From contig VOPR01000015.1 in the NCBI GenBank assembly GCA_009594995.1, positions 1 to 64,000 on the forward strand: a stretch of DNA of 64,000 bases, written 5' to 3'. The position numbers were made by a program, and so were the translations under genes. This DNA is from Nitrospira sp. Lineage in GTDB: Bacteria; Nitrospirota; Nitrospiria; Nitrospirales; Nitrospiraceae. The notes under the pieces were generated by a model that did no database searches, had not been told where the DNA came from, and saw nothing but the letters and a program-made list of their open reading frames with translations. Position 1 is the first letter of the stretch. Every line of letters begins with the position of its first letter. Positions 1 to 64,000 of the stretch are shown piece after piece.

Positions 1-150
1 CGGCGGGGGGCGAGACAATACTGGGCTAGCGGCGATTCTAAGCCGGCCGATAGGCGTGGGTTGCTGCGAAGCTTAAAGAATCGGCTACACATGTAGATGC
101 GATGTGCCGACGATCTTCGGACAGGGGTTCAACTCCCCTCGCCTCCACCA
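1..150 (+). ncRNA. ssrA: tmRNA, 3' part (5' end outside window)
   Basis: The segment ends in a tRNA-like 3' end: a T-arm with stem AGGGG/CCCCT around the loop TTCAACT, then the acceptor strand GCCTCCA and an encoded CCA at 148-150. Upstream there is no tRNA anticodon arm but structured GC-rich sequence, as in the pseudoknot region of tmRNA. tmRNA rescues ribosomes stalled on broken messages by adding a degradation tag. The tag-coding part and the 5' acceptor strand lie outside the window, so the tag peptide cannot be read. A standard tRNA is excluded by the lack of D and anticodon arms. Confidence 0.85.
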
Positions 151-155
151 AACCA

Positions 156-187
156 AGCCCCTGAGTCGCACGGCTCAGGGGCTTTTT
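156..187 (+). terminator. Rho-independent terminator of tmRNA
   Basis: A perfect 10-bp stem (AGCCCCTGAG at 156-165 with CTCAGGGGCT at 174-183) encloses an 8-base loop and is followed by a run of T. It starts six bases after the tmRNA CCA end, so it terminates that transcript. Confidence 0.9.
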
Positions 188-265
188 CATTGTTGCCGGT
201 TGCGGGCCGATGAAGGTAGATTCCTACTCCAATGGAACAGGCAACCGCATGAAAGGAAGAATGAC

Positions 266-829
266 ATGGGTGAGGACTTGCTTCAGTATCTCGGTCCGTT
301 GGCTGCGTTGGCCGGTGTGTGGGAAGGCGATAAGGGCGCGGATGTGGCGCCTTCTGATGACCGGGGCACGGAGCAGAATGCATTTCGTGAACGGATGACC
401 TTCGAGCCGTTCGGTCCGGTCAGGAATCATGAGCAGCAGCTCTACGGTTTGCGCTATGCGACCGTGGCCTGGCGGTTGGGCGAGGATGCAGCGTTTCACG
501 AAGACACCGGCTACTGGCTTTGGGATGCCGTGGCGAAACAGGTGTTGCGTTGTTTTGTCGTTCCGCGAGGCGTCACGGTATTGGCCGGCGGAACCGTGGA
601 ACCAGATGCCACCTCGTTTCAGATCTCGGCGGATGCCGGATCGGATACGTATGGGATCTGTTCGAATAAGTTTCTGGACCGGGAATTCAAGACCGTCCGG
701 TATGAGCTGACCGTGACTATGCATAGCCGCGACAGTTTCAGTTACCACGAAGACACGCAGCTGAAGATGAAAGGGCGAAGCGACCTGTTTCACCATACCG
801 ATGCCAATCGGGTGACGCGAGTCAGGTAA
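266..829 (+). CDS. Nitrobindin-like heme-binding beta-barrel (FABP/THAP4 family) protein
   Basis: Predicted 187-residue cytosolic protein. The N-terminus has the family pattern LGPLAALAGVWEG, and the rest is a run of alternating strands typical of the ten-stranded nitrobindin barrel. Characterised relatives bind ferric heme and react with NO or peroxynitrite; that role is an inference here. A longer reading frame begins at 104 inside the tmRNA, but the ATG at 266 is preceded by GGAAG and gives the expected family length, so it was chosen. The gene follows the tmRNA terminator and stands alone. The C-terminal segment (YHEDTQLKMKG) matches the usual end of the barrel. Confidence 0.75.
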   Translation: MGEDLLQYLGPLAALAGVWEGDKGADVAPSDDRGTEQNAFRERMTFEPFGPVRNHEQQLYGLRYATVAWRLGEDAAFHEDTGYWLWDAVAKQVLRCFVVPRGVTVLAGGTVEPDATSFQISADAGSDTYGICSNKFLDREFKTVRYELTVTMHSRDSFSYHEDTQLKMKGRSDLFHHTDANRVTRVR

Positions 830-963
830 GTGATTGTTCGCGGCGAGTAGGAAACAGTGCTCGGCATTCGCTCTCCACTTGTTAGGACTGTTATAGTGAC
901 AGGGAGAGGCGCATCAGGCCTCGGACACGGTTGCTGTGCACACTTTCATAGAGGAGGTTCCGC

Positions 964-1374
964 ATGCGAGCAGCATGGGTCGCGATGGCAGGAGTGGTAA
1001 TGGTGACTGGTTGCGCGGGATTGCCGCAGACCACCAGGACGGCGGTCATCCATGAGGTCAAGCTTGAAGAACACTTGAAGCCCGCCGACCTGACCGTCCA
1101 TGTCGGGGATGAAGTGCGTTGGGCGAACCATCGCACGTTGGCGGCGTTAATTGATATCCCCGGTCTCGATACGAAGATGTTGTCCTGCGAGCGCGGGTTC
1201 TCGAATATGTTCGGGCGCCCGCAGGAGGTGACCGAGTTGGACCCGAATGCGAGCGCCAGCCTCTGTTTCAACAAGGCTATTGTGATCAGTTACAATGCGC
1301 GCATGCGATCTGCCGCACCGGGCGGTATGCAGATCGAGCCGGGGACCATTCGAGTGGTTGTTCCCACCCCATAG
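964..1374 (+). CDS. Exported lipoprotein with cupredoxin-like domain
   Basis: 136 residues. Residues 1-17 form a lipoprotein signal peptide with lipobox VTGC, so the mature protein should be membrane-anchored at the periplasmic face. The body carries a cupredoxin-like pattern (LTVHVGDEVRWAN, later FNKAIVISYNAR). One histidine follows the tryptophan strand (HRTL), and two cysteines lie at LSCERG and LCFN. A complete type 1 copper site (His-Cys-His-Met) cannot be assigned, so copper binding is uncertain. The start is set by AGGAGG seven bases upstream. The gene is monocistronic. Confidence 0.55.
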   Translation: MRAAWVAMAGVVMVTGCAGLPQTTRTAVIHEVKLEEHLKPADLTVHVGDEVRWANHRTLAALIDIPGLDTKMLSCERGFSNMFGRPQEVTELDPNASASLCFNKAIVISYNARMRSAAPGGMQIEPGTIRVVVPTP

Positions 1375-1428
1375 TCGTTGCGCAGGCGGTCGGCGGATAG
1401 TTCCGCGCCCCGCTTGTTCCTCCTATTC

Positions 1429-1458
1429 GCCCCGGAGCTTGTTGCACGGCTTCGGGGC
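1429..1458 (+). terminator. Possible transcription-terminating hairpin
   Basis: GCCCCGGAGC (1429-1438) pairs with GCTTCGGGGC (1449-1458) with one G-T wobble. No T tract follows, so this is only a weak terminator candidate for the lipoprotein gene, which ends about 55 bases upstream. Confidence 0.35.
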
Positions 1459-1617
1459 GCCAATCCCATACATCAGTCGCACCGGTTGTCTCGGATGTAT
1501 GTCCGGGGGGATCGAGATAGCTGCCTGCTGGATACTCTTCCGGCAACTACGGTGTTGAAACGCGGCAACCACCGGCTTGCCGGAGCGCGGCATTGCGGTC
1601 GTGTGCCGTCGTGATGA

Positions 1618-3414
1618 TTAGAGTACCGTCGTCCAGGATGGACTGACGGCAAAGGCGGCATTGATCAGGCCGACGTGGGAATAGGCCTGGGGGAAATTTC
1701 CCAGCTGGGTGCGGGTCTCGGGCACGAAATGTTCAGAGAAAAGCCCGAGGTGGTTCGCGCCGGTGAGCACCTGGGCCATGATCTGTTGCGCTTCCGCCAT
1801 GCGTCCGAGCCGGGCGAGACCCTGGACGACCCAGAAGGAACAGATGACGAAGCTCGATTGTGGCCGCCCGAAATCGTCAGTGCGAAGGTACCGGAAATAA
1901 AACCCGGTTTCTTTTCCGCCGGTCTGCACGGCCAGCGCGCGCGCAATACTCTGCATGGTGGATTCACACACGTCCCGGTTGGGAAAGCCGAGAATCGCCG
2001 CCTGTGCCAATGAGGCATCGTACGTGTCGTCCTTGGGACCGTTGCGGAGCGAGCCGTCTTTCATCGCGTTCAGGAGCGCCTGCGCTGCGCGCGCACGCGC
2101 CGCGTCGAGGTCGAGCGTCAACGAGGGGAGAAATCCCGCCTTGTGCATGCGGTGGGCCCGGTCGAGCCCGGCCCAGCACATCAGATTTGAAAACGAATGT
2201 TCCTGCCAGCCGTTGCGGATTTCCCATAAGCCCGCGTCCGGTTGGGCGATGGTGCGGTCGCAGAGTCGGGCGAGGTTGGCTACGAGTTGTTCCTGGTCTT
2301 TGGTCCGCAGGTCGTAGAAACGGTTATCGGAGAAGATCGGGGTCAGTGCGAGGACCAGTTCGCCGTAGACATCGTTTTGGATATGCTCGGCGGCCTGATT
2401 GTTGTTGCGTACCGGCGCGCTCCCGCAGAAGCCCGCCCAATTCCGGTGTTCGGTTTCCGGCAAGGGAAGATCCTGGCTCAAGGTGTACACCGGCGCAAGC
2501 CGTTCTCGGGAATGTTCATGCGTATAGGCGATGTTGAGGAGAAATTTGAGAAACCCTTCCATCTCTTCGAAGTGGCCGAGATTGTGGAAGGCGGTGAGGG
2601 AAAAATAGGCGTCGCGCAACCAGCAGAATCGATAGTCCCAATTCCGCGGACCTCCCGGCTCCTCCGGGAGGCTGGTGGTCAGTGCGGCGAGAATGGCGCC
2701 GGTGTCCTCATAGCAATGGAGTTTGAGCGCGAGCGCGGACCGAATGACCTCTTCCTGATGCAGCACGGGAATCGAACAATGTTTGACCCACATGCGCCAG
2801 TAGCGAGTCGTCTGATCGAGAAACTCGTGGCTGACCTTGGCAAGATCGTCCTCGATGCCCAGGCCCCAGGTCAGGGCGAAATAGGTTTTCTCGGTGAGCG
2901 CGAACGGACGTTCTTCGTACAAATAGGTCAAGGGCATGTTGGTGAGCAGCCGGAGGTATTCCCCGCGGATGTCGTACCGCACGTGGCTGTTGCCGCGCAT
3001 GCCGCGAGCATATTCTTTCCCCCATCCCGTGACCGGTCGGCAACTGACGCGGATGGACGGCGTGCCCGCCAGTGGTTCCACAATGCGAAAGAGAGCGGCG
3101 GGGCGATAGACGCGGCCATACTGTTCGAAGCGCGGGCAGAAGTCCGTGATCTTAAAGGTGTCGCCGTTTGACGTGGACACCTCCGTCACCAGGATATTTG
3201 TATTAGGGAGGTAGCGCTGCGTTGTCTTGACTTGAGCGGAGCTGGTAGGGCTTGATATGGAAAAGTGCCCTCCTTCCGGATCAAGGATTCGACCGAAGAC
3301 CGGATCACTGTCCGGTCTGGGCAGGCAGAGCCAGTCCACAGACCCGCTCTCATGAATATGGGCGGAGACGTGACAGTTGCCGATGAGTCCGTAGGGGTAC
3401 ATACTCCAAACCAT
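1618..3414 (-). CDS. Glycoside hydrolase family 15 protein (glucoamylase/trehalase type)
   Basis: About 598 residues. The N-terminus has the GH15 signature YGLIGNCHVSAHI followed by GSVDWLCLPRPDSDPVF. The catalytic (alpha/alpha)6 barrel shows NWDYRFCWLRDAYFSL near the middle, where the family has its general acid region. GH15 enzymes cleave alpha-glucosidic bonds with inversion; bacterial members act on maltodextrin, isomaltose or trehalose. The neighbouring otsA and otsB make a trehalose or glycogen-linked role likely, but the substrate cannot be read from sequence. A TTG at 3450 extends the frame to within two bases of otsA; ATG at 3414 or 3402 is more plausible. No signal peptide is seen. 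Confidence 0.85.
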   Translation of the reverse strand: MVWSMYPYGLIGNCHVSAHIHESGSVDWLCLPRPDSDPVFGRILDPEGGHFSISSPTSSAQVKTTQRYLPNTNILVTEVSTSNGDTFKITDFCPRFEQYGRVYRPAALFRIVEPLAGTPSIRVSCRPVTGWGKEYARGMRGNSHVRYDIRGEYLRLLTNMPLTYLYEERPFALTEKTYFALTWGLGIEDDLAKVSHEFLDQTTRYWRMWVKHCSIPVLHQEEVIRSALALKLHCYEDTGAILAALTTSLPEEPGGPRNWDYRFCWLRDAYFSLTAFHNLGHFEEMEGFLKFLLNIAYTHEHSRERLAPVYTLSQDLPLPETEHRNWAGFCGSAPVRNNNQAAEHIQNDVYGELVLALTPIFSDNRFYDLRTKDQEQLVANLARLCDRTIAQPDAGLWEIRNGWQEHSFSNLMCWAGLDRAHRMHKAGFLPSLTLDLDAARARAAQALLNAMKDGSLRNGPKDDTYDASLAQAAILGFPNRDVCESTMQSIARALAVQTGGKETGFYFRYLRTDDFGRPQSSFVICSFWVVQGLARLGRMAEAQQIMAQVLTGANHLGLFSEHFVPETRTQLGNFPQAYSHVGLINAAFAVSPSWTTVL

Positions 3415-3452
3415 AAGAGATTTTCTTCTCAAAGTAAACTGTAGGAGCAAAC

Positions 3453-5684
3453 ATGCGGCTGTCCCTCCGGTTTATCCTCCCTCTCTTGCTGGTTTTGGGC
3501 GTCGTGGCCTATAGCGTGGTGCCGCTGGTGGACTCGCTCACGCTCAAGTGGTTCACGCGCGATCTTGAAAGCCGGTCCAAGTTGCTGGCCAGCACGATGG
3601 AGGTCCCGCTGTCGGATCTCGTCGTCTCCCGCTCGCGCACGAAGATCTTCGCGTATTTTCACAAGGTCATTCAGGACGAACGTCTCTATGCGCTGGGTTT
3701 TTGCGATACCCAGCAGCGCCTGCTCTACCAGACCCTGACCTATCCAGATCAATTGTCCTGCGAAAGTCTGGCGCACCTGGCGCCCGGCTCATCGGAAGTA
3801 GTGGACTTTGCGCAGGGACCGTTGCACGTGGTGGTCGCCACCATTCAGTCGGGAGGCAAGGTGCAGGGCCGGCTGATGCTGGTGCACGACATGAGTTTTG
3901 TGCACCAACGCAGCACCGACACGAAGTGGTACATTTTTTATCTCTTTGTCGGACTCGCCGGGCTGATTTCAGCTGTGACTGTGCTGGTGGCGCAACTCAG
4001 TTGGCGGGGGTGGGTAGCCGGTGTGCGGGCCATGTTGACGAACAAGGGCTTGTCGCCTGAGGTTGCGCAAACCCATTCGGCCGAACTCCATCCTGTCGCC
4101 CAGGATCTCCATGCACTGGTGCGGGAACTGGAAGCCGATCGCCGGATGCGGGATGAAAGCCAGATTACCTGGAGCCCTGCCAGCCTGAAGACGATTCTCC
4201 ATGAGCATCTTTCGGGCGATGAAATTCTCATCGTGTCGAACCGACAACCGTATATTCACAACCGTCGGGGGCAGAAGATCGAGGTGCAAGTGCCCGCTAG
4301 CGGCCTGGTGTCCGCGCTCGAACCGGTCATGCGGGCCTGCTCCGGTGTATGGATCGCGCATGGGAATGGTTCCGCCGATCGGGAAGTGGTGGACAATCGG
4401 GACCATGTGCGGGTTCCGCCCGACCATCCGTCGTACGACATTCGCCGGATCTGGTTGTCGCCCGATGAGGAGTCCGGATTTTATTACGGGTTTTCCAATG
4501 AAGGCCTTTGGCCGCTTTGCCATAATGCGCATGTCCGGCCGACGTTCCGAACCTCCGACTGGGAGCAGTATGTGGCCGTCAATGAACGGTTCGCAAAAGC
4601 GGTGGTCGAGGAGGCCAAAACCGATGATCCGGTGATCCTAGTGCAGGATTATCACTTCGCCCTGCTGCCCAAGATGGTGCGGGAAAAGTTGCCGAATGCC
4701 ACGATCATCATGTTCTGGCATATTCCCTGGCCCAACTCCGAGAGTTACGGCATCTGCCCCTGGCGGCAGGAAATTCTCGAGGGGTTGCTCGGCAGCAGCA
4801 TCGTCGGATTCCATACCCGTGAGCATGGCAACCATTTCCTGTCCTGCATCGATCGCACCCTTGAGGCGCGCATCGACCGCGACTCGTCCACCGTGTCGTA
4901 CGGCGGGCGACTCACGGCGGTGAACCCCTACCCGATTTCTATCGAGTGGCCGTCGCGCTGGCTGGAAAACCAACGGCCGGTTCCTGACTGCCGGGTGCAC
5001 ATCCGCGAGCGCCATGCCATGGGGCCGGATAGACTTGTAGGGATTGGTGTGGACCGGCTGGATTACACCAAGGGCATCATCGAACGATTCCTCGCCGTCG
5101 AGCGCCTGTTTGAGTTACAGCCCGAGTGGGTCGGCAAGTTTTCGTTTATTCAGATCGCGGCCCCGAGCCGGACGATCATCGACCAGTATCAGCATTTTCA
5201 CGATCAGGTCTATGCCCTGGCCGAACGTATCAACAAGCGATTCGGTCGTGAAGGATATGAGCCGATCGTGTTGAAGGTGAAGCACCACGAGCCGCCGGAT
5301 GTGTACGAGTATTATCGCGCGTCCGATCTTTGCTTCGTCACCAGCCTCCATGACGGCATGAATCTGGTGGCGAAGGAATTCATTGCGGCTCGGGATGACG
5401 AACAGGGCGTGCTGATTCTCAGCCAGTTCACTGGTGCGGCTCAGGAACTGCCCGAGGCGCTGGTGGTGAATCCCTACGACATCGATCAGTGCGCGGCGGC
5501 CTTGCACATGGCGCTCTCGATGACGCCGAAGGAGCAGCGTGCCCGTATGCGGAGCATGCGCGGGCTGATCCAAGAGTTCAATGTCTATCGGTGGGCGGGA
5601 CGTATGCTGATGGATGCGGCACGGATGCGGCGTCGTATTCGCGTGATGAAGCAGGTGGGACAGGCCTCGGGACGGGGGCGGTAG
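3453..5684 (+). CDS. otsA: Trehalose-6-phosphate synthase with membrane-anchored N-terminal sensor-like region
   Basis: 743 residues, far longer than the roughly 470 of a plain OtsA. Residues 7-29 and 158-180 are membrane helices enclosing a ~125-residue extracytoplasmic segment, followed by a linker with coiled-coil character. The GT20 catalytic domain starts near residue 257 ([16 protein letters not shown]) and includes [15 protein letters not shown] and [15 protein letters not shown], the glucose-6-phosphate and UDP-glucose binding regions. It should join UDP- or another NDP-glucose to glucose-6-phosphate on the cytosolic side of the membrane. GTAGGAG lies five bases before the ATG. It shares a short divergent promoter region with the GH15 gene and is followed after eight bases by otsB. 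Confidence 0.9.
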
Positions 5685-5692
5685 TCACACTG

Positions 5693-6466
5693 ATGCAAGA
5701 CGTGCTCAGCGCTCCAGGCAAACGTGTACTCGATCGGTTGGCCGCCCAACCGGAGGCGCTGTATGCATTTGATTTCGATGGCACGCTCGCGCGCATCGTT
5801 CAAGATCGGCATGCAGCCGTCCTTACGGGGCCGATTCGGGAGGCGTTGTCTGCGCTGGCGACCACTGCGCCGACCGCCGTCATTTCCGGCCGCTCACTCG
5901 ACGACCTCCGCCCGCGCGTGGATGGTATTTCCGCTCACCTCATCGGCAATCACGGGCTTGAAGGGCTGCATACGTCGGAGCGGGTCATGCATCAGGCCCA
6001 AGATTGCTGCCGCGCCTGGCTCAAGACTGTGGCGAAAGATGAAAGCGCTCTGACACGGGCCGGTGTGGTGGTGGAGGATAAGACCTACTCACTGACCTTT
6101 CACTATCGACAGGCCTGCTCGCCTCAAGTGGCGCGCGAGGCCATCTTTCATACCATCTCGACGCTGGCGCCTTCGCCGAGGCTTGTGTTGGGGAAATCGG
6201 TGGTGAATGCGATTCCGTCAGGCAATCTGCACAAGGGGTCGGCGATGCTGGAATTGATGCATCAGCTCCAGAGTTCCGCCGCGCTCTATGTGGGGGATGA
6301 CGATACGGATGAAGACGTATTCTCACTGCCGGACGAGCGCATCGTCTCGGTGCGTATCGGAAAAAAGGCTGCGTCTGCCGCACAATGGTATCTTGCACGG
6401 CAGTCGCAGATCGGACTTCTCTTGCAGTATCTCACCCGGGCGCGCAGCCGGGCTGTGTCGGCTTAA
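5693..6466 (+). CDS. otsB: Trehalose-6-phosphate phosphatase
   Basis: 257 residues, HAD superfamily. The nucleophile motif FDFDGTLA lies near residue 30, TAVISGR follows as motif II, and YVGDDDTDEDVF is the acidic magnesium-binding motif IV. It dephosphorylates the product of the preceding synthase to give trehalose, a compatible solute. An in-frame extension upstream of 5693 runs within otsA and was rejected. The ATG at 5693 follows the otsA stop by eight bases and leaves the HAD nucleophile at the usual depth. The 3' end overlaps the convergent macro-domain gene by four bases. Confidence 0.9.
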   Translation: MQDVLSAPGKRVLDRLAAQPEALYAFDFDGTLARIVQDRHAAVLTGPIREALSALATTAPTAVISGRSLDDLRPRVDGISAHLIGNHGLEGLHTSERVMHQAQDCCRAWLKTVAKDESALTRAGVVVEDKTYSLTFHYRQACSPQVAREAIFHTISTLAPSPRLVLGKSVVNAIPSGNLHKGSAMLELMHQLQSSAALYVGDDDTDEDVFSLPDERIVSVRIGKKAASAAQWYLARQSQIGLLLQYLTRARSRAVSA

Positions 6467-6948
6467 CCCTCCTGCGCCGTCACTCCTTTTTTGTAGAGGC
6501 CGTAAACATAGACGGGAATGTTCAGCTCCTTCAGGGCCTGTTGAAGCAAGGGGTGGACCTTCTCCCATTCCAACCCGCCCACGCCCGTGGCCAAACGCGG
6601 CAAGGCCAGGCTTTTCACTTGGTGTTCCTGCAGTTCCTTCTTCAGCGCCTGGAGCGCATGGTTGACGTTAGGCAGGGTGGCTTTGCCGGGATGATCCTGA
6701 TCACTGGCCGCCGGCTCTTGGGTAAACAAATTGATGATGACTGGAGAGTTCGGCCCCTTCCATGACCAGGCGCCGCCCGGTTTGGGATTGTAGGTCTGGC
6801 AATAATGGCGAAAATCTTTGTACATCCCCGGCCATTGCTCGCGAAGCGACAAGGCCAAGCCTTGTTTGAAATTGTCATTCGGGGCCACTCCGTGGGCGAT
6901 GGCACCAGCGGTGGATAAGAGAATGTCTCCGGTCACTTCCTTGAGCAT
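6463..6948 (-). CDS. Macro-domain (ADP-ribose-binding) protein
   Basis: 161 residues, a stand-alone macro domain. Recognisable elements are GDILLSTAGAIAHGVAPND at the N-terminus, where the family binds ADP-ribose, and LALPRLATGVGGLEW near the C-terminus, the phosphate-binding GxGG-like loop. Members hydrolyse or bind ADP-ribose derivatives such as O-acetyl-ADP-ribose or ADP-ribosylated macromolecules; the substrate is unknown here. AAGGAGG lies eight bases before the ATG at 6948, which beats the in-frame start at 7014. The ribosome-binding site abuts one arm of a 10-bp inverted repeat (6962-7018). Confidence 0.8.
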   Translation of the reverse strand: MLKEVTGDILLSTAGAIAHGVAPNDNFKQGLALSLREQWPGMYKDFRHYCQTYNPKPGGAWSWKGPNSPVIINLFTQEPAASDQDHPGKATLPNVNHALQALKKELQEHQVKSLALPRLATGVGGLEWEKVHPLLQQALKELNIPVYVYGLYKKGVTAQEG

Positions 6949-6961
6949 GACTGACGCCTCC

Positions 6962-7018
6962 TTGATTGAACATAACGCCATTGTGTTTATCACATAAGGC
7001 CGCGTTCGGTTCAATCAA
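6962..7018. promoter_or_regulatory. 10-bp inverted repeat upstream of macro-domain gene, in the 309-bp intergenic region
   Basis: TTGATTGAAC (6962-6971) and GTTCAATCAA (7009-7018) are perfect reverse complements separated by 37 bases. On the minus strand the downstream arm runs directly into the AAGGAGG ribosome-binding site of the macro-domain gene. The pair could be a two-site operator or the stem of a 5' leader hairpin. The rest of the divergent interval (6949-7257) holds no gene that I can support and no consensus promoter. Confidence 0.45.
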
Positions 7019-7257
7019 TGGATGGACTGGAGGAAATTTTGTGTGCGGCCGTTGTGCGACTGGTTTTATCCCCGATAGAGTTGCTCGCCATCACAGTTCG
7101 CGTGAGTGAGCCGCAGGCCGGCCTTGGGCGTATTGTCGCTCTCTCCGCTTGGTTTCTCCTCTCTGTCGGCGTATCGTTTGACGAGTGGGTGATCAGAATA
7201 GACTGAGCCGTGAGTGGACCGGCTGTCTTCGAGCGACGCCAACGTAGGAGGGACGAA

Positions 7258-8079
7258 ATGAATGCCTGCCGCGTCAAACCCGGTCACCGGCCCGCACTCA
7301 CGCGGTTCGACCCCGACGACACCGGGTCATACAAAAAGAATGAGGCCGGGAAGACCAAGGCCAAAGACAAAACGGCCCAACTCATCGGGAAGCTTGATCA
7401 GTTGCAGGAACGCCTCTACGCCAACCGCACGCGAGCCTTGCTGATCATTCTCCAGGGCATGGACACGAGTGGAAAGGACGGGACGATCAAGCATGTCATG
7501 TCCGGCGTGAATCCGCAGGGATGCCGTGTCGCCTCTTTTAAGGAGCCGAGCGAGAAAGAGCGCGAGCAGGATTTTCTGTGGCGGATTCACCAGGAGGTGC
7601 CGCCGAAGGGATACATCGGAATTTTTAACCGGTCGCAGTATGAGGATGTGTTGATCACGCGCGTGCATGGTCTTGTCTCGAAGAAAGTCGTCACGCAGCG
7701 TTTCAATCAGATCAACGAATTCGAAGAGCTATTGGTGGAGAATGGCACGGCGATCGTCAAACTGTTCCTGCACATTTCCAAAGACGAGCAAAAAGATCGT
7801 CTCACCGAACGCATCTGTGATCCAGAGAAGCGCTGGAAGTTCAGCGAGGGAGATTTGGAGGAGCGGAAACTATGGGGCGAGTACATGACGGCGTTTGAGG
7901 ACGTCATGGCAGCGACCAGCACCGACCGGGCTCCCTGGTACATTGTGCCTGCGAATCGCAAATGGTATCGGAATCTAGTGGTCGCTGAGATCGTGGTACA
8001 GGCGCTCGCCGCGATGAAGCTGTCGACCCCTCCGGCTCCGAAAGGAGTGAATTTCGATCAACTCACGATTGACGGATAA
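7258..8079 (+). CDS. ppk2: Polyphosphate kinase 2 family protein
   Basis: 273 residues, single-domain PPK2. The Walker A loop is GMDTSGKDG and the second conserved motif is NRSQYEDV, with the lid-module arginines in the segment KDEQKDRLTERICDPEKRWKF. PPK2 enzymes transfer phosphate between polyphosphate and nucleoside mono- or diphosphates; the class (ADP- or AMP-using) cannot be fixed from sequence alone. The ATG at 7258 has AGGAGG eight bases upstream, whereas the GTG at 7210 lacks a clear site. Lone gene, cytosolic. Confidence 0.88.
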   Translation: MNACRVKPGHRPALTRFDPDDTGSYKKNEAGKTKAKDKTAQLIGKLDQLQERLYANRTRALLIILQGMDTSGKDGTIKHVMSGVNPQGCRVASFKEPSEKEREQDFLWRIHQEVPPKGYIGIFNRSQYEDVLITRVHGLVSKKVVTQRFNQINEFEELLVENGTAIVKLFLHISKDEQKDRLTERICDPEKRWKFSEGDLEERKLWGEYMTAFEDVMAATSTDRAPWYIVPANRKWYRNLVVAEIVVQALAAMKLSTPPAPKGVNFDQLTIDG

Positions 8080-8172
8080 CCTTCAGCCCCAGAGTCATCT
8101 GGCATCGTCGGCAGAGGTCGGCTACACTTGAAAGCCCGAGTCGTGCATCTACCTCAACCAGGAGCATGGAGC

Positions 8173-9051
8173 ATGCAAAGGATACCGGCTCTTTTCATCG
8201 GTCTCGTGCTGAGTCTGACTCCCCTTCCGCTTCACGCCGGAGATTTTGAAGGCATCATTCACATGAACACCACTCATGCGGAGACCGGTACCTCGGGTGC
8301 CATGGATTGGTATCTCAAAGGCGACAAGGGGCGCGTGGAAATGTCCCGCACGGACGGTCAGAAGACGGTCATGATTTTCGACGGCAAGACCAGGACGATG
8401 CAGATGGCCATGCCGGGACAGAAGACGTACATGGAAATCAGTCTGGAAGGAGGACGCGGGGAATACCTGAAGGAGGCGCTTGAAAAGCAGAGCGTCGAGC
8501 GTACTGGTAAGACTGAGAAAATCGCCGGCTATTCCTGTGAAGTGTGGCGGATTACCGACAAGGAACGTCATCGCACGAAAAGCGATCTCTGTGTGGCGAA
8601 GGGGTTCGGGAGTGCCGCCAGGTTTTGGATCGATCCGAAGGAGGCGCGACGATCTTCCCAGCCCGGTTGGGTCAAGCAACTGATCGAAGAGGGTGGGTTC
8701 GGTCTTCGGAGCATCCAGTACGATGAGGCGGGTAAAGAGACGACTCGTATGGAAGTAACGAGCATTGACAAGAAAAGTCTGGAGGCGACGCTGTTTGCAT
8801 TTCCCTCCGACTGGACGAAGCACGATATGTCCGCCATGCAAGAGCGGATGAAGGCCTTGGGCGATCAGAAGGGGCAGGGCGGCGCCGACATGTCCAAGAT
8901 GATTGAGGAGATGAGGCAGCGGAAAGCGGCGCGAAGCAAGGCCGGTGAAGCCCCAGGAGCGGGTGAGCAGCCGCCGGACATGAAAGAGTTAATGAAGCAG
9001 TTCGGTGAGGCGATGAAAAAACAGCAGCCGCAACCGCAGGGCGGGCAATAA
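8173..9051 (+). CDS. Exported DUF4412-type protein with Gln/Lys-rich tail
   Basis: 292 residues. Residues 1-22 are a Sec signal peptide ending LPLHAG, so the product is periplasmic or outer-membrane associated. The mature N-terminus (DFEGIIHMN, then WYLKGDKGRVEM and MIFDGKTRTMQMAMP) matches the LolA/DUF4412-like pattern of strands. The C-terminal ~70 residues are Met-, Lys- and Gln-rich with repeated helical stretches ending KKQQPQPQGGQ. GGAGC precedes the ATG. The next gene is a paralogue lacking this tail, 31 bases downstream, so the two form an operon. Function unknown. Confidence 0.65.
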   Translation: MQRIPALFIGLVLSLTPLPLHAGDFEGIIHMNTTHAETGTSGAMDWYLKGDKGRVEMSRTDGQKTVMIFDGKTRTMQMAMPGQKTYMEISLEGGRGEYLKEALEKQSVERTGKTEKIAGYSCEVWRITDKERHRTKSDLCVAKGFGSAARFWIDPKEARRSSQPGWVKQLIEEGGFGLRSIQYDEAGKETTRMEVTSIDKKSLEATLFAFPSDWTKHDMSAMQERMKALGDQKGQGGADMSKMIEEMRQRKAARSKAGEAPGAGEQPPDMKELMKQFGEAMKKQQPQPQGGQ

Positions 9052-9082
9052 GTCCGGTGCGTCTGCATCCAAAGGAGCGGGC

Positions 9083-9787
9083 ATGCGTGCGGTCGTGATG
9101 ACTGTGGCGGGAAGTCTGCTGCTGGCTGGTGTGGCAGCGGCGGGCGAGTTTGAGGGCGTCATCGTTTTGAACGAAACGAGTGAAGGAGTGACGGTTCGGC
9201 AGCAATGGTTTCTAAAAGGCGATGCACTGCGCTTTGAAGAAACCGGTCCGGATGCCGAGAACGGCGCGATGATCTTCGACGCGAAGAAGAAGGTCATGTA
9301 CAGCCTCCGGCACGACGAAAGAATCTATCTCGAGATTCCCACCACCGAGACGTCGAAGGCCACGCCGGACGCGAACGATGACATCGTGGTCGTCAAGACG
9401 GGCGCAGGCGACAAGGCGGCTGGCTATCCCTGCGAGGTCTATCACACCAAAAACAAGTCTGATGGCAGTACCGGCGAACTCTGCATCGCGAGGGGGATCG
9501 GAAATGCCGCTATGTCCGGAATGATGGGCATACAGGCAGGGGGCGCGTCGCTCCTGCCGGGGTGGATGCGAGAGCTGTTCAGGGACGGCGGGTTTCCGGT
9601 CAAGGGTGTGGATCGCAATGACCAAGGGAAGGAAGAAGCGCGTTGGGAGGCGGTGATCATTGAGAAGAAACATCTCGATGACAAGTTGTTTCTGCCTCCG
9701 GCCGACTACAAGAAGCAGGACATGGCAGTGATCACGCCTGAATCGGGCGATGTCATGCAACCGGGTTCGCCCTCTGGCGTTCACTAG
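9083..9787 (+). CDS. Exported DUF4412-type protein, paralogue of the preceding gene
   Basis: 234 residues with a signal peptide (residues 1-20, cleavage after AAAG) and the same order of blocks as its neighbour: EFEGVIVLNE, WFLKGDALRFEE, MIFDAKKKVMYS, AGYPCEVYHT, LCIARGIG and LLPGWMRELFRDGGFPV. Two cysteines (YPCEVY and ELCIAR) align with those of the paralogue and could form a disulfide. AAGGAG lies before the start. Family proteins look like periplasmic lipid- or ligand-binding half-barrels, but no function is known; tandem duplication is the clear observation. Confidence 0.65.
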   Translation: MRAVVMTVAGSLLLAGVAAAGEFEGVIVLNETSEGVTVRQQWFLKGDALRFEETGPDAENGAMIFDAKKKVMYSLRHDERIYLEIPTTETSKATPDANDDIVVVKTGAGDKAAGYPCEVYHTKNKSDGSTGELCIARGIGNAAMSGMMGIQAGGASLLPGWMRELFRDGGFPVKGVDRNDQGKEEARWEAVIIEKKHLDDKLFLPPADYKKQDMAVITPESGDVMQPGSPSGVH

Positions 9788-9823
9788 ACTGCGCGGTGTT
9801 GCTGATGCCCGGGATTCTCCCTG

Positions 9824-9852
9824 TTGACAGAATTTCCCGGGGAGCGTAGATA
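9824..9852 (+). promoter_or_regulatory. Sigma70-type promoter of tandem unit A
   Basis: Consensus -35 TTGACA (9824-9829), a 17-base spacer ending GGAGCG, then -10 TAGATA (9847-9852). Start of transcription is expected near 9859. The spacer resembles that of the second promoter at 10347. Confidence 0.7.
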
Positions 9853-9858
9853 GGACTT

Positions 9859-10290
9859 GCGGCCCGATTCCCTGTGCCGCAGGTGGGTGACCGGACAGAC
9901 CGCGCGGCTGTCATCTAGATCTCCCACGCATCCCCGCAACAGAGAGGAGGGTAGACGATGAACGATACCACTCCGCCTGGCCTGTACGGCCTGCCGAGCT
10001 GAAGGCGGGTCTCTCGTCGGTTTTGCTGGCCGGTTCTCCATCGCATATGCCATGCGGCATCAACACACGCGTGTGAGCGCGTTCTGGCGTCATGCCTGCG
10101 AGCGGAGGATTTGGTTGACGATCTTGAATGGTCACCCACCCTGGGTCGACCATTATTTTTTCCGGCGAGATACTTTCTCCTATTCGTCGACTCGGCCGGT
10201 CTCGTATGGGCCGCCACATGCATCATAGCAGTCGGCGTCCTAAGCGCCACGCGCGGGCTCCTGTCGCAGAGGGAGCCCGTGTCGTCTTGC
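9859..10290 (+). ncRNA. Candidate transcript A of a tandem homologous pair (ncRNA or leader-peptide RNA)
   Basis: This ~430-base unit follows a strong promoter and contains a 14-codon ORF with a strong ribosome-binding site. Downstream is a block similar to unit B (GGCGGG, six bases, GTCGGT, then TGCTG and GGT), and near the 3' end CGGCGTCCTAAGCGCCA (10233-10249). A hairpin (CGGGCTCC at 10254-10261 with GGAGCCCG at 10272-10279) closes it, without a T tract. No ordinary coding sequence is convincing here. The boundaries are inferred from the promoter and the final hairpin. Function unknown; no known RNA family was recognised. Confidence 0.5.
9958..10002 (+). CDS. 14-codon ORF inside unit A
   Basis: Encodes MNDTTPPGLYGLPS. 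GAGGAGG stands seven bases before the ATG, an unusually strong site for so short a frame. Unit B has an equally placed ORF that shares the residues TPP. It could be a leader peptide, a translated regulator or an accidental frame in a structured RNA. Too short for any family assignment. Confidence 0.4.
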   Translation: MNDTTPPGLYGLPS

Positions 10291-10346
10291 TTATATGAAG
10301 GGAGTACACGGAGGATCGGGAAAATTGACTAGGGCCGATTTTCCTA

Positions 10347-10375
10347 TTGACAGATTTTTTTAAGGAGCGTAAGAG
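10347..10375 (+). promoter_or_regulatory. Sigma70-type promoter of tandem unit B
   Basis: -35 TTGACA (10347-10352), 17-base spacer, -10 TAAGAG (10370-10375). It shares TTGACAGA and GGAGCGTA with the promoter at 9824, from which it lies 523 bases downstream. Confidence 0.65.
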
Positions 10376-10475
10376 GACATTGTGAGTTTCAAGGTGTGTT
10401 TACCGTGACGAGGCGATGAACAGTGCGCGCCTGTTCGGGAGACCTCGCCACTCCTCAAACCGGGGAGGTTCACGC

Positions 10476-10502
10476 ATGGAAGAACTTACGCCGCCGGACT
10501 AG
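10476..10502 (+). CDS. 8-codon ORF inside unit B
   Basis: Encodes MEELTPPD with GGGGAGG seven bases upstream of the ATG. It corresponds in place and in its TPP residues to the 14-codon ORF of unit A. Whether it is translated is not known. Confidence 0.35.
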   Translation: MEELTPPD

Positions 10503-10750
10503 AGCGGCCCGCAGAGTCGAGGGCGGGCTGATTGTCGGTCGTGCTGCCTGGTCCTTCACTGGCTTGTGCCTCATGGCACTGTCCGATTTAGGATAACAGC
10601 CACCGCAAGGTCGAAGGACTAAGAGTAAGCACGAGGCACACCAGAATCCTGGGAGAACTTCTCCCCCGACGATCATCCTGATACCCCGTCTTCTCGAACG
10701 GGTCTCGTGTTTCCGACAACATAATTGGCTTTCGGCGTCCCAAGCGCCAT

Positions 10751-10797
10751 CCACGGGCGACCTCCCACCGCAGTGTAGGGTCGCCCGTGGCATTTTT
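10751..10797 (+). terminator. Rho-independent terminator of unit B
   Basis: Perfect 12-bp stem (CCACGGGCGACC at 10751-10762 with GGTCGCCCGTGG at 10779-10790), a 16-base loop and CATTTTT immediately after. Confidence 0.88.
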
Positions 10798-10895
10798 ATC
10801 AGCCTGCGCCCTACGGTGCTGTTCCTTCCCTTTTCCCTGACCTACAGTCACCCATCCGCAAGGTAGAACCCAGAGTTGTGTCACGGAGGTACCGC

Positions 10896-11432
10896 ATGTC
10901 GTTTCTTGACTTGTTCGTTCGCGGAGATTTCATCGACCCTGCCACGTTGGTCGGGGCGGCGTTTTATGCATTTTTATTCATCCTGGTTGCCTGGTTCCTG
11001 GCTCGCCTGGTCAAGGCGGGAGTACGCCGTGTCGCCTATCTCTTGAACGATCAGGCCGCGTCGACGCTGTTGACGAGGCTTGGCCAAGTTGTGGTGTATA
11101 CCCTGGCGGTCATTCTCTATTTCAACGCCATACCGCAGTTACATTCTGTGGGCACGGCTCTGCTTGCGAGTGCCGGCGTGGCATCGATCCTGTTCGGGCT
11201 GGCCGCGCAGACGACCCTCAGCAATCTGGTTTCAGGCTTTGCGTTGTTGTTCTATCAGCCCTTCGAGGTGGGTGATCGTGTGCAGCTATCCGCGCCGACC
11301 GGCCTTGAAACCGGCGTGATCGATGAAATGACGATGGGGTATATCCTGGTAAAGACGGGAGATGGGCGGGAGATCGTCGTGCCCAATAGCGTGGCCGCCC
11401 AGCAGGTCGTGGTAAAACTGAAGGCCGTGTGA
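10896..11432 (+). CDS. Small MscS-family mechanosensitive channel
   Basis: 178 residues, only the core of an MscS channel. Two to three membrane helices occupy residues ~20-100, and the pore-lining helix and following beta domain appear as LFGLAAQTTLSNLVSGFALLF and FEVGDRVQL, the family signature. The usual C-terminal alpha/beta vestibule is absent: the chain stops shortly after IVVPNSVAAQQ. Such channels release solutes on hypo-osmotic shock, which would fit the trehalose genes upstream. GGAGGTACCGC precedes the chosen ATG; an ATG-like start at 10878 lacks a site. Confidence 0.85.
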   Translation: MSFLDLFVRGDFIDPATLVGAAFYAFLFILVAWFLARLVKAGVRRVAYLLNDQAASTLLTRLGQVVVYTLAVILYFNAIPQLHSVGTALLASAGVASILFGLAAQTTLSNLVSGFALLFYQPFEVGDRVQLSAPTGLETGVIDEMTMGYILVKTGDGREIVVPNSVAAQQVVVKLKAV

Positions 11433-11472
11433 CCGGTACGCCCGTTCATAACAAGGCAGTCCGATGTTTTGC

Positions 11473-12195
11473 TCAGATGCGGTCGGGGAAGTCGGACACA
11501 ATGCCGTCGATGCCCATGTCCCTCAGGCGTCGAATATCTGTCTGCTCGTTGACGGTGTAGGCGAACACCTGTCGACCCAGATTGTGGAAGGTCTGGAGCA
11601 GCATAGGTGTGACGGTCGAATAGTGGAGCCCCACATGGGAGGCATTCAAGGCGACCACATCGGCGACAGGATCCTGAGGGAGGCGGCGATGCTGCAGGAC
11701 CATGATCTGTGCCGTGGGTTCGGCCAGTCGTACGCGATGTAATTCTTCTATGAGGAACGACGCGTAAATGAGCGTGCCGGAAAAGCCGGTACGTTTTACG
11801 ATCGCGCAGGCTTCGTTTCCGATCCCCTCCACTTTCAGTTCGAGAATTACGCCGATGGCGTTCCCGGAAATGTCCAGGGCTTCCTCCAGGGTGGGGATGC
11901 GTTGCCAATTGCCCGCATCGAGCCGTTGAACCTGCTCCAGAGACATCTCGGCGAGATTGCCTGATTTGTTGGTGGTGCGATCGATCGTTTCGTCGTGTAG
12001 CAGCACGAGATGACCGTCGCTGGTTTCGCGCAAGTCCACCTCGATGAAATCAGCGTGAAACGATCGGGCTTTCCAGATAGCGGCGAGAGTATTTTCGGGA
12101 GCGTGGCCGGCGGCTCCGCGATGACCGATGCGAAGGACGGAAGCGATAGCGACCTCACCTGAGAAGGTCTGACGCGTGCCTCCCATTCCCTGCAT
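11473..12195 (-). CDS. Glycerophosphodiester phosphodiesterase
   Basis: 240 residues, UgpQ-like TIM barrel. Catalytic and metal-binding motifs are visible: GHRGAAGHAPENT near residue 24 (the HR pair), EVDLRETSDGHLVLLHDETIDRTT (metal-binding E and D and the catalytic His), and ELKVEG later. It hydrolyses glycerophosphodiesters from phospholipid turnover to glycerol-3-phosphate and an alcohol. No signal peptide is seen, so a cytosolic location is likely. The start is uncertain: neither 12195 nor 12186 has a good ribosome-binding site. It converges on the mscS-type gene. Confidence 0.88.
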   Translation of the reverse strand: MQGMGGTRQTFSGEVAIASVLRIGHRGAAGHAPENTLAAIWKARSFHADFIEVDLRETSDGHLVLLHDETIDRTTNKSGNLAEMSLEQVQRLDAGNWQRIPTLEEALDISGNAIGVILELKVEGIGNEACAIVKRTGFSGTLIYASFLIEELHRVRLAEPTAQIMVLQHRRLPQDPVADVVALNASHVGLHYSTVTPMLLQTFHNLGRQVFAYTVNEQTDIRRLRDMGIDGIVSDFPDRI

Positions 12196-12518
12196 CTACC
12201 GGGTCGGGGAGGGACTTTCTTTTCGAACCCTACTTCCCTACCATAATTCGCGTATCTCTGCAAAGAATGCCAATCAGCCTGGTTGCTGTGTGGTGTCGAC
12301 GAAGGAGAAAGGCGGATCCCGACTCAGTTCAATTCGGACTCTCCAGCAAGATCGGGGGCCGCGATGAAAGCGCTGTGATGAGCACTGTATTGCCAGTATT
12401 TATCGCCTTCATATCGATCCTCCCCCTACTTCCTAGATTTACTTAATCGCCTCGGTTACACTGTCGCCGGGTTCAGTACACCTCCTTCGATTCGTGGCCA
12501 TATTCCGAAGCGTTTGCG
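12196..12518. other. Divergent intergenic region, no gene seen
   Basis: 323 bases between the phosphodiesterase and the first gene of the TIR operon. It must hold the promoters of both, but no strong consensus -35/-10 pair stands out. Short frames here lack ribosome-binding sites. Confidence 0.5.
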
Positions 12519-13265
12519 ATGACTGCTAAGCTCACGCAGAAACTCTTTGCGCTCCTATTGCTCGTTGTGCCCCTGTCTGTACAGGCGGCATCAGATCTGG
12601 ATTATCAGAATCGTGGAGACCGGTTCGAAGGCGTCAGGCCAAAGCCGGTGTCGGGTTATGATATTGAAGTCATCTCCGTCCTCGCGGACTACCACGAGCC
12701 TGCAGATCAGCTTCCCGATCAGCTGCGGATCAAATTCCATTTGCCAGGCCAGACCACCGTTCATCTGACCGTCCGGGAACAGGATTATCGACTGTTCTAT
12801 TGGCTCGACAGGGTGAAGCCTGTAAAGGAATGGCAGGCTAAATCGGCCAATGAGTTCACCTGGTCGACGGAGGCGGTGCTGCGACAATTGGACCACAAGC
12901 TCAACATGTATGAATTGGGCGTACTGATTCGTCTCAAAAGAGAAACACCGGCCTCGGTCGAAGACATCGCCCCGGCAATCCTCTATCACGCTATGCCGCC
13001 GGAAAAGATCGGCGGCTATCTCTTCACCATGAAAACCAATGGTGATGCGCGACTTTCTTGCAAGGTCTATCGAGAGGGAGAACCGGCCGAACTCATGACG
13101 CAAGCATTTCGCCGAATCCCTGGCGGCAGGCCGTTTACCATCCGATGGGAGGCGGCGGACGTACCGGAAGCCCAGTATACCTTGGTCTGCAACGGCTATT
13201 TCCTCGATAACAATCAGCCCGTGCAGCAGGCCGTACGGTTTTTCCATAAACCCTCGGCCAAGTAG
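12519..13265 (+). CDS. Exported protein of unknown function, first gene of the TIR operon
   Basis: 248 residues. Residues 1-23 are a signal peptide (hydrophobic core LFALLLLVVPLSV, cleavage after VQAAS), so the mature protein is periplasmic. The rest is rich in beta strands and contains a Trp/Tyr-rich stretch (DYRLFYWLDRVKPVKEWQ) and two cysteines (LSCKVY and LVCNGYF). I recognise no family. It ends 27 bases before the TIR gene on the same strand, so it is probably co-transcribed and may be an extracytoplasmic partner of that system. The start lacks a clear ribosome-binding site, but the signal peptide supports it. Confidence 0.6.
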   Translation: MTAKLTQKLFALLLLVVPLSVQAASDLDYQNRGDRFEGVRPKPVSGYDIEVISVLADYHEPADQLPDQLRIKFHLPGQTTVHLTVREQDYRLFYWLDRVKPVKEWQAKSANEFTWSTEAVLRQLDHKLNMYELGVLIRLKRETPASVEDIAPAILYHAMPPEKIGGYLFTMKTNGDARLSCKVYREGEPAELMTQAFRRIPGGRPFTIRWEAADVPEAQYTLVCNGYFLDNNQPVQQAVRFFHKPSAK

Positions 13266-13292
13266 GAAGCGACGGGGGCCTGATTACCGCCG

Positions 13293-14834
13293 ATGAGCGA
13301 CATCTTCATCAGCTATTCGAGCAAAGACCGTCCCTGGGTCGAACGGTTCGCCAAGATGCTCGGGACGTATGGCTGGTCCATCTGGTGGGATCGGAACATC
13401 CCTACTGGCGAATCCTTTAACGCAGTGATCAGGCATGAACTCCGAACTGCTAGGTGCGCGATTGTCGTATGGTCGCAGCAATCGGTCGATTCCGAGTGGG
13501 TCCAAGCGGAAGCCGATGAAGCCAGGAAACAAGACAAGTATCTCCCTGTCAGAATCGATCAAAGTGAAATCCCGCTTGGCTTTACCCAACGAACGTTTCA
13601 ATCCCTCTTGGATTGGGACCCGGACGTCGATCATCCTGGATTCTCCCAACTCCTCAAAGATATCGAACGTCTCGTTAAGAGTCCGCCACAGAGAATTGAA
13701 ATAGGCTCCAGGCCTTGGTGGAAGCGGGTTCATCCTCTCTGGCTCGTGAGCCTGCCGACCCTGCTGGCGGCAACGATCGTGGTCGGACTTATGCTGTGGC
13801 CCATTTCGGCACAGGTGCGGGTGGAGTTGACCACGAAGCGTGTGGAGTTCGAGATCGGGGCGACGTCGCAAGGCAAGACGACCTTGGGCGGGTTCGAAGC
13901 CCGCTCGCTCACGATTGAGAAATTCACCACTCTGATCTTTGAACCGGAAACCTTCGAGGTGGCCGATCCGTCGCAATACGATGAGAAGAAGGATGCTTTT
14001 CCGCCGTCGGCTTGGAAGCCGCTTACCAGCGCAGGCTCCACGGTCACGCTGGCTGCCAAGGATCAGACGCGACATCCACGCGTGACCGTGGAAGGGCTCG
14101 ACGGCGCGGCACAGGCCACCATTCATCTCGATGCCATGGCGGTGAAGCAACAAGCGCACGTCACGATGGAAGCGCGAGGCGGGAAGAACGACGGGCTGAC
14201 GGTCAAGGTCGCGGGTCAGGACGGTCTCAGCCTTTCTCTTCATGAGCCATTCAAGTTGATTGCGGATCATGCGGAACTACGCGACCTCCCAAATTCCTCG
14301 TTTCAGGAAAACGACGAACTCACCTATCGAGCCACCTTGCCGGAGCGCTCCTCCTGGATAGAGATTGCTTCGGCTTCCGATGGCCTGATCCTCTCACCGA
14401 CCTTTGCCTCAAGCCAATTGGCTACTTCGATCTTCAGCGGTATTCCCGTGGCAACATTGGACTTCACAAGGCAGGATTCTGCTGGGGAACGAGTCGGTGC
14501 GCTGACCGACAAGGGGACGATTACCTTTCCGGGTTATCAGCATTTAGGGAACGTTTCTATCGACAAGGATGATGCGATTGGGTTAGAGCAACTCGACGAA
14601 TTCACGATCAAAGAAATCACCTTGGCCGCAAATGGCAGCGGCCTGCACCTCGTGGGTATTGGGATGGCCAAGCAGATTCGCACCAAGACGGGTCAGATTC
14701 CGATCGCGTACCGTCTCACCAAGTTCGACGACCTGTGGCACAACGCGCGGCTGGCGCTGTTCTTCACCATTGTGGCTGCGGTGTTCACGACAAGCCTCGG
14801 GGCCTATCGACTTTGGAAGGAATTTAATCGGTGA
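13293..14834 (+). CDS. Membrane-anchored TIR-domain protein
   Basis: 513 residues. Residues 1-~128 are a TIR domain: DIFISYSSKD at the first strand, WWDRNIPTGESF, and SEWVQAE whose Glu73 sits at the place of the catalytic glutamate of NAD-cleaving TIR domains. A membrane helix follows at ~148-170, then a ~310-residue strand-rich extracytoplasmic region that starts VRVELTTKRVEFEIG, and a second helix near 485-505 with a short cytosolic tail. The predicted topology places the TIR domain inside and the long middle domain in the periplasm. The stop overlaps the start of the following exported protease. NADase activity is inferred from the motif only. Confidence 0.85.
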   Translation: MSDIFISYSSKDRPWVERFAKMLGTYGWSIWWDRNIPTGESFNAVIRHELRTARCAIVVWSQQSVDSEWVQAEADEARKQDKYLPVRIDQSEIPLGFTQRTFQSLLDWDPDVDHPGFSQLLKDIERLVKSPPQRIEIGSRPWWKRVHPLWLVSLPTLLAATIVVGLMLWPISAQVRVELTTKRVEFEIGATSQGKTTLGGFEARSLTIEKFTTLIFEPETFEVADPSQYDEKKDAFPPSAWKPLTSAGSTVTLAAKDQTRHPRVTVEGLDGAAQATIHLDAMAVKQQAHVTMEARGGKNDGLTVKVAGQDGLSLSLHEPFKLIADHAELRDLPNSSFQENDELTYRATLPERSSWIEIASASDGLILSPTFASSQLATSIFSGIPVATLDFTRQDSAGERVGALTDKGTITFPGYQHLGNVSIDKDDAIGLEQLDEFTIKEITLAANGSGLHLVGIGMAKQIRTKTGQIPIAYRLTKFDDLWHNARLALFFTIVAAVFTTSLGAYRLWKEFNR

Positions 14835-16297
14835 TGGCCAGGACCGCGCTTGTGGCATGTTTGATTCTCTTCCTGGGGCTTGGGCTCATCCACGCCGCAG
14901 TGATAGGGACGCTGGATATCGCACACCTGCAAGCCGGGGTGGTCAAGATCACCTCCAAATCAGCTGAAGGTACTCGAAGAATAGGCACCGGCTTCATCGT
15001 CAAGCTTGAAAAGGAAGCGGCCTATATCGTGACGGCAGCGCATGTCGTGGCGGCAGATCCCAACCCGAGGGTCGAATTCTTCACCAGAAAGAATGTTCCG
15101 GTGCCGGCGGAAGTGCTGCCCGGTGCAGAGGGGGATGATGAATTGCGGGGCTTGGCATTGCTACTCGTGAGAGGGAAGGAAAACCTTCCGTCCGGCCTGA
15201 GTGCTCTTTTCCCCGCCTCAGCGAGTTCTGTTTCAGAAGGAGAACCCATCATGGTGATTGGATTCCCTCGAAGTGCGGGACCCTGGAATGTCACCGTCGG
15301 AAATGTTGGGTCCCGCCAGGGGAGAGACATCTTCTTCTCTCCCGCCATTGATGCCGGCAATTCGGGGGGGCCGATCTTTCGGCAGGGAGAGGTGGTTGGG
15401 ATGGTTATGGCGGCAACGTCATCTGGCCACGGCATAACAGCACGGAGCGTCCAAGATTACATTGAGGGCTTTGGGATCACGGTGCAAGAAAGCACGAGCA
15501 CGGCATCAACATCTGTCGGATCCTCTCCCCCGCCCGCCGCAACGGCCAAACTGGAGCCACGTCACATGACGCAGGACCAGGAGATCACCGGCAAGGACGG
15601 CGCGTCGATGGTGCGGATTCCCGTGGGAAAATTCATGATGGGCTCGCCAGACGGCGTAGGAGACAAAGACGAACGTCCAGTCCACGAGGTCCGCTTCCCC
15701 AAGCCGTTTGCGATGGCACGATATGAAACCACTTTTGAGGAGTACGATCGCTTTGCCCAGGCCACGGGCCGAAAATTGCCGGACGACGCTGGCTTCGGGC
15801 GTGGCCGGCGGCCGGTCATCAACGTGTCTTCGGAAGATGCGAGAGACTATGCCGCTTGGTTGTCACAGCAGACAGGGAAGCATTATCGACTCCCGACGGA
15901 GGCCGAGTGGGAATATGCGGCACAAGCTGGGGTAGCGGACAAGTGGTCTGGGACATCCATCGAGGAAGAGCTACCGGCCTATGCGGTGTATGGCGCAAAC
16001 TCTCAAAACCGCACGGCTTCTGTTGGGAGCAAGAAGCCCAACCGGCTCGGCCTCCATGATATGAGCGGGAATGTGTGGGAGTGGGTCGAGGATTGCTGGC
16101 ACGAGAATTACAAGGCAGCGCCGGCGGACGGATCGGCTTGGCTAAGAACGGGCGGCGGTGACTGCAGCCTGCGTGTGGTCCGCAGTGGCGCCTGGGGCAA
16201 CGATCCGGGGAATCTGCGTGCCTCGAACCGGGACGGGTACCAGGCCGACTCCCGGGGGAAGGGCATCGGCTTCCGTCTTGCCCAGGACATTGACTAA
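14834..16297 (+). CDS. Exported trypsin-like protease fused to an FGE/SUMF1 domain
   Basis: 487 residues. Residues 1-22 form a signal peptide or anchor. Residues ~33-215 are a trypsin-like fold with His70 in TAAHVV and Ser177 in GNSGGP; the position of the catalytic Asp holds Gly106 (RGLALL). After a Ser/Thr/Pro linker (~216-240) comes a formylglycine-generating-enzyme-like domain with RLPTEAEWEYAA, MSGNVWEWVED and GIGFRLAQD. The paired cysteines that make a true FGE catalytic are not at the expected place, so this is likely a binding or structural SUMF1 fold. The start codon overlaps the TIR gene stop (TGATG), pointing to coupled translation. A GTG one codon upstream is also possible. Confidence 0.8.
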   Translation: MARTALVACLILFLGLGLIHAAVIGTLDIAHLQAGVVKITSKSAEGTRRIGTGFIVKLEKEAAYIVTAAHVVAADPNPRVEFFTRKNVPVPAEVLPGAEGDDELRGLALLLVRGKENLPSGLSALFPASASSVSEGEPIMVIGFPRSAGPWNVTVGNVGSRQGRDIFFSPAIDAGNSGGPIFRQGEVVGMVMAATSSGHGITARSVQDYIEGFGITVQESTSTASTSVGSSPPPAATAKLEPRHMTQDQEITGKDGASMVRIPVGKFMMGSPDGVGDKDERPVHEVRFPKPFAMARYETTFEEYDRFAQATGRKLPDDAGFGRGRRPVINVSSEDARDYAAWLSQQTGKHYRLPTEAEWEYAAQAGVADKWSGTSIEEELPAYAVYGANSQNRTASVGSKKPNRLGLHDMSGNVWEWVEDCWHENYKAAPADGSAWLRTGGGDCSLRVVRSGAWGNDPGNLRASNRDGYQADSRGKGIGFRLAQDID

Positions 16298-16510
16298 CCC
16301 TGTGACCTTTGTTCTTTTGCCCTTTGCCTCTGGTGCAGTAGAGGTTCCCATTTCTTGGATAGTTTTGTGGGTAATAGATGGCTGGTGGGTACCGCAAGCC
16401 GCGCCACATGTTCACCGGATAGTGGCGTCAACGGTTTCGGGTTTCGCCGTGCCCAGGACGTTCTTCAGTAATTGTGCGTTGGAAAGGCTGTAGCAGCATG
16501 AGGCTCTGAC

Positions 16511-17800
16511 ATGCCGCCGTCTCTTGATCTTAAAACCGTCCAAAGAACCGCCTTCGTCACGGCGGGGTTCTGGATGTTGGCCACTTTTATGCTTCCGCAT
16601 ATTCTCTGGGGGCAGGACATCGAGGACCTCAAAAAAGGCGTGGTGAAGATCACCGCTCAAGTCGAGGGGCAGCAGCCCACGGTCGGCACCGGCTTCATCG
16701 TACGTTTGGAAAAAGACGCCGCCTACATCGTCACGGCATCCCATGTCATTCAAGGTGATCCAAAACCTCAAATCACTTTCTTTCCGAAACCTCAACAGCC
16801 ATTCACTGCCAAAATTATTGGGATCGAGAGTGAGAACCCTAACGGACTTGCATCGTTGCGGGTCTCCGGTGCCGTCCCGGAAGGCCTGGTGGCACTGACG
16901 CTTGATCAGACGAGCCCGATCATCGGGGGAGAACCGGTGATGTTGATCGGCTTCCCTCGGATGCTGGCCCCCTGGGCTGTCTCGACGGGCAGCCTCAGCG
17001 GTCTAAAGGGACTAGCCCTCACATTTCAGGCACTCATCGAGGAAGGTCATTCTGGTGCTCCCCTCCTGCTCAACGGCAAGGTCGTCGGGGTTGTGACCGA
17101 TGCTCGAGAACGAATGGGCTATGCCGTTCCATCATCGATCCTCGATGTGGCATTGAGGGGATGGCAGATCAGGCCTGAAGGCACGGTAGCCCAGGAGATC
17201 ACCGGCCAGGACGGTGCGCCGATGGTATTGATTCACGCGGGCCGCCTTCCGACGAAAATCGTGACCATCTACGGAAATGGCACCGTCGAAGAGGTTGCTA
17301 CTCCGCTCTTCAGTCTGTATGTAGCGGATAATTTCTATATTGATCGACAGCTCGTGACAATAACGCGGTTCAGGCAATTTCTGGAAACCACCGGTCATCG
17401 TCTCAGAGGACTATATTGGGAACAGCGTGACTGGCCAGCCGATCAAAACCAAGCGATTGACATGGTGTCCTGGCACGATGCCGTTGCCTACTGCACGTGG
17501 GCACGCAAACGATTGCCGTCCGAAGACGAATGGGAAAAAGCGGCGCATGACATAGAGGGGCGCATCCTTGATCCTACAGTGGCCGAGTGGACATCCAGTT
17601 CTTACAACGAATCGAGATTTTCTCCCAGCGAGTCGAACGATCAGCGCCAGAGGACAACTCGGGGGAGTCTGGGTGCGTTCAATCTCAAAGTGAGAGAAGG
17701 ATCCCACATTGATTACCAGGTTCGGATGCACGCTACGGCGGACAATGCTGAAGTTGGTGCCGGTTTCCGCTGCGTCAGAGATACGGCATCGGTCCACTGA
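16511..17800 (+). CDS. Exported trypsin-like protease with divergent FGE/SUMF1 domain
   Basis: 429 residues, a paralogue of the preceding gene. A hydrophobic stretch at residues ~14-33 should direct export. The protease-like region (~40-225) has His78 in TASHVI and Ser181 in GHSGAP; Gly112 (NGLASL) replaces the catalytic Asp, as in its neighbour. The C-terminal SUMF1 fold is shorter and eroded: RLPSEDEWEKAA and GAGFRCVRD remain, but the central GNVWEW-like segment is reduced to AEWTSSSY. It lies 213 bases downstream of its paralogue and 88 bases before the third protease. GAGG precedes the ATG. Confidence 0.75.
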   Translation: MPPSLDLKTVQRTAFVTAGFWMLATFMLPHILWGQDIEDLKKGVVKITAQVEGQQPTVGTGFIVRLEKDAAYIVTASHVIQGDPKPQITFFPKPQQPFTAKIIGIESENPNGLASLRVSGAVPEGLVALTLDQTSPIIGGEPVMLIGFPRMLAPWAVSTGSLSGLKGLALTFQALIEEGHSGAPLLLNGKVVGVVTDARERMGYAVPSSILDVALRGWQIRPEGTVAQEITGQDGAPMVLIHAGRLPTKIVTIYGNGTVEEVATPLFSLYVADNFYIDRQLVTITRFRQFLETTGHRLRGLYWEQRDWPADQNQAIDMVSWHDAVAYCTWARKRLPSEDEWEKAAHDIEGRILDPTVAEWTSSSYNESRFSPSESNDQRQRTTRGSLGAFNLKVREGSHIDYQVRMHATADNAEVGAGFRCVRDTASVH

Positions 17801-17888
17801 GTCTGAATACGGGGGATTAGACGAGTTCATGATGCGAACGAGATTTGCACGCTCTTTTGCCTATCGGCAGCCACACGGAGGCTTCGCT

Positions 17889-19535
17889 ATGCTGCGCTAT
17901 CTGGTTTTGACAATGACATTACTCCTTGGAATGACGGCAAGACCGGTTGCGGCCGAAAACGAGCCAGACCTACGTGCTGGTGTCGTGAAGATCGTATCAA
18001 CGTTTGAAGGCAAGCATCGTATAGGTACCGGCTTCATCGTGAAAACAGGTGGGGCGAGTGTTTTTATCGTCACTGCCGCGCACGTTGTCGAGGGTGATCC
18101 CTTACCGAAGGTTGAGTTTTTCACCAGGCAGAACACAATCGTCAGCGCTGCGGTTCTCAAACAGGACCTCCGCTACGATCTCGCTCTGATCAAGGCCGAA
18201 CTGACCCAGCCACTTCTCGTGCTGAAACTAGAAAGTGCTGCCATGGCCAAAACCGGTGATGAAGTGCTCACGATTGGCTTTCCACAAGGAGGCGGTGGCT
18301 GGTCGATCAGCCGCGCAGATTTGGCAGGACGTGAGGGGGCAGACTTCGTACTTTCCGGGGGAGCGATTGATGAGGGAAGCTCCGGGGGGCCATTGATTAA
18401 GGGCAGTCAAGTGATTGGTGTGGTGCAAGGTGTTCAGGGAAAATTTGCGCGGGCCATGCCTGCCTCCGTGGTTGTCGGAATGCTGGAAGGATGGGGCATC
18501 GCGCTGGAGTCAGAACCTGTGAAGTCCGCTAGCGGGGATCTTCAGCGCGCAACTGACGCTCAAGCCGGATCGATCGATTACTCGAACTTCGAGCAAGCTA
18601 AGAAAGCGGCGGAACGGGGTGATTCCAGGGCGATGTATCATCTCGCCGAGATGTATGGCGAGGGTAAAGTTGTGTCGAGAAATATTAGCGAGGCTGCGAA
18701 GTGGATCAGACGCAGCGCGGATGCTGGGTATCCAAGCGCACAAATGGCGATGGGGCAGCTTTCGCTGATCAAGGCCGCTGGATTTGCTGGCGATGATGAA
18801 AGTGCCGTCCACTTTATGTCCGATGAGTCAAAATCTGAAGAGATTACTAGCCTTATGTTCCGCCCGGAAAAAATCCAGACTCGCAACCAGGCCGACAGCA
18901 CGGATGCGGTTAACTGGTTCCGCAAGGCTGCTGAGCAGGGAAATGACTCAACGGCACAGACGATACTTGGCATGATGCTGTTTCACGGCGTCGGCGCCCA
19001 AAAGGATCTCTCGCAATCCGCGAAAATGCTTCAACTGGCTTCCACAAAAGAGCCATTTGCCCAAGCGATTATGGGGCAGTTCTATTTTGAGGGCATAGGC
19101 GTCAAGCAGGATTTCCATGAGGCGGCGCGGCGGCTGCGCGAAGCGGCGGACAAGGACGAGTCTCATGCATACACCTACCTGGGCGTCATGTACTGGAAGG
19201 GAATGGGGGTGGTCCAAGATTATGCCGAGGCGGCCAAATGGTTGCAGAAGGCTGTGAAAGCGAAATATGCTAATCCCTTTGCCAAAGGTTTCCTTGCCGC
19301 TATGTATCTAGTCGGTCAAGGCGTGCCGCAAGATTTCCAGAAGGCTTACGCGCTCGCCAAAGATGGAGCAGAGCAGGGAGATAAAAATAGTCAATTCTTG
19401 TTGGGTGGGATGTATTTAGCTGGTAAAGGGGTGCCGCAGAATTCAGAAGAAGGTCTTAAATGGTTGCAAGTAGCAGCCAGGCAGGGGGACCCTAATGCAC
19501 AGAAGTTTCTGCGGGAACACAAGCAGACCTGGTGA
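17889..19535 (+). CDS. Exported trypsin-like protease with Sel1 repeats
   Basis: 548 residues. The signal peptide covers residues 1-22 (cleavage after VAAE). The protease domain (~25-200) has a complete triad: His65 (TAAHVV), Asp97 (YDLALI) and Ser165 (GSSGGP). From about residue 235 to the end are Sel1-type helical repeats, seen as recurring motifs such as AMYHLAEMYGEGKVV, AQTILGMMLFHGVGA and SQFLLGGMYLAGKGV, typical protein-binding solenoids. CGGAGG before the ATG at 17889 fixes the start; upstream in-frame codons run into the previous gene. Being the only paralogue with an intact triad, it is the likely active protease of the operon. Confidence 0.85.
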   Translation: MLRYLVLTMTLLLGMTARPVAAENEPDLRAGVVKIVSTFEGKHRIGTGFIVKTGGASVFIVTAAHVVEGDPLPKVEFFTRQNTIVSAAVLKQDLRYDLALIKAELTQPLLVLKLESAAMAKTGDEVLTIGFPQGGGGWSISRADLAGREGADFVLSGGAIDEGSSGGPLIKGSQVIGVVQGVQGKFARAMPASVVVGMLEGWGIALESEPVKSASGDLQRATDAQAGSIDYSNFEQAKKAAERGDSRAMYHLAEMYGEGKVVSRNISEAAKWIRRSADAGYPSAQMAMGQLSLIKAAGFAGDDESAVHFMSDESKSEEITSLMFRPEKIQTRNQADSTDAVNWFRKAAEQGNDSTAQTILGMMLFHGVGAQKDLSQSAKMLQLASTKEPFAQAIMGQFYFEGIGVKQDFHEAARRLREAADKDESHAYTYLGVMYWKGMGVVQDYAEAAKWLQKAVKAKYANPFAKGFLAAMYLVGQGVPQDFQKAYALAKDGAEQGDKNSQFLLGGMYLAGKGVPQNSEEGLKWLQVAARQGDPNAQKFLREHKQTW

Positions 19536-19669
19536 CCGCCACTCCTGCTTGTAGATACCTAGCAATCTCTATGGACGGTTGGGGCAGTGTGGCCTAATCC
19601 TACTCGTGATTCGATAGACATCGTGAGGTATTTCGCTAGGTACAACTCAATCCACCGAAGGAGGATGCC

Positions 19670-20158
19670 ATGCTTGTTCAGGATGTGATGTCGACCGGTG
19701 TGGTGACAGCCAGGCGAAACGAATCCGTCCGGTCCGTGGTCACCAAGATGCTTAGTCGTCACTGCGGTGCGATTCCGGTCGTGGAGGACGGCGAGGTGTT
19801 GATCGGCATGGTGACGTTGCGTGATGTCCTGATTCCCCTCTACCCCAACTATGGCGAGTACATTCATGACAACGTGCATAGCCGTGATTTCGTTGAGATG
19901 GAGGAGGGCTACGCCGATGTCCTGTCGCAGCGCGTGGAAGAGGTGATGAGCTTGAATCCGCTGACGGTGTCGCCGCGCACTCCGGTGCTGGAAGCTGCGT
20001 CGTACATGGGTTTGAAGAATTTTCGGCGAATTCCGGTCGTGGAGAAAAAGGCATTGGTCGGGATGGTCAGCGTGGGTGATATCAATCGCGGGTTGTTCTT
20101 CGAGCGGGGTCATGCCGTGATGGACCAGAACCGGCTTGTGCAACCATCGGGACGGTAA
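19670..20158 (+). CDS. CBS-domain pair protein
   Basis: 162 residues made of two CBS motifs: MLVQDVMSTGVVTARRNES through GMVTLRDVL, then VEEVMSLNPLTVSPRTPVLEAA through GMVSVGDINRG. Such pairs bind adenosine nucleotides and act as regulatory modules. There is no attached effector domain. AAGGAGGATGCC precedes the ATG. The next gene (pterin dehydratase) starts 85 bases on in the same direction. The partner controlled by this module is not evident. Confidence 0.85.
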   Translation: MLVQDVMSTGVVTARRNESVRSVVTKMLSRHCGAIPVVEDGEVLIGMVTLRDVLIPLYPNYGEYIHDNVHSRDFVEMEEGYADVLSQRVEEVMSLNPLTVSPRTPVLEAASYMGLKNFRRIPVVEKKALVGMVSVGDINRGLFFERGHAVMDQNRLVQPSGR

Positions 20159-20243
20159 GGCGGTTGCGGGACGGAGCGAGCAGCCCGTAGAATGGCTTTT
20201 TCTTGATCGGGCGATGGCCACGGCCGTCTGCGAAGGAGATGCT

Positions 20244-20591
20244 ATGAGTCTGGCCGATAATAAATGTGTTCCCTGCCGGGGCGGGGTCCCTCCCCTCCCC
20301 GCGGATCGTGCGCAAGCGCTGTTGTCGGAATTGGGACGCGGGTGGGTTTTGAGTAAAGAAGGGCACCTCGAACGGCTGTATACGTTCAAGGACTTTGCCC
20401 AGTCCCTCGCATTTGCGAATAAGGTCGGCGCGGTGGCCGAAGCCGAGGGGCATCATCCTGATCTGCATGTGGCCTGGGGAAAATGCAAGGTCGAGATCTG
20501 GACCCACAAGATCAACGGCCTTACCGAGAGCGATTTTTATCTGGCCGCGAAGGCTGATCGTGAGTTCGAACCATTTCGGGCGGGGGCCTAA
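20244..20591 (+). CDS. phhB: 4a-hydroxytetrahydrobiopterin dehydratase (pterin-4a-carbinolamine dehydratase)
   Basis: 115 residues. The active-site motif EGHHPDLHVAWGKCKVEIWT is complete, followed by INGLTESDFYLAAKAD typical of the family. It dehydrates the 4a-carbinolamine of pterins after aromatic hydroxylation; in bacteria without phenylalanine hydroxylase it may serve molybdopterin-related pterin recycling. AAGGAG before ATG 20244 sets the start. The unusual N-terminus contains CVPCRGG, a CxxC pair outside the core. A small ORF with a good ribosome-binding site begins 12 bases after the stop, then the radical SAM gene, so the three are probably one operon. Confidence 0.88.
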   Translation: MSLADNKCVPCRGGVPPLPADRAQALLSELGRGWVLSKEGHLERLYTFKDFAQSLAFANKVGAVAEAEGHHPDLHVAWGKCKVEIWTHKINGLTESDFYLAAKADREFEPFRAGA

Positions 20592-20603
20592 CCAGGAGAA
20601 GTC

Positions 20604-20813
20604 ATGGCGCATCTACTGCGACAGCCGATCCTCTCGCTCGGCGCGGGCGTTCTCGCTCGGCCTCCTCGACGGATTGCGGTGAATGCGCCTGCGTCGTCCT
20701 TTCTGCGGGCGCCCGCGGCGAGCTTCAGTCTCGACTGTCTCGTGACGATGTCCATGACTTCTCCGGGTTTGACCCCCGCCTTGTGCCGGCTGGACTGGGG
20801 ATCGTATGAGTAA
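20604..20813 (+). CDS. 69-residue peptide, candidate RiPP precursor
   Basis: AGGAG lies five bases before the ATG, and the stop overlaps the start of the radical SAM maturase gene by eight bases (ATGAGTAA), a typical coupling arrangement. The peptide begins MAHLLRQPILSLGAGVLARP, is rich in Ala, Pro, Ser and Arg, and carries two cysteines (LDCLV and ALCRLD) in its C-terminal third; it ends RLDWGSYE. No membrane helix or known leader type (nitrile-hydratase-like or Nif11) is recognised. Position directly before a RiPP maturase makes a precursor role plausible, but this is inference from context. Confidence 0.5.
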   Translation: MAHLLRQPILSLGAGVLARPPRRIAVNAPASSFLRAPAASFSLDCLVTMSMTSPGLTPALCRLDWGSYE

Positions 20814-22671
20814 CTCCCAGGCGCAGGTCGCGCTCGTCAATATGCCCTTCAGTTTTTCAAAGTACCCGTCCATTCAATTGGGGACGCTCTCTGCGTTGTT
20901 GAAAGCCAAGGGCGTCGCGGTCGATTGCCATCATCTCAATGTGCGGTTTGCCCATAAGATCGGGATTCCTCTTTACGAATCGATTTGCGAAAAGCGGGCA
21001 TTGTTCGGCGAGTGGCTCTTCTCATACCTGCTCTTTCGAGACAATCCTAAGCGCGCCGACTATCCGCGCGTGTTTAAACCGGTGTTCGAGCAGATTGCGC
21101 GGGAGAGCGGTCAGCCGGTGTCGTTTTTTGAAGACATGGCGACGCGCACGGCGCCGCAATTTCTTACTGCTGCGATGGCAGGAATTGATTGGGGGCAGTA
21201 CAAGCTTGTGGGGTTTACGTCCACGTTCGACCAGAATGTGGCCAGCCTGACGATGGCCAAGCTGATCAAGGATCTCTATCCGGACGTAAAGATCGTCTTC
21301 GGCGGCGCCAATTTCGACGGCGAAATGGGGTTGGAACATTTTCGCGCGTTTCCCTTCATCGACTATGTGGTGGTCGGTGAGGGCGAAGTCACTTTTCCGG
21401 CGTTGGTTGACCATGTGTTGGGTGGAGCGGCGGGGCCCTGCCCAAAGGGTGTCATCTATCGGGAGAACGGCGAGGTCCGGTTCGAGCCGAATGCGGCCCT
21501 CTTCACCGAATTTGCGCAAACCGGCCCGCCGGACTACGACGACTACTATCATCTATTAGCAGAACTCGGCACGGAGGCCTCCCGCGGCCTCGACCGCATC
21601 CTCCTTTACGAAGGGTCCCGCGGCTGCTGGTGGGGCGAGAAGCACCATTGCACCTTTTGCGGGTTGAATGCGCAGAGTATGAAGTTCCGGGCGAAATCCT
21701 CGGAACAGGTCGCGCAGGAAATGGCGTACCTCTCGAGCCGCTACGATACGACCCGTTTCCGGTTGGTGGACAACATCATCGACATGAAATATGTCGACAA
21801 CCTGTTCGGCCGATTCGCTGCCGAGCATTGCGATCTGGATGTCTTTATCGAAACCAAGAGTAATCTGCAGAAGAGCCAGATCCGGACGTTGGCCGTTGGC
21901 GGGGTGAAGTGCATGCAGCCTGGTTTGGAAAGCCTGAGTCTCTCGCAGCTGAAAGCGATGGACAAGGGCGTCACGCCCATGCAGAACATCGTCTGCCTTA
22001 AATGGTGTTGTTACTATCGGGTCGCGGTATCCTGGAATATTCTGCTCGGCTTCCCTGGTGAAACGAACGAAGACTATCTTCGGCAGATCGAACTTCTGCC
22101 GTCCCTGTTCCATTTGCAGGCGCCAGAGGCGACCGGGAAATTCTGGCTACAACGGTTTAGTCCCTACTTTACGAGACCGCACGCCTACGGAGTACGCATT
22201 ACCGGGCCGGGGACAGCCTATGAGTATGTGTATGATGCGGCGCGCATCGATCTACGCAAGATCGCCTACGATTTCGAGTACGAACTCGCCGACTGGCCGG
22301 TAGATCCGCACGTCTATGAGGAATTGATCGGGTTGGTGGAGGAATGGCAGCGGCGGGCACGCAGCAACGACCGGCCGTTTTTGTATTACTCCAAGGCCAT
22401 GGATTACGTCACCATTTATGACGGACGTGATCCGCAGATGCCGACGAGGCGTCGGTATGACTGGCCTGCGGCGGGCATTATCGAGGCGTGCAATGAGGCG
22501 GCGAAGAGTCGTGACCAGATTCGTGCGATATTGCGCGATGTGAAGCCCGATATCGCGTGCTCGGAAGACGACCTGACTGAAGCGCTGAATATCCTGACGA
22601 CCCGTCGCATTCTGTACGAAGAGCGCGGGAAGTATTTTACGTTGGCGATCCCCGAACATCCTTACTACTAG
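20806..22671 (+). CDS. RiPP maturation radical SAM protein (B12-binding, putative C-methyltransferase)
   Basis: 621 residues. The N-terminal ~200 residues form a cobalamin-binding-like Rossmann domain (QVALVNMPFSFSKYPSIQLG, then KIVFGGANFDGEMG and VVVGEGEVTFPALV). The radical SAM barrel starts near residue 265 with GSRGCWWGEKHHCTFCGLN: the cluster cysteines are spaced Cx7CxxC, characteristic of the RiPP maturase 1 family (TIGR03975-like). A C-terminal ~100-residue winged-helix-like part follows. Members modify ribosomal peptides, probably by B12-dependent C-methylation. It overlaps the stop of the 69-residue ORF. No transporter or peptidase for export is nearby, which is unusual for a secreted RiPP. 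Confidence 0.85.
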   Translation: MSNSQAQVALVNMPFSFSKYPSIQLGTLSALLKAKGVAVDCHHLNVRFAHKIGIPLYESICEKRALFGEWLFSYLLFRDNPKRADYPRVFKPVFEQIARESGQPVSFFEDMATRTAPQFLTAAMAGIDWGQYKLVGFTSTFDQNVASLTMAKLIKDLYPDVKIVFGGANFDGEMGLEHFRAFPFIDYVVVGEGEVTFPALVDHVLGGAAGPCPKGVIYRENGEVRFEPNAALFTEFAQTGPPDYDDYYHLLAELGTEASRGLDRILLYEGSRGCWWGEKHHCTFCGLNAQSMKFRAKSSEQVAQEMAYLSSRYDTTRFRLVDNIIDMKYVDNLFGRFAAEHCDLDVFIETKSNLQKSQIRTLAVGGVKCMQPGLESLSLSQLKAMDKGVTPMQNIVCLKWCCYYRVAVSWNILLGFPGETNEDYLRQIELLPSLFHLQAPEATGKFWLQRFSPYFTRPHAYGVRITGPGTAYEYVYDAARIDLRKIAYDFEYELADWPVDPHVYEELIGLVEEWQRRARSNDRPFLYYSKAMDYVTIYDGRDPQMPTRRRYDWPAAGIIEACNEAAKSRDQIRAILRDVKPDIACSEDDLTEALNILTTRRILYEERGKYFTLAIPEHPYY

Positions 22672-22704
22672 GGGGCGCAGCAGCGTCGATCGACGTTCAC
22701 TCCC

Positions 22705-23037
22705 CTACATCGATAATTTCTCCGCGACGTTCCGCATCTGCACGCCGTGCACGAGTGACGCGCCACCGCGGATCGCACAGGCGACGTGGACGGCTTCTGT
22801 CATTTCTTCTGTGTTCGATCCCTTTTCCAGGCACGCTTGCGTGTAGGCATCGATACAGTACGGGCATTGCACGGCGTGGGCCACGCCGAGCGCGATCAGC
22901 GCCTTTTCACGTTCTGTCAGCGCGCCTTCGGCAAAGACGGCGCTGTAATAACTCATGAACTTTTCCCACAGGACCGGGTTGCCCTTGCCCATATCTCCGA
23001 ATTTTCCGAGATCCTTCGAATGGTAATAGCAGTCCAT
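22705..23037 (-). CDS. Carboxymuconolactone decarboxylase/AhpD-family protein of the arsenosugar-associated type
   Basis: 110 residues. The redox motif CPYC sits in AHAVQCPYCIDAYTQACLEKG, with the downstream proton-relay segment AVHVACAIRGGASLVHGVQMRN. The whole sequence resembles the small peroxidase-like proteins usually found beside arsenosugar biosynthesis genes (arsM, arsS), but none of these is adjacent. Likely role: cytosolic peroxidase or disulfide reductase using the CxxC pair. GAGGTGA lies just before the ATG. The small gene at 23125-23394 may be co-transcribed, 87 bases upstream. Confidence 0.8.
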   Translation of the reverse strand: MDCYYHSKDLGKFGDMGKGNPVLWEKFMSYYSAVFAEGALTEREKALIALGVAHAVQCPYCIDAYTQACLEKGSNTEEMTEAVHVACAIRGGASLVHGVQMRNVAEKLSM

Positions 23038-23124
23038 GAATCACCTCGTGGGTTGAATCGGTCTGATGTGTGCTCGAGCGAAGTCTTCGTTGAAGGCTGT
23101 CGAGCGGTGCCTGGTGAAGAGTGG

Positions 23125-23394
23125 TTAGGCGTTTCCGGGTGGCGCCGGCTCGGCCTCGCCAAGGGCCTGGGAAAAACGATGCCCGACGATGGTGGTGACT
23201 TTGCTCATCAACTCGCCGAGCTCCTTCCACTCGTCTGCGCTCAAATCGGCTTTGATCTGGGGGTGGATCGCCCATTCGGCGTTGACGAGTTGTCCTTTGC
23301 GCGAGACGTGCACGTGTAAAAGTTCGACATCCCAGACGTCTTGCGTGTTGGCGGATGGGGCGGCTGGTTTCTGCGGTGGAACTTGGCTTGCCAT
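23125..23394 (-). CDS. Small conserved-looking protein of unknown function
   Basis: 89 residues. The N-terminus is Pro/Ala-rich and disordered (MASQVPPQKPAAPSANTQ), followed by a compact part with VELLHVHVSRKGQLVNAEW and a helix DEWKELGELMSKVTTIVGH. AAGGAG ten bases upstream supports the start at 23394. It precedes the CMD gene on the same strand. No family was recognised; no cysteines, signal peptide or membrane helix. Confidence 0.55.
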   Translation of the reverse strand: MASQVPPQKPAAPSANTQDVWDVELLHVHVSRKGQLVNAEWAIHPQIKADLSADEWKELGELMSKVTTIVGHRFSQALGEAEPAPPGNA

Positions 23395-23529
23395 ACTGCG
23401 TGCACTCCTTTGGGCGTACATGTGAGAGCGGCATGATACCGCATCAAATATCGCGCTGTACATGGGACGGACGGCCGTCATGCCGATCCGCACGGGCTCC
23501 GGTGATAGGCGGTTGGTAGAGTGAGAAGG

Positions 23530-24351
23530 TTAGGACTTGTCGGAGCGCTGGTGAATAGCGTCGAGCAACTGGTTGTGAATGTGTCCGTTGGTGGCGACGA
23601 GTTCCTGTCCGTAGAGTGAAAATGTTTCTCGGTTAAATCCGGACACCAGTCCGCCCGCCTCACGCACGATGACGACTCCCGCCGCCATATCCCAGGGGCT
23701 GAGTTTCACTTCCCAATATCCGTCGAACCGCCCCGATGCCACATAACAAAGGTCCAGTGCGGCTGAACCGGTGCGCCGAACCGCCTGTGCCCGCAATGAG
23801 ATGCGGGAGAAGTGGTCGAGATTGTTGTCGGCCGTCTCGCGAATGTTGTAGGCAAAACCGGTGACGAGCAGCGACTGCTCGAGCGACGTGATCGCCGACA
23901 CATGCAGGCGTTCGCCGTTTACATAGGCGCCCTCCCCTGCCACGCCTGTAAAGAGCTCCCGACGCACCGGGTCCAGCACGACCCCCACAAGAGGTTCGCC
24001 GTTGTATTCCAGGCCGATCGAAACGCAGTAGAACGGGAAGCCGTGGGCGAAATTGGTCGTGCCATCCAGCGGATCGATAATCCATCGACAAGGCGAATCG
24101 GCAGCCCCGTCCTGCCCGCGCTCTTCCGCCAGAATGCGGTGCGAAGGATAGGCCGAAAGAATCGTGCGGACAATACGCTCCTCTGCTTGTCTATCTGCAT
24201 CGGTTACGAGGTTAATCGCGGCTTTGTAATCGATACGGAAGCCGGATCGGGCATGTTCGAGGATCACGGCACCGGCTGCTTCAGCAGCTTGGATTGCCGT
24301 TGCAAGATAGCGGGCGCGCTCTGCTTGAGGAGGAAGATGCAATGTATGCAT
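23530..24351 (-). CDS. suhB: Inositol-1-monophosphatase family protein
   Basis: 273 residues. Metal-binding motifs of the family are complete: EERG near residue 76, the signature IDPLDGTTNFAHGFPFYCVSIG, and WDMAAGVVIVREAGG near residue 225. The enzyme removes phosphate from myo-inositol-1-phosphate or related sugar phosphates; bacterial SuhB can also act in rRNA transcription. The gene stands alone, divergent from the HARE-HTH gene. The symbol is given by family; the physiological substrate is not known. Confidence 0.87.
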   Translation of the reverse strand: MHTLHLPPQAERARYLATAIQAAEAAGAVILEHARSGFRIDYKAAINLVTDADRQAEERIVRTILSAYPSHRILAEERGQDGAADSPCRWIIDPLDGTTNFAHGFPFYCVSIGLEYNGEPLVGVVLDPVRRELFTGVAGEGAYVNGERLHVSAITSLEQSLLVTGFAYNIRETADNNLDHFSRISLRAQAVRRTGSAALDLCYVASGRFDGYWEVKLSPWDMAAGVVIVREAGGLVSGFNRETFSLYGQELVATNGHIHNQLLDAIHQRSDKS

Positions 24352-24531
24352 AGAAGCCGCATCCTAGCATGACTCGACGGCTAGTGGATTAATAGCTTCC
24401 TAGTTTTCCGATAGAGCAGTGTAAGGCATTGAAAAATAACAAAACAGAAAACGCTTGTTCTTGTATAACAAGGCTTGGATAGGCATTGAGTGTACTCTGC
24501 TTGTTAGTGCGGAGAATGCGATCAAATAGTT

Positions 24532-25110
24532 ATGAGCAGTTACTTGACAGATTTTAAATCACTTGCTATAAAGCAAGTATGCTTTATTGAGGACTTGCTT
24601 GTGGAAGAATTGACCGACATTCTGGTTGGCCTTGAACAGCGGATTAGCGCCTACCGGAATCGCTATCAGGAGCTTGAGAAAAAGCGACGTCGGCTCGACG
24701 ATGAAATCGCCATGATCAAGAAGTACTTGGAACTTGCCGAAACGCTCTATCGCGTGGAAGCCGATAAGGCCAAGTTGGCCAGCCTCTCCAGTCAGATCAT
24801 TACCGACGAAAAGGGAATTCGCCCGCTTCCTGTGACGGACGTCACAGATCAATCGCGTGAGATTCTGCTTGGAAAAAGTAAGTATGTCGGGAAGAGTGTG
24901 CCGGAAGCCGCCTATCAGATTCTCCGGGAAGCCAGTCGTCCCATGCATGCCAAAGAGCTCTTGCAGCGTCTGCTTGAGGGTGGGTTGCAGATCAAGGGGA
25001 AGACGCCGTTAACGTCTGTGGCGACCTCGTTGAAGCGGGATAAGCGGTTCCAAAAAGTCGGACCAAACACGTTCGCGGTGATGACTCAGGAATTGACAGC
25101 AGTAGTGTAA
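24532..25110 (+). CDS. HARE-HTH winged-helix protein with N-terminal coiled coil
   Basis: 192 residues. Residues ~22-75 form a strongly charged coiled coil (LEQRISAYRNRYQELEKKRRR). The C-terminal ~65 residues (VPEAAYQILREASRPMHAKELLQRL through KRFQKVGPNTFAV) match the HARE-HTH domain, a DNA-binding winged helix found in RNA polymerase delta subunits and restriction or modification proteins. It is probably a DNA-binding regulator or polymerase-associated factor. The AT-rich upstream region contains the arms CTTGTT/AACAAG. The tiny Lys/Ala peptide gene follows 53 bases downstream, before a terminator, so both may share a transcript. Confidence 0.7.
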   Translation: MSSYLTDFKSLAIKQVCFIEDLLVEELTDILVGLEQRISAYRNRYQELEKKRRRLDDEIAMIKKYLELAETLYRVEADKAKLASLSSQIITDEKGIRPLPVTDVTDQSREILLGKSKYVGKSVPEAAYQILREASRPMHAKELLQRLLEGGLQIKGKTPLTSVATSLKRDKRFQKVGPNTFAVMTQELTAVV

Positions 25111-25163
25111 GCGGGCCGAGGAAGTTCATATCAACTTTAAATGTGTGAAGGGAGGTGAGAGTC

Positions 25164-25220
25164 TTGGCAACGAAGAAGGCAGCGAAGAAACCAGCGAAGA
25201 AGGCAGCGAAGAAGAAGTAA
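25164..25220 (+). CDS. 18-residue Lys/Ala-rich micropeptide
   Basis: TTG start preceded by GGGAGGTGAG, a near-perfect ribosome-binding site. The product would be MATKKAAKKPAKKAAKKK, resembling one repeat unit of histone H1-like or AlgP-type tails, with about half its residues lysine. The stop lies 18 bases before a strong terminator. It follows a DNA-binding HARE-HTH gene. It could be a nucleic-acid-binding micropeptide. The repeated GCAGCGAAGAAG codons could also reflect decay of a longer H1-like gene. Confidence 0.55.
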   Translation: MATKKAAKKPAKKAAKKK

Positions 25221-25238
25221 GTCCCTTCCAGGATTTAC

Positions 25239-25276
25239 ACGCCGGGGGTAAGGCCACTTACCTCCGGCGTTTTTTT
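25239..25276 (+). terminator. Rho-independent terminator
   Basis: A 13-bp stem (25239-25251 with 25258-25270, one G-T wobble) with a 6-base loop, followed by six more T. It ends the HARE-HTH/micropeptide transcript. Confidence 0.9.
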
Positions 25277-25354
25277 ATGCCCTCAAGCGGAACAGACCAT
25301 ATCCCTGACGGGGTTATGGCCTGAAGTAATCAGTATTATTCGAGGATGCAGTTA

Positions 25355-26281
25355 TTAAACTGCGAGGGATGGTGCGGGGCGAAGAAGCCCGAGCGAAGAG
25401 CGAGATTCGGATGCAGCGACCGGATGTTCCCCTGTAATTAGGGCCCATTTATCGCGTTGAAGAAGGATTTGCTCAACAAGTTTCGTATGCATGGCGTGGC
25501 CAGACCGTTCGGCCACAATATGCCCGATAAACGGGAAGCCGAGCAGGGCAATATCACCGATCAGATCCAACACCTTGTGTCGGACAAATTCATTCGGGAA
25601 GCGCAGGCCTGATTCATTCACGACGCCTTCTTTGGACAAGACCACCGTGTTATCCAGCGTCCCGCCTTTTCCAAGCCCTCTCGACCACAGCGCTTCGACC
25701 TCATGGAGGAAGCCAAACGTCCGGGCCGTGGCGATCTCTTGTTCGAATGCCGGCGCCGAGCAGGTATACGTATAGGACTGGGTTTGGATCAACGGGTGAT
25801 CATAGTGAATCGAATAGGTAATCTTCGGAGTCGACGACGGTTCGATCCTGACACGCTTTGAGCCATCCACCACTTCAATGGGTTGCGTAATTTTCACGTA
25901 AGATTGCCGACGAGTCTGGGGAATGACGCCGGCTGAACGAATCAGGCGGACGAACGGGCTCGCGCTGCCATCCAGAACCGGAACTTCTCCTGCATCGACT
26001 TCTGCATACACGTTATCGACTTCCATGCCAACCAGGGCCGACAAGAGGTGCTCGATGGTCTTGACCTGGTGGCCATTGGCGCTGATGGCCGTGCAGAGTT
26101 CGGTTGGAACTTTATAGGAGATCGCGGCGGGGAGGAGGGTTTCCTCTGACCCGTTACGATACACAAAGACGATGCCTGTATTCGGGGGAGCTGGGCGGAG
26201 AGTCAGCGTGACCGGTTGGCCTGAATGGAGCCCAACGCCTGAGCAGGATACTGGTGAGCCGATCGTTTGCTGAAACCGCAC
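25355..26281 (-). CDS. lpxC: UDP-3-O-acyl-N-acetylglucosamine deacetylase
   Basis: 308 residues. Zinc-ligand and catalytic regions are present: IEHLLSALVGME near residue 79, FVRHKVLDLIGDIALLG near residue 233, and GHIVAERSGHAMH near residue 260. LpxC commits UDP-acyl-GlcNAc to lipid A, so the organism has lipopolysaccharide. The start is GTG with AAGGAGG four bases upstream. The gene is transcribed alone behind an AT-rich region that contains a perfect inverted repeat (26398-26414). Confidence 0.95.
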   Translation of the reverse strand: MRFQQTIGSPVSCSGVGLHSGQPVTLTLRPAPPNTGIVFVYRNGSEETLLPAAISYKVPTELCTAISANGHQVKTIEHLLSALVGMEVDNVYAEVDAGEVPVLDGSASPFVRLIRSAGVIPQTRRQSYVKITQPIEVVDGSKRVRIEPSSTPKITYSIHYDHPLIQTQSYTYTCSAPAFEQEIATARTFGFLHEVEALWSRGLGKGGTLDNTVVLSKEGVVNESGLRFPNEFVRHKVLDLIGDIALLGFPFIGHIVAERSGHAMHTKLVEQILLQRDKWALITGEHPVAASESRSSLGLLRPAPSLAV

Positions 26282-26397
26282 AGTGCCTCCTTCGTAAGTT
26301 GCGACACTGGATCTAGCAATGCTTGTGCCATGACGGAATCTGCCTTTAACTAATTGATTAATAAGTGAAATGATTCAATGGCTAAAATTATTCACTG

Positions 26398-26414
26398 TTG
26401 TGTAAAAAACACAA
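26398..26414. promoter_or_regulatory. Perfect inverted repeat upstream of lpxC
   Basis: TTGTGT, five A, ACACAA: a 17-base symmetrical element in the AT-rich part of the 287-base intergenic region, about 115 bases before the lpxC start. Could be an operator; no regulator is assigned. Confidence 0.35.
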
Positions 26415-26568
26415 TTGTATCTTTTGTTGGAACGAAGAAGCCACGGAAGTGATCTGTTTTCAATAGGTTACTAGATAGGCGTGGCGGAATGAGCGCTAGA
26501 GCCAGGAATAGTCGGCATCTAGTGAGATCGCCTGCCGGGAACCAGGGCTGATTGTCTTGCCTGTTTCG

Positions 26569-27240
26569 TCAGGGCCTGGGCTCCAGTTCAATAAGGCCTT
26601 TGCGGATGGCGAGAATGGCGGCTTGTGTGCGGTCATAGACCTGAAGCTTATGGAAGATATTGCGGACGTGGTTCTTCACGGTCTTTTCACTGAGGTCCAG
26701 ACTGTTGGCAATTTCCTTGTTGGTTTTTCCGTCTGCGACCAGACGCAAGACAGTGATTTCCCGCTCGGTCAGGTCATGCTCAACCCAAGCCGGCTTCTTC
26801 CCCTTTTTCTGCGACATCAGGGAAAATTCGGCCAGGATCTTACTGGCGACCGACGGATGAATGAGCGATTCTCCTCGATAGATGGCCCGGATGGCCGCGA
26901 CAATTTGTGAGGATTCTGAGTCTTTGAGTAAATATCCTGTGGCACCGGCTCGCACCAGATCGAAGATATATTGCTGTTCTTCGTACATGGTCAGCGCCAC
27001 GATCCCCATATGAGGAAATTCCCGTTTGATTTGCCGAGTCGCCTCAATGCCGCCCATGCGTGGCATGCTGACATCCATCAGGATCACGTCCGGCATCAGC
27101 GTTTTGGTTTTCTCCACCGCTTCCACGCCGTCTTGTGCTTCGCCGACCACATTGATGTCTTCTTTGGTCTTGAGGATGGCCGCCAGGCCTTCACGAACCA
27201 CGCGGTGATCGTCAGCAATCAGGACCTTAATTTTTTCCAT
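26569..27240 (-). CDS. NarL/LuxR-family response regulator
   Basis: 223 residues. The receiver domain (1-~125) starts IKVLIADDHRVVREGL with phosphoacceptor Asp in DVILMDVSMP and the Lys in YLLKDSES. The C-terminal LuxR helix-turn-helix (~155-215) reads LTEREITVLRLVADGKTNKEIA with SEKTVKNHVRNIF. It is the cognate output of the overlapping histidine kinase upstream (14 bases overlap), so the pair is translated together. Targets are unknown. Confidence 0.92.
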   Translation of the reverse strand: MEKIKVLIADDHRVVREGLAAILKTKEDINVVGEAQDGVEAVEKTKTLMPDVILMDVSMPRMGGIEATRQIKREFPHMGIVALTMYEEQQYIFDLVRAGATGYLLKDSESSQIVAAIRAIYRGESLIHPSVASKILAEFSLMSQKKGKKPAWVEHDLTEREITVLRLVADGKTNKEIANSLDLSEKTVKNHVRNIFHKLQVYDRTQAAILAIRKGLIELEPRP

Positions 27241-28399
27241 GACGAATCGTCTCCTTGTCGGCTAGTGGGATACGCAACACGATCCGCGTGCCGCGTCCCT
27301 TCTTCGAATCGATCGTGGCTTCTCCTCCCACCAGTCGTGCTCGTTCCAAGATGCCACGAATGCCGAAGTGGTCCCACTTTTCTGGATCGCGAAGCACGGC
27401 GTCCATGTTGAACCCGATCCCGTTATCGGAAATAGTCACTTGCAACAAGTCCAGTCGGATGTCGAGCTGAACCGACACCCGGCCGGCCTTGGCGTGTTTC
27501 TGCACGTTGCTCAACGCCTCTTGGACGATCCGGAACAAAAAAATCTTCGTGCGCGGGAACAGGATGGTCTCATCCCCGGTCACGGAAAAGGCGGTCTTGA
27601 TATGGTACTGCGTTTCGTATGACTTGAGATAGTTCGTGAGCGCCGGGATGAGCTCCATTTTGTCGTAGTGAAGCGGCCGCAGATTGAAGATGACCTGCCT
27701 CGCTTCTTGAATGGCCAGTTTGAGCTGGGCCTTGGATTCCCGAATCGTGTCCAGGCTGGCTTGGGGATTTTTGCGCAGTAACTCTTGCGAAAGCTCGAGT
27801 TTGAAATTGACGCCGGCAAGACTTTGCACCAGACCGTCGTGAATTTCGCAGGCGATGCGTGTTCGTTCCTCCGTCACCGCTGCGCCGGTCTCCTTAACGT
27901 ACAGCCGGTAAAGCGACTGATATTTGTTGAGCGCTTTTTCGATGTCGGCAGTGGCGCGGATGCGGGCTTCGATCAGTTGCCACATGAATTTGGCGCTGGC
28001 CCCTCCGATCACCGAGACGCCCATACGGCGGATGTCCTGTAAATATTCGCCGACCTCAGGATTCCCCGACACATCGATGACCAGATCGACCGGTCCCATT
28101 TTCAGGAGTTGCCGGTAGTTGCGTGTCACGCGGATGTGCAGACGTCTGGCCAGCCCGAGCCCCGGCGCTTGCGGGCTGATATCAGCGACGCCGACAATCC
28201 GCACCAACGGGTCGTTGGCGAAAATCTCCATCAAGGCCGTGCCCCCGCGCCCGGCTCCGATGATCACGACGTGCGTCGCGCCCGGCGATCGCCGTTTGGT
28301 GGGACGGAGGGTGGTTCGTCGTTCCCGCGTGGTTTTGGTTGTTGGCATGCGTCTCAGAATTACCGGACGGGCGGCGGCCTTTCCTCTGTTGGCGCCCAT
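27227..28399 (-). CDS. NarL-type histidine kinase with N-terminal Rossmann-fold domain
   Basis: 390 residues. After a basic, probably disordered N-terminus, residues ~42-150 are a dinucleotide-binding Rossmann fold (HVVIIGAGRGGTALMEIF, later VDLVIDVSGNPEVGEYL). A helical linker leads to the HisKA_3 dimerisation helix with phosphoacceptor His187 in EIHDGLVQSLAGV and an ATPase domain with NVQKHAKA and DNGIGFNM. No membrane helix: the kinase is cytosolic. The Rossmann part suggests sensing of NAD(P)(H) or another nucleotide ligand; this is inference. The start is uncertain (28399 or 28348), neither with a strong ribosome-binding site. Confidence 0.85.
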   Translation of the reverse strand: MGANRGKAAARPVILRRMPTTKTTRERRTTLRPTKRRSPGATHVVIIGAGRGGTALMEIFANDPLVRIVGVADISPQAPGLGLARRLHIRVTRNYRQLLKMGPVDLVIDVSGNPEVGEYLQDIRRMGVSVIGGASAKFMWQLIEARIRATADIEKALNKYQSLYRLYVKETGAAVTEERTRIACEIHDGLVQSLAGVNFKLELSQELLRKNPQASLDTIRESKAQLKLAIQEARQVIFNLRPLHYDKMELIPALTNYLKSYETQYHIKTAFSVTGDETILFPRTKIFLFRIVQEALSNVQKHAKAGRVSVQLDIRLDLLQVTISDNGIGFNMDAVLRDPEKWDHFGIRGILERARLVGGEATIDSKKGRGTRIVLRIPLADKETIRHGKN

Positions 28400-28455
28400 T
28401 CTGTCTAAGCTAGACCGAGCGGACTGATCCGGAGCAGCGAGGAGAAGGGGAGGGC

Positions 28456-28920
28456 CTAACGCTCCCGGCGCTGCTGGGCCAGGGATTTGATTTCATCCAT
28501 GAACTGGTCGATGTCTTTAAACTCTCGATATACGGAGGCGAATCGAACGTAGGCGACCTGGTCGAGCTGGGAGAGTTCCTTCATGACTTCTTCGCCGACG
28601 GCGGTGCTGACGATTTCGGTTTCACCCATATCCTGGATGCGTTTTTCGATGCGATCGGTGACGGTTTCGATGGTCGCTGTGCTGATCGGCCTCTTTTCAC
28701 AGGCCTTCTTGAGGCCGGACACGATCTTGCTTCGATCAAAGGGCTCCCGGCGCCCGTCTTTTTTGACGACGGCGGGCATGGTTTCTTCGACACGTTCGTA
28801 GGTGGTGTAGCGGCGTTTGCACGACAGGCATTCGCGCCGCCGGCGGATGACCTCACCTTCTTTGGCCATCCGCGAATCGACGACTTTGTCTTCGACATCG
28901 TCGCAGAAAGGACACTTCAC
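28456..28920 (-). CDS. nrdR: Transcriptional repressor NrdR
   Basis: 154 residues, standard length. An N-terminal zinc ribbon (CPFC ... CLSC) is followed by the ATP-cone (~49-139) beginning [16 protein letters not shown]. NrdR senses ATP/dATP and represses ribonucleotide reductase genes. The start is GTG at 28920, 15 bases after the glyA stop. It belongs to the same-strand run rplI-glyA-nrdR-kinase-regulator. Confidence 0.95.
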
Positions 28921-28935
28921 TGGCGAACGTCCTGC

Positions 28936-30213
28936 CTAAGCGGGAGACGAATCGTAGGCATGAAAGATGGGGAAACGGTTGCACAATGTTTTTGCCTGCG
29001 CCCGTACCTCGGCCTGTACCTGCTGGTCCTGAGGATGCTGCAGTACGCGATCGATCAGCGCCACGATTTCGCGCATCTCCGCCTCGCGCATGCCGCGCGT
29101 GGAGACGATGGGGCTGCCGATACGAATACCGCTGGCCACAGCCGGTGGCTTTTCGTCGTAGGGAATGGCGTTCTTATTCACGATGATGCCGGCGGCATCC
29201 AGCGCGGCGTCGGCTTCTTTGCCCGTGATGCCCTTGTTGGTCAGGTTCACCAACATCAGATGGGTATCGGTTCCGCCCGACACGATCTTGTACCCGCGGT
29301 CGACCAGGCCCTGCGCCAGGGTGCGGGCGTTGGCGAGCACTTGCTGCTGGTACCGTTTGAATGCCGGAGACATCGCTTCTTTGAACGCGACGGCTTTGGC
29401 CGCAATCACATGCATGAGCGGGCCGCCTTGTAAGCCGGGGAAAATGATCTTGTCGACGGCCTTGGCATACTCGGCCTTGCACATCGTCACGCCGCCGCGT
29501 GGGCCGCGCAGCGTTTTATGGGTCGTGGTGGTTACAAAGTCAGCGTACGGAACGGGGTTTGGATGCAAACCGGCCGCGATCAACCCGGCGATGTGCGCGA
29601 TGTCGACCATGAGGTAGGCGCCCACCGACTTGGCAATGTCCTGGAACTTGGCGAAGTCGAGGGTGCGGGCGTAGGCGCTGGCTCCGACCACCAACATGCG
29701 AGGACGGCATTCCTCGGCGATCTTGCGAACCGCCGCGTAGTCGATGGTTTCGGTCTGACGATCGACGCCATATGAAAAGGCGCGGAAAATGATGCCGGAG
29801 AAGTTTACCTTGCTGCCGTGTGTGAGGTGTCCCCCCTGGGCGAGATCGAGCCCCAGGATCGTATCACCCGTTTTGAGCACAGACAGGTAGGCCGCCATGT
29901 TGGCCTGCGACCCCGAGTGGGGCTGCACGTTGACATGCTCGGCTCCGAAGATTTGTTTGGCGCGTTCGATCGCGAGACTTTCGACCGTATCGACATGCTG
30001 GCACCCGCCGTAATAGCGCTTACCGGGGTACCCTTCGGCGTACTTATTGGTCATCACGCTGCCCTGGGCGGCCAGGACGGCGGGACTGGCAAAATTCTCC
30101 GACGCGATCAGCAGCAGCTTGTCGCGCTGCCGTTGCTCTTCGGCGACGATGGCGTCGTACGTTTCAGGGTCGGTCGATTTCAATGCGTCCAACGAACCGA
30201 TCAAATCCTGCAT
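28936..30213 (-). CDS. glyA: Serine hydroxymethyltransferase
   Basis: 425 residues. The PLP-binding lysine lies in [15 protein letters not shown], and the substrate region LLLIASENF lies near the N-terminus. It interconverts serine and glycine with transfer of a one-carbon unit to tetrahydrofolate. GGAGGAAGC directly before the ATG at 30213 defines the start over the frame's extension to 30249. It sits between rplI and nrdR, a common arrangement of growth-linked genes. Confidence 0.96.
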
Positions 30214-30267
30214 GCTTCCTCCGGGCGTGGCCCCAGGTCCGGCGACCACGCATGATCGCGCAACGGA

Positions 30268-30753
30268 CTAAGCCGTGGGAGCGGCTTCTTCGGCTGCTTC
30301 CGTCTCTTCTTGTTTCTTGACCACATGGACCGCGATGGTGGCGGTCACTTCGCGCGGCAGCTTGATGGCAATCGCGAAGGTTCCGAGTTCCTTGATCGGC
30401 TGGGCCAGCTGGATTTTGCGGCGGTCCACCGTGAAGCCCTGCTCGGCCAGGCCTTCTGCGATATCCTTGGCGGTCACGGACCCGAACATCTTATCGTCTT
30501 TACCAACCTGGGCCGCGATCGTCAGCGACACGGTTGAGATCTTCTTGCCATGCGCCTCGATGTCCTGCTTTTCCTTCTTGGCTTTTTCGGCGGCGGCGCG
30601 CTTCGCATGCTCAAATTCTTTGATGTTCCGGCTGTTGGCTTCCACGGCCTTCTTGCGAGGCAAGAGGTAGTTTCTGGCAAACCCGCTGGAGACGTCCAAA
30701 AGATCGCCGAGGTCGCCTACACCTTCGAGTGTTTCCTGGAGAATCACCTTCAT
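30268..30753 (-). CDS. rplI: 50S ribosomal protein L9
   Basis: 161 residues, starting MKVILQETLEGVGDLGDLL with the signature GFARNYLLPRKKAVEA, then a long charged connecting helix and the C-terminal RNA-binding domain. AAGGAG lies seven bases before the ATG. The chain ends with an acidic/Ala tail (EETEAAEEAAPTA) slightly longer than the typical ~150 residues. First gene of its run. The usual partners rpsF and rpsR are not in the window. Confidence 0.95.
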   Translation of the reverse strand: MKVILQETLEGVGDLGDLLDVSSGFARNYLLPRKKAVEANSRNIKEFEHAKRAAAEKAKKEKQDIEAHGKKISTVSLTIAAQVGKDDKMFGSVTAKDIAEGLAEQGFTVDRRKIQLAQPIKELGTFAIAIKLPREVTATIAVHVVKKQEETEAAEEAAPTA

Positions 30754-31060
30754 ACTGCAACTCCTTCTGTTGGAAAGGGAAAAAGCATACTGGCGGGCTG
30801 TGCAAAAGTCAATTGATCTGGAGCCGTGGAACGGGTTTTCTTCATTCGCCCTGGAATGGGGACGCAGGCATGCTGCGCGGCTGTTTCCGGCTTATGGGCG
30901 CCGGTCGTCAGGGGTATCGATGACCTGTGGGTGCGACGGCGGCTGGACAGGGTCTTTCCCAACTCTTTAAGATACGCACTTTGTCTTTGGATTAGATGTC
31001 TGACGGATGTGAATTGGCGCCGTGGGTGGCGTCGCCACAACTGCGGGAGATAGACGCGTT
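30754..31060. other. Divergent intergenic region, no gene seen
   Basis: 307 bases between rplI and the helicase-like gene. Overlapping short frames exist, but none has a convincing ribosome-binding site or recognisable product. Promoters for both neighbours must lie here. Confidence 0.5.
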
Positions 31061-32536
31061 ATGACCGCCATGCCCGGCACGCTGCCGGATCTTCTCGATC
31101 ACCTGGCCGCCACGCTCGAACGTGAGGCCGCACACAGCACTGAGCAAGGGCGCGATCAGGAGATTGCGCTAGTGCGTGGCCGGTTGCTCCAAACGGTCGG
31201 GAATCTGCATTTGTACGAGTTCTTCCTCCCGCCCGACGTAATCGTCGGCGCAGATCTCGCGGCCACCCTGCTGCTGGGCGAAGAGGCAGAACCGACGGAG
31301 GGCATCGTACTCTTCCAGGAGGAAGAGCGTCTGGTGCTCCAGTTGTTTGATGCGATCGGTGATGTCGTCCCGAATGCCACGCTGGTGCCGGACACCAGTG
31401 GATTGGCCCTCACGACCAGTCGTCGACTCGCCGAGATGAGCAAGGCCGGAAGCTCTTATACGCTGGGCCCAGCGGAGCGGCTCCTTCCGATCCTCGAAGC
31501 GGGACAATCCGGAGACCGCGGTACGTTGGAGGCCCTGACCCCGACCTCCGTCTTGACCCCCCTGTGGCAGGATGATCTGTCGGCCCGTCGGCAGAAATTA
31601 GCGACGCTGGTTGTGGAATTGATCCGTGCAAACAAGCGCATTCTCCTGGTCACCCCTGATCACCAGAGTGCAGATCTGGTGACTCTCGTCGCCGCCCGGG
31701 CCATGAAGGCAGCCGGGCTTACGTTCAAAAGTTGGCTCAGTCGGTATGAAGTGGCGACCAGCAAGGAGAGCGCGGGCATCCCCCTGCCGGACTTGGGGTT
31801 CGAGGCACAGATGCATCAATTCTACGCCAAATCCCGATCCGACAAGGCGGCTCTCCGCAAGAAGTACGATCGGTTTCGCGAGCTCACGCCGATCCTGGCC
31901 TACAAGGCTCAAAAGCAGAAGGATTTGGACGAGGTGCGGCTCCTGGAATGGCGTCTACTGACGCAGTTGAGCGACTACCAGGCCAAGATCAAAGAAATTG
32001 ATGCGACCCTGGCACAGTACGAACAACTGCCGATTTGGAGGCGCTTGTCTATGCAGGCGGTGGGAAAAAACGTGGAGTCGTTGCGCGAGTATAGAGTGAT
32101 CTATGAGCGCTATAGCGCCGGGCTTCGTACGGAGGTCGATATCGCCAAGCAGCGGATCGATGAGTTGATTCCCGAAGCGACGGTGCCCAAAGAGTTGAAA
32201 CCGGAGTTTGCCGAGCTCAAGGAGGATGTCATCCATTTGGGCGGCACGAAAAAGATTCGGGAGCTCCTGGCGGCGGAAGAGAATACGAACCGGCAGGCGT
32301 TCGTGCAGAACCGGCGGGTGATCCTCACGACCGCTGCGCGGGTGGCGGCTGATGAGTTATTTCGCAAGGTGCGGTTCGATGTGCTGATCGCCGACGAGGC
32401 TCCGCGTATTTCCGCTCCCTTGCTACTGGCCGCGGCGGGGCTTGTGCGTGAACGCATTGTGTTGAGCGGCGACCTGCGGGAGGTCACTCCTCACGGTGCC
32501 TGGAGCCTTGATGGCGATCTCCTTCCCGCCGGGTGA
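31061..32536 (+). CDS. SF1-helicase-like protein lacking Walker A motif
   Basis: 491 residues. The middle is a long coiled coil (~270-420). Fragments of an AAA_11/UPF1-like helicase are visible: RILLVTPDHQSADLV like motif Ia, ILTTAARVAADELF, then FDVLIADEAPRIS like motif II and IVLSGDLREVTPHG like motif III. No GxxGxGKT loop is found, and the second RecA domain is absent because the chain stops right after motif III. It may be a catalytically dead relative with a scaffold role, or a decayed helicase. GGGAGA lies 12 bases before the ATG. It lies 85 bases before tRNA-Leu. Confidence 0.55.
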   Translation: MTAMPGTLPDLLDHLAATLEREAAHSTEQGRDQEIALVRGRLLQTVGNLHLYEFFLPPDVIVGADLAATLLLGEEAEPTEGIVLFQEEERLVLQLFDAIGDVVPNATLVPDTSGLALTTSRRLAEMSKAGSSYTLGPAERLLPILEAGQSGDRGTLEALTPTSVLTPLWQDDLSARRQKLATLVVELIRANKRILLVTPDHQSADLVTLVAARAMKAAGLTFKSWLSRYEVATSKESAGIPLPDLGFEAQMHQFYAKSRSDKAALRKKYDRFRELTPILAYKAQKQKDLDEVRLLEWRLLTQLSDYQAKIKEIDATLAQYEQLPIWRRLSMQAVGKNVESLREYRVIYERYSAGLRTEVDIAKQRIDELIPEATVPKELKPEFAELKEDVIHLGGTKKIRELLAAEENTNRQAFVQNRRVILTTAARVAADELFRKVRFDVLIADEAPRISAPLLLAAAGLVRERIVLSGDLREVTPHGAWSLDGDLLPAG

Positions 32537-32621
32537 GGCTCAAAGGGGCCCCTGCAGATTTTCCTCTGGCTCACCTTGACGGGTTGGAACCGATCAGCGA
32601 TAATCCCACTCCATTCCTCAG

Positions 32622-32708
32622 GCCGAAGTGGCGGAACTGGCAGACGCACTGGTTTCAGGTACCAGCGCCCGTAAGGGTATCCGGGTTCAACTCCCGGCTT
32701 CGGCACCA
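32622..32708 (+). tRNA. tRNA-Leu (anticodon CAG)
   Basis: An 87-base class II tRNA with 3' CCA encoded. The acceptor GCCGAAG pairs with CTTCGGC, the anticodon stem CTGGT/ACCAG encloses CAG at 32656-32658, a variable arm (GCCCGTAAGGGT) is present, and the T arm has GGGTTCAACTCCC. It decodes CUG. Confidence 0.95.
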
Positions 32709-32966
32709 TACCTCTCAACATTGTCCCGATTCAAGAGCGTGGGAAGAGATAGGCGGACGACGTGTCACGGCCAGTTGACCCGCGGCGTCATCTGATCTAA
32801 TTGCTCTGTTTGCAATTTCCTCAATCGTGCGAATCATCACTCCCGACAGGTTACGAGGGTACGAGTCGCATCTATTCTCAGTGGGTCTCACCAATCTCAC
32901 ATGGGTTACGTATGGCAGGATGTGGTCCGATAGCTGCCTGGGCAGGACCATCTCTCTTGCGACGGT

Positions 32967-33428
32967 TCAGTAGCCGACCGGTGTGACCAGCCAACTCGTG
33001 ATGTAGACGTTGCGAACCTGCCCCTTGGGAAGGAGTGTATTGAGCGTGCGCTGAAGGTCCGTTCGTAGCGTGGCTGGTTGTCCCGGCATGCGCAAGTCTT
33101 GAACCGGGTAGGTGTGGAACAGCTCCATGATGTGCCGATCGATGGTGTCGTGACGTTCCCTGATGAGCGAGGCGGTTCCAGGGCGATCAATCTCCACGGA
33201 GATGTTTGCCTGAATATAATAAAACTTCTGACCATCGTCCACGGGAGCAATGACGGGAGGCAGGTTGACTGTGAGGCCCGAGGACTTCTGCTGTGGCTCA
33301 ACGGATGACTCGTTAATTGTGAACTTCCGCGGCATAAGGTCTGAGTAGGATATGCCTCCCAGATAGCCCACCAGGACCAGAATGCACGAGATGCTGAGCA
33401 AGAGAGTGATGCTGAGGCGTAGTGTCAT
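32967..33428 (-). CDS. FliL-like membrane protein
   Basis: About 153 residues from the ATG at 33428. One N-terminal membrane helix (LSITLLLSISCILVLVGYLG) is followed by a periplasmic domain with the FliL pattern: FYYIQANISVEIDRP, RHDTIDRHIMELFHTY, then a block ending LNTLLPKGQVRNVYITSWLV. FliL associates with the flagellar basal body. No other flagellar gene is in the window, so this may be a stray or FliL-fold protein. The ribosome-binding site is weak. The frame is open further upstream to 33527, but without membrane logic. Confidence 0.65.
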   Translation of the reverse strand: MTLRLSITLLLSISCILVLVGYLGGISYSDLMPRKFTINESSVEPQQKSSGLTVNLPPVIAPVDDGQKFYYIQANISVEIDRPGTASLIRERHDTIDRHIMELFHTYPVQDLRMPGQPATLRTDLQRTLNTLLPKGQVRNVYITSWLVTPVGY

Positions 33429-34019
33429 ATTGGTGTAACTGAACAATCGATGAAGTCTGCTCTGCGGCGGCGATCGTTTGCGGTAGGCCTGGCTCACCCC
33501 CGATGACGTTCCGGATAATGGTACCACCTATTTCCTATATGTCTGTACGTAGTCGATCGAGCCGTAACGCTGGGCAATTGCCTAGGTCCACTGCGTCTAC
33601 GAACCGCCCGCAATCGACAGCGTAGGAAAACTCCCGCTGAGGAAAATCAATGAGGTGTCAAAAGATGTCGGCGCTCTCTTACAGCGACTCGACAGGGTTG
33701 GTTGAGCATGGCTCGTCGAACAGGGTGCGCATCTGGTATTCCGCCGGCCCTGCACATGCCGAGGATGGTCGGGAGTCTCCCTGCTTCATGCCATACGCTC
33801 TGATATACTTCCACGCGCCTGCGGCCGAATGAACATGAGCGAGTTGCTGGAGTGGAATTACCGGATGCTCAAGGTTTCCATGCCGGGAGTGAGCAATCAA
33901 AGATGACGAGTGGGTGGGGTCGGCATAGCAGAGATCCCGAAAATGTCCTATGCGACATGGCGCGCTGAGTGGCTTCGTTCGCTCTCTTCACGAATAGGGC
34001 GCAGGCCAGAAAGGATGGT
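33429..34019. other. 591-base region without a supported gene
   Basis: Frames of up to ~60 residues occur (for example 33650-33832), but they lack ribosome-binding sites and recognisable content. The composition is somewhat less GC-rich than in neighbouring genes. No tRNA, terminator with T tract, or repeat was seen. Confidence 0.45.
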
Positions 34020-34223
34020 ATGCAGCTCCTCAAGATCGGTCGATTCCATATTAACCTCGACTATATTCAGTTCATCCACGAAGAGCGCGAAGATTTGATT
34101 GTGCATTTCAGTGAAGGCTCGAATATCCGGAGCACGAGTGTTCCACGTACCTCCCCCGACGGAGAGGCTCTACAGCGATTTATGGTCGCTCACCTTTGGG
34201 TGGACCCCTCGCCGGTTCCCTAG
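34020..34223 (+). CDS. Small protein of unknown function
   Basis: 67 residues beginning MQLLKIGRFHINLDYIQF, continuing IHEEREDLIVHFSEGS and ending with an Asp/Pro-rich tail. The N-terminal 40 residues look like a compact beta hairpin module like those of short LytTR-like or single-sheet proteins. AAGGA lies five bases before the ATG. It converges with the DCC-family gene, with seven bases between them. No function can be assigned. Confidence 0.5.
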   Translation: MQLLKIGRFHINLDYIQFIHEEREDLIVHFSEGSNIRSTSVPRTSPDGEALQRFMVAHLWVDPSPVP

Positions 34224-34230
34224 CAGCCCG

Positions 34231-34647
34231 CTATGTGGTCGGATGTGTCGTGTTGGCGGTGGATTTGGTGCGGCACATTCCGGAGCAGCTGGGCTTGCGA
34301 CCGGTGAGCCACAGGCGGTTTCTCGCAAACCAGACATAGGCTCTCACCAGGAGCGGATCGATCGCGGGCAACCGGCTCAGCTTGGCCAAAAATCCCAAGC
34401 CGACGGCTTGCCAGATCGTGCGAAACACCTCCACGCCTGTGATCACAATCCCATCTTCCCGTCTGGCATGAATTACTGCGCCCAGCTCATCTACTGAAAG
34501 TCCGGCCTCGGCGGCATCATATTCGGGTGACGAAAAGTCGCAGAGGAGGAGACGGTGTTTTCGGTCGAACCGCTGCATGAGCGCCATCTCGCGGGCGCAA
34601 ATGGGGCAGGCTCCGTCGTAAAACACCGTGAGCGGATAGATCGCCAT
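34231..34647 (-). CDS. DCC-family thiol-disulfide oxidoreductase (DUF393)
   Basis: 138 residues. The family motif YDGACPICAREMALM, with the thioredoxin-like CxxC at its core, lies at the N-terminus, followed by AVIHARREDGIVITGVEVFRTIW. The C-terminal tail adds CSGMC, a second possible metal or redox site. The gene starts 18 bases after the stop of the carH-like gene, so they share a transcript and presumably the light-dependent control. Substrate unknown. Confidence 0.82.
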   Translation of the reverse strand: MAIYPLTVFYDGACPICAREMALMQRFDRKHRLLLCDFSSPEYDAAEAGLSVDELGAVIHARREDGIVITGVEVFRTIWQAVGLGFLAKLSRLPAIDPLLVRAYVWFARNRLWLTGRKPSCSGMCRTKSTANTTHPTT

Positions 34648-34665
34648 GTGAAGGATGTCCCTTCG

Positions 34666-35583
34666 TCAGCCTGGAATGGGAAACCGTCGGGTGAACTGTT
34701 CCAACATTTCGTCCAAGTCGCCGAATGTTTCCAGGAGTTCAATGGGGGATTCTGCGAAGTGCTGCCGCATGGCCTCCGCTCCGCGGCCGCCGGCCAGAAC
34801 TTTGGACACAGGCGCCACGTCTCGAATCAGTGCCTGAATCAAGTCGGTCGCAAGCGGGTTGGGAAGGGCAATTGTAATGGAAAGAATAGTCAGGTCGGGC
34901 GCGACTTCGCGGCAGAGTTTGCTCAGCGAAAGAACGGGTACATTGGCGCCGAGGTAGTAGACCCGGCAACCACGCACGCGACATCGATAGGCCACGGCCA
35001 GTGCTGCAAGGTCATGTTCCTCGCCGGGCGGGCACGCTACGACAACTGTCGCGCCGAATTCGGCCACAGGCAGCTGGTTCATGGCCGCATAGAGTTTTTG
35101 TTTGATTTGGCCGGTCACGTAATGTTCGACCGCGATATCAATGCGGCCGCTATGCCACAGATGCCCCACTCGTTCCTGAAGCGGAAGCAGGATTCCGTGC
35201 AGGGCTTCTTCAAATGGCACGACAGCTACGGCGCCGTTCAATCGTTTCTCGAACATCACACGGTCGAGTGGTTCCAGCGCCGACAATAATTCTCGCAACA
35301 GCCGGTCGAAGGTATTGTCCACGACGGTGGTGCGTGGTGCGGCCGCTCGCAGTCGATTGATCAGTTCTTCCCGCCCCACTCGAGCCAGATCACCGATCGA
35401 TTCTCCTGCATCCAGTTGCTGCTTCAGATACCGCAACAACGCAACATCTTCGTCCGAATAATTGCGATATCGATTCGCCCCGCGGGTGGGTTTAAGCAGG
35501 TCAAATCTTCGTTCCCAGACCCGGATAACATCGCGGCTGAGGCCGGTAAGTTTCGCAACCCTATGAATTCTGTGGGTATTCAT
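34666..35583 (-). CDS. CarH/LitR-like B12-dependent photoreceptor repressor (MerR family)
   Basis: 305 residues. Residues 1-~70 are a MerR winged helix (RVAKLTGLSRDVIRVWERRF). Residues ~93-165 form the four-helix B12 cap with Trp143, nine residues, then Glu153-His154, the W9xEH light-sensing signature of CarH. The cobalamin Rossmann domain follows, with His190 in GEEHDLAAL as the likely lower axial ligand (the usual ExHxxG ends in Ala). In characterised CarH, adenosylcobalamin makes a DNA-bound tetramer in the dark that light dissociates. Its own promoter contains a matching operator copy, so autoregulation is expected. The predicted mRNA leader is only ~6 bases and lacks a Shine-Dalgarno site. 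Confidence 0.85.
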   Translation of the reverse strand: MNTHRIHRVAKLTGLSRDVIRVWERRFDLLKPTRGANRYRNYSDEDVALLRYLKQQLDAGESIGDLARVGREELINRLRAAAPRTTVVDNTFDRLLRELLSALEPLDRVMFEKRLNGAVAVVPFEEALHGILLPLQERVGHLWHSGRIDIAVEHYVTGQIKQKLYAAMNQLPVAEFGATVVVACPPGEEHDLAALAVAYRCRVRGCRVYYLGANVPVLSLSKLCREVAPDLTILSITIALPNPLATDLIQALIRDVAPVSKVLAGGRGAEAMRQHFAESPIELLETFGDLDEMLEQFTRRFPIPG

Positions 35584-35595
35584 TTGCTAGTAGGA

Positions 35596-35624
35596 AGTAT
35601 AATTCTGTGTCCAATGTTTGTCAA
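35596..35624 (-). promoter_or_regulatory. Promoter of the carH-like gene
   Basis: On the minus strand: -35 TTGACA (35624-35619), 17-base spacer holding one operator copy, -10 TATACT (35601-35596). The -10 lies 12 bases before the ATG, giving a nearly leaderless transcript. Confidence 0.75.
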
Positions 35625-35703
35625 ATATTTATGCATAAAACTCTTGACACATTGGACATAAAGGTTTAAACATTAGACATAGTCGTTGCAAACATTGGAC
35701 ATA
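35608..35703. repeat. Four-copy operator array between carH-like gene and its divergent block
   Basis: The core CATTGGACA occurs inverted at 35608-35616 and direct at 35650-35658 and 35693-35701; a variant CATTAGACA is at 35671-35679. The direct copies are spaced 21 and 22 bases, about two helical turns, and their cores all extend to ATA. One copy lies in the spacer of each promoter. MerR-type CarH repressors bind such multi-copy direct repeats as tetramers, so these are probably its operators. Confidence 0.75.
35644..35672 (+). promoter_or_regulatory. Promoter of the putative light-regulated block
   Basis: -35 TTGACA (35644-35649), 17-base spacer beginning with the operator core CATTGGACA, and a weak -10 TAAACA (35667-35672). 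It drives the genes starting at 35721. Confidence 0.6.
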
Positions 35704-35720
35704 AAAATCCAGGAGTGATC

Positions 35721-36017
35721 ATGGCGACAACGAATGCAATGCAAGAGACAGCAGGAAGCAGCGAGGGCCGAGTGGAGCTTCTGGCCTTCCAGCATGAATC
35801 CGATTGCACCCGCTGCGGCGGATTGATGGTTCAGGATTTCTGTACGGATCTCCTCACCGGCAAAGGTGGACTCGATTGTCCCACCAGACGCTGTGTCCAA
35901 TGCGGGGACATTGTCGATCCTGTCATTCGCTGGAATCGACACCTCCAGCAGATGGCCGGCGCAGCCCGGGAGATGAAAGTGGCCGGCCAAGCGTTGAACG
36001 GTCAGGTCTCAGCGTAG
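35721..36017 (+). CDS. Small zinc-ribbon-like protein
   Basis: 98 residues. Four cysteines in two pairs (CTRCGG near residue 30 and CVQCGD near residue 65) with a CPTRRC lead-in suggest a zinc ribbon. The flanks are polar, with no signal peptide. AGGAG lies six bases before ATG 35721. First gene after the operator array, hence probably most directly controlled. The gene at 39847 encodes a relative with the same CxxC spacing and an IVDPVI/VLDPVI stretch. Function unknown. Confidence 0.65.
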   Translation: MATTNAMQETAGSSEGRVELLAFQHESDCTRCGGLMVQDFCTDLLTGKGGLDCPTRRCVQCGDIVDPVIRWNRHLQQMAGAAREMKVAGQALNGQVSA

Positions 36018-36066
36018 CAGTTGTCGTCACCAATGATTTGAGAGTTCGTAACCAAGGAGGTTTCAC

Positions 36067-37029
36067 ATGCGGAGTCAGATGGCCCTTCGGATTGGAATAG
36101 GAATGGTGCTCGTGGCGGGGGCGACATCGTTAGCCATTGCGGCCGATGCCTCTGGAGATAATAAGGACATGGTGCTCATCTCCAAAGGCGAGTTCACCAT
36201 GGGCAGTAACGAACATTCGGACGAGGTCAGGCATCAAGTGGTGCTCGATGCCTATCTGATCGACAAGTTCGAAGCCTCCAATGCGCGGTACAAGGAGTTC
36301 ATGAAAGCTACGGGCCACCCGGCTCCCGCCTATTGGGACGATCCGCGACTCAGCAAGCCGGAGCAACCGGTGGTCGGAGTCAGTTGGACGGACGCCAATG
36401 CGTTCTGCAAGTGGGACGGCAAGCGGCTCCCGACCGAGGCGGAATGGGAAAAGGCAGCCAAAGGGCCTGAAGGCGACAACCACTATCCGTGGGGACACCA
36501 TCTGGATCCAAAGAAAGCCAACTACGGACAGAATGTGGGGCGCACGATGCCGGTCGATTCCTATCCTGATGGTGTGAGCGGGTATGGAGTCTACAACATG
36601 GCCGGAAACGTCTTCGAGTGGGTTGACGACTGGTATGACCCGAAGTACTACCGGACCAGTAACGCGCTGAACCCACGTGGTGCCGACAAGGGCTACAACT
36701 TCGCCAACCAAGGCCCGGTGAAGGTTTTGCGAGGTGGCTCATGGCTGGCTCCGGAAACGTCCCTGCACACCAGCCATCGATTCTGGAATCAACCGGAGAA
36801 TAATTCTTACGGCGTCGGTCTGGGTTTCCGTTGCGCCAAGTCGGCCAATGCGGTCTCGGAAGAAGCCACCCAGGCCGGACGGGATGCGTTCATCCAGGCG
36901 TTGGTCGGGATGGGTGCGGAGAAGAACGCAGATGCCATGGCCTCCATCGAGAAGGCGTTGGCCGCTGATCCTGACAACAAAGAGTATTTGGCGACCCGTG
37001 AGCTCATTAAGAAAAGCATGAAGAAATAG
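36067..37029 (+). CDS. Exported SUMF1/FGE-fold protein 1
   Basis: 320 residues. The signal peptide covers residues 1-25 (cleavage after SLAIAA). The SUMF1 domain spans ~32-265: GEFTMGSNEHSDEVRHQV, RLPTEAEWEKAA, YGVYNMAGNVFEWVDDWYDP and VGLGFRCAKS. The paired cysteines of true formylglycine-generating enzymes are absent from the RGGSW region, so oxidase activity is unlikely. About 50 C-terminal residues form a TPR-like helical pair (ALAADPDNKEYLATREL). Periplasmic. It shares domain order with the next gene, a tandem duplicate. Confidence 0.82.
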   Translation: MRSQMALRIGIGMVLVAGATSLAIAADASGDNKDMVLISKGEFTMGSNEHSDEVRHQVVLDAYLIDKFEASNARYKEFMKATGHPAPAYWDDPRLSKPEQPVVGVSWTDANAFCKWDGKRLPTEAEWEKAAKGPEGDNHYPWGHHLDPKKANYGQNVGRTMPVDSYPDGVSGYGVYNMAGNVFEWVDDWYDPKYYRTSNALNPRGADKGYNFANQGPVKVLRGGSWLAPETSLHTSHRFWNQPENNSYGVGLGFRCAKSANAVSEEATQAGRDAFIQALVGMGAEKNADAMASIEKALAADPDNKEYLATRELIKKSMKK

Positions 37030-37095
37030 TTGCCGACTGCGAAGGAGGCGGGTCGACCGCCTCCTTGTCGGACCCTCACGTGAAGGAGGTGCGGC

Positions 37096-38154
37096 ATGAA
37101 TCTGTTGGGTACGGTGATCGGCACAGGGCTTGTCATGGGGATCGTCATCATGGCCCCGGTAGCCCACGCGGATGAATCCACGATTCCGAAAGACATGGTG
37201 TATGTGGGGCAAGGACCGTCGGTGATGGGCCTGGATAGGGTCGAGCCGGCCACACCGAACCGTCGCCTGTCGCTGTACGACCGGCGAATGAAGACGCCCT
37301 GGTCCGCAGAGGCGTTCAACGACGAAGGTCCGGCGCATACGGTGTTTCTCGACTCGTACCTGATCGACAAGTATGAGGTCTCCAATAAAGACTACGGCGA
37401 TTTTGTCAAAGCGACCGGCCATCCGGCTCCGGCCTATTGGGATGACCCTCGCTTGAATAAACCGCAGCAACCGGTGGTCGGCGTCAACTGGATCGACGCG
37501 AAGACCTACTGCGAGTATCGCGGGAAGCGGTTGCCCACGGAGGCGGAGTGGGAGAAGGCAGCCCGTGGACCGCATGGCAATCTCTATCCGTGGGGCAACG
37601 ACTTCGACTCGAGCAAAGCGAACTACGATCGACATCATGACGCGACGATGCCGATAGATGCCCATCCGGAAGGCGCTAGTTACTACGGCGTCTACAACAT
37701 GGCCGGCAACGTGTTTGAGTGGGTGGCGGACTGGTATGACCCGAAGTACTACGGCAGGCTGGAAACGATGGTGAATCCCACTGGCCCGGAGAAACCCCTC
37801 TGGCTCGGCGGCACCGGGACGTACGTGGACCGGCTGACGGTCGGTGAAAAGCGCGTGATTCGCGGGGGGTCCTGGATCGCACCGGAGGGAACCATCCGCT
37901 CGACGCACCGCTTCTGGAACCACCCGCTCAATAACAGTTATGGCGTGGGACTGGGGTTCCGATGCGCCAAGGCGGCGCCTGCTGATTGGGAGCAACGCAT
38001 TCGGGACAGCTACATCACTGCCCTGGTGGAAATGGGCCGGGAACGATTCGCAGAGGCGCAACAGGCGGTCACCCGCGGCTTGGCGATGGACCCGGTCAAT
38101 GTTGAATTGTTGGAACTGCGGCCTCTCATCGAACAATCGATGAAGCGGCCGTGA
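37096..38154 (+). CDS. Exported SUMF1/FGE-fold protein 2
   Basis: 352 residues, paralogue of the preceding gene with an inserted segment near residues 48-75 (RRLSLYDRRMKTPWSAEAF). Signal peptide ~1-26. The core shows AYWDDPRLNKPQQPVVGVNW, RLPTEAEWEKAARGP, GVYNMAGNVFEWVADWYDP and VIRGGSWIAPEG, again without the catalytic cysteine pair. The C-terminus is TPR-like (RGLAMDPVNVELLEL). AAGGAGGTGCGGC precedes the ATG. Sits 66 bases after SUMF1 protein 1. Confidence 0.82.
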   Translation: MNLLGTVIGTGLVMGIVIMAPVAHADESTIPKDMVYVGQGPSVMGLDRVEPATPNRRLSLYDRRMKTPWSAEAFNDEGPAHTVFLDSYLIDKYEVSNKDYGDFVKATGHPAPAYWDDPRLNKPQQPVVGVNWIDAKTYCEYRGKRLPTEAEWEKAARGPHGNLYPWGNDFDSSKANYDRHHDATMPIDAHPEGASYYGVYNMAGNVFEWVADWYDPKYYGRLETMVNPTGPEKPLWLGGTGTYVDRLTVGEKRVIRGGSWIAPEGTIRSTHRFWNHPLNNSYGVGLGFRCAKAAPADWEQRIRDSYITALVEMGRERFAEAQQAVTRGLAMDPVNVELLELRPLIEQSMKRP

Positions 38155-38207
38155 TGCTGGACGGCGGCTGGTGTCGCTCCCAGGGGCTCCATGACGGAGG
38201 TAGAGGC

Positions 38208-38576
38208 ATGAAGTACTGGACAATGATTACCGTGGCAAGCGGATTGACGGCGTTGCTGTCTACGACGGAGCTTCAGGCCGGACCCATCGATGCCAGCCGT
38301 CACACTCATCCGGAGAAAGTGCAGTTGGTGCATGAGGCGGAACATAGCGTGGACCATGCCTGGGAGGTGTATCACCGCGCAGCGCTGGGGGGGACCGTCG
38401 CGTCGCCTGATCTGCAAGCACAAATTGAACAACATCTGCATGAAGCAAGAACCCTCGTGACCCAGGCGCAGGAGGCAGCCGACCGTGGAGACGCTGGCGC
38501 TGTGGAGCGCCTCGTCGGACAGATCAAGGTCCATACGGCCCAGGCCATCGCGGGGAGCAAGGAGCAGAAGCAATGA
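38208..38576 (+). CDS. Exported helical protein of unknown function
   Basis: 122 residues with a signal peptide (~1-24, cleavage after LQAG). The mature part is almost wholly helical and His/Gln/Ala-rich (VQLVHEAEHSVDHAWEVYH, QAQIEQHLHEARTLVTQAQ). Several histidines recur with helical spacing, which could suit metal or heme binding; this is speculative. GGAGG lies eight bases before ATG 38208. Its stop overlaps the start of SUMF1 protein 3 by four bases (ATGA). Confidence 0.6.
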   Translation: MKYWTMITVASGLTALLSTTELQAGPIDASRHTHPEKVQLVHEAEHSVDHAWEVYHRAALGGTVASPDLQAQIEQHLHEARTLVTQAQEAADRGDAGAVERLVGQIKVHTAQAIAGSKEQKQ

Positions 38577-39436
38577 GACAAGGTCTGACCAGGAGAACTA
38601 CTCAGTGGGGTTGCACGGGCCTGTTGGTGGCGGCCGTCTATGCGCTCGCCACGACTCCTGTGCTCGCGGCGCCGGCTTCAAAAGAGCTGGATCCGGTTCC
38701 CATGGTCACCATTCCGGCAGGACCATTCTTGATGGGCACTCAAAGTCCGAAAGGGCGAGCCGATGAATGGCCGCAGCGTTCAGTGCAGGTTGACGCCTTC
38801 GCCATCGATCAGGTGGAGGTGACCAATGAACGGTACATGACGTTCGTGACGACGTCAGGGCATCGAAGCCCGCCCAATCCTTACGGGACCGGGGTGTTGA
38901 TTTCAGCCAAGGGAATCGAACAGCTTCCGGTCGTACAGGTCACGTGGTACGACGCTAAAGCCTACTGCGCGTGGGCCAAAAAGCGGTTGCCGACCGAGGC
39001 CGAGTGGGAGAAGGCCGCGCGTGGGACCGACGGCCGCACATTCCCGTGGGGCAACGATGCTCCGACCCCGGCGCGGGCGAATTTTGACCGGGAATGGGTC
39101 GACGATAAGACCCTCCATGCGGTGGGCTCGTTGTCCGGTGGCGACTCGCCATACGGCATCAAAGACATGGCAGGCAATGCCCGTGAGTGGGTGCAGGACT
39201 GGTATGACCCGGACTACTACGCCAATGCTCCGACGACCAATCCGCAGGGACCGGATAAGGGCATCGTCCGCGTCATTCGAGGAGGATCCTGGCACAGCCC
39301 TCTCTCGGATATCACGGCAACGGCCCGGGGCCGCGGGGGTTTCGCGCTCCAGACACACGGGACCGGGTTCCGATGTGTGCGGAGTATCGATGGACAGGGG
39401 CAGGATGCGGCCCATGGTGAGCCGAAGGCGAAGTAG
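38573..39436 (+). CDS. Exported SUMF1/FGE-fold protein 3
   Basis: 287 residues. Signal peptide ~1-33. The SUMF1 domain fills the rest: MVTIPAGPFLMGTQSPKG, FAIDQVEVTNERYMTFV, RLPTEAEWEKAARGTDG, IKDMAGNAREWVQDWYDP, RGGSWHSP and GTGFRCVRS. It lacks the TPR tail of proteins 1 and 2 and the FGE catalytic cysteines. Translationally coupled to the gene before it. A relative of NirV-like SUMF1 proteins that accompany redox enzymes, but no partner enzyme is visible here. Confidence 0.82.
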   Translation: MRQGLTRRTTQWGCTGLLVAAVYALATTPVLAAPASKELDPVPMVTIPAGPFLMGTQSPKGRADEWPQRSVQVDAFAIDQVEVTNERYMTFVTTSGHRSPPNPYGTGVLISAKGIEQLPVVQVTWYDAKAYCAWAKKRLPTEAEWEKAARGTDGRTFPWGNDAPTPARANFDREWVDDKTLHAVGSLSGGDSPYGIKDMAGNAREWVQDWYDPDYYANAPTTNPQGPDKGIVRVIRGGSWHSPLSDITATARGRGGFALQTHGTGFRCVRSIDGQGQDAAHGEPKAK

Positions 39437-39525
39437 ACGATGGCCTCAGCTGGTGGGGTGACGTTGTGGGCTGGTGAGCTGGCAATGGAGGTACCGCGAC
39501 TCCGCACGCGGCCTCCCGTTGAGGA

Positions 39526-39556
39526 GGATGGGTTCTTCCTTTGGAGGAACCCGTCC
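39526..39556 (+). promoter_or_regulatory. RNA hairpin in the middle of the block
   Basis: GGATGGGTTCTTC (39526-39538) pairs with GAGGAACCCGTCC (39544-39556) with two G-T wobbles around a 5-base loop, in the 188-base gap after SUMF1 protein 3. No T tract. It may stabilise or partly end the upstream transcript. Confidence 0.45.
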
Positions 39557-39624
39557 CCTCAGCGAACCAACAGACTGGACGAAGAGAAGGCCTTTGTATC
39601 AGGCGCGGTAGTCGGGAGGAGTGT

Positions 39625-39756
39625 ATGACTCAGTTATTGGTCTATGGCGTGGTGATTCTGGTGGCCAGTATCGGGGCGGCGGTGTTTGTGCGTCAGCGGC
39701 GGCCCGCCTATGCGGTGGCGCGGCGGGAGAGGCAGGAACGGCTGCGTGGCTGGTAA
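39625..39756 (+). CDS. 43-residue single-helix membrane peptide
   Basis: Begins MTQLLVYGVVILVASIGAAV, a single membrane helix, followed by a strongly basic tail (RQRRPAYAVARRERQERLRGW). GGGAGGAGTGT precedes the ATG. Too short to assign; such peptides often tune membrane complexes. Confidence 0.5.
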   Translation: MTQLLVYGVVILVASIGAAVFVRQRRPAYAVARRERQERLRGW

Positions 39757-39846
39757 CGATTGCGAGAGTGTGAGCCGTGTTGCAGTAGAGGCGAGCAAGC
39801 AGGATGAGGTGCACAGTCGCTCATTTTTTCGAAGCCGGGGGTTCCA

Positions 39847-40200
39847 ATGGAAACACATGGGACGCCAGAATCTTTCTCTACTCCGCAGCCGGAGCACCAC
39901 GTGTGTCCTCGTTGCGGCGGGTTATTATTGACGCAATATTACATTGATCTACTCGATGATACCGGCCAGATCGATATCACCGCCTGGCATTGTACGATGT
40001 GTGGGGAGGTGCTCGATCCGGTCATCCTCAAGAATCGGAAGAGTCCGCCGCCGAATTTGCTGTATGGTACGAAGGAGCGAAAGTTCAGTCAGCGCGTGAC
40101 GGCCATTTCGAGTCGGAGCGCTTCGAAGAAGTCGGCGAATCACAAAGAGTCGTCAGCACGGGGGGAAGAATCAGCGAATGGGTCCGGCCGTGAACCGTGA
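39847..40200 (+). CDS. Zinc-ribbon-like protein, relative of the gene at 35721
   Basis: 117 residues. Two cysteine pairs, CPRCGG (~20) and CTMCGE (~50), mirror the spacing in the first protein of the block, and both continue with a DPVI stretch. The C-terminal ~45 residues are Ser/Lys-rich and disordered. The stop overlaps a possible GTG start of the epimerase. Function unknown. Confidence 0.6.
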   Translation: METHGTPESFSTPQPEHHVCPRCGGLLLTQYYIDLLDDTGQIDITAWHCTMCGEVLDPVILKNRKSPPPNLLYGTKERKFSQRVTAISSRSASKKSANHKESSARGEESANGSGREP

Positions 40201-40232
40201 GCGACGACCAGTGTGAGGGGGAGGACAGGACA

Positions 40233-41150
40233 ATGAAGATCGTGGTGACCGGAGGAACAGGATTTATCGGTCATGTGCTGGTCGCCGAATTGGCGCGGCA
40301 GGGACACGATGTGGTCGTCCTGAGCCGCAAGTCCGGTCATCCGTCTCACTCGCCCATACGATGCGTGGAATGGGATGCCCGTTCACCGGGGCACTGGCAG
40401 GCGGAGGTTGCCGCTGCTGATGTAGTGATCAATCTCGCCGGCGAGCCGATCGCGGAAGGTCGATGGACGGATGCGCGCAAGCGCCTCTTGCTTGACAGCC
40501 GTGTACTCAGCACCAGACTTCTGGTGGATGCGATTGCTGCGCGTCCTGTTCCGCTTCAGCTCCTGATCAGCGCCTCCGGCATCGGGTACTACGGTGCGAG
40601 TGACGATCGGCTGCTGGATGAGCGATCGCCGCTTGGAGAAGGGTTTCTTGCTCAACTGTCCGCAGCCTGGGAGGCGGAGGCCCTGCGCGCGGGTCAGTTC
40701 GGCACCCGTGTTGTCTTGCTGCGGACCGGGATGGTGCTGGAACAGGATGGCGGGGCCTTGCCGAAAATGATGCTGCCGTTTCATTTTTTTGCCGGGGGAC
40801 CGGTCCTGCCCGGCACGCAATGGGTGTCGTGGATTCACCGCACTGATCTCATCGGACTCATTCAATGGGCCCTCACCACACCGGATCTCTCAGGGCCGGT
40901 GAATGCTGTGGCGCCCGAGGCGGTGACGATGAAACAGTTCTGTAGCACCCTAGGCCAAGTGCTCCATCGTCCCTCGTGGATTCCCGTGCCGGGACTTGCC
41001 TTACGCCTCGCGCTGGGAGAGCTGGGGACGTTGATGACGACCGGTCAGCGTGTCGGCCCCAGCAAGGCCCGAGCCGGGGGGTACACGTTTCGTTACCCTG
41101 AACTGGAGCCGGCTTTGCGGGCGATTGTCGCCAAGGAGAAACCTGTATGA
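40233..41150 (+). CDS. TIGR01777-family NAD-dependent epimerase
   Basis: 305 residues. MKIVVTGGTGFIGHVL is the Rossmann glycine motif, followed by VVINLAGEPIAEGRWT and SASGIGYYGASDD (the YxxxK-like active site of the SDR superfamily is modified as in this family), ending RYPELEPALRAIV. Members (YfcH, YfhF) are cytosolic oxidoreductase-like proteins of unknown substrate. ATG 40233 was chosen because it starts the Rossmann fold exactly. A GTG at 40197 overlapping the previous stop is possible. The stop overlaps the next gene by four bases. Confidence 0.85.
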   Translation: MKIVVTGGTGFIGHVLVAELARQGHDVVVLSRKSGHPSHSPIRCVEWDARSPGHWQAEVAAADVVINLAGEPIAEGRWTDARKRLLLDSRVLSTRLLVDAIAARPVPLQLLISASGIGYYGASDDRLLDERSPLGEGFLAQLSAAWEAEALRAGQFGTRVVLLRTGMVLEQDGGALPKMMLPFHFFAGGPVLPGTQWVSWIHRTDLIGLIQWALTTPDLSGPVNAVAPEAVTMKQFCSTLGQVLHRPSWIPVPGLALRLALGELGTLMTTGQRVGPSKARAGGYTFRYPELEPALRAIVAKEKPV

Positions 41151-41629
41151 GTGTCCTCCTGGAATCGACGATGCAGTATTTGCACGCACTCGCCGTAGCC
41201 GTGCTCGTCGGCAAGGTTGTCCTGTTGTCATTCGTGGTGGCTCCGATTCTGGCAAAGCATTTGGCGCCGGAACAGTTCGGGACTGTTGTGCGTCGATTGT
41301 TTCCTGCCTACTATTTTTTGGGTATGAACGCGGCACTGGTCGGCCTGGTGTCGTTGACCGTTCTCGGGATCATGCACGGGGTGAGTTCTTCTCTGGTGCT
41401 GGCCGGCGGAATCTGGCTGGTCATTCTTTCTGCAGAGTCCTATTGCCGATCCCCCCTGACTCCGCAGAGCAATGCCATGAGGGATCAACTGAAAGTGCAG
41501 GAGCGCGAGGGCGTCGTCGATCCGGTCTTGAAAGCGGCATGGGATCGATTGCATCAACGGTCGCTGTATTTGAACTCACTCGTGCTCTTGGGAGGGCTCT
41601 GGCTGGTGGGCCTTGCGTATCATTGGTGA
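41147..41629 (+). CDS. DUF4149-type membrane protein
   Basis: 160 residues with four hydrophobic segments: ~8-33, ~53-75, ~80-97 and ~140-158. The family pattern includes LVGKVVLLSFVVAPILAKHL and the conserved ESYCRSPLT and LHQRSLYLN loops. Function unknown; in related genomes it neighbours TIGR01777 epimerases and photolyase. Overlaps the epimerase gene by four bases. Confidence 0.75.
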   Translation: MSVLLESTMQYLHALAVAVLVGKVVLLSFVVAPILAKHLAPEQFGTVVRRLFPAYYFLGMNAALVGLVSLTVLGIMHGVSSSLVLAGGIWLVILSAESYCRSPLTPQSNAMRDQLKVQEREGVVDPVLKAAWDRLHQRSLYLNSLVLLGGLWLVGLAYHW

Positions 41630-41651
41630 TCGTCACGAAGGGAGAGCAAAG

Positions 41652-42131
41652 ATGAACAAGCACATGTATACCGGTCTCTACGCAGTCATGGGGATTCTGA
41701 GCCTCTGCCTGAGTCAATCGCCCGGCACAATGGGCAAGGCCTTGGCCGGTGAGGGGCAGGAGAAGGCTGGAGCGGGAGCGTCCTATGGGCTGGAGGTCGC
41801 GATTCCGGATGGCGTCATCGGAGTCGCGTTGCACGTCGGCGCTGAACGAGTGGGCGAGACGGCCGTGTTGTATATCGCACAGATCTTGCCCGACGGTCCG
41901 GCGGAAAAAGCCGGGCTCAAGCAAGGGGATGAATTGACGACGGTCGATGGTGTCGCGGTGACCGGTAAGACGTATGAGCAAGTGGCGTTAATGGTCAGAG
42001 GCGAGCCGGGAACGGTGGTCAAGTTGGGGGTAAAAACGGAGAACGCCGTGCGGGACGTGTCCGTGACACGGGTGGCAGGCCAGACCCTCTATAAGGGGCA
42101 AATGGGATCACATGGCGGCTCAGCCAAATAG
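41652..42131 (+). CDS. Exported single-PDZ-domain protein
   Basis: 159 residues. The N-terminus carries a hydrophobic export signal (~5-33). The PDZ domain spans ~50-140: ILPDGPAEKAGLKQGDELTTV, then GKTYEQVALMVRGEPGTVVKL. There is no protease domain, so it probably acts as an adaptor or periplasmic peptide-binding module. GGGAG before the ATG. Between a membrane protein and an exported protein, so the middle of the block is largely envelope-directed. Confidence 0.78.
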   Translation: MNKHMYTGLYAVMGILSLCLSQSPGTMGKALAGEGQEKAGAGASYGLEVAIPDGVIGVALHVGAERVGETAVLYIAQILPDGPAEKAGLKQGDELTTVDGVAVTGKTYEQVALMVRGEPGTVVKLGVKTENAVRDVSVTRVAGQTLYKGQMGSHGGSAK

Positions 42132-42138
42132 GTGATGC

Positions 42139-42663
42139 GTGAAACAGGCCATTGTCGCGCTTGGGTTGATGGTCATCGCAGCAGGCACTCCAACGACCGA
42201 GGGGCAGGCTCATCCCACGCCGCTCTCCATATCATCCGCCGTGGAGAAAACGGGACTGTATCTGTTGGCGGGCGACTATCGCCGGGCCTTAGAGGCGTGT
42301 GAGCAGGGTATACAAGAGGCACCGTCGGCAGAGGCATACCTGCGTCTCACGTATGTCTATCAGGCGATCGACGCGTACCTTGAACAGTTGTCTAAGGATG
42401 AGAGCTGGATGGCCGTGGAGCAGCTGTATTTGAATCTTGCGTACCGGCATACTGAGGATCTCGTCGATCCCCCGGGCGGTCTGGCGCGGATGGCAAAGGA
42501 AATGATTCAGACCAGCGTTCGCCAACAGTCCGACGTCAGCGCTGCAATGGCCGTGCGGTTGAATAAGGCGGCCTCCGATCGGCTCTGGCAGGAACAGACT
42601 CAGTGGCGGTCGGCGCATCCCACGACCTGGTGGCAGGCGTTTCCCGATGCCTGGGTGCGCTAA
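42139..42663 (+). CDS. Exported TPR-like protein of unknown function
   Basis: 174 residues from a GTG start with AGGTGA just upstream. Residues 1-~24 look like a signal peptide. The body is helical with a TPR-like pair (GDYRRALEACEQGIQEAPS), then an aromatic-rich C-terminus (PTTWWQAFPDAWV). It starts seven bases after the PDZ gene. No family recognised. Confidence 0.55.
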   Translation: MKQAIVALGLMVIAAGTPTTEGQAHPTPLSISSAVEKTGLYLLAGDYRRALEACEQGIQEAPSAEAYLRLTYVYQAIDAYLEQLSKDESWMAVEQLYLNLAYRHTEDLVDPPGGLARMAKEMIQTSVRQQSDVSAAMAVRLNKAASDRLWQEQTQWRSAHPTTWWQAFPDAWVR

Positions 42664-42713
42664 TGGAGAAGGGACGTCACGGCACGATGTCCGCAGGGAA
42701 GGAGACCGGGAAT

Positions 42714-43145
42714 ATGATCCAGCAAACCACTCAACGCGGCACCGATATCAAATTATTCGGCGCACTCTTCCTGCTGGTGGGATTGATCGATGTGCTCATC
42801 ATCGAATTCTTCCCCGCCTATGCACTGAAGCTGTTCGGTGTGACGATTGCCGGTCCGATGGCCTACGTGGTGAAGCTGCATTCGCCAGCCGTGCATTTTC
42901 TGATCGGGTATGGATTTATATTTCTCCGTCCCTGGTCCTGGGGGTTGGCCATGGCCTATGGGGGCTTCGGCCTGACGAGCGAGCTGATGAATCAAGTTCA
43001 GTTCGGTTTCCATCAGCTGCGCACGGGATTTATGGTCTCGACGGCGCTGTTTCTCTGCTATGTGGCCTGGCGGAGAATTCTGTTTGTTGATCCGGTTCCG
43101 CCTGCGACCAGACTGGCTTCGTCATCTCCCGAGGTCCGCTTATGA
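42714..43145 (+). CDS. Integral membrane protein of unknown function
   Basis: 143 residues from ATG 42714 (GGAG nine bases upstream); earlier starts at 42663 and 42687 are possible. Four hydrophobic stretches: LFGALFLLVGLIDVLIIEFF, a second around VKLHSPAVHFLIGYGFIFL, a third WGLAMAYGGFGL and a fourth MVSTALFLCYVAW. The stop overlaps the photolyase start by four bases (ATGA), so their translation is coupled. Function unknown. Confidence 0.55.
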   Translation: MIQQTTQRGTDIKLFGALFLLVGLIDVLIIEFFPAYALKLFGVTIAGPMAYVVKLHSPAVHFLIGYGFIFLRPWSWGLAMAYGGFGLTSELMNQVQFGFHQLRTGFMVSTALFLCYVAWRRILFVDPVPPATRLASSSPEVRL

Positions 43146-44581
43146 AGGGCCTGGTCTGGTTTCGTCGTGATCTGAGACTTCATGATAACCCTGCTCTGAC
43201 GGCGGCCTGCACAGAGTGCCGGGAGATCGTACCGCTCTTTGTGTTCGACGAACCGTTGCTGCGTCAGCATGTCTTCGGGTCTGCTTGCGTCGGGTTCATG
43301 TTGGGATGTCTGGAAGAATTGCGCCGCTCACTGGCGGAACAGGGAGTGGCCCTGGTTTGGCGACGCGGCGAGCCCATTGAAACAGTGCTGCGCACGGCAC
43401 AGGATCTTGGCGTCGATGCCATCTATTGGAATCGAGACTACGAGCCTTCGGCCGTGGAGCGGGATCGCAAGGTTCAGCATGGGCTGGCACGCCAAGGCCG
43501 TACGGTTAAGACGTTCAAGGATCATGTGGTGTTTGAAGCCGAAGAAGTTCGCGGGCTGACGGGAGACCCCTTTCAACGATACAGTGCGTACCGCGACCGC
43601 TGGTGGACTACCTGGCGCTCTGCCGCTCCGCCGGTGCTTCCGGTGCCCTCATGTCCCTCGCCTTCCACGCCTGTTGATGCGCCGGCCTTGCCGACGGCGA
43701 CGGATTTAGGGTACGAGTCAGTACCGATGTGGATTGAACCGGGTGAGCAGGCCGCGCGCGCTCGGCTCAAATGGTTCTTGAAAGGGCCGGTGCATAGCTA
43801 TGTCAGCGGTAGAAATCTTCCGGCGCAAGATGCGACCTCCAAATTGTCTCCCCATTTGCGTTTCGGAACGATCTCTACGCGCACGATGGTGCATGCGGCT
43901 CTGAACACCCTGTCCAAGGGTGGCCACGTTTCCCGTCCGGATGTGTTCACCTGGATGGATGAATTGGTCTGGCGGGAATTTTTTCAGCAGGTTCTGACGG
44001 CGTTTCCGCACGTCGCCGAGGGCCCGTTCAAGACCAAGCCGGGACTGCCGGCTCCGCGCGCTGCCGGGCCTGAGCGTGACCGGTTGTTTGCCGCTTGGTG
44101 CGAGGGCCGGACCGGCTATCCGATCGTGGATGCAGGGATGCGCCAGTTGAACCAGACTGGTTGGATGCACAATCGGGTGCGCATGGTGGTCGCCTCTTTT
44201 CTGGTGAAAGATCTTCGAATCGACTGGCAGAGCGGAGAACGATACTTCATGCAGCAGCTCGTAGACGGAGACCTGGCGGCCAACAATGGCAACTGGCAGT
44301 GGTGCGCCTCCACAGGAACGGATGCGATGCAGGGCTACAGAATCTTCAACCCGACCCTGCAAAGCGAAAAGTTCGATCCTGAGGGTGACTACCTGCGGCG
44401 CTATGTGCCGGAATTGAGTCGCGTGCAGACGAAGTGGATCCATGAGCCGCAGCTCATGCCGCAGGAGGAACAGGTTCGTGCCCGATGCCGCATCGGATCA
44501 GACTATCCGGAACCGATTGTGGACCATCGGCAAGCCCGTCAGGAATATTTGGACCTCGGCAAGCAACAGGTGGCGACATGA
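43142..44581 (+). CDS. phr: Deoxyribodipyrimidine photo-lyase
   Basis: 479 residues, class I cryptochrome/photolyase family. The N-terminal antenna domain begins LVWFRRDLRLHDNPAL. The FAD domain contains SPHLRFGTIS, WMDELVWREFFQQVL, GYPIVDAGMRQLNQTGWMHNR and NNGNWQWCASTGTDA, with the tryptophans for electron transfer in place. It uses blue light to split cyclobutane pyrimidine dimers. Placement in a block controlled by a light-sensing CarH-like repressor is consistent with light-induced repair. Overlaps both neighbours by four bases. Confidence 0.95.
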   Translation: MKGLVWFRRDLRLHDNPALTAACTECREIVPLFVFDEPLLRQHVFGSACVGFMLGCLEELRRSLAEQGVALVWRRGEPIETVLRTAQDLGVDAIYWNRDYEPSAVERDRKVQHGLARQGRTVKTFKDHVVFEAEEVRGLTGDPFQRYSAYRDRWWTTWRSAAPPVLPVPSCPSPSTPVDAPALPTATDLGYESVPMWIEPGEQAARARLKWFLKGPVHSYVSGRNLPAQDATSKLSPHLRFGTISTRTMVHAALNTLSKGGHVSRPDVFTWMDELVWREFFQQVLTAFPHVAEGPFKTKPGLPAPRAAGPERDRLFAAWCEGRTGYPIVDAGMRQLNQTGWMHNRVRMVVASFLVKDLRIDWQSGERYFMQQLVDGDLAANNGNWQWCASTGTDAMQGYRIFNPTLQSEKFDPEGDYLRRYVPELSRVQTKWIHEPQLMPQEEQVRARCRIGSDYPEPIVDHRQARQEYLDLGKQQVAT

Positions 44582-45531
44582 CGACCGCGGCGCTTCGACT
44601 CGGCATCAGCCGTTGTTTGCTTGGTGAAGAAGTCCGTTTCGATGGGGGCCACAAGCGCGACGTGTTCCTGACCGATGTATTGGGCCGGTATGTCGAGTGG
44701 GTGCCGGTCTGTCCGGAAGTCGAGGCCGGACTCGGTACGCCACGGGAAGCGATGCGGCTGGTCGGCAATCCGCAGCACCCACGCTTAGTGGCGATCAAAA
44801 GCGGCCAGGATCATACGCGCGCCTTGGAAGTCATGACGGCGAGGCGCCTGGACGATTTGGAAAGCGTGGACTTGTCCGGCTTTGTGTTCAAAAAGGATTC
44901 GCCCAGTTGTGGAGTGGAACGGGTTCGTACCTACAACGAGCACGGCATGCCGGGTCGCAAGGGCGTAGGCCTGTTCGCGCGGGCCTTTCTCGGGCGTTTC
45001 CCGCTGATCCCCGTCGAAGAAGAAGGCCGGCTGTGCGATCCGTTGCTGCGAGAGAATTTTATCGAGCGGGTGTTCTGTTATCGCCGTTGGCAGGATCTTG
45101 TGAGCAGCGGACTGACTCGGCAGGCGGTGGTCCGCTTTCATACCGTACACAAGTATTTGCTCCTGGCGCACAGTGCGCCGCATTATCGACAACTCGGTCG
45201 CCTGGTGGCGCAGGTCAATGAGTATCGCCCCAGAGATCTGGCGCAGCGGTATGGCGAACTCTTTATGCAGGCGCTGGCGGTGCGGGCGACCGTTCGCAAG
45301 CATGTGAACGTGCTTCAGCACATCCTTGGCCATTTCAAAGAGAAGCTCGATGCGCAGGAAAAAGCGGAGTTGTTGGGAGTCATCGGGGACTACCACCAGG
45401 GACTCACGCCCTTGATCGTGCCTTTGACGCTGATCAAGCACTATGTGCAGGTCTTCGATGTCGGATATATTCGCGAGCAGGTCTATTTGAATCCACATCC
45501 GAAGGAGCTCATGCTCCGGAATCACGTATAG
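44578..45531 (+). CDS. TudS/RudS-type desulfidase (DUF523-DUF1722)
   Basis: 317 residues. The DUF523 part (1-~150) has three conserved cysteines, Cys13 (ISRCLLG), Cys45 (PVCPE) and Cys111 (DSPSCG), the ligand set of the [4Fe-4S] cluster of TudS thiouracil desulfidases. DUF1722 (~185-305) follows (VRFHTVHKYLLLAHS). This fusion has been reported to remove sulfur from 4-thiouridine in tRNA (RudS). s4U is a near-UV photosensor in bacterial tRNA, and E. coli ybgA (DUF1722) neighbours phr, so co-location with photolyase is meaningful. Start codon overlaps the photolyase stop by four bases. Confidence 0.85.
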   Translation: MTTAALRLGISRCLLGEEVRFDGGHKRDVFLTDVLGRYVEWVPVCPEVEAGLGTPREAMRLVGNPQHPRLVAIKSGQDHTRALEVMTARRLDDLESVDLSGFVFKKDSPSCGVERVRTYNEHGMPGRKGVGLFARAFLGRFPLIPVEEEGRLCDPLLRENFIERVFCYRRWQDLVSSGLTRQAVVRFHTVHKYLLLAHSAPHYRQLGRLVAQVNEYRPRDLAQRYGELFMQALAVRATVRKHVNVLQHILGHFKEKLDAQEKAELLGVIGDYHQGLTPLIVPLTLIKHYVQVFDVGYIREQVYLNPHPKELMLRNHV

Positions 45532-45541
45532 AAAGGACGCC

Positions 45542-45910
45542 ATGCCGCATGTTGTCGTGGAAGGGGCCGGAGACCTTCAAGGCCTCTATCAATCCTTTGC
45601 CCCGATCCTTCAGCGCGCGGGAGGCGAGATTCTCAAGGTGCAGGAGTTCTATCTGGCCAAGAGTGGCAGAGAGGCGCTGCTGGATGCGGTGGTGATCGAG
45701 CAGGGAGTGTCACGGAGTTTCTTTATCCAGCTCAAACAACATGACACGACCGTCACCGTGCGGCTCCTGCCCGCGACGGATCCCGAGAAAACTCCAGCGG
45801 TGAAAAAAGCGATGGCGCTGGTGGCGGGATTTATCCGAAGGGTCTGTCCGGCGAGTCGGTACGGCAAGACCAATCTGCAGGAATATCTGGATGCAAGCAG
45901 TCCGGTGTGA
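45542..45910 (+). CDS. Conserved-looking protein of unknown function
   Basis: 122 residues. A compact mixed fold: PHVVVEGAGDLQGLYQSF, ILKVQEFYLAKSGREALLDAVV, then TVTVRLLPATDP and a helix KKAMALVAGFIRRVCP. AAGGA lies before the ATG, 10 bases after the desulfidase stop. No signal peptide. No family assigned. Confidence 0.55.
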   Translation: MPHVVVEGAGDLQGLYQSFAPILQRAGGEILKVQEFYLAKSGREALLDAVVIEQGVSRSFFIQLKQHDTTVTVRLLPATDPEKTPAVKKAMALVAGFIRRVCPASRYGKTNLQEYLDASSPV

Positions 45911-45949
45911 GCGTCAGTGAATGTGACTTTCAATGGGAGGAGTGTAGAG

Positions 45950-46459
45950 ATGGCAACAGTGCGGAAGGGTGTGATTCTGGTGGGACACGGCGGCATTCCC
46001 AGGGGCTGCCCTCAGGATATGGTGACGAAATTGAAACGGCTCGAGGCGCAGCGGCGCGCGGCGAAGCAACCGGCGTCGGCGGAAGAGATGGAATTGGATG
46101 CCAAGATCCGCCAATGGCCACGCAATGCGGAGACGGATCCCTATCAGGCAGGGCTTGAAGCGGTGGCAGCCCAATTGCGCGCGAACCTCGGAGAGGTACT
46201 GTTTGCCGTGGCCTACAACGAGTTTTGCGCTCCGACGTTGGAAGAATCCGTCGAGCAACTCGCCAAGCAGGGCGCGACCCACATTACCGTCGCGACGACG
46301 ATGTTTACGCCCGGCGGGTCGCATTCGGAAGTGGAAATTCCCGAAATACTCGAACATCTCCGGCCGCAATACCCCGGGGTCGAGTTGCGGTATGCCTGGC
46401 CGTTTGACCTCGGCCTCGTTGCGGGGACGCTGGCGGAACAGGTCCGGCGATTCTCCTAA
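45950..46459 (+). CDS. CbiX-type sirohydrochlorin chelatase-like protein
   Basis: 169 residues, single-domain CbiX/SirB-like. The catalytic histidine region ILVGHGGIPRGCP lies at the N-terminus; GGSHSEVEIPEIL is the second metal-binding region and AYNEFCAPTLEE the middle motif. Relatives insert Co2+ or Fe2+ into sirohydrochlorin on the way to cobalamin or siroheme. An atypical charged insert (~25-55) separates the first motifs. Being at the end of a block governed by a B12-dependent repressor is suggestive of a link to cofactor supply, but that is inference. GGGAGG precedes the ATG. Confidence 0.75.
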   Translation: MATVRKGVILVGHGGIPRGCPQDMVTKLKRLEAQRRAAKQPASAEEMELDAKIRQWPRNAETDPYQAGLEAVAAQLRANLGEVLFAVAYNEFCAPTLEESVEQLAKQGATHITVATTMFTPGGSHSEVEIPEILEHLRPQYPGVELRYAWPFDLGLVAGTLAEQVRRFS

Positions 46460-46601
46460 AGGGTTTTCGAGTCGCTGCCGACTCCTGTGAGCAGGAGTAA
46501 CTTGTGGAATGCAGGCGATGAGTCTCTCGCCGGAGTGAATCATCGATTTCATCTGCAGTGCGACCGGTGTAAAATCAGCCGCCGTTAGGGAGGAGCCAGC
46601 A

Positions 46602-47228
46602 ATGCCGTGGTGGCTTGCTGAGCCTCGTATCCAAGGGAGCACCGGACCGATCATGCTGCAAGACCAACTCATCGCCGCATTTCACAAGACGCAGTCGTTC
46701 AAATGGGATCCGAAAGGCGGGTTCAAGCTCGCCTCGGGACTACTTAGTCCGTTTTATGTCGATTGTCGGACGTTGATGGCGTTTCCCCACGCGCGCCATC
46801 TCGTCGCCAAGCGAGCCTGGGAGGTCATCAAGGATTTTCAGGTCGATTGTCTCGGAGGGCTTGAGATCGGGGCGATCTCGATCGCCACATCCATATCAGA
46901 CTATGCCTACTCGGCGTCTCCTCGCCGCGAGTGGCGCACATTTTTTGTGCGTAAACAAGCGAAGGACCATGGGCTCGGTCGTTTGGTCGAAGGGGTCGTG
47001 CAGGCGGGAGATCGGGCCTTAATCGTCGATGATGTGCTGACCAGCGGCGGATCGGTGGTCAAAGCGATTGTCGCGGCCCGTGACGCCGGGTTGGAGGTCA
47101 AAGACGTGCTGGTCATCGTCGATCGAAAAGAGCAGGACGGCCGCGCTCGAGTCGAACAGACCGGAGTGAACGTCGTGAGCCTGTTGACCATCGATGACCT
47201 GATGCAGGGGCAGGCCGCTCCTTCCTAG
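46602..47228 (+). CDS. pyrE: Orotate phosphoribosyltransferase
   Basis: 208 residues. The PRPP-binding motif ALIVDDVLTSGGSVVKAI is complete, with LLSPFYVDCRTLMAF and GLEIGAISIATSI upstream. It makes orotidine-5'-phosphate in pyrimidine synthesis. GGGAGGAGCCAGCA before ATG 46602 favours this start over the internal ATG at 46653. It lies 142 bases past the CbiX-like gene, past two small hairpins, so it may have its own promoter. Confidence 0.92.
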   Translation: MPWWLAEPRIQGSTGPIMLQDQLIAAFHKTQSFKWDPKGGFKLASGLLSPFYVDCRTLMAFPHARHLVAKRAWEVIKDFQVDCLGGLEIGAISIATSISDYAYSASPRREWRTFFVRKQAKDHGLGRLVEGVVQAGDRALIVDDVLTSGGSVVKAIVAARDAGLEVKDVLVIVDRKEQDGRARVEQTGVNVVSLLTIDDLMQGQAAPS

Positions 47229-47230
47229 GC

Positions 47231-47542
47231 TCACTTGCACTGAAATTGAATCCCCCACCGTCGCTCCTCTACCACGTCGCTCGATCCGGCAATGGGGCTG
47301 GCCTGGCGGAGCCGGCCCTTGGTTTCTCCTTCTCGGACCGTGGTGTATCCTCCCGGGCATTTCTTTTCCATGAGGTGCATGGCTTCCTTCCGGAACGACG
47401 AGAGCAAGGTCCCCTGTTCGGGTCGATACGGGTATACGACTACCCCACCATCCTCGGCATCTTTGACCATGATGGCTCCTTCTCCGCAGCCTGCGAGAGT
47501 CAGGAACAGACCAAGAATCGTCAGACTTGACCAACTTTTCAT
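47231..47542 (-). CDS. Small putative lipoprotein
   Basis: 103 residues. Lipobox LAGC near residue 18 after a hydrophobic signal (LTILGLFLTLAGC). The mature protein is short, with a CPGGYTTVREG stretch and a final QFQCK, so one disulfide is possible. GGAGCTCT precedes ATG 47542. It converges on pyrE, leaving two bases between the stops. Function unknown. Confidence 0.65.
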   Translation of the reverse strand: MKSWSSLTILGLFLTLAGCGEGAIMVKDAEDGGVVVYPYRPEQGTLLSSFRKEAMHLMEKKCPGGYTTVREGETKGRLRQASPIAGSSDVVEERRWGIQFQCK

Positions 47543-47605
47543 AGAGCTCCTATCATGTGTCATGCGTCACGTACCCATTCCGGCCTGAGCAAAGGAGCAG
47601 TGACC

Positions 47606-48031
47606 ATGCGATATCTCACTTCTATCATGTGCGCGATCGTGCTGTGCGGGCTTGTGCTCGAGGGGCCTCATTCCGCCGTCGCCTACCATTCCTATGTGTT
47701 GAGCGTACAGCAATTGCGAGCCGGGCTGGTCAAGGTTCCGTCGATGAGTGCGAAAGGTTTTGTCCTGGTCGATGTGCGTTCCCCCGAAGAGCACGCATCC
47801 GGGATGATTCCCGGCACCGATCTGAATATCGACTTTCGTGACATGAAGGCCCGGCATCGGGAAATGGGCGCGAAGTTGGACGACCATATCGTCGTCTACT
47901 GCCAATCGGGCCATCGCAGCAACATCGCCGCAGAGACATTGGCCGACCTGGGCTATACGCACGTCTACAATGTGGTGGGAAGTATGAATGCCTGGACCGA
48001 GGCGGGGTTCCCTGTCGCGCCGGGCCGCTAG
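47606..48031 (+). CDS. Exported rhodanese-domain protein
   Basis: 141 residues. Signal peptide ~1-26 (AHSAVAY). A single rhodanese domain with FVLVDVRSPEEHASGMIPGT and the active-site loop VVYCQSGHRSNIAAE. A periplasmic sulfurtransferase or redox protein; donor and acceptor are unknown. AAGGAG precedes the ATG. Confidence 0.85.
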   Translation: MRYLTSIMCAIVLCGLVLEGPHSAVAYHSYVLSVQQLRAGLVKVPSMSAKGFVLVDVRSPEEHASGMIPGTDLNIDFRDMKARHREMGAKLDDHIVVYCQSGHRSNIAAETLADLGYTHVYNVVGSMNAWTEAGFPVAPGR

Positions 48032-48042
48032 ATCCGCGACAG

Positions 48043-48936
48043 TCATCGCCCGCGTGGCGGCAATGATGGGCCCGGAGCCGGCGTTCCGCGCGAAGGGGTG
48101 CGCGGACTGATGCCGATGACCGTGGGCAGCGGAATGTGCACACCCATGTTGCCTGCCAGGATCGATCGCCATGTGGCTTGTGAGGTGGTTTCCTGGGCGG
48201 CGTGCAGCAGGTCCGGGCTGGCGATGACATCGGACGACGCGCCTCCATCCATGGCCATGGCTTGCTGAAGCGATGGCAGCTGCCGATGTAAACAATCGGC
48301 AAGGTGATGAAGCGAGACGACATCGACCGTTTTGATCACGAGAATGGCGCCCTGCCCGTCCTCTGCCACCACCGTCTGAAACGCGCGTTTCCCACTATCC
48401 CGCACCCGGAGCTTGCCGGTTCGGTCGAATAACATCAGCGACTGTGCGGCTTCCCGGTAGAGCGGAGAATCTTCCGCGAATCCATCGTAGGCGAGATCGA
48501 GGACGCGTGCTTTCCGAAGTTTTCCGTCTGTCGGTTCCGCCGCGAAGAGTCCCTGCCAGGAATGATGTCTCTTGCCGCCGAGCGAACGCCCCTCTTTTAG
48601 CAAGACGCCCAGATAAGAATAGTCCTCCCGAAACAGCCCCGCGTTAAACAGCACATAGGCATCAGTGCGCTGCTGCCAGTCGTGAATCGAGAGCGGTGCC
48701 CGAAGTCCTTCGTCCCGAAACTGATAGATGGAAAACCGGAATCGCTCCGGATCGACCTGCAGCATGAGGAGGGCCGGCACCTGAGGGCAGGCTTCAACGG
48801 GATTCCAGAGCGCCACCTGCATGCCTGCGGTGAGGCGTTCCCAGGGGACCGGTTCGGATGAAGCTGTACCTGCTCCTAATCCCGCTTGGAGACAGAGTAA
48901 CAGAAGGCAGCCGCACAAGATCGTCAACCGGTGCAT
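48043..48936 (-). CDS. Phosphodiester glycosidase (NAGPA-like, DUF2233) family protein
   Basis: 297 residues. Signal peptide ~1-23. The domain pattern is visible in YVLFNAGLFREDYSYLGVLL, AFQTVVAEDGQGAILVIKT and LQQAMAMDGGASSDVI, the last being the conserved DGG(A/G)S active-site region of this family. Family members hydrolyse N-acetylglucosamine-1-phosphodiester bonds; in bacteria the target may be an envelope polymer. The C-terminus is Pro/Arg-rich. AGGAAG precedes ATG 48936. Convergent with the rhodanese gene. Confidence 0.78.
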   Translation of the reverse strand: MHRLTILCGCLLLLCLQAGLGAGTASSEPVPWERLTAGMQVALWNPVEACPQVPALLMLQVDPERFRFSIYQFRDEGLRAPLSIHDWQQRTDAYVLFNAGLFREDYSYLGVLLKEGRSLGGKRHHSWQGLFAAEPTDGKLRKARVLDLAYDGFAEDSPLYREAAQSLMLFDRTGKLRVRDSGKRAFQTVVAEDGQGAILVIKTVDVVSLHHLADCLHRQLPSLQQAMAMDGGASSDVIASPDLLHAAQETTSQATWRSILAGNMGVHIPLPTVIGISPRTPSRGTPAPGPSLPPRGR

Positions 48937-49101
48937 GGTGCGTGCTTCCTGCGGGCTGTGGTCGATCATCGTGACACTCGGGCGTTCATACTATTGGAAG
49001 ACAGGCAATCGCACTATGAAGTGCTTCTTCCGAGCCCAGTATAAAAAGGATGGCTGTGGGGGTCAAATTCGTTGCGGGTATTGGCCGGCGAACAAATCGT
49101 G

Positions 49102-50742
49102 TCAGGAGGCGCGTGCTGTGCGGTGCGCTTGACCGGGCGGAAAGGACTGATGCTGAGCCTGTCCTGTTCCGGACGAGGAGGAGTCGAGTAATGCGCGTAC
49201 GGTGCGCAACAGAAGGTCCGGAGTAAACGGCTTTTGTAAAAAGGTGGTTCGATGGGGGTCCATTCCGCTGCTCACGCAAATATCGTCCAGATAGCCGGAC
49301 ATGAACAGAACCCTCAGATTCGGTTTGATGACGGATAAATGTTGCGCGAGTTCACGCCCGTTCATCCCCGGCATCACCACGTCAGTCAGCAGCAGGTCGA
49401 CATGATAACTTTGCTGAGTGGCGCTCAGGCAGGCTTCGACCCCATTCTTGGCTTCGATCACCTGATAGCCGGTCTTGACCAATTCGTGACGGACCAGGTC
49501 GCGCACACCGCTATCGTCCTCGACAAGGAGAATCGTCTCCGATCCCTCGCGGGGACGACCTTGAGGTTCCGTGGCGTAGGCGGCGGGCGTTTGCGGATTC
49601 GCGCGCGGAAAATACAGGTCGAAGGTGGTGCCATGGCCGACCTGGCTCCAGACGTCGATCCCGCCCCCGCAGGTCGTGACGATGCCGAACACCGTCGACA
49701 ATCCGAGCCCCGTGCCCTTGTGTTCTTCCTTCGTGGTAAAAAATGGTTCGAAGAGGTGTGCCAGCACTTCTGCATCCATACCGCAGCCGGTGTCTGTCAC
49801 CGTTAATTTGACATATTGCCCCAATGGCAGCGGGTGGAGATGATGCACCGGCGTACGGGCTAGTTCGGTCTGCGAGGTTTCGATCGCGAGCAGGCCACCG
49901 TTGGGCATGGCATCCCTGGCGTTCACGACCAGATTCATGAGGACTTGTTCCAGTTGACCCGCATCGGCCTTCACATGGCCGTGGTGTGGATCGGGACGGA
50001 TCACCAATTGGATGTCTTCGCCGATCAGGCGCCGGAGCATGCCTTCCACATTGGCGAGGACCGAATTCAACGGCAGGACCTGTGGCTCCACCGGCTGCTT
50101 CCGGCTGAAGGCCATGAGTTGGCGAATCAAGCTTGCAGCCCGCTCGCCCGCCTTCTGCATTTCCTCGATCTTCGCGCGGATCGGACTGCCCTGGGACAGG
50201 TCTCCCAGGAGTACTTGGCTGTGCCCCATGATGACGGTCAGCAGATTGTTGAAGTCGTGAGCGAGTCCTCCTGCGAGGCGGCCGACCGCTTCCATTTTCT
50301 GCGCCTGGCGAAACTGCTTTTCGCTCATGCGTAACGCCTCTTCCGCTCGCTTGCGTTCCAAGCGTTCATCAAGATCGCGCAAGGTTCTTTTGATGGAGGG
50401 CACGAGCCGGCCCAGACGTTGTTTGAAGATATAATCGGTGGCCCCGCGCTGCATCATGTCGATGGCGAACTCTTCGCCTTGCGTTGCGGAGACGAAAAGG
50501 AAGGGCACATCCGGGTGCAGGGTGCGTGCGAGCCCGAGGGCCTCGGCTCCGTCGAAGTCAGGGACCGTGGTGTCGGCGAGAATGAAACTGAACCCTTCCT
50601 GGCGGAGTGCGGCGAGAAACTCTTCACGTGTCCGAACGCGCCTGGGCTGACAGACTATGGCGGCGTCACGGAGGGTCGCATAAATCAGCTCCGCGTCCGC
50701 CGGATTGCTCTCGAGATGGATGAATCGCAGAGGCTGAGTCAT
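49102..50742 (-). CDS. Hybrid histidine kinase with receiver domains at both ends
   Basis: 546 residues: an N-terminal receiver (~5-118, phosphoacceptor in FILADTTVPDFDG), HisKA with AGGLAHDFNNLLTVIMGHSQ (~155), HATPase with NLVVNARDAMPNGG and TDTGCGMD, and a C-terminal receiver (~395-515, LLTDVVMPGMNG). No membrane segment. It is the last of three cytosolic/membrane signalling genes on this strand (51228-52730, 50764-51231, then this one), suggesting a phosphorelay. Confidence 0.9.
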   Translation of the reverse strand: MTQPLRFIHLESNPADAELIYATLRDAAIVCQPRRVRTREEFLAALRQEGFSFILADTTVPDFDGAEALGLARTLHPDVPFLFVSATQGEEFAIDMMQRGATDYIFKQRLGRLVPSIKRTLRDLDERLERKRAEEALRMSEKQFRQAQKMEAVGRLAGGLAHDFNNLLTVIMGHSQVLLGDLSQGSPIRAKIEEMQKAGERAASLIRQLMAFSRKQPVEPQVLPLNSVLANVEGMLRRLIGEDIQLVIRPDPHHGHVKADAGQLEQVLMNLVVNARDAMPNGGLLAIETSQTELARTPVHHLHPLPLGQYVKLTVTDTGCGMDAEVLAHLFEPFFTTKEEHKGTGLGLSTVFGIVTTCGGGIDVWSQVGHGTTFDLYFPRANPQTPAAYATEPQGRPREGSETILLVEDDSGVRDLVRHELVKTGYQVIEAKNGVEACLSATQQSYHVDLLLTDVVMPGMNGRELAQHLSVIKPNLRVLFMSGYLDDICVSSGMDPHRTTFLQKPFTPDLLLRTVRALLDSSSSGTGQAQHQSFPPGQAHRTARAS

Positions 50743-50763
50743 CGTTTGTATCGAAGCCAGTGG

Positions 50764-51231
50764 TTAGGCTGATCGGTCGCTTGCTCGGCTTGCCCCTTCA
50801 GGAGGCGGTTCGTTGATCATGCCCCAGAACACCCCAAGTTCTTTGACTGCTTTGAGGAACTGGTGAAACTCGACCGGCTTGACCACATATGCGTTGGCGC
50901 CGAGCGCATAACTTTCTGCCAGGTCCCGTTCTTCGCGGGAGGATGTGAGCATGACGACCGGGATGGGTCTCAATGCTGCATCGCCCTTGATCGTGCGAAG
51001 GACCTCAAGGCCGTCGACTTTCGGCATTTTCAAATCGAGCAATACCACGGCGGGATTGCCCTGCAGCCGCGCTTTGAAGTGGCCGCGGCAGTACAGGTAA
51101 TCCAATACTTCTGCGCCGTCATGGCAGAGGATGACCTTATCGGCCAGGTGATGCTCTTCCATGGCGGCGAGGGCCAGTTCGGCATCGCGCGGATTGTCTT
51201 CAGCCAAGAGGATGGGTTTGGAAACGGTCAT
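50764..51231 (-). CDS. Single-domain response regulator (Rcp1 type)
   Basis: 155 residues. Receiver domain only: ILLAEDNPRDAELALAAM, phosphoacceptor in VVLLDLKMPKVDG and the lysine in YVVKPVEFHQF. The long loop DYLYCRGHFKARL is typical of Rcp1-like regulators that partner phytochrome-like kinases. It overlaps the upstream kinase by four bases. Its output is probably phosphotransfer to the hybrid kinase encoded downstream. Confidence 0.9.
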   Translation of the reverse strand: MTVSKPILLAEDNPRDAELALAAMEEHHLADKVILCHDGAEVLDYLYCRGHFKARLQGNPAVVLLDLKMPKVDGLEVLRTIKGDAALRPIPVVMLTSSREERDLAESYALGANAYVVKPVEFHQFLKAVKELGVFWGMINEPPPEGASRASDRSA

Positions 51232-52730
51232 GCCGAGGGCCTCGCTATCGGGAGGCTGACGTAAAAGGTTGCGCCTTCGCCGAGCACACCTTCCGCCCAG
51301 GTTTTCCCCCCATGTCGGTGAATAATCCGTCGGACGTTGGCCAGTCCGATGCCTGTCCCTTCAAACTCATCGGCTCGATGGAGTCGCTGAAAGACGCCGA
51401 AGAGCTTGTTCGCGTAACGCATATCGAATCCTACCCCATTATCCCGTACGAATAACACCGCTTCGTCCTGCCCATTGTCCCGGCTCCCGATTTCGATCGC
51501 GGCTTGCGGCGTGGTGCCTGTGAATTTAATCGCGTTGGCAACCAGGTTCATAAACACCTGTCGCAACATGGCTGCGTCTCCTGTGACTTCAGGGAGTTGA
51601 GCGATTGTCCACGAGATTGCTCGATCTTGCAAGTCATGTCGCAGATCGTGCAGTACGGAGGCGATCAATTGGTTGAGATTGACCTTGCCGCGCAACATTT
51701 CCTGCCGGCCCATGCGAGAAAATACGAGCAGATCATCAATCAGTTGTCCCATCCGGGTGGCGGATTCAGAAATCGTATGCAGATAGCGTTTGGCTTTGTC
51801 GTCCAGCGAGATGGAGGTGGCTTTTGCCAGGAGCGAGGCATAGCCGTCAATGTGCCGTAGCGGGGCGCGCAAGTCGTGTGACACGGAATAGCTGAAGGCC
51901 TCCAGTTCCTTGTTGGCAGCCTCAAGAAGTTCCCCGCGGCGGTGAAGTTCGTCGGCGATCCGGCGTCGCTCGGTAATGTCATGGCGGATCAGGTAGTACA
52001 CGGCCGCGAGCAGCACGAACAGCAACATCGCGCCGGTGATCAAAAGAATGATGCTGGAACGGGTGGTTGTCGTCGATTCGATCACCCGCTGCGCGAGGGC
52101 CTTGGTTTCCTCCTGCTCCATCTGGGCCTGCAGCCGCCTGGCCGAATCGAGTGCGGTTTTCGCGACTCCGGTCAGCGCCATTCCTCGCACCGACTCGAAG
52201 CCTGTTTTGGCCCGTAGTTCAATGGCGGCACGCTCTTCCTGTAGTTGCTGCAGGATCAATTGCTCGAGGTCGTTGACATGGGCACGCTGGGTGCTGTCGG
52301 CATCGGTCAGATCCCGCAGGTAACGAACATACTCCGGGGCGCGTTCGCGAAGGGTGTTGTAGGAGGCCAGGTAGCTCTCGTCTCCGGTGACCAGGAATCG
52401 TCGGTGTCCGTTCTCCGCATCGTCTATGGCTTCTCCGGTCGCGCCGAGAAACTGAATGAATTCGTGGCTCCGCTGGTCTTGATGGCCATTGCGGATGAGG
52501 ACGGTCATGTTGCGATAGGAAATGGCGGAAATGACCAGGATGCCGGCAAAGACAAGCCCAAACCCGGCTAAGACTCGCTGTTCGATCGAGCGTTTTTGAA
52601 ACGTTTCAAGCCACGGGCTGAGAAATGCCACCCGTCCATGGATTCCCTCAGCCTTCGGCTGGGCAGGAAGGGAGGACTCAATGCCAGCGTTGACGGCCTG
52701 TGGGGGTTGTTGTTTGTCCATGCGTGTCAT
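51228..52730 (-). CDS. CHASE3-type membrane histidine kinase
   Basis: About 500 residues. Two membrane helices (QRVLAGFGLVFAGILVISAI near residue 50 and IILLITGAMLLFVLLAAVYYL near residue 230) enclose a helical CHASE3-like periplasmic domain. HisKA follows with SYSVSHDLRAPLRHIDGYA and HATPase with NLVANAIKFTG and DNGVGFDM, ending in GLANVRRIIHRHGG. This kinase subfamily resembles those paired with Rcp1-like regulators. Start uncertain: 52730 chosen, 52721 and 52805 also open, none with a strong ribosome-binding site. Confidence 0.87.
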   Translation of the reverse strand: MTRMDKQQPPQAVNAGIESSLPAQPKAEGIHGRVAFLSPWLETFQKRSIEQRVLAGFGLVFAGILVISAISYRNMTVLIRNGHQDQRSHEFIQFLGATGEAIDDAENGHRRFLVTGDESYLASYNTLRERAPEYVRYLRDLTDADSTQRAHVNDLEQLILQQLQEERAAIELRAKTGFESVRGMALTGVAKTALDSARRLQAQMEQEETKALAQRVIESTTTTRSSIILLITGAMLLFVLLAAVYYLIRHDITERRRIADELHRRGELLEAANKELEAFSYSVSHDLRAPLRHIDGYASLLAKATSISLDDKAKRYLHTISESATRMGQLIDDLLVFSRMGRQEMLRGKVNLNQLIASVLHDLRHDLQDRAISWTIAQLPEVTGDAAMLRQVFMNLVANAIKFTGTTPQAAIEIGSRDNGQDEAVLFVRDNGVGFDMRYANKLFGVFQRLHRADEFEGTGIGLANVRRIIHRHGGKTWAEGVLGEGATFYVSLPIARPSA

Positions 52731-52880
52731 GAGGACCCCGCGGAGGCGGTGACGGGAGTCAACTGGTCGAGTGGTAAGCAGGCGCATGCAGACATGCGAC
52801 CGCAAGACGTATTGTACCAGAAGGCATTGATAAGCGAAGGGAATTGATTGAAGTCGCGGGCTGTGAGCGCGAACGGGGCG

Positions 52881-54377
52881 TCAGCCCCCGAACGGCGTGC
52901 TCGGCGGAGTAATGGCGGCGGCAGGCCCCATGAGGTTGGAAAACATCAGGGTGGCAGCCACAGCCCAGTCGAGGAACGGTTGGGGATAGATTCCGATCAC
53001 GAGCGTTCCAGCCAATCCCACATAGATCACCGCTCGTAAGGGGCCGGTGGTCTTGATGGGAGAAGAGTCGAGGGGCTCGTTGATGTACATCTTTTTCACG
53101 ACGATCAAGTAGTAGTACATCGACACCACGATGTTCACGAGGCCCACCGTAATCAGAATGTAGAGGCCTTCTTTGATCGCGGCGACGAAAATATAGAGTT
53201 TCCCGATGAAGCCGGCGAGCGGAGGCACTCCTGCCAGAGAGAGCAGGAAGATCAACATGGCGAAGGCCAGAAATGGCGAGCGCCTGTTGAGTCCACGGTA
53301 GTCGTCGATCTCATCGCTCCCCACCGAATTGCTGATCGCCATGATGACCGCAAAGGCACCCAGGTTCGCGAAAAGATAGGTCAGCAAATAAAACAAAATG
53401 GAGTCGGTGCCCATTTTCGTGCCGGCAGCCAGTCCGATCAGCACGTTCCCGACCTGAGCGATACCGGAGTATGCAAGCAGACGCTTAATGTTTCGTTGCG
53501 CGATGGCCACGATATTGCCATACGTCATCGACAGGATCGAGGCCGCGACGATGAGCAATGCCCAGGCCGGCTTGAACGTCGCCAGCGCGACCAGGAACAG
53601 GCGCAGCAGGATGGCGAAGGCAGCGACCTTTGGGGCGATGGACAGGAATGCGGTCACCGGAGTCGGGGCGCCATGGTAAGTGTCAGGGATCCATGAATGA
53701 AAGGGGACGGCGCCGATCTTGAAGCCCAATGCGGCAAAGATCAGAAGGAAGCCGATGACCAGGCCGGTGGTCGGGTTGGCTCCGGTCATATCGGAAAAGA
53801 CGAGTTTTCCGGTTTCACCGTAAACCAGGCTGATGCCGTAGGCCAGCAATCCTGCCGCAAAGACACCGAGGATAAAGAATTTGAGGCCTGCTTCGTTCGA
53901 GGCCATGTCGTCGCGTAGATAGGAGACAAGGACGTAAAAGCCGAACGTCGCAAACTCCAGGGTGACGAAGAGAGACAAGAGATCGTTGGCCGAGGCCATG
54001 AACATCATGCCTAAGGCCGACATCGCGACGAGGAAGTAATATTCGCCTCGAAAGAACGAGAAGCGGTGCACATAGTCGATTGAGAGAAGTATGACCAGAA
54101 TCGTGGCGAGCAGGATCATGACCTTAAAGAAGATGGCCATTCGATCCACGACGAACATTTTTCCGAAAAGGGTTCCTGTGATACCGGTGATGTCGAACCA
54201 GGCCAGGCCGGCCAGGGTGATGACCAATCCGAGTATGGTCAAGTACGCGAGTTGTTCCTGGACGATTCGTTTGAACGAGAAATCCACCGTCAGGACGACG
54301 CACAGCCAGAGTGTGAGAAAGAGTTCGGGTAGCAGAAGCAAGAGATCGCTGGCTGTAAGTGTCAGGGAAAAAGTCAT
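52881..54377 (-). CDS. nuoN: NADH-quinone oxidoreductase subunit N
   Basis: 498 residues, about 14 membrane helices, antiporter-like subunit of the complex I membrane arm. Recognisable regions: YYFLVAMSALGMMFMASANDLLSLFVTLE (helix bearing the key Glu), GFKIGAVPFHSWIPDTYHG and LLAYSGIAQVGNVLIGL. Overlaps the upstream nuoM by four bases; last gene of the operon in the window. Confidence 0.95.
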   Translation of the reverse strand: MTFSLTLTASDLLLLLPELFLTLWLCVVLTVDFSFKRIVQEQLAYLTILGLVITLAGLAWFDITGITGTLFGKMFVVDRMAIFFKVMILLATILVILLSIDYVHRFSFFRGEYYFLVAMSALGMMFMASANDLLSLFVTLEFATFGFYVLVSYLRDDMASNEAGLKFFILGVFAAGLLAYGISLVYGETGKLVFSDMTGANPTTGLVIGFLLIFAALGFKIGAVPFHSWIPDTYHGAPTPVTAFLSIAPKVAAFAILLRLFLVALATFKPAWALLIVAASILSMTYGNIVAIAQRNIKRLLAYSGIAQVGNVLIGLAAGTKMGTDSILFYLLTYLFANLGAFAVIMAISNSVGSDEIDDYRGLNRRSPFLAFAMLIFLLSLAGVPPLAGFIGKLYIFVAAIKEGLYILITVGLVNIVVSMYYYLIVVKKMYINEPLDSSPIKTTGPLRAVIYVGLAGTLVIGIYPQPFLDWAVAATLMFSNLMGPAAAITPPSTPFGG

Positions 54378-56029
54378 CGCGGGGTCACCTTCGCAATCGC
54401 CTCACGGGAAGCAGATACGGGCACGGTGGACGAGGTGGCTTGTGGGATGTTCATCGGGAGTTCCGCGACCGGGACCACCTTGGTGATACGGGCGATCAGC
54501 GGGTCGACCCCTGACCGAACAACCGAGTAGAGATGTCCCGGGAAAATGCCGAAGCTGATGCTGACCGTAATCATGATGAGCAAGGGCATGCGGTCGACCA
54601 CTGCCACGGCATCGTGCGAGTGGCTGTATTTCTCCGCCATGGAGCCATAGAACAGGCCGCGCATCATCTTGAAGAGATACGCCATGGTGAGCACGATACC
54701 GAGCACAGCGACCACGACTTGGAAGGGATATTTATTCCAACTGCCGACGATGATCATGACTTCGGCAATGAAGTTCACAGTGCCAGGCATTCCGATTGAG
54801 GCCATACAGCCGATGACAAACGCGGCGGATATAAACGGCATTCGGTTGGAGAGGCCTCCCAGAGAGGGAATGTCTCGGGTGTGGGTTTGGTCGTAGACCC
54901 ACCCGGCCATGGCGAAGAGCATTCCCGTGGCCATGGCGTGCGCGAACATGTAAATGACGGCGCCGCTGAGGCTGATGTAATCCAGTGCGGCCATTCCCAG
55001 AAACACGTAGCCCATGTGGCTCGAACTGGAATAGCCGATGACGTACTTGGTGTCCTTTGCATAGTAGGCCACCAGGCCGCCATAGATTATGCTGAAGACG
55101 CAGAGCACCGCGGCGATCGGCATTAGTTCCCGTGTGGTCTCGGGCAGAATTTCAAAGGCAACACGGATAATTGAGAAGTGGCCGAGCTTCATCAGCACGC
55201 CGGCGTGCAACATACTGGTGGCGGCTGGCGCGGCGGCATGGCCGACCGGAGACCAGGAATGCAGCGGCCAGATAGGGGCGATCGATGCAAAACCGAAAAA
55301 GATCAGTAGCCAGATGAGCGTCGCCAGTGGCCCCGAGAAATGTGCCTTTTCTCGCAGGATGAGGATATCGAAGGTATTCAGGCCGGAGAATTTGTAAATG
55401 AGCAGGATACCCATCAAGGCCGCGACGGCAAACGCGGAGAGAAATAGAACCAGTTTCATCGCCGCGTATTCTTTGCTGTTCGCGCCGAAGTTGAAGATGA
55501 ACCCGACGGAGTCGCGCTGTTTCAAACCTTCGGCGTCCGTCATTTCGAGGTACTTCTTGGTATGGCTGCCCCACATCCCCAACAGCAGGTACATCGGGAT
55601 CACGGACATTTCGTAGAAGAAGTACAGGAAGAACAAGTCCAACGACATAAAGACGCCGATCGTCGCCGCGGCGAGGATCAGGATCCAGATGTAGAACTCT
55701 TTCATCCGGTCCTTAATGTGCCAGGAGACGAAAATGCCGGCAAACAGGAGAATGCCGGAGGCGAGGACGAGCGGCGTGCCGATTCCGTCTACTCCGAGAT
55801 GGAGTGAAATGCCCAGTTGCCGTGACCATTCGATGCGCTGGATGAACTGGAACCCGCCCTTCACGGAATCGTAGGCATAGAACAGATAGACAGAGGCGAC
55901 CAACGAGACAAAGGCCGATCCGGCTGCAATGCCGCGTACCAGCGACACTTGGCGGTTGGAGACAAAGATCAACGCAAGTGCGCCGACAAATGGCGCGAAC
56001 AAAATGATGAGCAGAGTGTATTCAGCCAT
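54374..56029 (-). CDS. nuoM: NADH-quinone oxidoreductase subunit M, second copy
   Basis: 551 residues. Antiporter-like subunit with the key Glu in LFFLYFFYEMSVIPMYLLL, the proton-channel lysine region PIWPLHSWSPVGHAAAP and YSSSSHMGYVFLGMAALDY. It differs clearly from the adjacent first nuoM (519 residues): this copy has an insert after LLGMWG (HTKKYLEMTDAEGLKQRD) and a longer C-terminus. Two NuoM in tandem define the 2M complex I, thought to move extra protons per cycle. Confidence 0.93.
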   Translation of the reverse strand: MAEYTLLIILFAPFVGALALIFVSNRQVSLVRGIAAGSAFVSLVASVYLFYAYDSVKGGFQFIQRIEWSRQLGISLHLGVDGIGTPLVLASGILLFAGIFVSWHIKDRMKEFYIWILILAAATIGVFMSLDLFFLYFFYEMSVIPMYLLLGMWGSHTKKYLEMTDAEGLKQRDSVGFIFNFGANSKEYAAMKLVLFLSAFAVAALMGILLIYKFSGLNTFDILILREKAHFSGPLATLIWLLIFFGFASIAPIWPLHSWSPVGHAAAPAATSMLHAGVLMKLGHFSIIRVAFEILPETTRELMPIAAVLCVFSIIYGGLVAYYAKDTKYVIGYSSSSHMGYVFLGMAALDYISLSGAVIYMFAHAMATGMLFAMAGWVYDQTHTRDIPSLGGLSNRMPFISAAFVIGCMASIGMPGTVNFIAEVMIIVGSWNKYPFQVVVAVLGIVLTMAYLFKMMRGLFYGSMAEKYSHSHDAVAVVDRMPLLIMITVSISFGIFPGHLYSVVRSGVDPLIARITKVVPVAELPMNIPQATSSTVPVSASREAIAKVTPR

Positions 56030-56033
56030 AGTT

Positions 56034-57593
56034 CTACTTCGTCGGCACGTGGGTAACGGTGTCTACGGACGCCACTTTCGCACGATCCAGTCGGTCGACG
56101 AGGGCTTGAATCGAGCCATTCATCATTCTCAAGAATGGTGACGGGAACAAGCCGATCCACAAAATCATAATCGACAGCGAGAGCGCAATGGTGATTTCTC
56201 GCATGTGGAGATCTTTAACCGCCGCGGAGACATTCTTGCTGAGCGGGCCAAGCATGGCGCGCTCGTAATACCACAGGAAATAGGCGGCGCCGAAGATGAC
56301 GCCCAGCACGGCGACCGCACCGAACCACCATTTGGCTTTGAAGGCGCCCAGCAGAATTAAGAATTCTCCGACAAACCCGTTGGTGCCTGGTAAGCCGATG
56401 GATGCCATGCCGATCAAGAGAAGAAAAGTTGCCAGGAGTGGAGCTTGTTTCGCGAATCCTCCAAAAGAGGATAGCTGTGAGCTCTGCTGGCGGGTCGACA
56501 AAAATCCAGCCATGAAAAAGAGGCCGGCGGTGCTGAACCCCAGGTTGATCATGGTGAGCAGGCTGCCTTGGAGGCCTTGAAAGTTCAGGGCAAACAGCCC
56601 CACCACAACAAAACCAAGGTGGCTGATGCTGCTGAAGGCAAGGAGGCGTTTGAAGTCTGATTGGACTAGCGCCACTACGGCTCCATACAGAATGGCCGAC
56701 AGGGCCAGGATCATCACGATCGAGACGACTCCTTCGCTCTTTGATGCATCGGGCAACAAGGGGAAGGTGAATCGTAGGAACCCGTAGGTGCCCAGTTTCA
56801 TGCCGGCCAGCATGACGGCCATCCCGATCGGTCCTTCGACAAGGGCATCAGGGAGCCAGGTATGGAAGGGAAACACCGGCGCCTTGAAGGCGAATCCCAT
56901 GAACATAAGCCAGAAAATCAAAATCTGCTGGGAGATCGGAATCGGAACTGACAACAACTCCAAGAGGTCAAATGAATAGACGTGATCCAGATGATGAGTT
57001 ACGGCCCACTGGTGATAGTTGATGTCCAGCAAGGCAATGCCGACCAACATGAATACGCTGCCCAGGAGCGTATAGAGCACATACTTGAGGGCCGCGTAGT
57101 GCCGATCCGCTCCTCCGCCCCACAACTTGATGAGGAAGTAGCTGGGGATGAGCATGAGTTCCCAGAAAACGAAGAACAGAATCAGATCGATCGACGCAAA
57201 GATCCCCATGGTGGTGGTCTCTAGAGCCAAGAGCGCCATGAAGTAGAGGCGGACCTGATTGCGTACGGTATCCCAGGAATAGATGACGACCAGCACGGTG
57301 AGAAACGCAGTCAGCCCGACAAAGAGCACGCTAATACCGTCGACGGCGAGATGGTAGCCGATGCCAAGTGCGGGCATCCACCGCGCATGCTCGGCGAACT
57401 GCATCGCTGCAGAATCCGGTACGAATCGCACAAGGACCAGGCAGGCCAGAGCCAATTCCACGAGGGTAATGCCCAGGGTGGTGGTCTTGAGAAGATCCTC
57501 GTCGTCGATCAGCCAGAGAACCGCTGCTCCGGCCAGCGGGAGGAAGATCAGGTACGAGAGAATCGGGAACCCAAAGCTGAACTCTTCAAGCAT
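56034..57593 (-). CDS. nuoM: NADH-quinone oxidoreductase subunit M, first copy
   Basis: 519 residues, standard NuoM length. Motifs: LILFFVFWELMLIPSYFLIK (key Glu), APVFPFHTWLPDALVEGP, LLAFSSISHLGFVVVGLF. It sits four bases from the second nuoM and 24 bases after nuoL, all co-directional. Confidence 0.95.
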   Translation of the reverse strand: MLEEFSFGFPILSYLIFLPLAGAAVLWLIDDEDLLKTTTLGITLVELALACLVLVRFVPDSAAMQFAEHARWMPALGIGYHLAVDGISVLFVGLTAFLTVLVVIYSWDTVRNQVRLYFMALLALETTTMGIFASIDLILFFVFWELMLIPSYFLIKLWGGGADRHYAALKYVLYTLLGSVFMLVGIALLDINYHQWAVTHHLDHVYSFDLLELLSVPIPISQQILIFWLMFMGFAFKAPVFPFHTWLPDALVEGPIGMAVMLAGMKLGTYGFLRFTFPLLPDASKSEGVVSIVMILALSAILYGAVVALVQSDFKRLLAFSSISHLGFVVVGLFALNFQGLQGSLLTMINLGFSTAGLFFMAGFLSTRQQSSQLSSFGGFAKQAPLLATFLLLIGMASIGLPGTNGFVGEFLILLGAFKAKWWFGAVAVLGVIFGAAYFLWYYERAMLGPLSKNVSAAVKDLHMREITIALSLSIMILWIGLFPSPFLRMMNGSIQALVDRLDRAKVASVDTVTHVPTK

Positions 57594-57617
57594 CGTGTGT
57601 CCAAACCATCGACTGCG

Positions 57618-59621
57618 TCAACGTGATGAATAGCCGGTGGAGCCGGCTCCCGTCCAAATCAGGAGAATGAGGTGCACGAGAATAAAGAGTCCCGCCACAA
57701 TAATGGCCGCGTACTGATGGACCATACCGGTTTGGAGCCGTCGCCAGGATCGTGCCAAGAGATGATTGGCATACCCGATAATATTCAAGCCGGCATACAC
57801 GACGTACTTTTCGGTCCAGGTGATCGCCGCAGAACTGGCGTCCGTTCCGCGGTCGATTGAGCGGACCAAGCCATCGATAATGGTCCGGTCGAACCAGTCG
57901 CAAAGCCTGCCCAATTGCTTCGTGGGTTCCACGAAGAGCCGGTCGTAGAGCTCGTCGACATAATACTTGTTGAGCAGCGTGGTATAGGCACCAGGCATGC
58001 GGTCGGCCAGCGCCGAGGCGGCGGTGGATGGTCCGCTGTAAAAATAATGCGCGAGGCCCCATCCAAGAAGTGCAATGACCGTTGCGGTTCCCATGAGCCC
58101 GAGCATCAGCGCAGGTGGTGTCGCGTGCTCTTCGCCTGCCACGCCCGCGACAGAATGCAGGAAATGGTGGAACCATCCGTTTTCCGGGGGAACACCAGGA
58201 AAGCCGCCGATGACAGACAGGGTAGCCAGTACCACCAATGGGCCGATCATCACCATCGGTGATTCGTGGACATGCTCAGCCGTGTGATGATCCAACCGAG
58301 ACGTTCCGTAAAATGTCAGGTAGGTCAGTCGGAACATATAAAATGAGGTCAGGAACGCGCCGACTGCAGCCATGCCGTACAGAATGTAATGATGATGGAC
58401 GAAGGCATGGCCCATGATCTCGTCCTTGCTCCAGAATCCCGCAAGGGGCGGAATTCCCGCAATCGCAATCGTACCGATAAGAAAGAGAGTGTGGGTCCAT
58501 GGAATCTTCGACTTCAGGGCGCCCATTTTCCGGATATCCTGTTCACCGGAGAGGGCATGGATGACTGATCCGGCCGACAAAAACAGAAGGGCCTTAAAGA
58601 AGGCGTGGGTCATCAGGTGAAAGACGGCGGCCGTATAGGCGCCGAGACCGCAGCCGAGGAACATGTAACCGAGTTGGCTCACAGTGGAATAGGCCAGGAC
58701 GCGTTTGATGTCCGTCTGCACCAGGCCGATTGTGGCTGCGAAGAGTGCCGTCAGTCCGCCGATCCAGGCAACGGTGGTCATCGCCACGGGGGCCAAGTCG
58801 AAGATGGCATGATTGCGAACGATCATATAGACGCCCGCCGTGACCATCGTGGCGGCATGGATCAGTGCGCTGACCGGGGTCGGGCCTTCCATCGCATCGG
58901 GGAGCCACGTATAGAGCGGCAGCTGAGCGGATTTGCCAACCGCTCCGACCAGGAGGCACAGCGCGATGGCGGTCGCCATCTCCGGTGACAATTGCGCCGC
59001 GTTCTGCATGACCTGCGTGTAGTCGAGTGTCTTAAAGTTCACGAACACGAGGAAAATCGCGATAAGGAAGCCGGCGTCACCGATCCGGTTGACTACAAAT
59101 GCCTTCGTCGCTGCTTTGGCGGCGGAAACCTTATCGTAGTAGTAGCCGATCAGAAGGTAGGAGCAGAGTCCGACACCTTCCCAACCGATGAAGAGGACAA
59201 CATAATTGTTGCCCATTACCAGGAGCAGCATCGACACCATGAAGAGGTTCATGTACACGAAGAATCGTGTGAACCCTGCTTCTCCATGCATGTATCCCAC
59301 GGAGTAGACGTGAATGAGGAAGCCGACGCCGGTGATGACCAGGAGCATGATGCAAGTCAGCGGGTCGATCAAATACGCGAGATTGATCGTAAGGTCACCA
59401 CCGAAGATCCATTTATAGGCAATGACTTCGCGAGCTGCTCCCGTACGCAGTGTTTCGGTAAACACGGCCAGGACGCAGAGGAAGGACATCAGGACCGATC
59501 CCCAGGCAAACCTGTGTGCGAGGTCGTGGGAATAGCGGTGCCCGAAGAGACCGTTAACGATGACGGCCATCAGCGGAAACAGCGGAATCAATTTTACGAT
59601 CAGATCAATAGAATCGGACAC
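57618..59621 (-). CDS. nuoL: NADH-quinone oxidoreductase subunit L
   Basis: 667 residues. Antiporter-like core: YVVLFIGWEGVGLCSYLLIGYY (key Glu), AQLPLYTWLPDAMEGPTPVSALIHAATMV, LAYSTVSQLGYMFLGCG. The C-terminal ~140 residues include the lateral amphipathic helix region and a last membrane helix (AAIIVAGLFILVHLILLIW). In published 2M complexes the NuoL arm must span an extra antiporter subunit; whether this helix is extended needs alignment. One base separates it from nuoK. Confidence 0.95.
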   Translation of the reverse strand: MSDSIDLIVKLIPLFPLMAVIVNGLFGHRYSHDLAHRFAWGSVLMSFLCVLAVFTETLRTGAAREVIAYKWIFGGDLTINLAYLIDPLTCIMLLVITGVGFLIHVYSVGYMHGEAGFTRFFVYMNLFMVSMLLLVMGNNYVVLFIGWEGVGLCSYLLIGYYYDKVSAAKAATKAFVVNRIGDAGFLIAIFLVFVNFKTLDYTQVMQNAAQLSPEMATAIALCLLVGAVGKSAQLPLYTWLPDAMEGPTPVSALIHAATMVTAGVYMIVRNHAIFDLAPVAMTTVAWIGGLTALFAATIGLVQTDIKRVLAYSTVSQLGYMFLGCGLGAYTAAVFHLMTHAFFKALLFLSAGSVIHALSGEQDIRKMGALKSKIPWTHTLFLIGTIAIAGIPPLAGFWSKDEIMGHAFVHHHYILYGMAAVGAFLTSFYMFRLTYLTFYGTSRLDHHTAEHVHESPMVMIGPLVVLATLSVIGGFPGVPPENGWFHHFLHSVAGVAGEEHATPPALMLGLMGTATVIALLGWGLAHYFYSGPSTAASALADRMPGAYTTLLNKYYVDELYDRLFVEPTKQLGRLCDWFDRTIIDGLVRSIDRGTDASSAAITWTEKYVVYAGLNIIGYANHLLARSWRRLQTGMVHQYAAIIVAGLFILVHLILLIWTGAGSTGYSSR

Positions 59622-59622
59622 G

Positions 59623-59925
59623 TTACCACTTCAATAAGTTCATCTCGTCCACATTGGTCGAGATCTTGCCGCGGAACACCACAATGATGATCGCCAGCCC
59701 GATGGCGGCTTCTCCCGCTGCGATGGCGATAATAAACAACGCCACAATCTGGCCCTGCATGGACTCGAGGTAATGAGAGAACGCGACCAAGTTGATGGTC
59801 GCCGCGTTCAGCATGATTTCGACGGACATCAGCACGATAATAAAATTGCGGCGGATGAGCACACCGAGCAAGCCTGTCGTAAACAGGATGGCGCTGACAG
59901 CGACATAGGCGGATAAAGGAATCAT
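59623..59925 (-). CDS. nuoK: NADH-quinone oxidoreductase subunit K
   Basis: 100 residues, three membrane helices; conserved glutamates in VLMSVEIMLNAATINLVAF (Glu36-type) and the helix GEAAIGLAIIIVVF. Overlaps nuoJ by four bases. Confidence 0.95.
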   Translation of the reverse strand: MIPLSAYVAVSAILFTTGLLGVLIRRNFIIVLMSVEIMLNAATINLVAFSHYLESMQGQIVALFIIAIAAGEAAIGLAIIIVVFRGKISTNVDEMNLLKW

Positions 59926-60446
59926 GCGTCCCGCCTCGTCTCGACGGATTTGGGTGTTTTGGCGAGGACGATAGCACCCACGATCGCCCCGGTCAGGAAC
60001 ACGCCGATGATTTCAAATTGGAGCAAGTAATCGCTGAACATCTTGATGCCCACTGCATGCGCATCTCCGTTCAGAAGGATGGCTGCCGTTGAGGCATCCC
60101 CTCGTGAGCCGTTGAACGGCGAGCGGATCAATAGGAAAAGGAGATACACCAAACCTATCGCCGCAGGGGCGAGAAGGTACGGGGTCTTGGCGTGGAAATA
60201 CCGGTCGTCCGTTTTGAGATTCAGCAACATCAGCACGAACAAGTAGAGCACGAGAATGGCGCCTGCGTAGACAATGACTTGTACCGCCCAGAGGAACTCG
60301 GCGTTCAGCATGACGAACAACCCTGACACGTGAAGGAGCAGGGCTAAGAGTGCCAGGCCGCATTGCACAGGATTCTTCAGCGCTACGGTGAGAATGCCGG
60401 CGACAATACTGATCACTGCGAAATACGCGAAAAACACGAAGGCCAT
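59922..60446 (-). CDS. nuoJ: NADH-quinone oxidoreductase subunit J
   Basis: 174 residues with five membrane helices: FFAYFAVISIVAGILTVAL, GLALLALLLHVSGLFVML, LWAVQVIVYAGAILVLYLFV (the conserved TM3 with its pi-bulge region), then LLAPAAIGLVYLLFLLI and a final helix IIGVFLTGAIVGAIVLA. Starts 11 bases past nuoI. Confidence 0.94.
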   Translation of the reverse strand: MAFVFFAYFAVISIVAGILTVALKNPVQCGLALLALLLHVSGLFVMLNAEFLWAVQVIVYAGAILVLYLFVLMLLNLKTDDRYFHAKTPYLLAPAAIGLVYLLFLLIRSPFNGSRGDASTAAILLNGDAHAVGIKMFSDYLLQFEIIGVFLTGAIVGAIVLAKTPKSVETRRDA

Positions 60447-60457
60447 AACGGTACGAT

Positions 60458-61045
60458 TCAGCTCAAATGTTTGGGTTGTGACTGCGTGGGCTTTACGACG
60501 GACTGCGGAAAGTAATAACGATACTCCCGGCTTTCGTCCGAATTTTTTTCTTGGTTATGGGTGTATAGATATTTCTTGGCGTCCTCAAGGTGCCGTTCGC
60601 CGACCTCGTAGAGCCGCTTTTTGTCGAAGAGGAGGGTCCGCTTGTCGTGGGTCGAATATTCATACATCTTCGTCATCGCTAACGCGTTGACAGGGCAAGC
60701 CTCGACGCAATACCCGCAAAACACGCACTTGGTGATATCGATATAGAACTCGCTGGCAAACCGCTGTAAGGGGCGTTCAGGATCTTCCTGGCTGATGACC
60801 TTGATGCAACGAGAGGGGCATGCCGCTTCACAGAGATCGCAGCCGACGCAGCGGTCTCGTCCGTCGCTATAGCGAAGAAGTCCCAGGGCCCCGCGGTGGC
60901 CATCCGGAATCGTGCGCTGTTCGCGCGGGTACTGGAAGGTAATCGGTCGATGGAACATGTGCTTGAAGGTGACCTTCATGGCGTCCCAGATTTCGTAAAA
61001 CAGCGCCGCCTGCAGAATTTTTTTGGTCAAGGCCCCGACACTCAT
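60458..61045 (-). CDS. nuoI: NADH-quinone oxidoreductase subunit I
   Basis: 195 residues from ATG 61045 (GAGGTGG upstream); a start at 61066 is possible. Two [4Fe-4S] motifs, CVGCDLCEAACP and CVFCGYCVEACP, carry clusters N6a and N6b in the electron path toward quinone. The amphipathic N-terminus (YEIWDAMKVTFKHMF) docks on the membrane arm. The C-terminal ~50 residues (YEVGERHLEDAKKYLY onward) extend past the E. coli protein. Confidence 0.93.
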   Translation of the reverse strand: MSVGALTKKILQAALFYEIWDAMKVTFKHMFHRPITFQYPREQRTIPDGHRGALGLLRYSDGRDRCVGCDLCEAACPSRCIKVISQEDPERPLQRFASEFYIDITKCVFCGYCVEACPVNALAMTKMYEYSTHDKRTLLFDKKRLYEVGERHLEDAKKYLYTHNQEKNSDESREYRYYFPQSVVKPTQSQPKHLS

Positions 61046-61089
61046 TCCCACCACCTCAGACGACATCAAAAAGACGAGGGAGCTTACTC

Positions 61090-63798
61090 TTACGCACCGA
61101 CCTTTTCAATCTTTACGCGCGTCGATTTGAAATACGGCACGCCGGTCACGGCATCGGCCTCGGTGGTCATCAGATCCTTAACCGGAGGCTCGTTGAAATG
61201 TTCCGGGAAGAAACAAGAACCGATCTGAATATCCGGATCTGCTTTCACCCCTGCCTGAACGGAGCCTTGCTGCGACGTCAGGCGTATGGTGGATTGCTCG
61301 GTCAGCCCGAGTTTCTCGACGTCGGCCGGATTCATTCGTATGCGGCCGTTGTTCGGCTCAATGTTGATGAGCCCTGACGCCTGCGTGGACATCTTTCCGG
61401 AGTGGTAGAGCACCTGCCCCATCACCAGTGTAAATGGCCAGGAGCGGTCAACTTCGGCAGACAGAGCCGGTTGAGTGCGGTACCGGCCCACCACTTCGCT
61501 GACATACCCATTTGAGAGGTACGCATCGGGCGATGGGGAAATGCGCCGTGGCTGACCAAGATTGTAGTAGCCCGGGAGCAGTTTCATGATTTCATTCTGT
61601 ACGTCCTGCGGCGATTGGTAGGACCAGTCGTAGCCGAGACCATTGGCCAACGCGGTCATAATGTGCCAATCCGGCAGGCTTTCCCCGACTTGATCCAACG
61701 CCTGGCGGACGCGCAGCACTTTACCTTCCAGGCTGGTGAAGGTGCCGTCCTTTTCCGCATAGGTGGCCGCGGGGAGCACGACATGCGCCATGCGGCCCGT
61801 TTCCGTGAGGAAGGGATCCTGAACGATCAGGAGTTGGAGCTTTTCGAGTGCGCCCTTCACATTCATGGATGCGGGCAAAGTCGCTAACGGATTCTCGCCG
61901 ATGACATACAGGGCCTTGATCTGGCCCTTGTGAATACGTTCCAGGATCTCCACAAGGTTAGCGCCGGTGCCGGTGGCGGGAAGGGTGACCTCCCATGCCT
62001 TGCCGAATCGCTCGCGCGCGCCGGGATCATCAAAGCGTGCCTGTCCGGGAAGGAACTCGGGGGCAACGCCCATGTCGACGGCGCCCTGCTCGTTAATTTC
62101 TTCGGTGACGGTGGTCACCCCGGATCCCGGTTGGCCCAATTTCCCGGTGAGCCAGGCGAGGTCGATCAGTTTGAGTACGTTCTGATATCCGTTGGGGCGG
62201 CGAACGATGCCTTCCGCGCACAAGGCCACGGCTCGCGGGGCTTCTGCAAAAATAGACGCCACCTCGCGGATCTGTTCGACGGCAACGCCGGTCTGTGCGG
62301 AAACCTGGTCCAGCGATACCTGCGCTACGGCTTGTTTCAGAGCCGCAAATGCCTGGGGATGTTGTGCGGCAGCCGTTTCATCGACCAGATCCTGCTCAAT
62401 TACGGCTTTCACAAGCCCGTCGATCAGCAACGCTTCCGTACCTGGTTTCACGAGGAGCGGATGGGAGGCGAGCTGAGCGATATTGGTATTGGAGGAGTCT
62501 ACGACGATGACCTGCGAGTGATACACGCGGATGGCTTCTTTGATTCGGACTGCCGTCAGCGGGTTGGTCTCGGTAACATTGGAACCGATGACGAGGATGG
62601 CCTTGGCTTTAGTCAGGTCTTCCCAGTCGTTGAGCGGCCTGCCAACGCCGACGGCATGACGGACGGCGTGAACATAGTTCAGGTGGCCGTAGCGCGCGCT
62701 GCTGTCGAGTTGGTTGGTTCTGAGCCCGGCACGCATGAGCTTTTGGAACAGATACAGCTCTTCGTTCGTGCAGCGGGCAGTGATGAGTCCTGCGATCGAC
62801 TCCGGCCCGTGCTTGCGGTGAATATCAGACAACCGGTCGATGACGGTCTGCATGGTGTCGAGCCACGGCGTTTCCGTCAGTGTATCCCCGGTGCGGACGA
62901 GAGGCTGTCGCAACCGCTGCTCGCTGTCGATATATTGAAATCCGAATCGACCACGGACGCATAGCCCGCCGTGGCCCTTGGCGGTTTCGGTCCGGTCGCC
63001 CCATTTATTCTTCCAGGACAGCGGAGACGTGACACGAACGACTTCCGTATCCTTGGTCTCGAGGTGCATTTGGCAGCCATCACCACAATAGTTGCAGGTG
63101 GTTGTGGTTTTCTTCATCTGCCATGGTTTGTAGAGATACTTTGAATATTTGTTGGTAATGGCGCCGACGGGGCACACGGCCAAGCAGTCACCGCAGAACT
63201 CGCAGGCGAGCGGCTGATCGCCTTTGGCCACGACCTGGTTGAATCCGCCCTTCTTCATGAATTGCAGCGCATCGATCATCAAGACGTCTTTGCAGACGTT
63301 GATGCATTCGGCGCACGCGATGCAGCGATTCATGTTGAAATCCAGCACCAGGCTTCGGGTGTCTTCGGGGATGAACTTTTGTTTGGCGTTGGCAAGGTTG
63401 GTGACGCCATGCTGAAACGCCATGTCTTGGAGTTCGCAGTGTCCGTCTGCGTCGCAGACGGGGCAGTCCAGCGGATGAACGGAAAGATGTTTTTCGACGG
63501 CCTTTTTACGGGCGGCAAAGAGGTCATCGCCGTCCGTCCTGATCACCATGCCGGCCGCCGCCTTGGCAGTGCAGGAGCGAACCGGAGCTTTTTTCCCTTC
63601 CTGCATGACGAGGCACATTCCGCAGGAGCCGAACGGGTCAAAGGTATAGTGGTAGCACATGGCGGGAATGATCTTGCCCGTGCTGGCAATGACGTCGTAA
63701 AGCGAGACGCCGTCCTTGGCCGATACCGTTCGACCGTCGATCGACAGTTCAATGGTCGCGGCTTCGACGTCGGGATTGGTCGCTGGTTTCAAACCCAT
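61090..63798 (-). CDS. nuoG: NADH-quinone oxidoreductase subunit G (molybdopterin-oxidoreductase-like)
   Basis: 902 residues. The N-terminal 2Fe-2S ferredoxin has CYHYTFDPFGSCGMC and a later SC; a His-Cys segment follows (HPLDCPVCDADGHCELQD), then two 4Fe-4S modules (CIACAECINVC, CEFCGDCLAVCP). At ~235 starts the MopB domain with its own cluster (CNYCGDGC) as in formate dehydrogenases and long NuoG forms, ending in a C-terminal beta-barrel (NPADVEKLGL). Whether a molybdopterin is bound cannot be told. It is followed directly by nuoI: nuoH is missing from its usual place. GAGGTAATTTC precedes the ATG. Confidence 0.92.
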   Translation of the reverse strand: MGLKPATNPDVEAATIELSIDGRTVSAKDGVSLYDVIASTGKIIPAMCYHYTFDPFGSCGMCLVMQEGKKAPVRSCTAKAAAGMVIRTDGDDLFAARKKAVEKHLSVHPLDCPVCDADGHCELQDMAFQHGVTNLANAKQKFIPEDTRSLVLDFNMNRCIACAECINVCKDVLMIDALQFMKKGGFNQVVAKGDQPLACEFCGDCLAVCPVGAITNKYSKYLYKPWQMKKTTTTCNYCGDGCQMHLETKDTEVVRVTSPLSWKNKWGDRTETAKGHGGLCVRGRFGFQYIDSEQRLRQPLVRTGDTLTETPWLDTMQTVIDRLSDIHRKHGPESIAGLITARCTNEELYLFQKLMRAGLRTNQLDSSARYGHLNYVHAVRHAVGVGRPLNDWEDLTKAKAILVIGSNVTETNPLTAVRIKEAIRVYHSQVIVVDSSNTNIAQLASHPLLVKPGTEALLIDGLVKAVIEQDLVDETAAAQHPQAFAALKQAVAQVSLDQVSAQTGVAVEQIREVASIFAEAPRAVALCAEGIVRRPNGYQNVLKLIDLAWLTGKLGQPGSGVTTVTEEINEQGAVDMGVAPEFLPGQARFDDPGARERFGKAWEVTLPATGTGANLVEILERIHKGQIKALYVIGENPLATLPASMNVKGALEKLQLLIVQDPFLTETGRMAHVVLPAATYAEKDGTFTSLEGKVLRVRQALDQVGESLPDWHIMTALANGLGYDWSYQSPQDVQNEIMKLLPGYYNLGQPRRISPSPDAYLSNGYVSEVVGRYRTQPALSAEVDRSWPFTLVMGQVLYHSGKMSTQASGLINIEPNNGRIRMNPADVEKLGLTEQSTIRLTSQQGSVQAGVKADPDIQIGSCFFPEHFNEPPVKDLMTTEADAVTGVPYFKSTRVKIEKVGA

Positions 63799-63879
63799 GA
63801 AATTACCTCAAGTAAAAAGCAACGGGGCCGGAGAAAATAATGCTGCCCCTCACCTTTTCCTTTTGCGCTGTATCGGTCT

Positions 63880-64000
63880 TCATCGATCGCATTCACCCAT
63901 GACGATGTCGTATGTTCCGAAAATCGTCACGGCGTCCGCGATCATGTAACCTTTCGACATATGATCAAACGCGCCCATATGAATAAACGACGGCGCGCGG
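63880..64000 (-). CDS. nuoD: NADH-quinone oxidoreductase subunit D, C-terminal end
   Basis: The last 39 codons read [19 protein letters not shown], then [20 protein letters not shown] and stop, the universal C-terminus of NuoD (quinone-pocket subunit). The rest lies beyond the window. 81 bases separate it from nuoG, and no nuoE or nuoF lies between. Confidence 0.9.

Follow-up and report, generated by a model that had tools for sequence, protein, structure and literature searches.

The carH Locus and Its Neighboring Genes

We analyzed a 64,000-nucleotide stretch of DNA from Nitrospira sp. (contig VOPR01000015.1), here called the window, in which a gene for a CarH-like regulator is separated by a repeat array from a divergently oriented block of genes. 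The genes at the locus were located as follows:

34231 to 34647, minus strand: gene for a DCC1-like (DUF393) thiol-disulfide oxidoreductase, located downstream of carH (Pfam DCC1-like, E 4e-26)
34666 to 35583, minus strand: carH, 305 amino acids, MerR-type DNA-binding domain and two B12-binding domains (Pfam, PDB match, fold search)
35721 to 36017, plus strand: first gene of the block, 98-amino-acid cysteine-pair protein (open reading frame with GGAG before the ATG; position retained in 7 relatives)
36067 to 37029, 37096 to 38154 and 38573 to 39436, plus strand: three SUMF/FGE-sulfatase-like genes
38151 to 38576, plus strand: small gene among the SUMF-like genes
40197 to 44581, plus strand: genes for a TIGR01777 oxidoreductase, DUF4149, PDZ, TPR-like and membrane proteins and a photolyase
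43142 to 44581, plus strand: DNA photolyase gene

The DCC1-like gene adjoined carH in 6 of the 7 relatives compared and is probably co-transcribed with it. On the other side of the array, the block order in seven related genomes was 98-amino-acid protein, SUMF-like proteins, TIGR01777, small genes, photolyase and DUF523/DUF1722, with some members missing or unrecognized in some genomes, such as L116 and L117. A close photolyase homolog was present in all 11 genomes searched, and was located inside the block in each of the 7 regions read. The arrangement of three SUMF/FGE-sulfatase-like proteins in a row beside the photolyase was retained in Nitrospira. It was also noted that the small cysteine-pair proteins encoded at 35721 to 36017 and 39847 to 40200 appear to be mutually related, and that the latter, used as a query, also matched the place of the first gene in L116 and L117. 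In most of the relatives compared, the block was followed or flanked at its photolyase end by a gene for a CbiX/CfbA-like chelatase of the sirohydrochlorin type (45917 to 46459 in the window), which makes a link to B12 synthesis possible.

The Regulator Is a Distant Member of the CarH Family

The preliminary description of this DNA had taken the regulator to be a CarH-like photoreceptor, and its kinship with CarH was corroborated by both sequence and predicted fold. The protein matched the Thermus thermophilus LitR/CarH protein (PDB 3whp/5c8d) with an E value of about 2e-28, and contained the domains of the CarH family in the expected order, MerR_1 followed by B12-binding_2 and B12-binding (Pfam). 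The TtCarH structures 5c8f, 5c8d and 5c8e were the top Foldseek matches to its AF2 model (pLDDT 87.3), with E values of about 1e-18. The full-length TM-scores against TtCarH were about 0.5 to 0.6; the B12-binding part alone aligned at 2.6 to 3 Å, and the full-length scores are therefore probably due to domains that are positioned differently in the model.

The cofactor-site residues named in the preliminary description were also borne out. The Wx9EH adenosyl-capping motif (W143-x9-E153-H154) and the lower axial histidine, H190, which aligns with the ppgerH motif of TtCarH (His177), were invariant in 29 aligned homologs. His144, which corresponds to His132 in TtCarH, was retained in nearly all Nitrospira orthologs, with an arginine in L006. 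The NCBIfam CarH equivalog NF052513 was the best family match, yet the score of 128 bits fell below the cut-off of 400, which counts against reading the repeats as a CarH operator. However, this cut-off fits close equivalogs and does not define the wider CarH family, for which a low score is expected of a distant member. The genome of the window also encodes a PduO-type cobalamin adenosyltransferase, and adenosylcobalamin can therefore probably be made from cobalamin.

Genomes of sister genera contained a second CarH copy, and in one case a third, with about 52% identity to the protein in the window. These extra copies share the strand of the first and lie 2 to 12 kb away from it (G077:C14:22403-27290, G082:C15:1737808-1750607 and G094:C53:954-8934), and the two that were read (L167, L168) had related arrays upstream.

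Four Exact Repeats Are Clustered Across Two Divergent Promoters

Between carH and the divergent block, CATTRGACA occurred in four exact copies, of which the first lies on the minus strand and the other three lie on the plus strand. The features of this region were:

35596 to 35624, minus strand: carH promoter, TTGACA-N17-TATACT, 11/12 match to the consensus
35608 to 35616, minus strand: operator copy 1, CATTGGACA, within the spacer of the carH promoter
35618 to 35628, minus strand: 11-bp repeat with the carH -35 hexamer, ATATTTGACAA, directly upstream of copy 1
35644 to 35672, plus strand: forward promoter, TTGACA-N17-TAAACA, with copy 2 in the spacer
35650 to 35658, plus strand: operator copy 2, CATTGGACA, within the spacer of the forward promoter
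35671 to 35679, plus strand: operator copy 3, CATTAGACA, across the -10 and probable start site of the forward promoter
35681 to 35691, plus strand: degenerate 11-bp repeat slot between copies 3 and 4, AGTCGTTGCAA
35693 to 35701, plus strand: operator copy 4, CATTGGACA, within the leader of the block's first gene

The four-copy array of the preliminary description, with three direct copies at 21 to 22 bp and one inverted copy, was thus confirmed; the start spacings were 42, 21 and 22 bp, close to whole helical turns. In 5000 dinucleotide-preserving shuffles of positions 35584 to 35714 (131 bp), exact CATTRGACA copies averaged 0.006, with a maximum of 1 per shuffle, versus the 4 observed. Across the whole window, the word with at most one mismatch showed no enrichment (16 observed versus 21.5 by chance), so the signal of the array lies in its clustering. 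The longer word ACATTRGACA occurred 9 times in the 3.78-Mb genome, 4 of them in the array; the other five sites were all isolated, and four were located in long open frames. An additional exact copy at 35894 to 35902 was rejected as a fifth operator site, as it falls within the first gene's coding sequence and the 7 relatives scanned lacked a counterpart there.

The carH promoter, with copy 1 in its spacer, ranked first among the four promoter-like matches from a scan of positions 34200 to 50000. The forward promoter, with a -35 hexamer TTGACA at 35644 to 35649 and a weak -10 hexamer TAAACA at 35667 to 35672, was missing from the matches of that scan, and the weak -10 counts against the operator reading; this hexamer reads TATACA in many relatives. 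One copy had been placed between the -35 and -10 hexamers of each divergent promoter, which holds for both spacers, whereas the forward promoter was weaker than had been stated. The distance from the end of the carH -10 to the ATG is 12 bp (35583 to 35601), which would leave a carH mRNA leader of only about 6 nt with no visible ribosome site.

The Array Is Placed on an 11-bp Lattice

The published CarH operator unit is the 11-bp nnnnTnnACAn, and degenerate repeats are tolerated (PMC9304148). All copies in the array contained TnnACA, in direct repeats that overlap -35 or -10 hexamers, and a distance of exactly 11 bp separated the TnnACA of copy 1 from that of the repeat with the carH -35. The carH -35 hexamer is itself part of an 11-bp-phased repeat. 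Several features argue against a CarH operator. The phasing is incomplete, as 21 bp separate copies 2 and 3 and 9 bp separate the forward -35 hexamer from copy 2, and the second A of an older consensus, nAnnTnnACAn (PMC8156234), is a C in the array. Instead of the 3 to 4 contiguous full repeats of TtCarH and BmCarH (myxobacterial CarH sites need fewer), only two were contiguous, on the carH side, while the other three were 21 and 22 bp apart.

We compared the upstream regions of carH orthologs, which were present in many Nitrospira genomes. The operator claim of the preliminary description depended on finding repeats near orthologous genes, and about 50 related upstream regions from Nitrospira and sister genera preserved the array in register, although these regions are related by descent and the site counts are not independent. 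The 15 regions of the clade of the window had forward TnnACA at offsets 0, 9, 23, 30 and 52 from the -35 hexamer (in two of these regions, the forward sites were shifted outward by one base), and TnnACA on the opposite strand at -25 and -36, 11 bp apart. Counted from the forward -35, the slots across the related regions were at 9, 30, 41/42 and 52, and the background outside the slots averaged 0.18 TnnACA per offset. An extra TnnACA at 41 or 42, i.e., in the slot at 35681 to 35691 or 1 bp further, was identified in 15 of the 39 regions outside the clade of the window and in none of the 15 inside. Three repeats in 11-bp tandem were found in L159, L161, L164 and L166; among the sister genera, the tandem was perfect in L166 (TACATTAGACATACATTGAACATACATTAAACA) and also in L159 and L164.

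Since the slot that separates the last two direct copies is occupied in sister genera, we assign the array to the CarH 11-bp lattice. The binding unit is predicted to be the known CarH 11-bp direct repeat, here ACATTRGACAT, and the spacing of 21 to 22 bp would reflect a thinned direct-repeat operator with a decayed middle repeat. A separate operator design with a 21- to 22-bp period was rejected as the primary reading, as relatives carry a repeat in the slot between copies 3 and 4. A single head-to-tail dimer of TtCarH is reported to occupy the first and third of three tandem 11-bp repeats (PMC9304148), and this 22-bp reach corresponds to the spacing of the array. We suggest, tentatively and as a possibility that we rate below even, that the operator in the clade of the window changed from contiguous 11-bp repeats to an alternate-slot form with its copies facing one side of the helix, and that a CarH oligomer could use this reach of one head-to-tail dimer to bridge both divergent promoters at once.

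Additional sites were searched for across the genome, as the preliminary description had proposed for CATTRGACA with the same spacing, and the strict array was found at the carH locus only. No second convincing array locus was identified in the genome of the window with the pair pattern at 0 to 3 mismatches, TTGACA plus a site, or tandem patterns; weak single sites may occur elsewhere. Within the genus, the pair pattern was present in 24 of 29 genomes, nearly always at one place.

A Candidate B12-Dependent Light Switch

Taken together, it is probable that the array serves as an operator for the neighboring CarH, which would shut both promoters in the dark as an adenosylcobalamin-bound oligomer and release carH and the photolyase block in the light. 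In the dark, CarH would bind adenosylcobalamin and assemble into an oligomer, each DNA-binding domain of which would hold one 11-bp repeat (ACATTRGACAT). Two adjacent repeats would cover the -35 and spacer on the carH side, and three would cover the spacer, the -10 and start region and the leader on the divergent side, so that both promoters would be shut, in agreement with the multimeric MerR repressor of the preliminary description, which silences itself and the neighboring block. In the light, the Co-C bond of the cofactor would break and the oligomer would fall apart, allowing transcription of the regulator gene and of the block, presumably as one transcript.

Alternatively, CarH could bind the array but sense B12 supply or redox, as a sensor of the adenosylcobalamin level, or bind without B12 like CarA. 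The family does include a B12-independent CarA (PMC9304148) and a CbiX-like chelatase is encoded at the end of the block (45917 to 46459), but all photosensor-site residues of CarH that were tested are invariant, the conservation of His144 extends to nearly all Nitrospira orthologs, and the block contains a photolyase, which together make this alternative improbable. As the binding of CarH to the array is deduced from sequence, the repeats could also belong to another regulator, encoded elsewhere, with CarH acting at other sites. We consider this very unlikely, given that the repeats track both the carH orthologs and the 50% to 55% identical CarH copies tested across genera, that the strict arrays in the genome of the window adjoin carH only, and that the pair occupies one place in most genomes of the genus. 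Least credible of all is that CarH acts in the manner of classical MerR activators, by twisting a long spacer: a MerR-family protein with a site between the -35 and -10 would suit such a role, but MerR-activated promoters have 19- to 20-bp spacers while both spacers here are 17 bp and already optimal, and the sites are direct repeats rather than a single palindrome.

A light switch operated by CarH thus remains our preferred reading, and the neighboring block with the photolyase looks like a DNA-repair gene block that is silenced in the dark by a B12 light sensor. We found no description of CarH in Nitrospira in the literature searched, and the locus provides a concrete, testable candidate for a B12 light switch in Nitrospira-type nitrite oxidizers. 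The related operators, which range from full tandem to thinned, represent a natural experiment on the number of repeats needed per CarH oligomer.

Comparison with Known CarH and LitR Systems

Judged by its sequence features, the Nitrospira array appears to be a well-conserved further example of the known CarH switch with a modest structural twist. It resembles the TtCarH/LitR system of T. thermophilus in the MerR and two B12-binding domains, the Wx9EH motif and the axial histidine of the regulator, and in the TnnACA 11-bp direct repeats of the operator, one of which embeds the -35 hexamer. Unlike in TtCarH, the divergent-side repeats are spaced by two slots, with the repeat in the middle being degenerate, and the neighboring block consists of photolyase and SUMF genes rather than carotenoid genes. 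Myxobacterial CarH operators, such as that of crtI-carH in Sorangium, also place divergent promoters under one operator and mix full and degenerate repeats (PMC9304148), whereas the Nitrospira array has the core ACATTRGACAT, at least 4 full repeats in both orientations and other target genes, and belongs to another phylum. The block is also similar to that of the Class II LitR proteins (PplR/PmlR) of Pseudomonas, where a block with photolyase and oxidoreductase genes is light-induced and LitR proteins have the photolyase among their light-induced targets (PMC9758184). However, unlike the Nitrospira CarH, Class II LitR proteins lack a full B12 site and work through a LOV protein, and their binding site is TGTACA-N12-TGTACA (PMC9758184).
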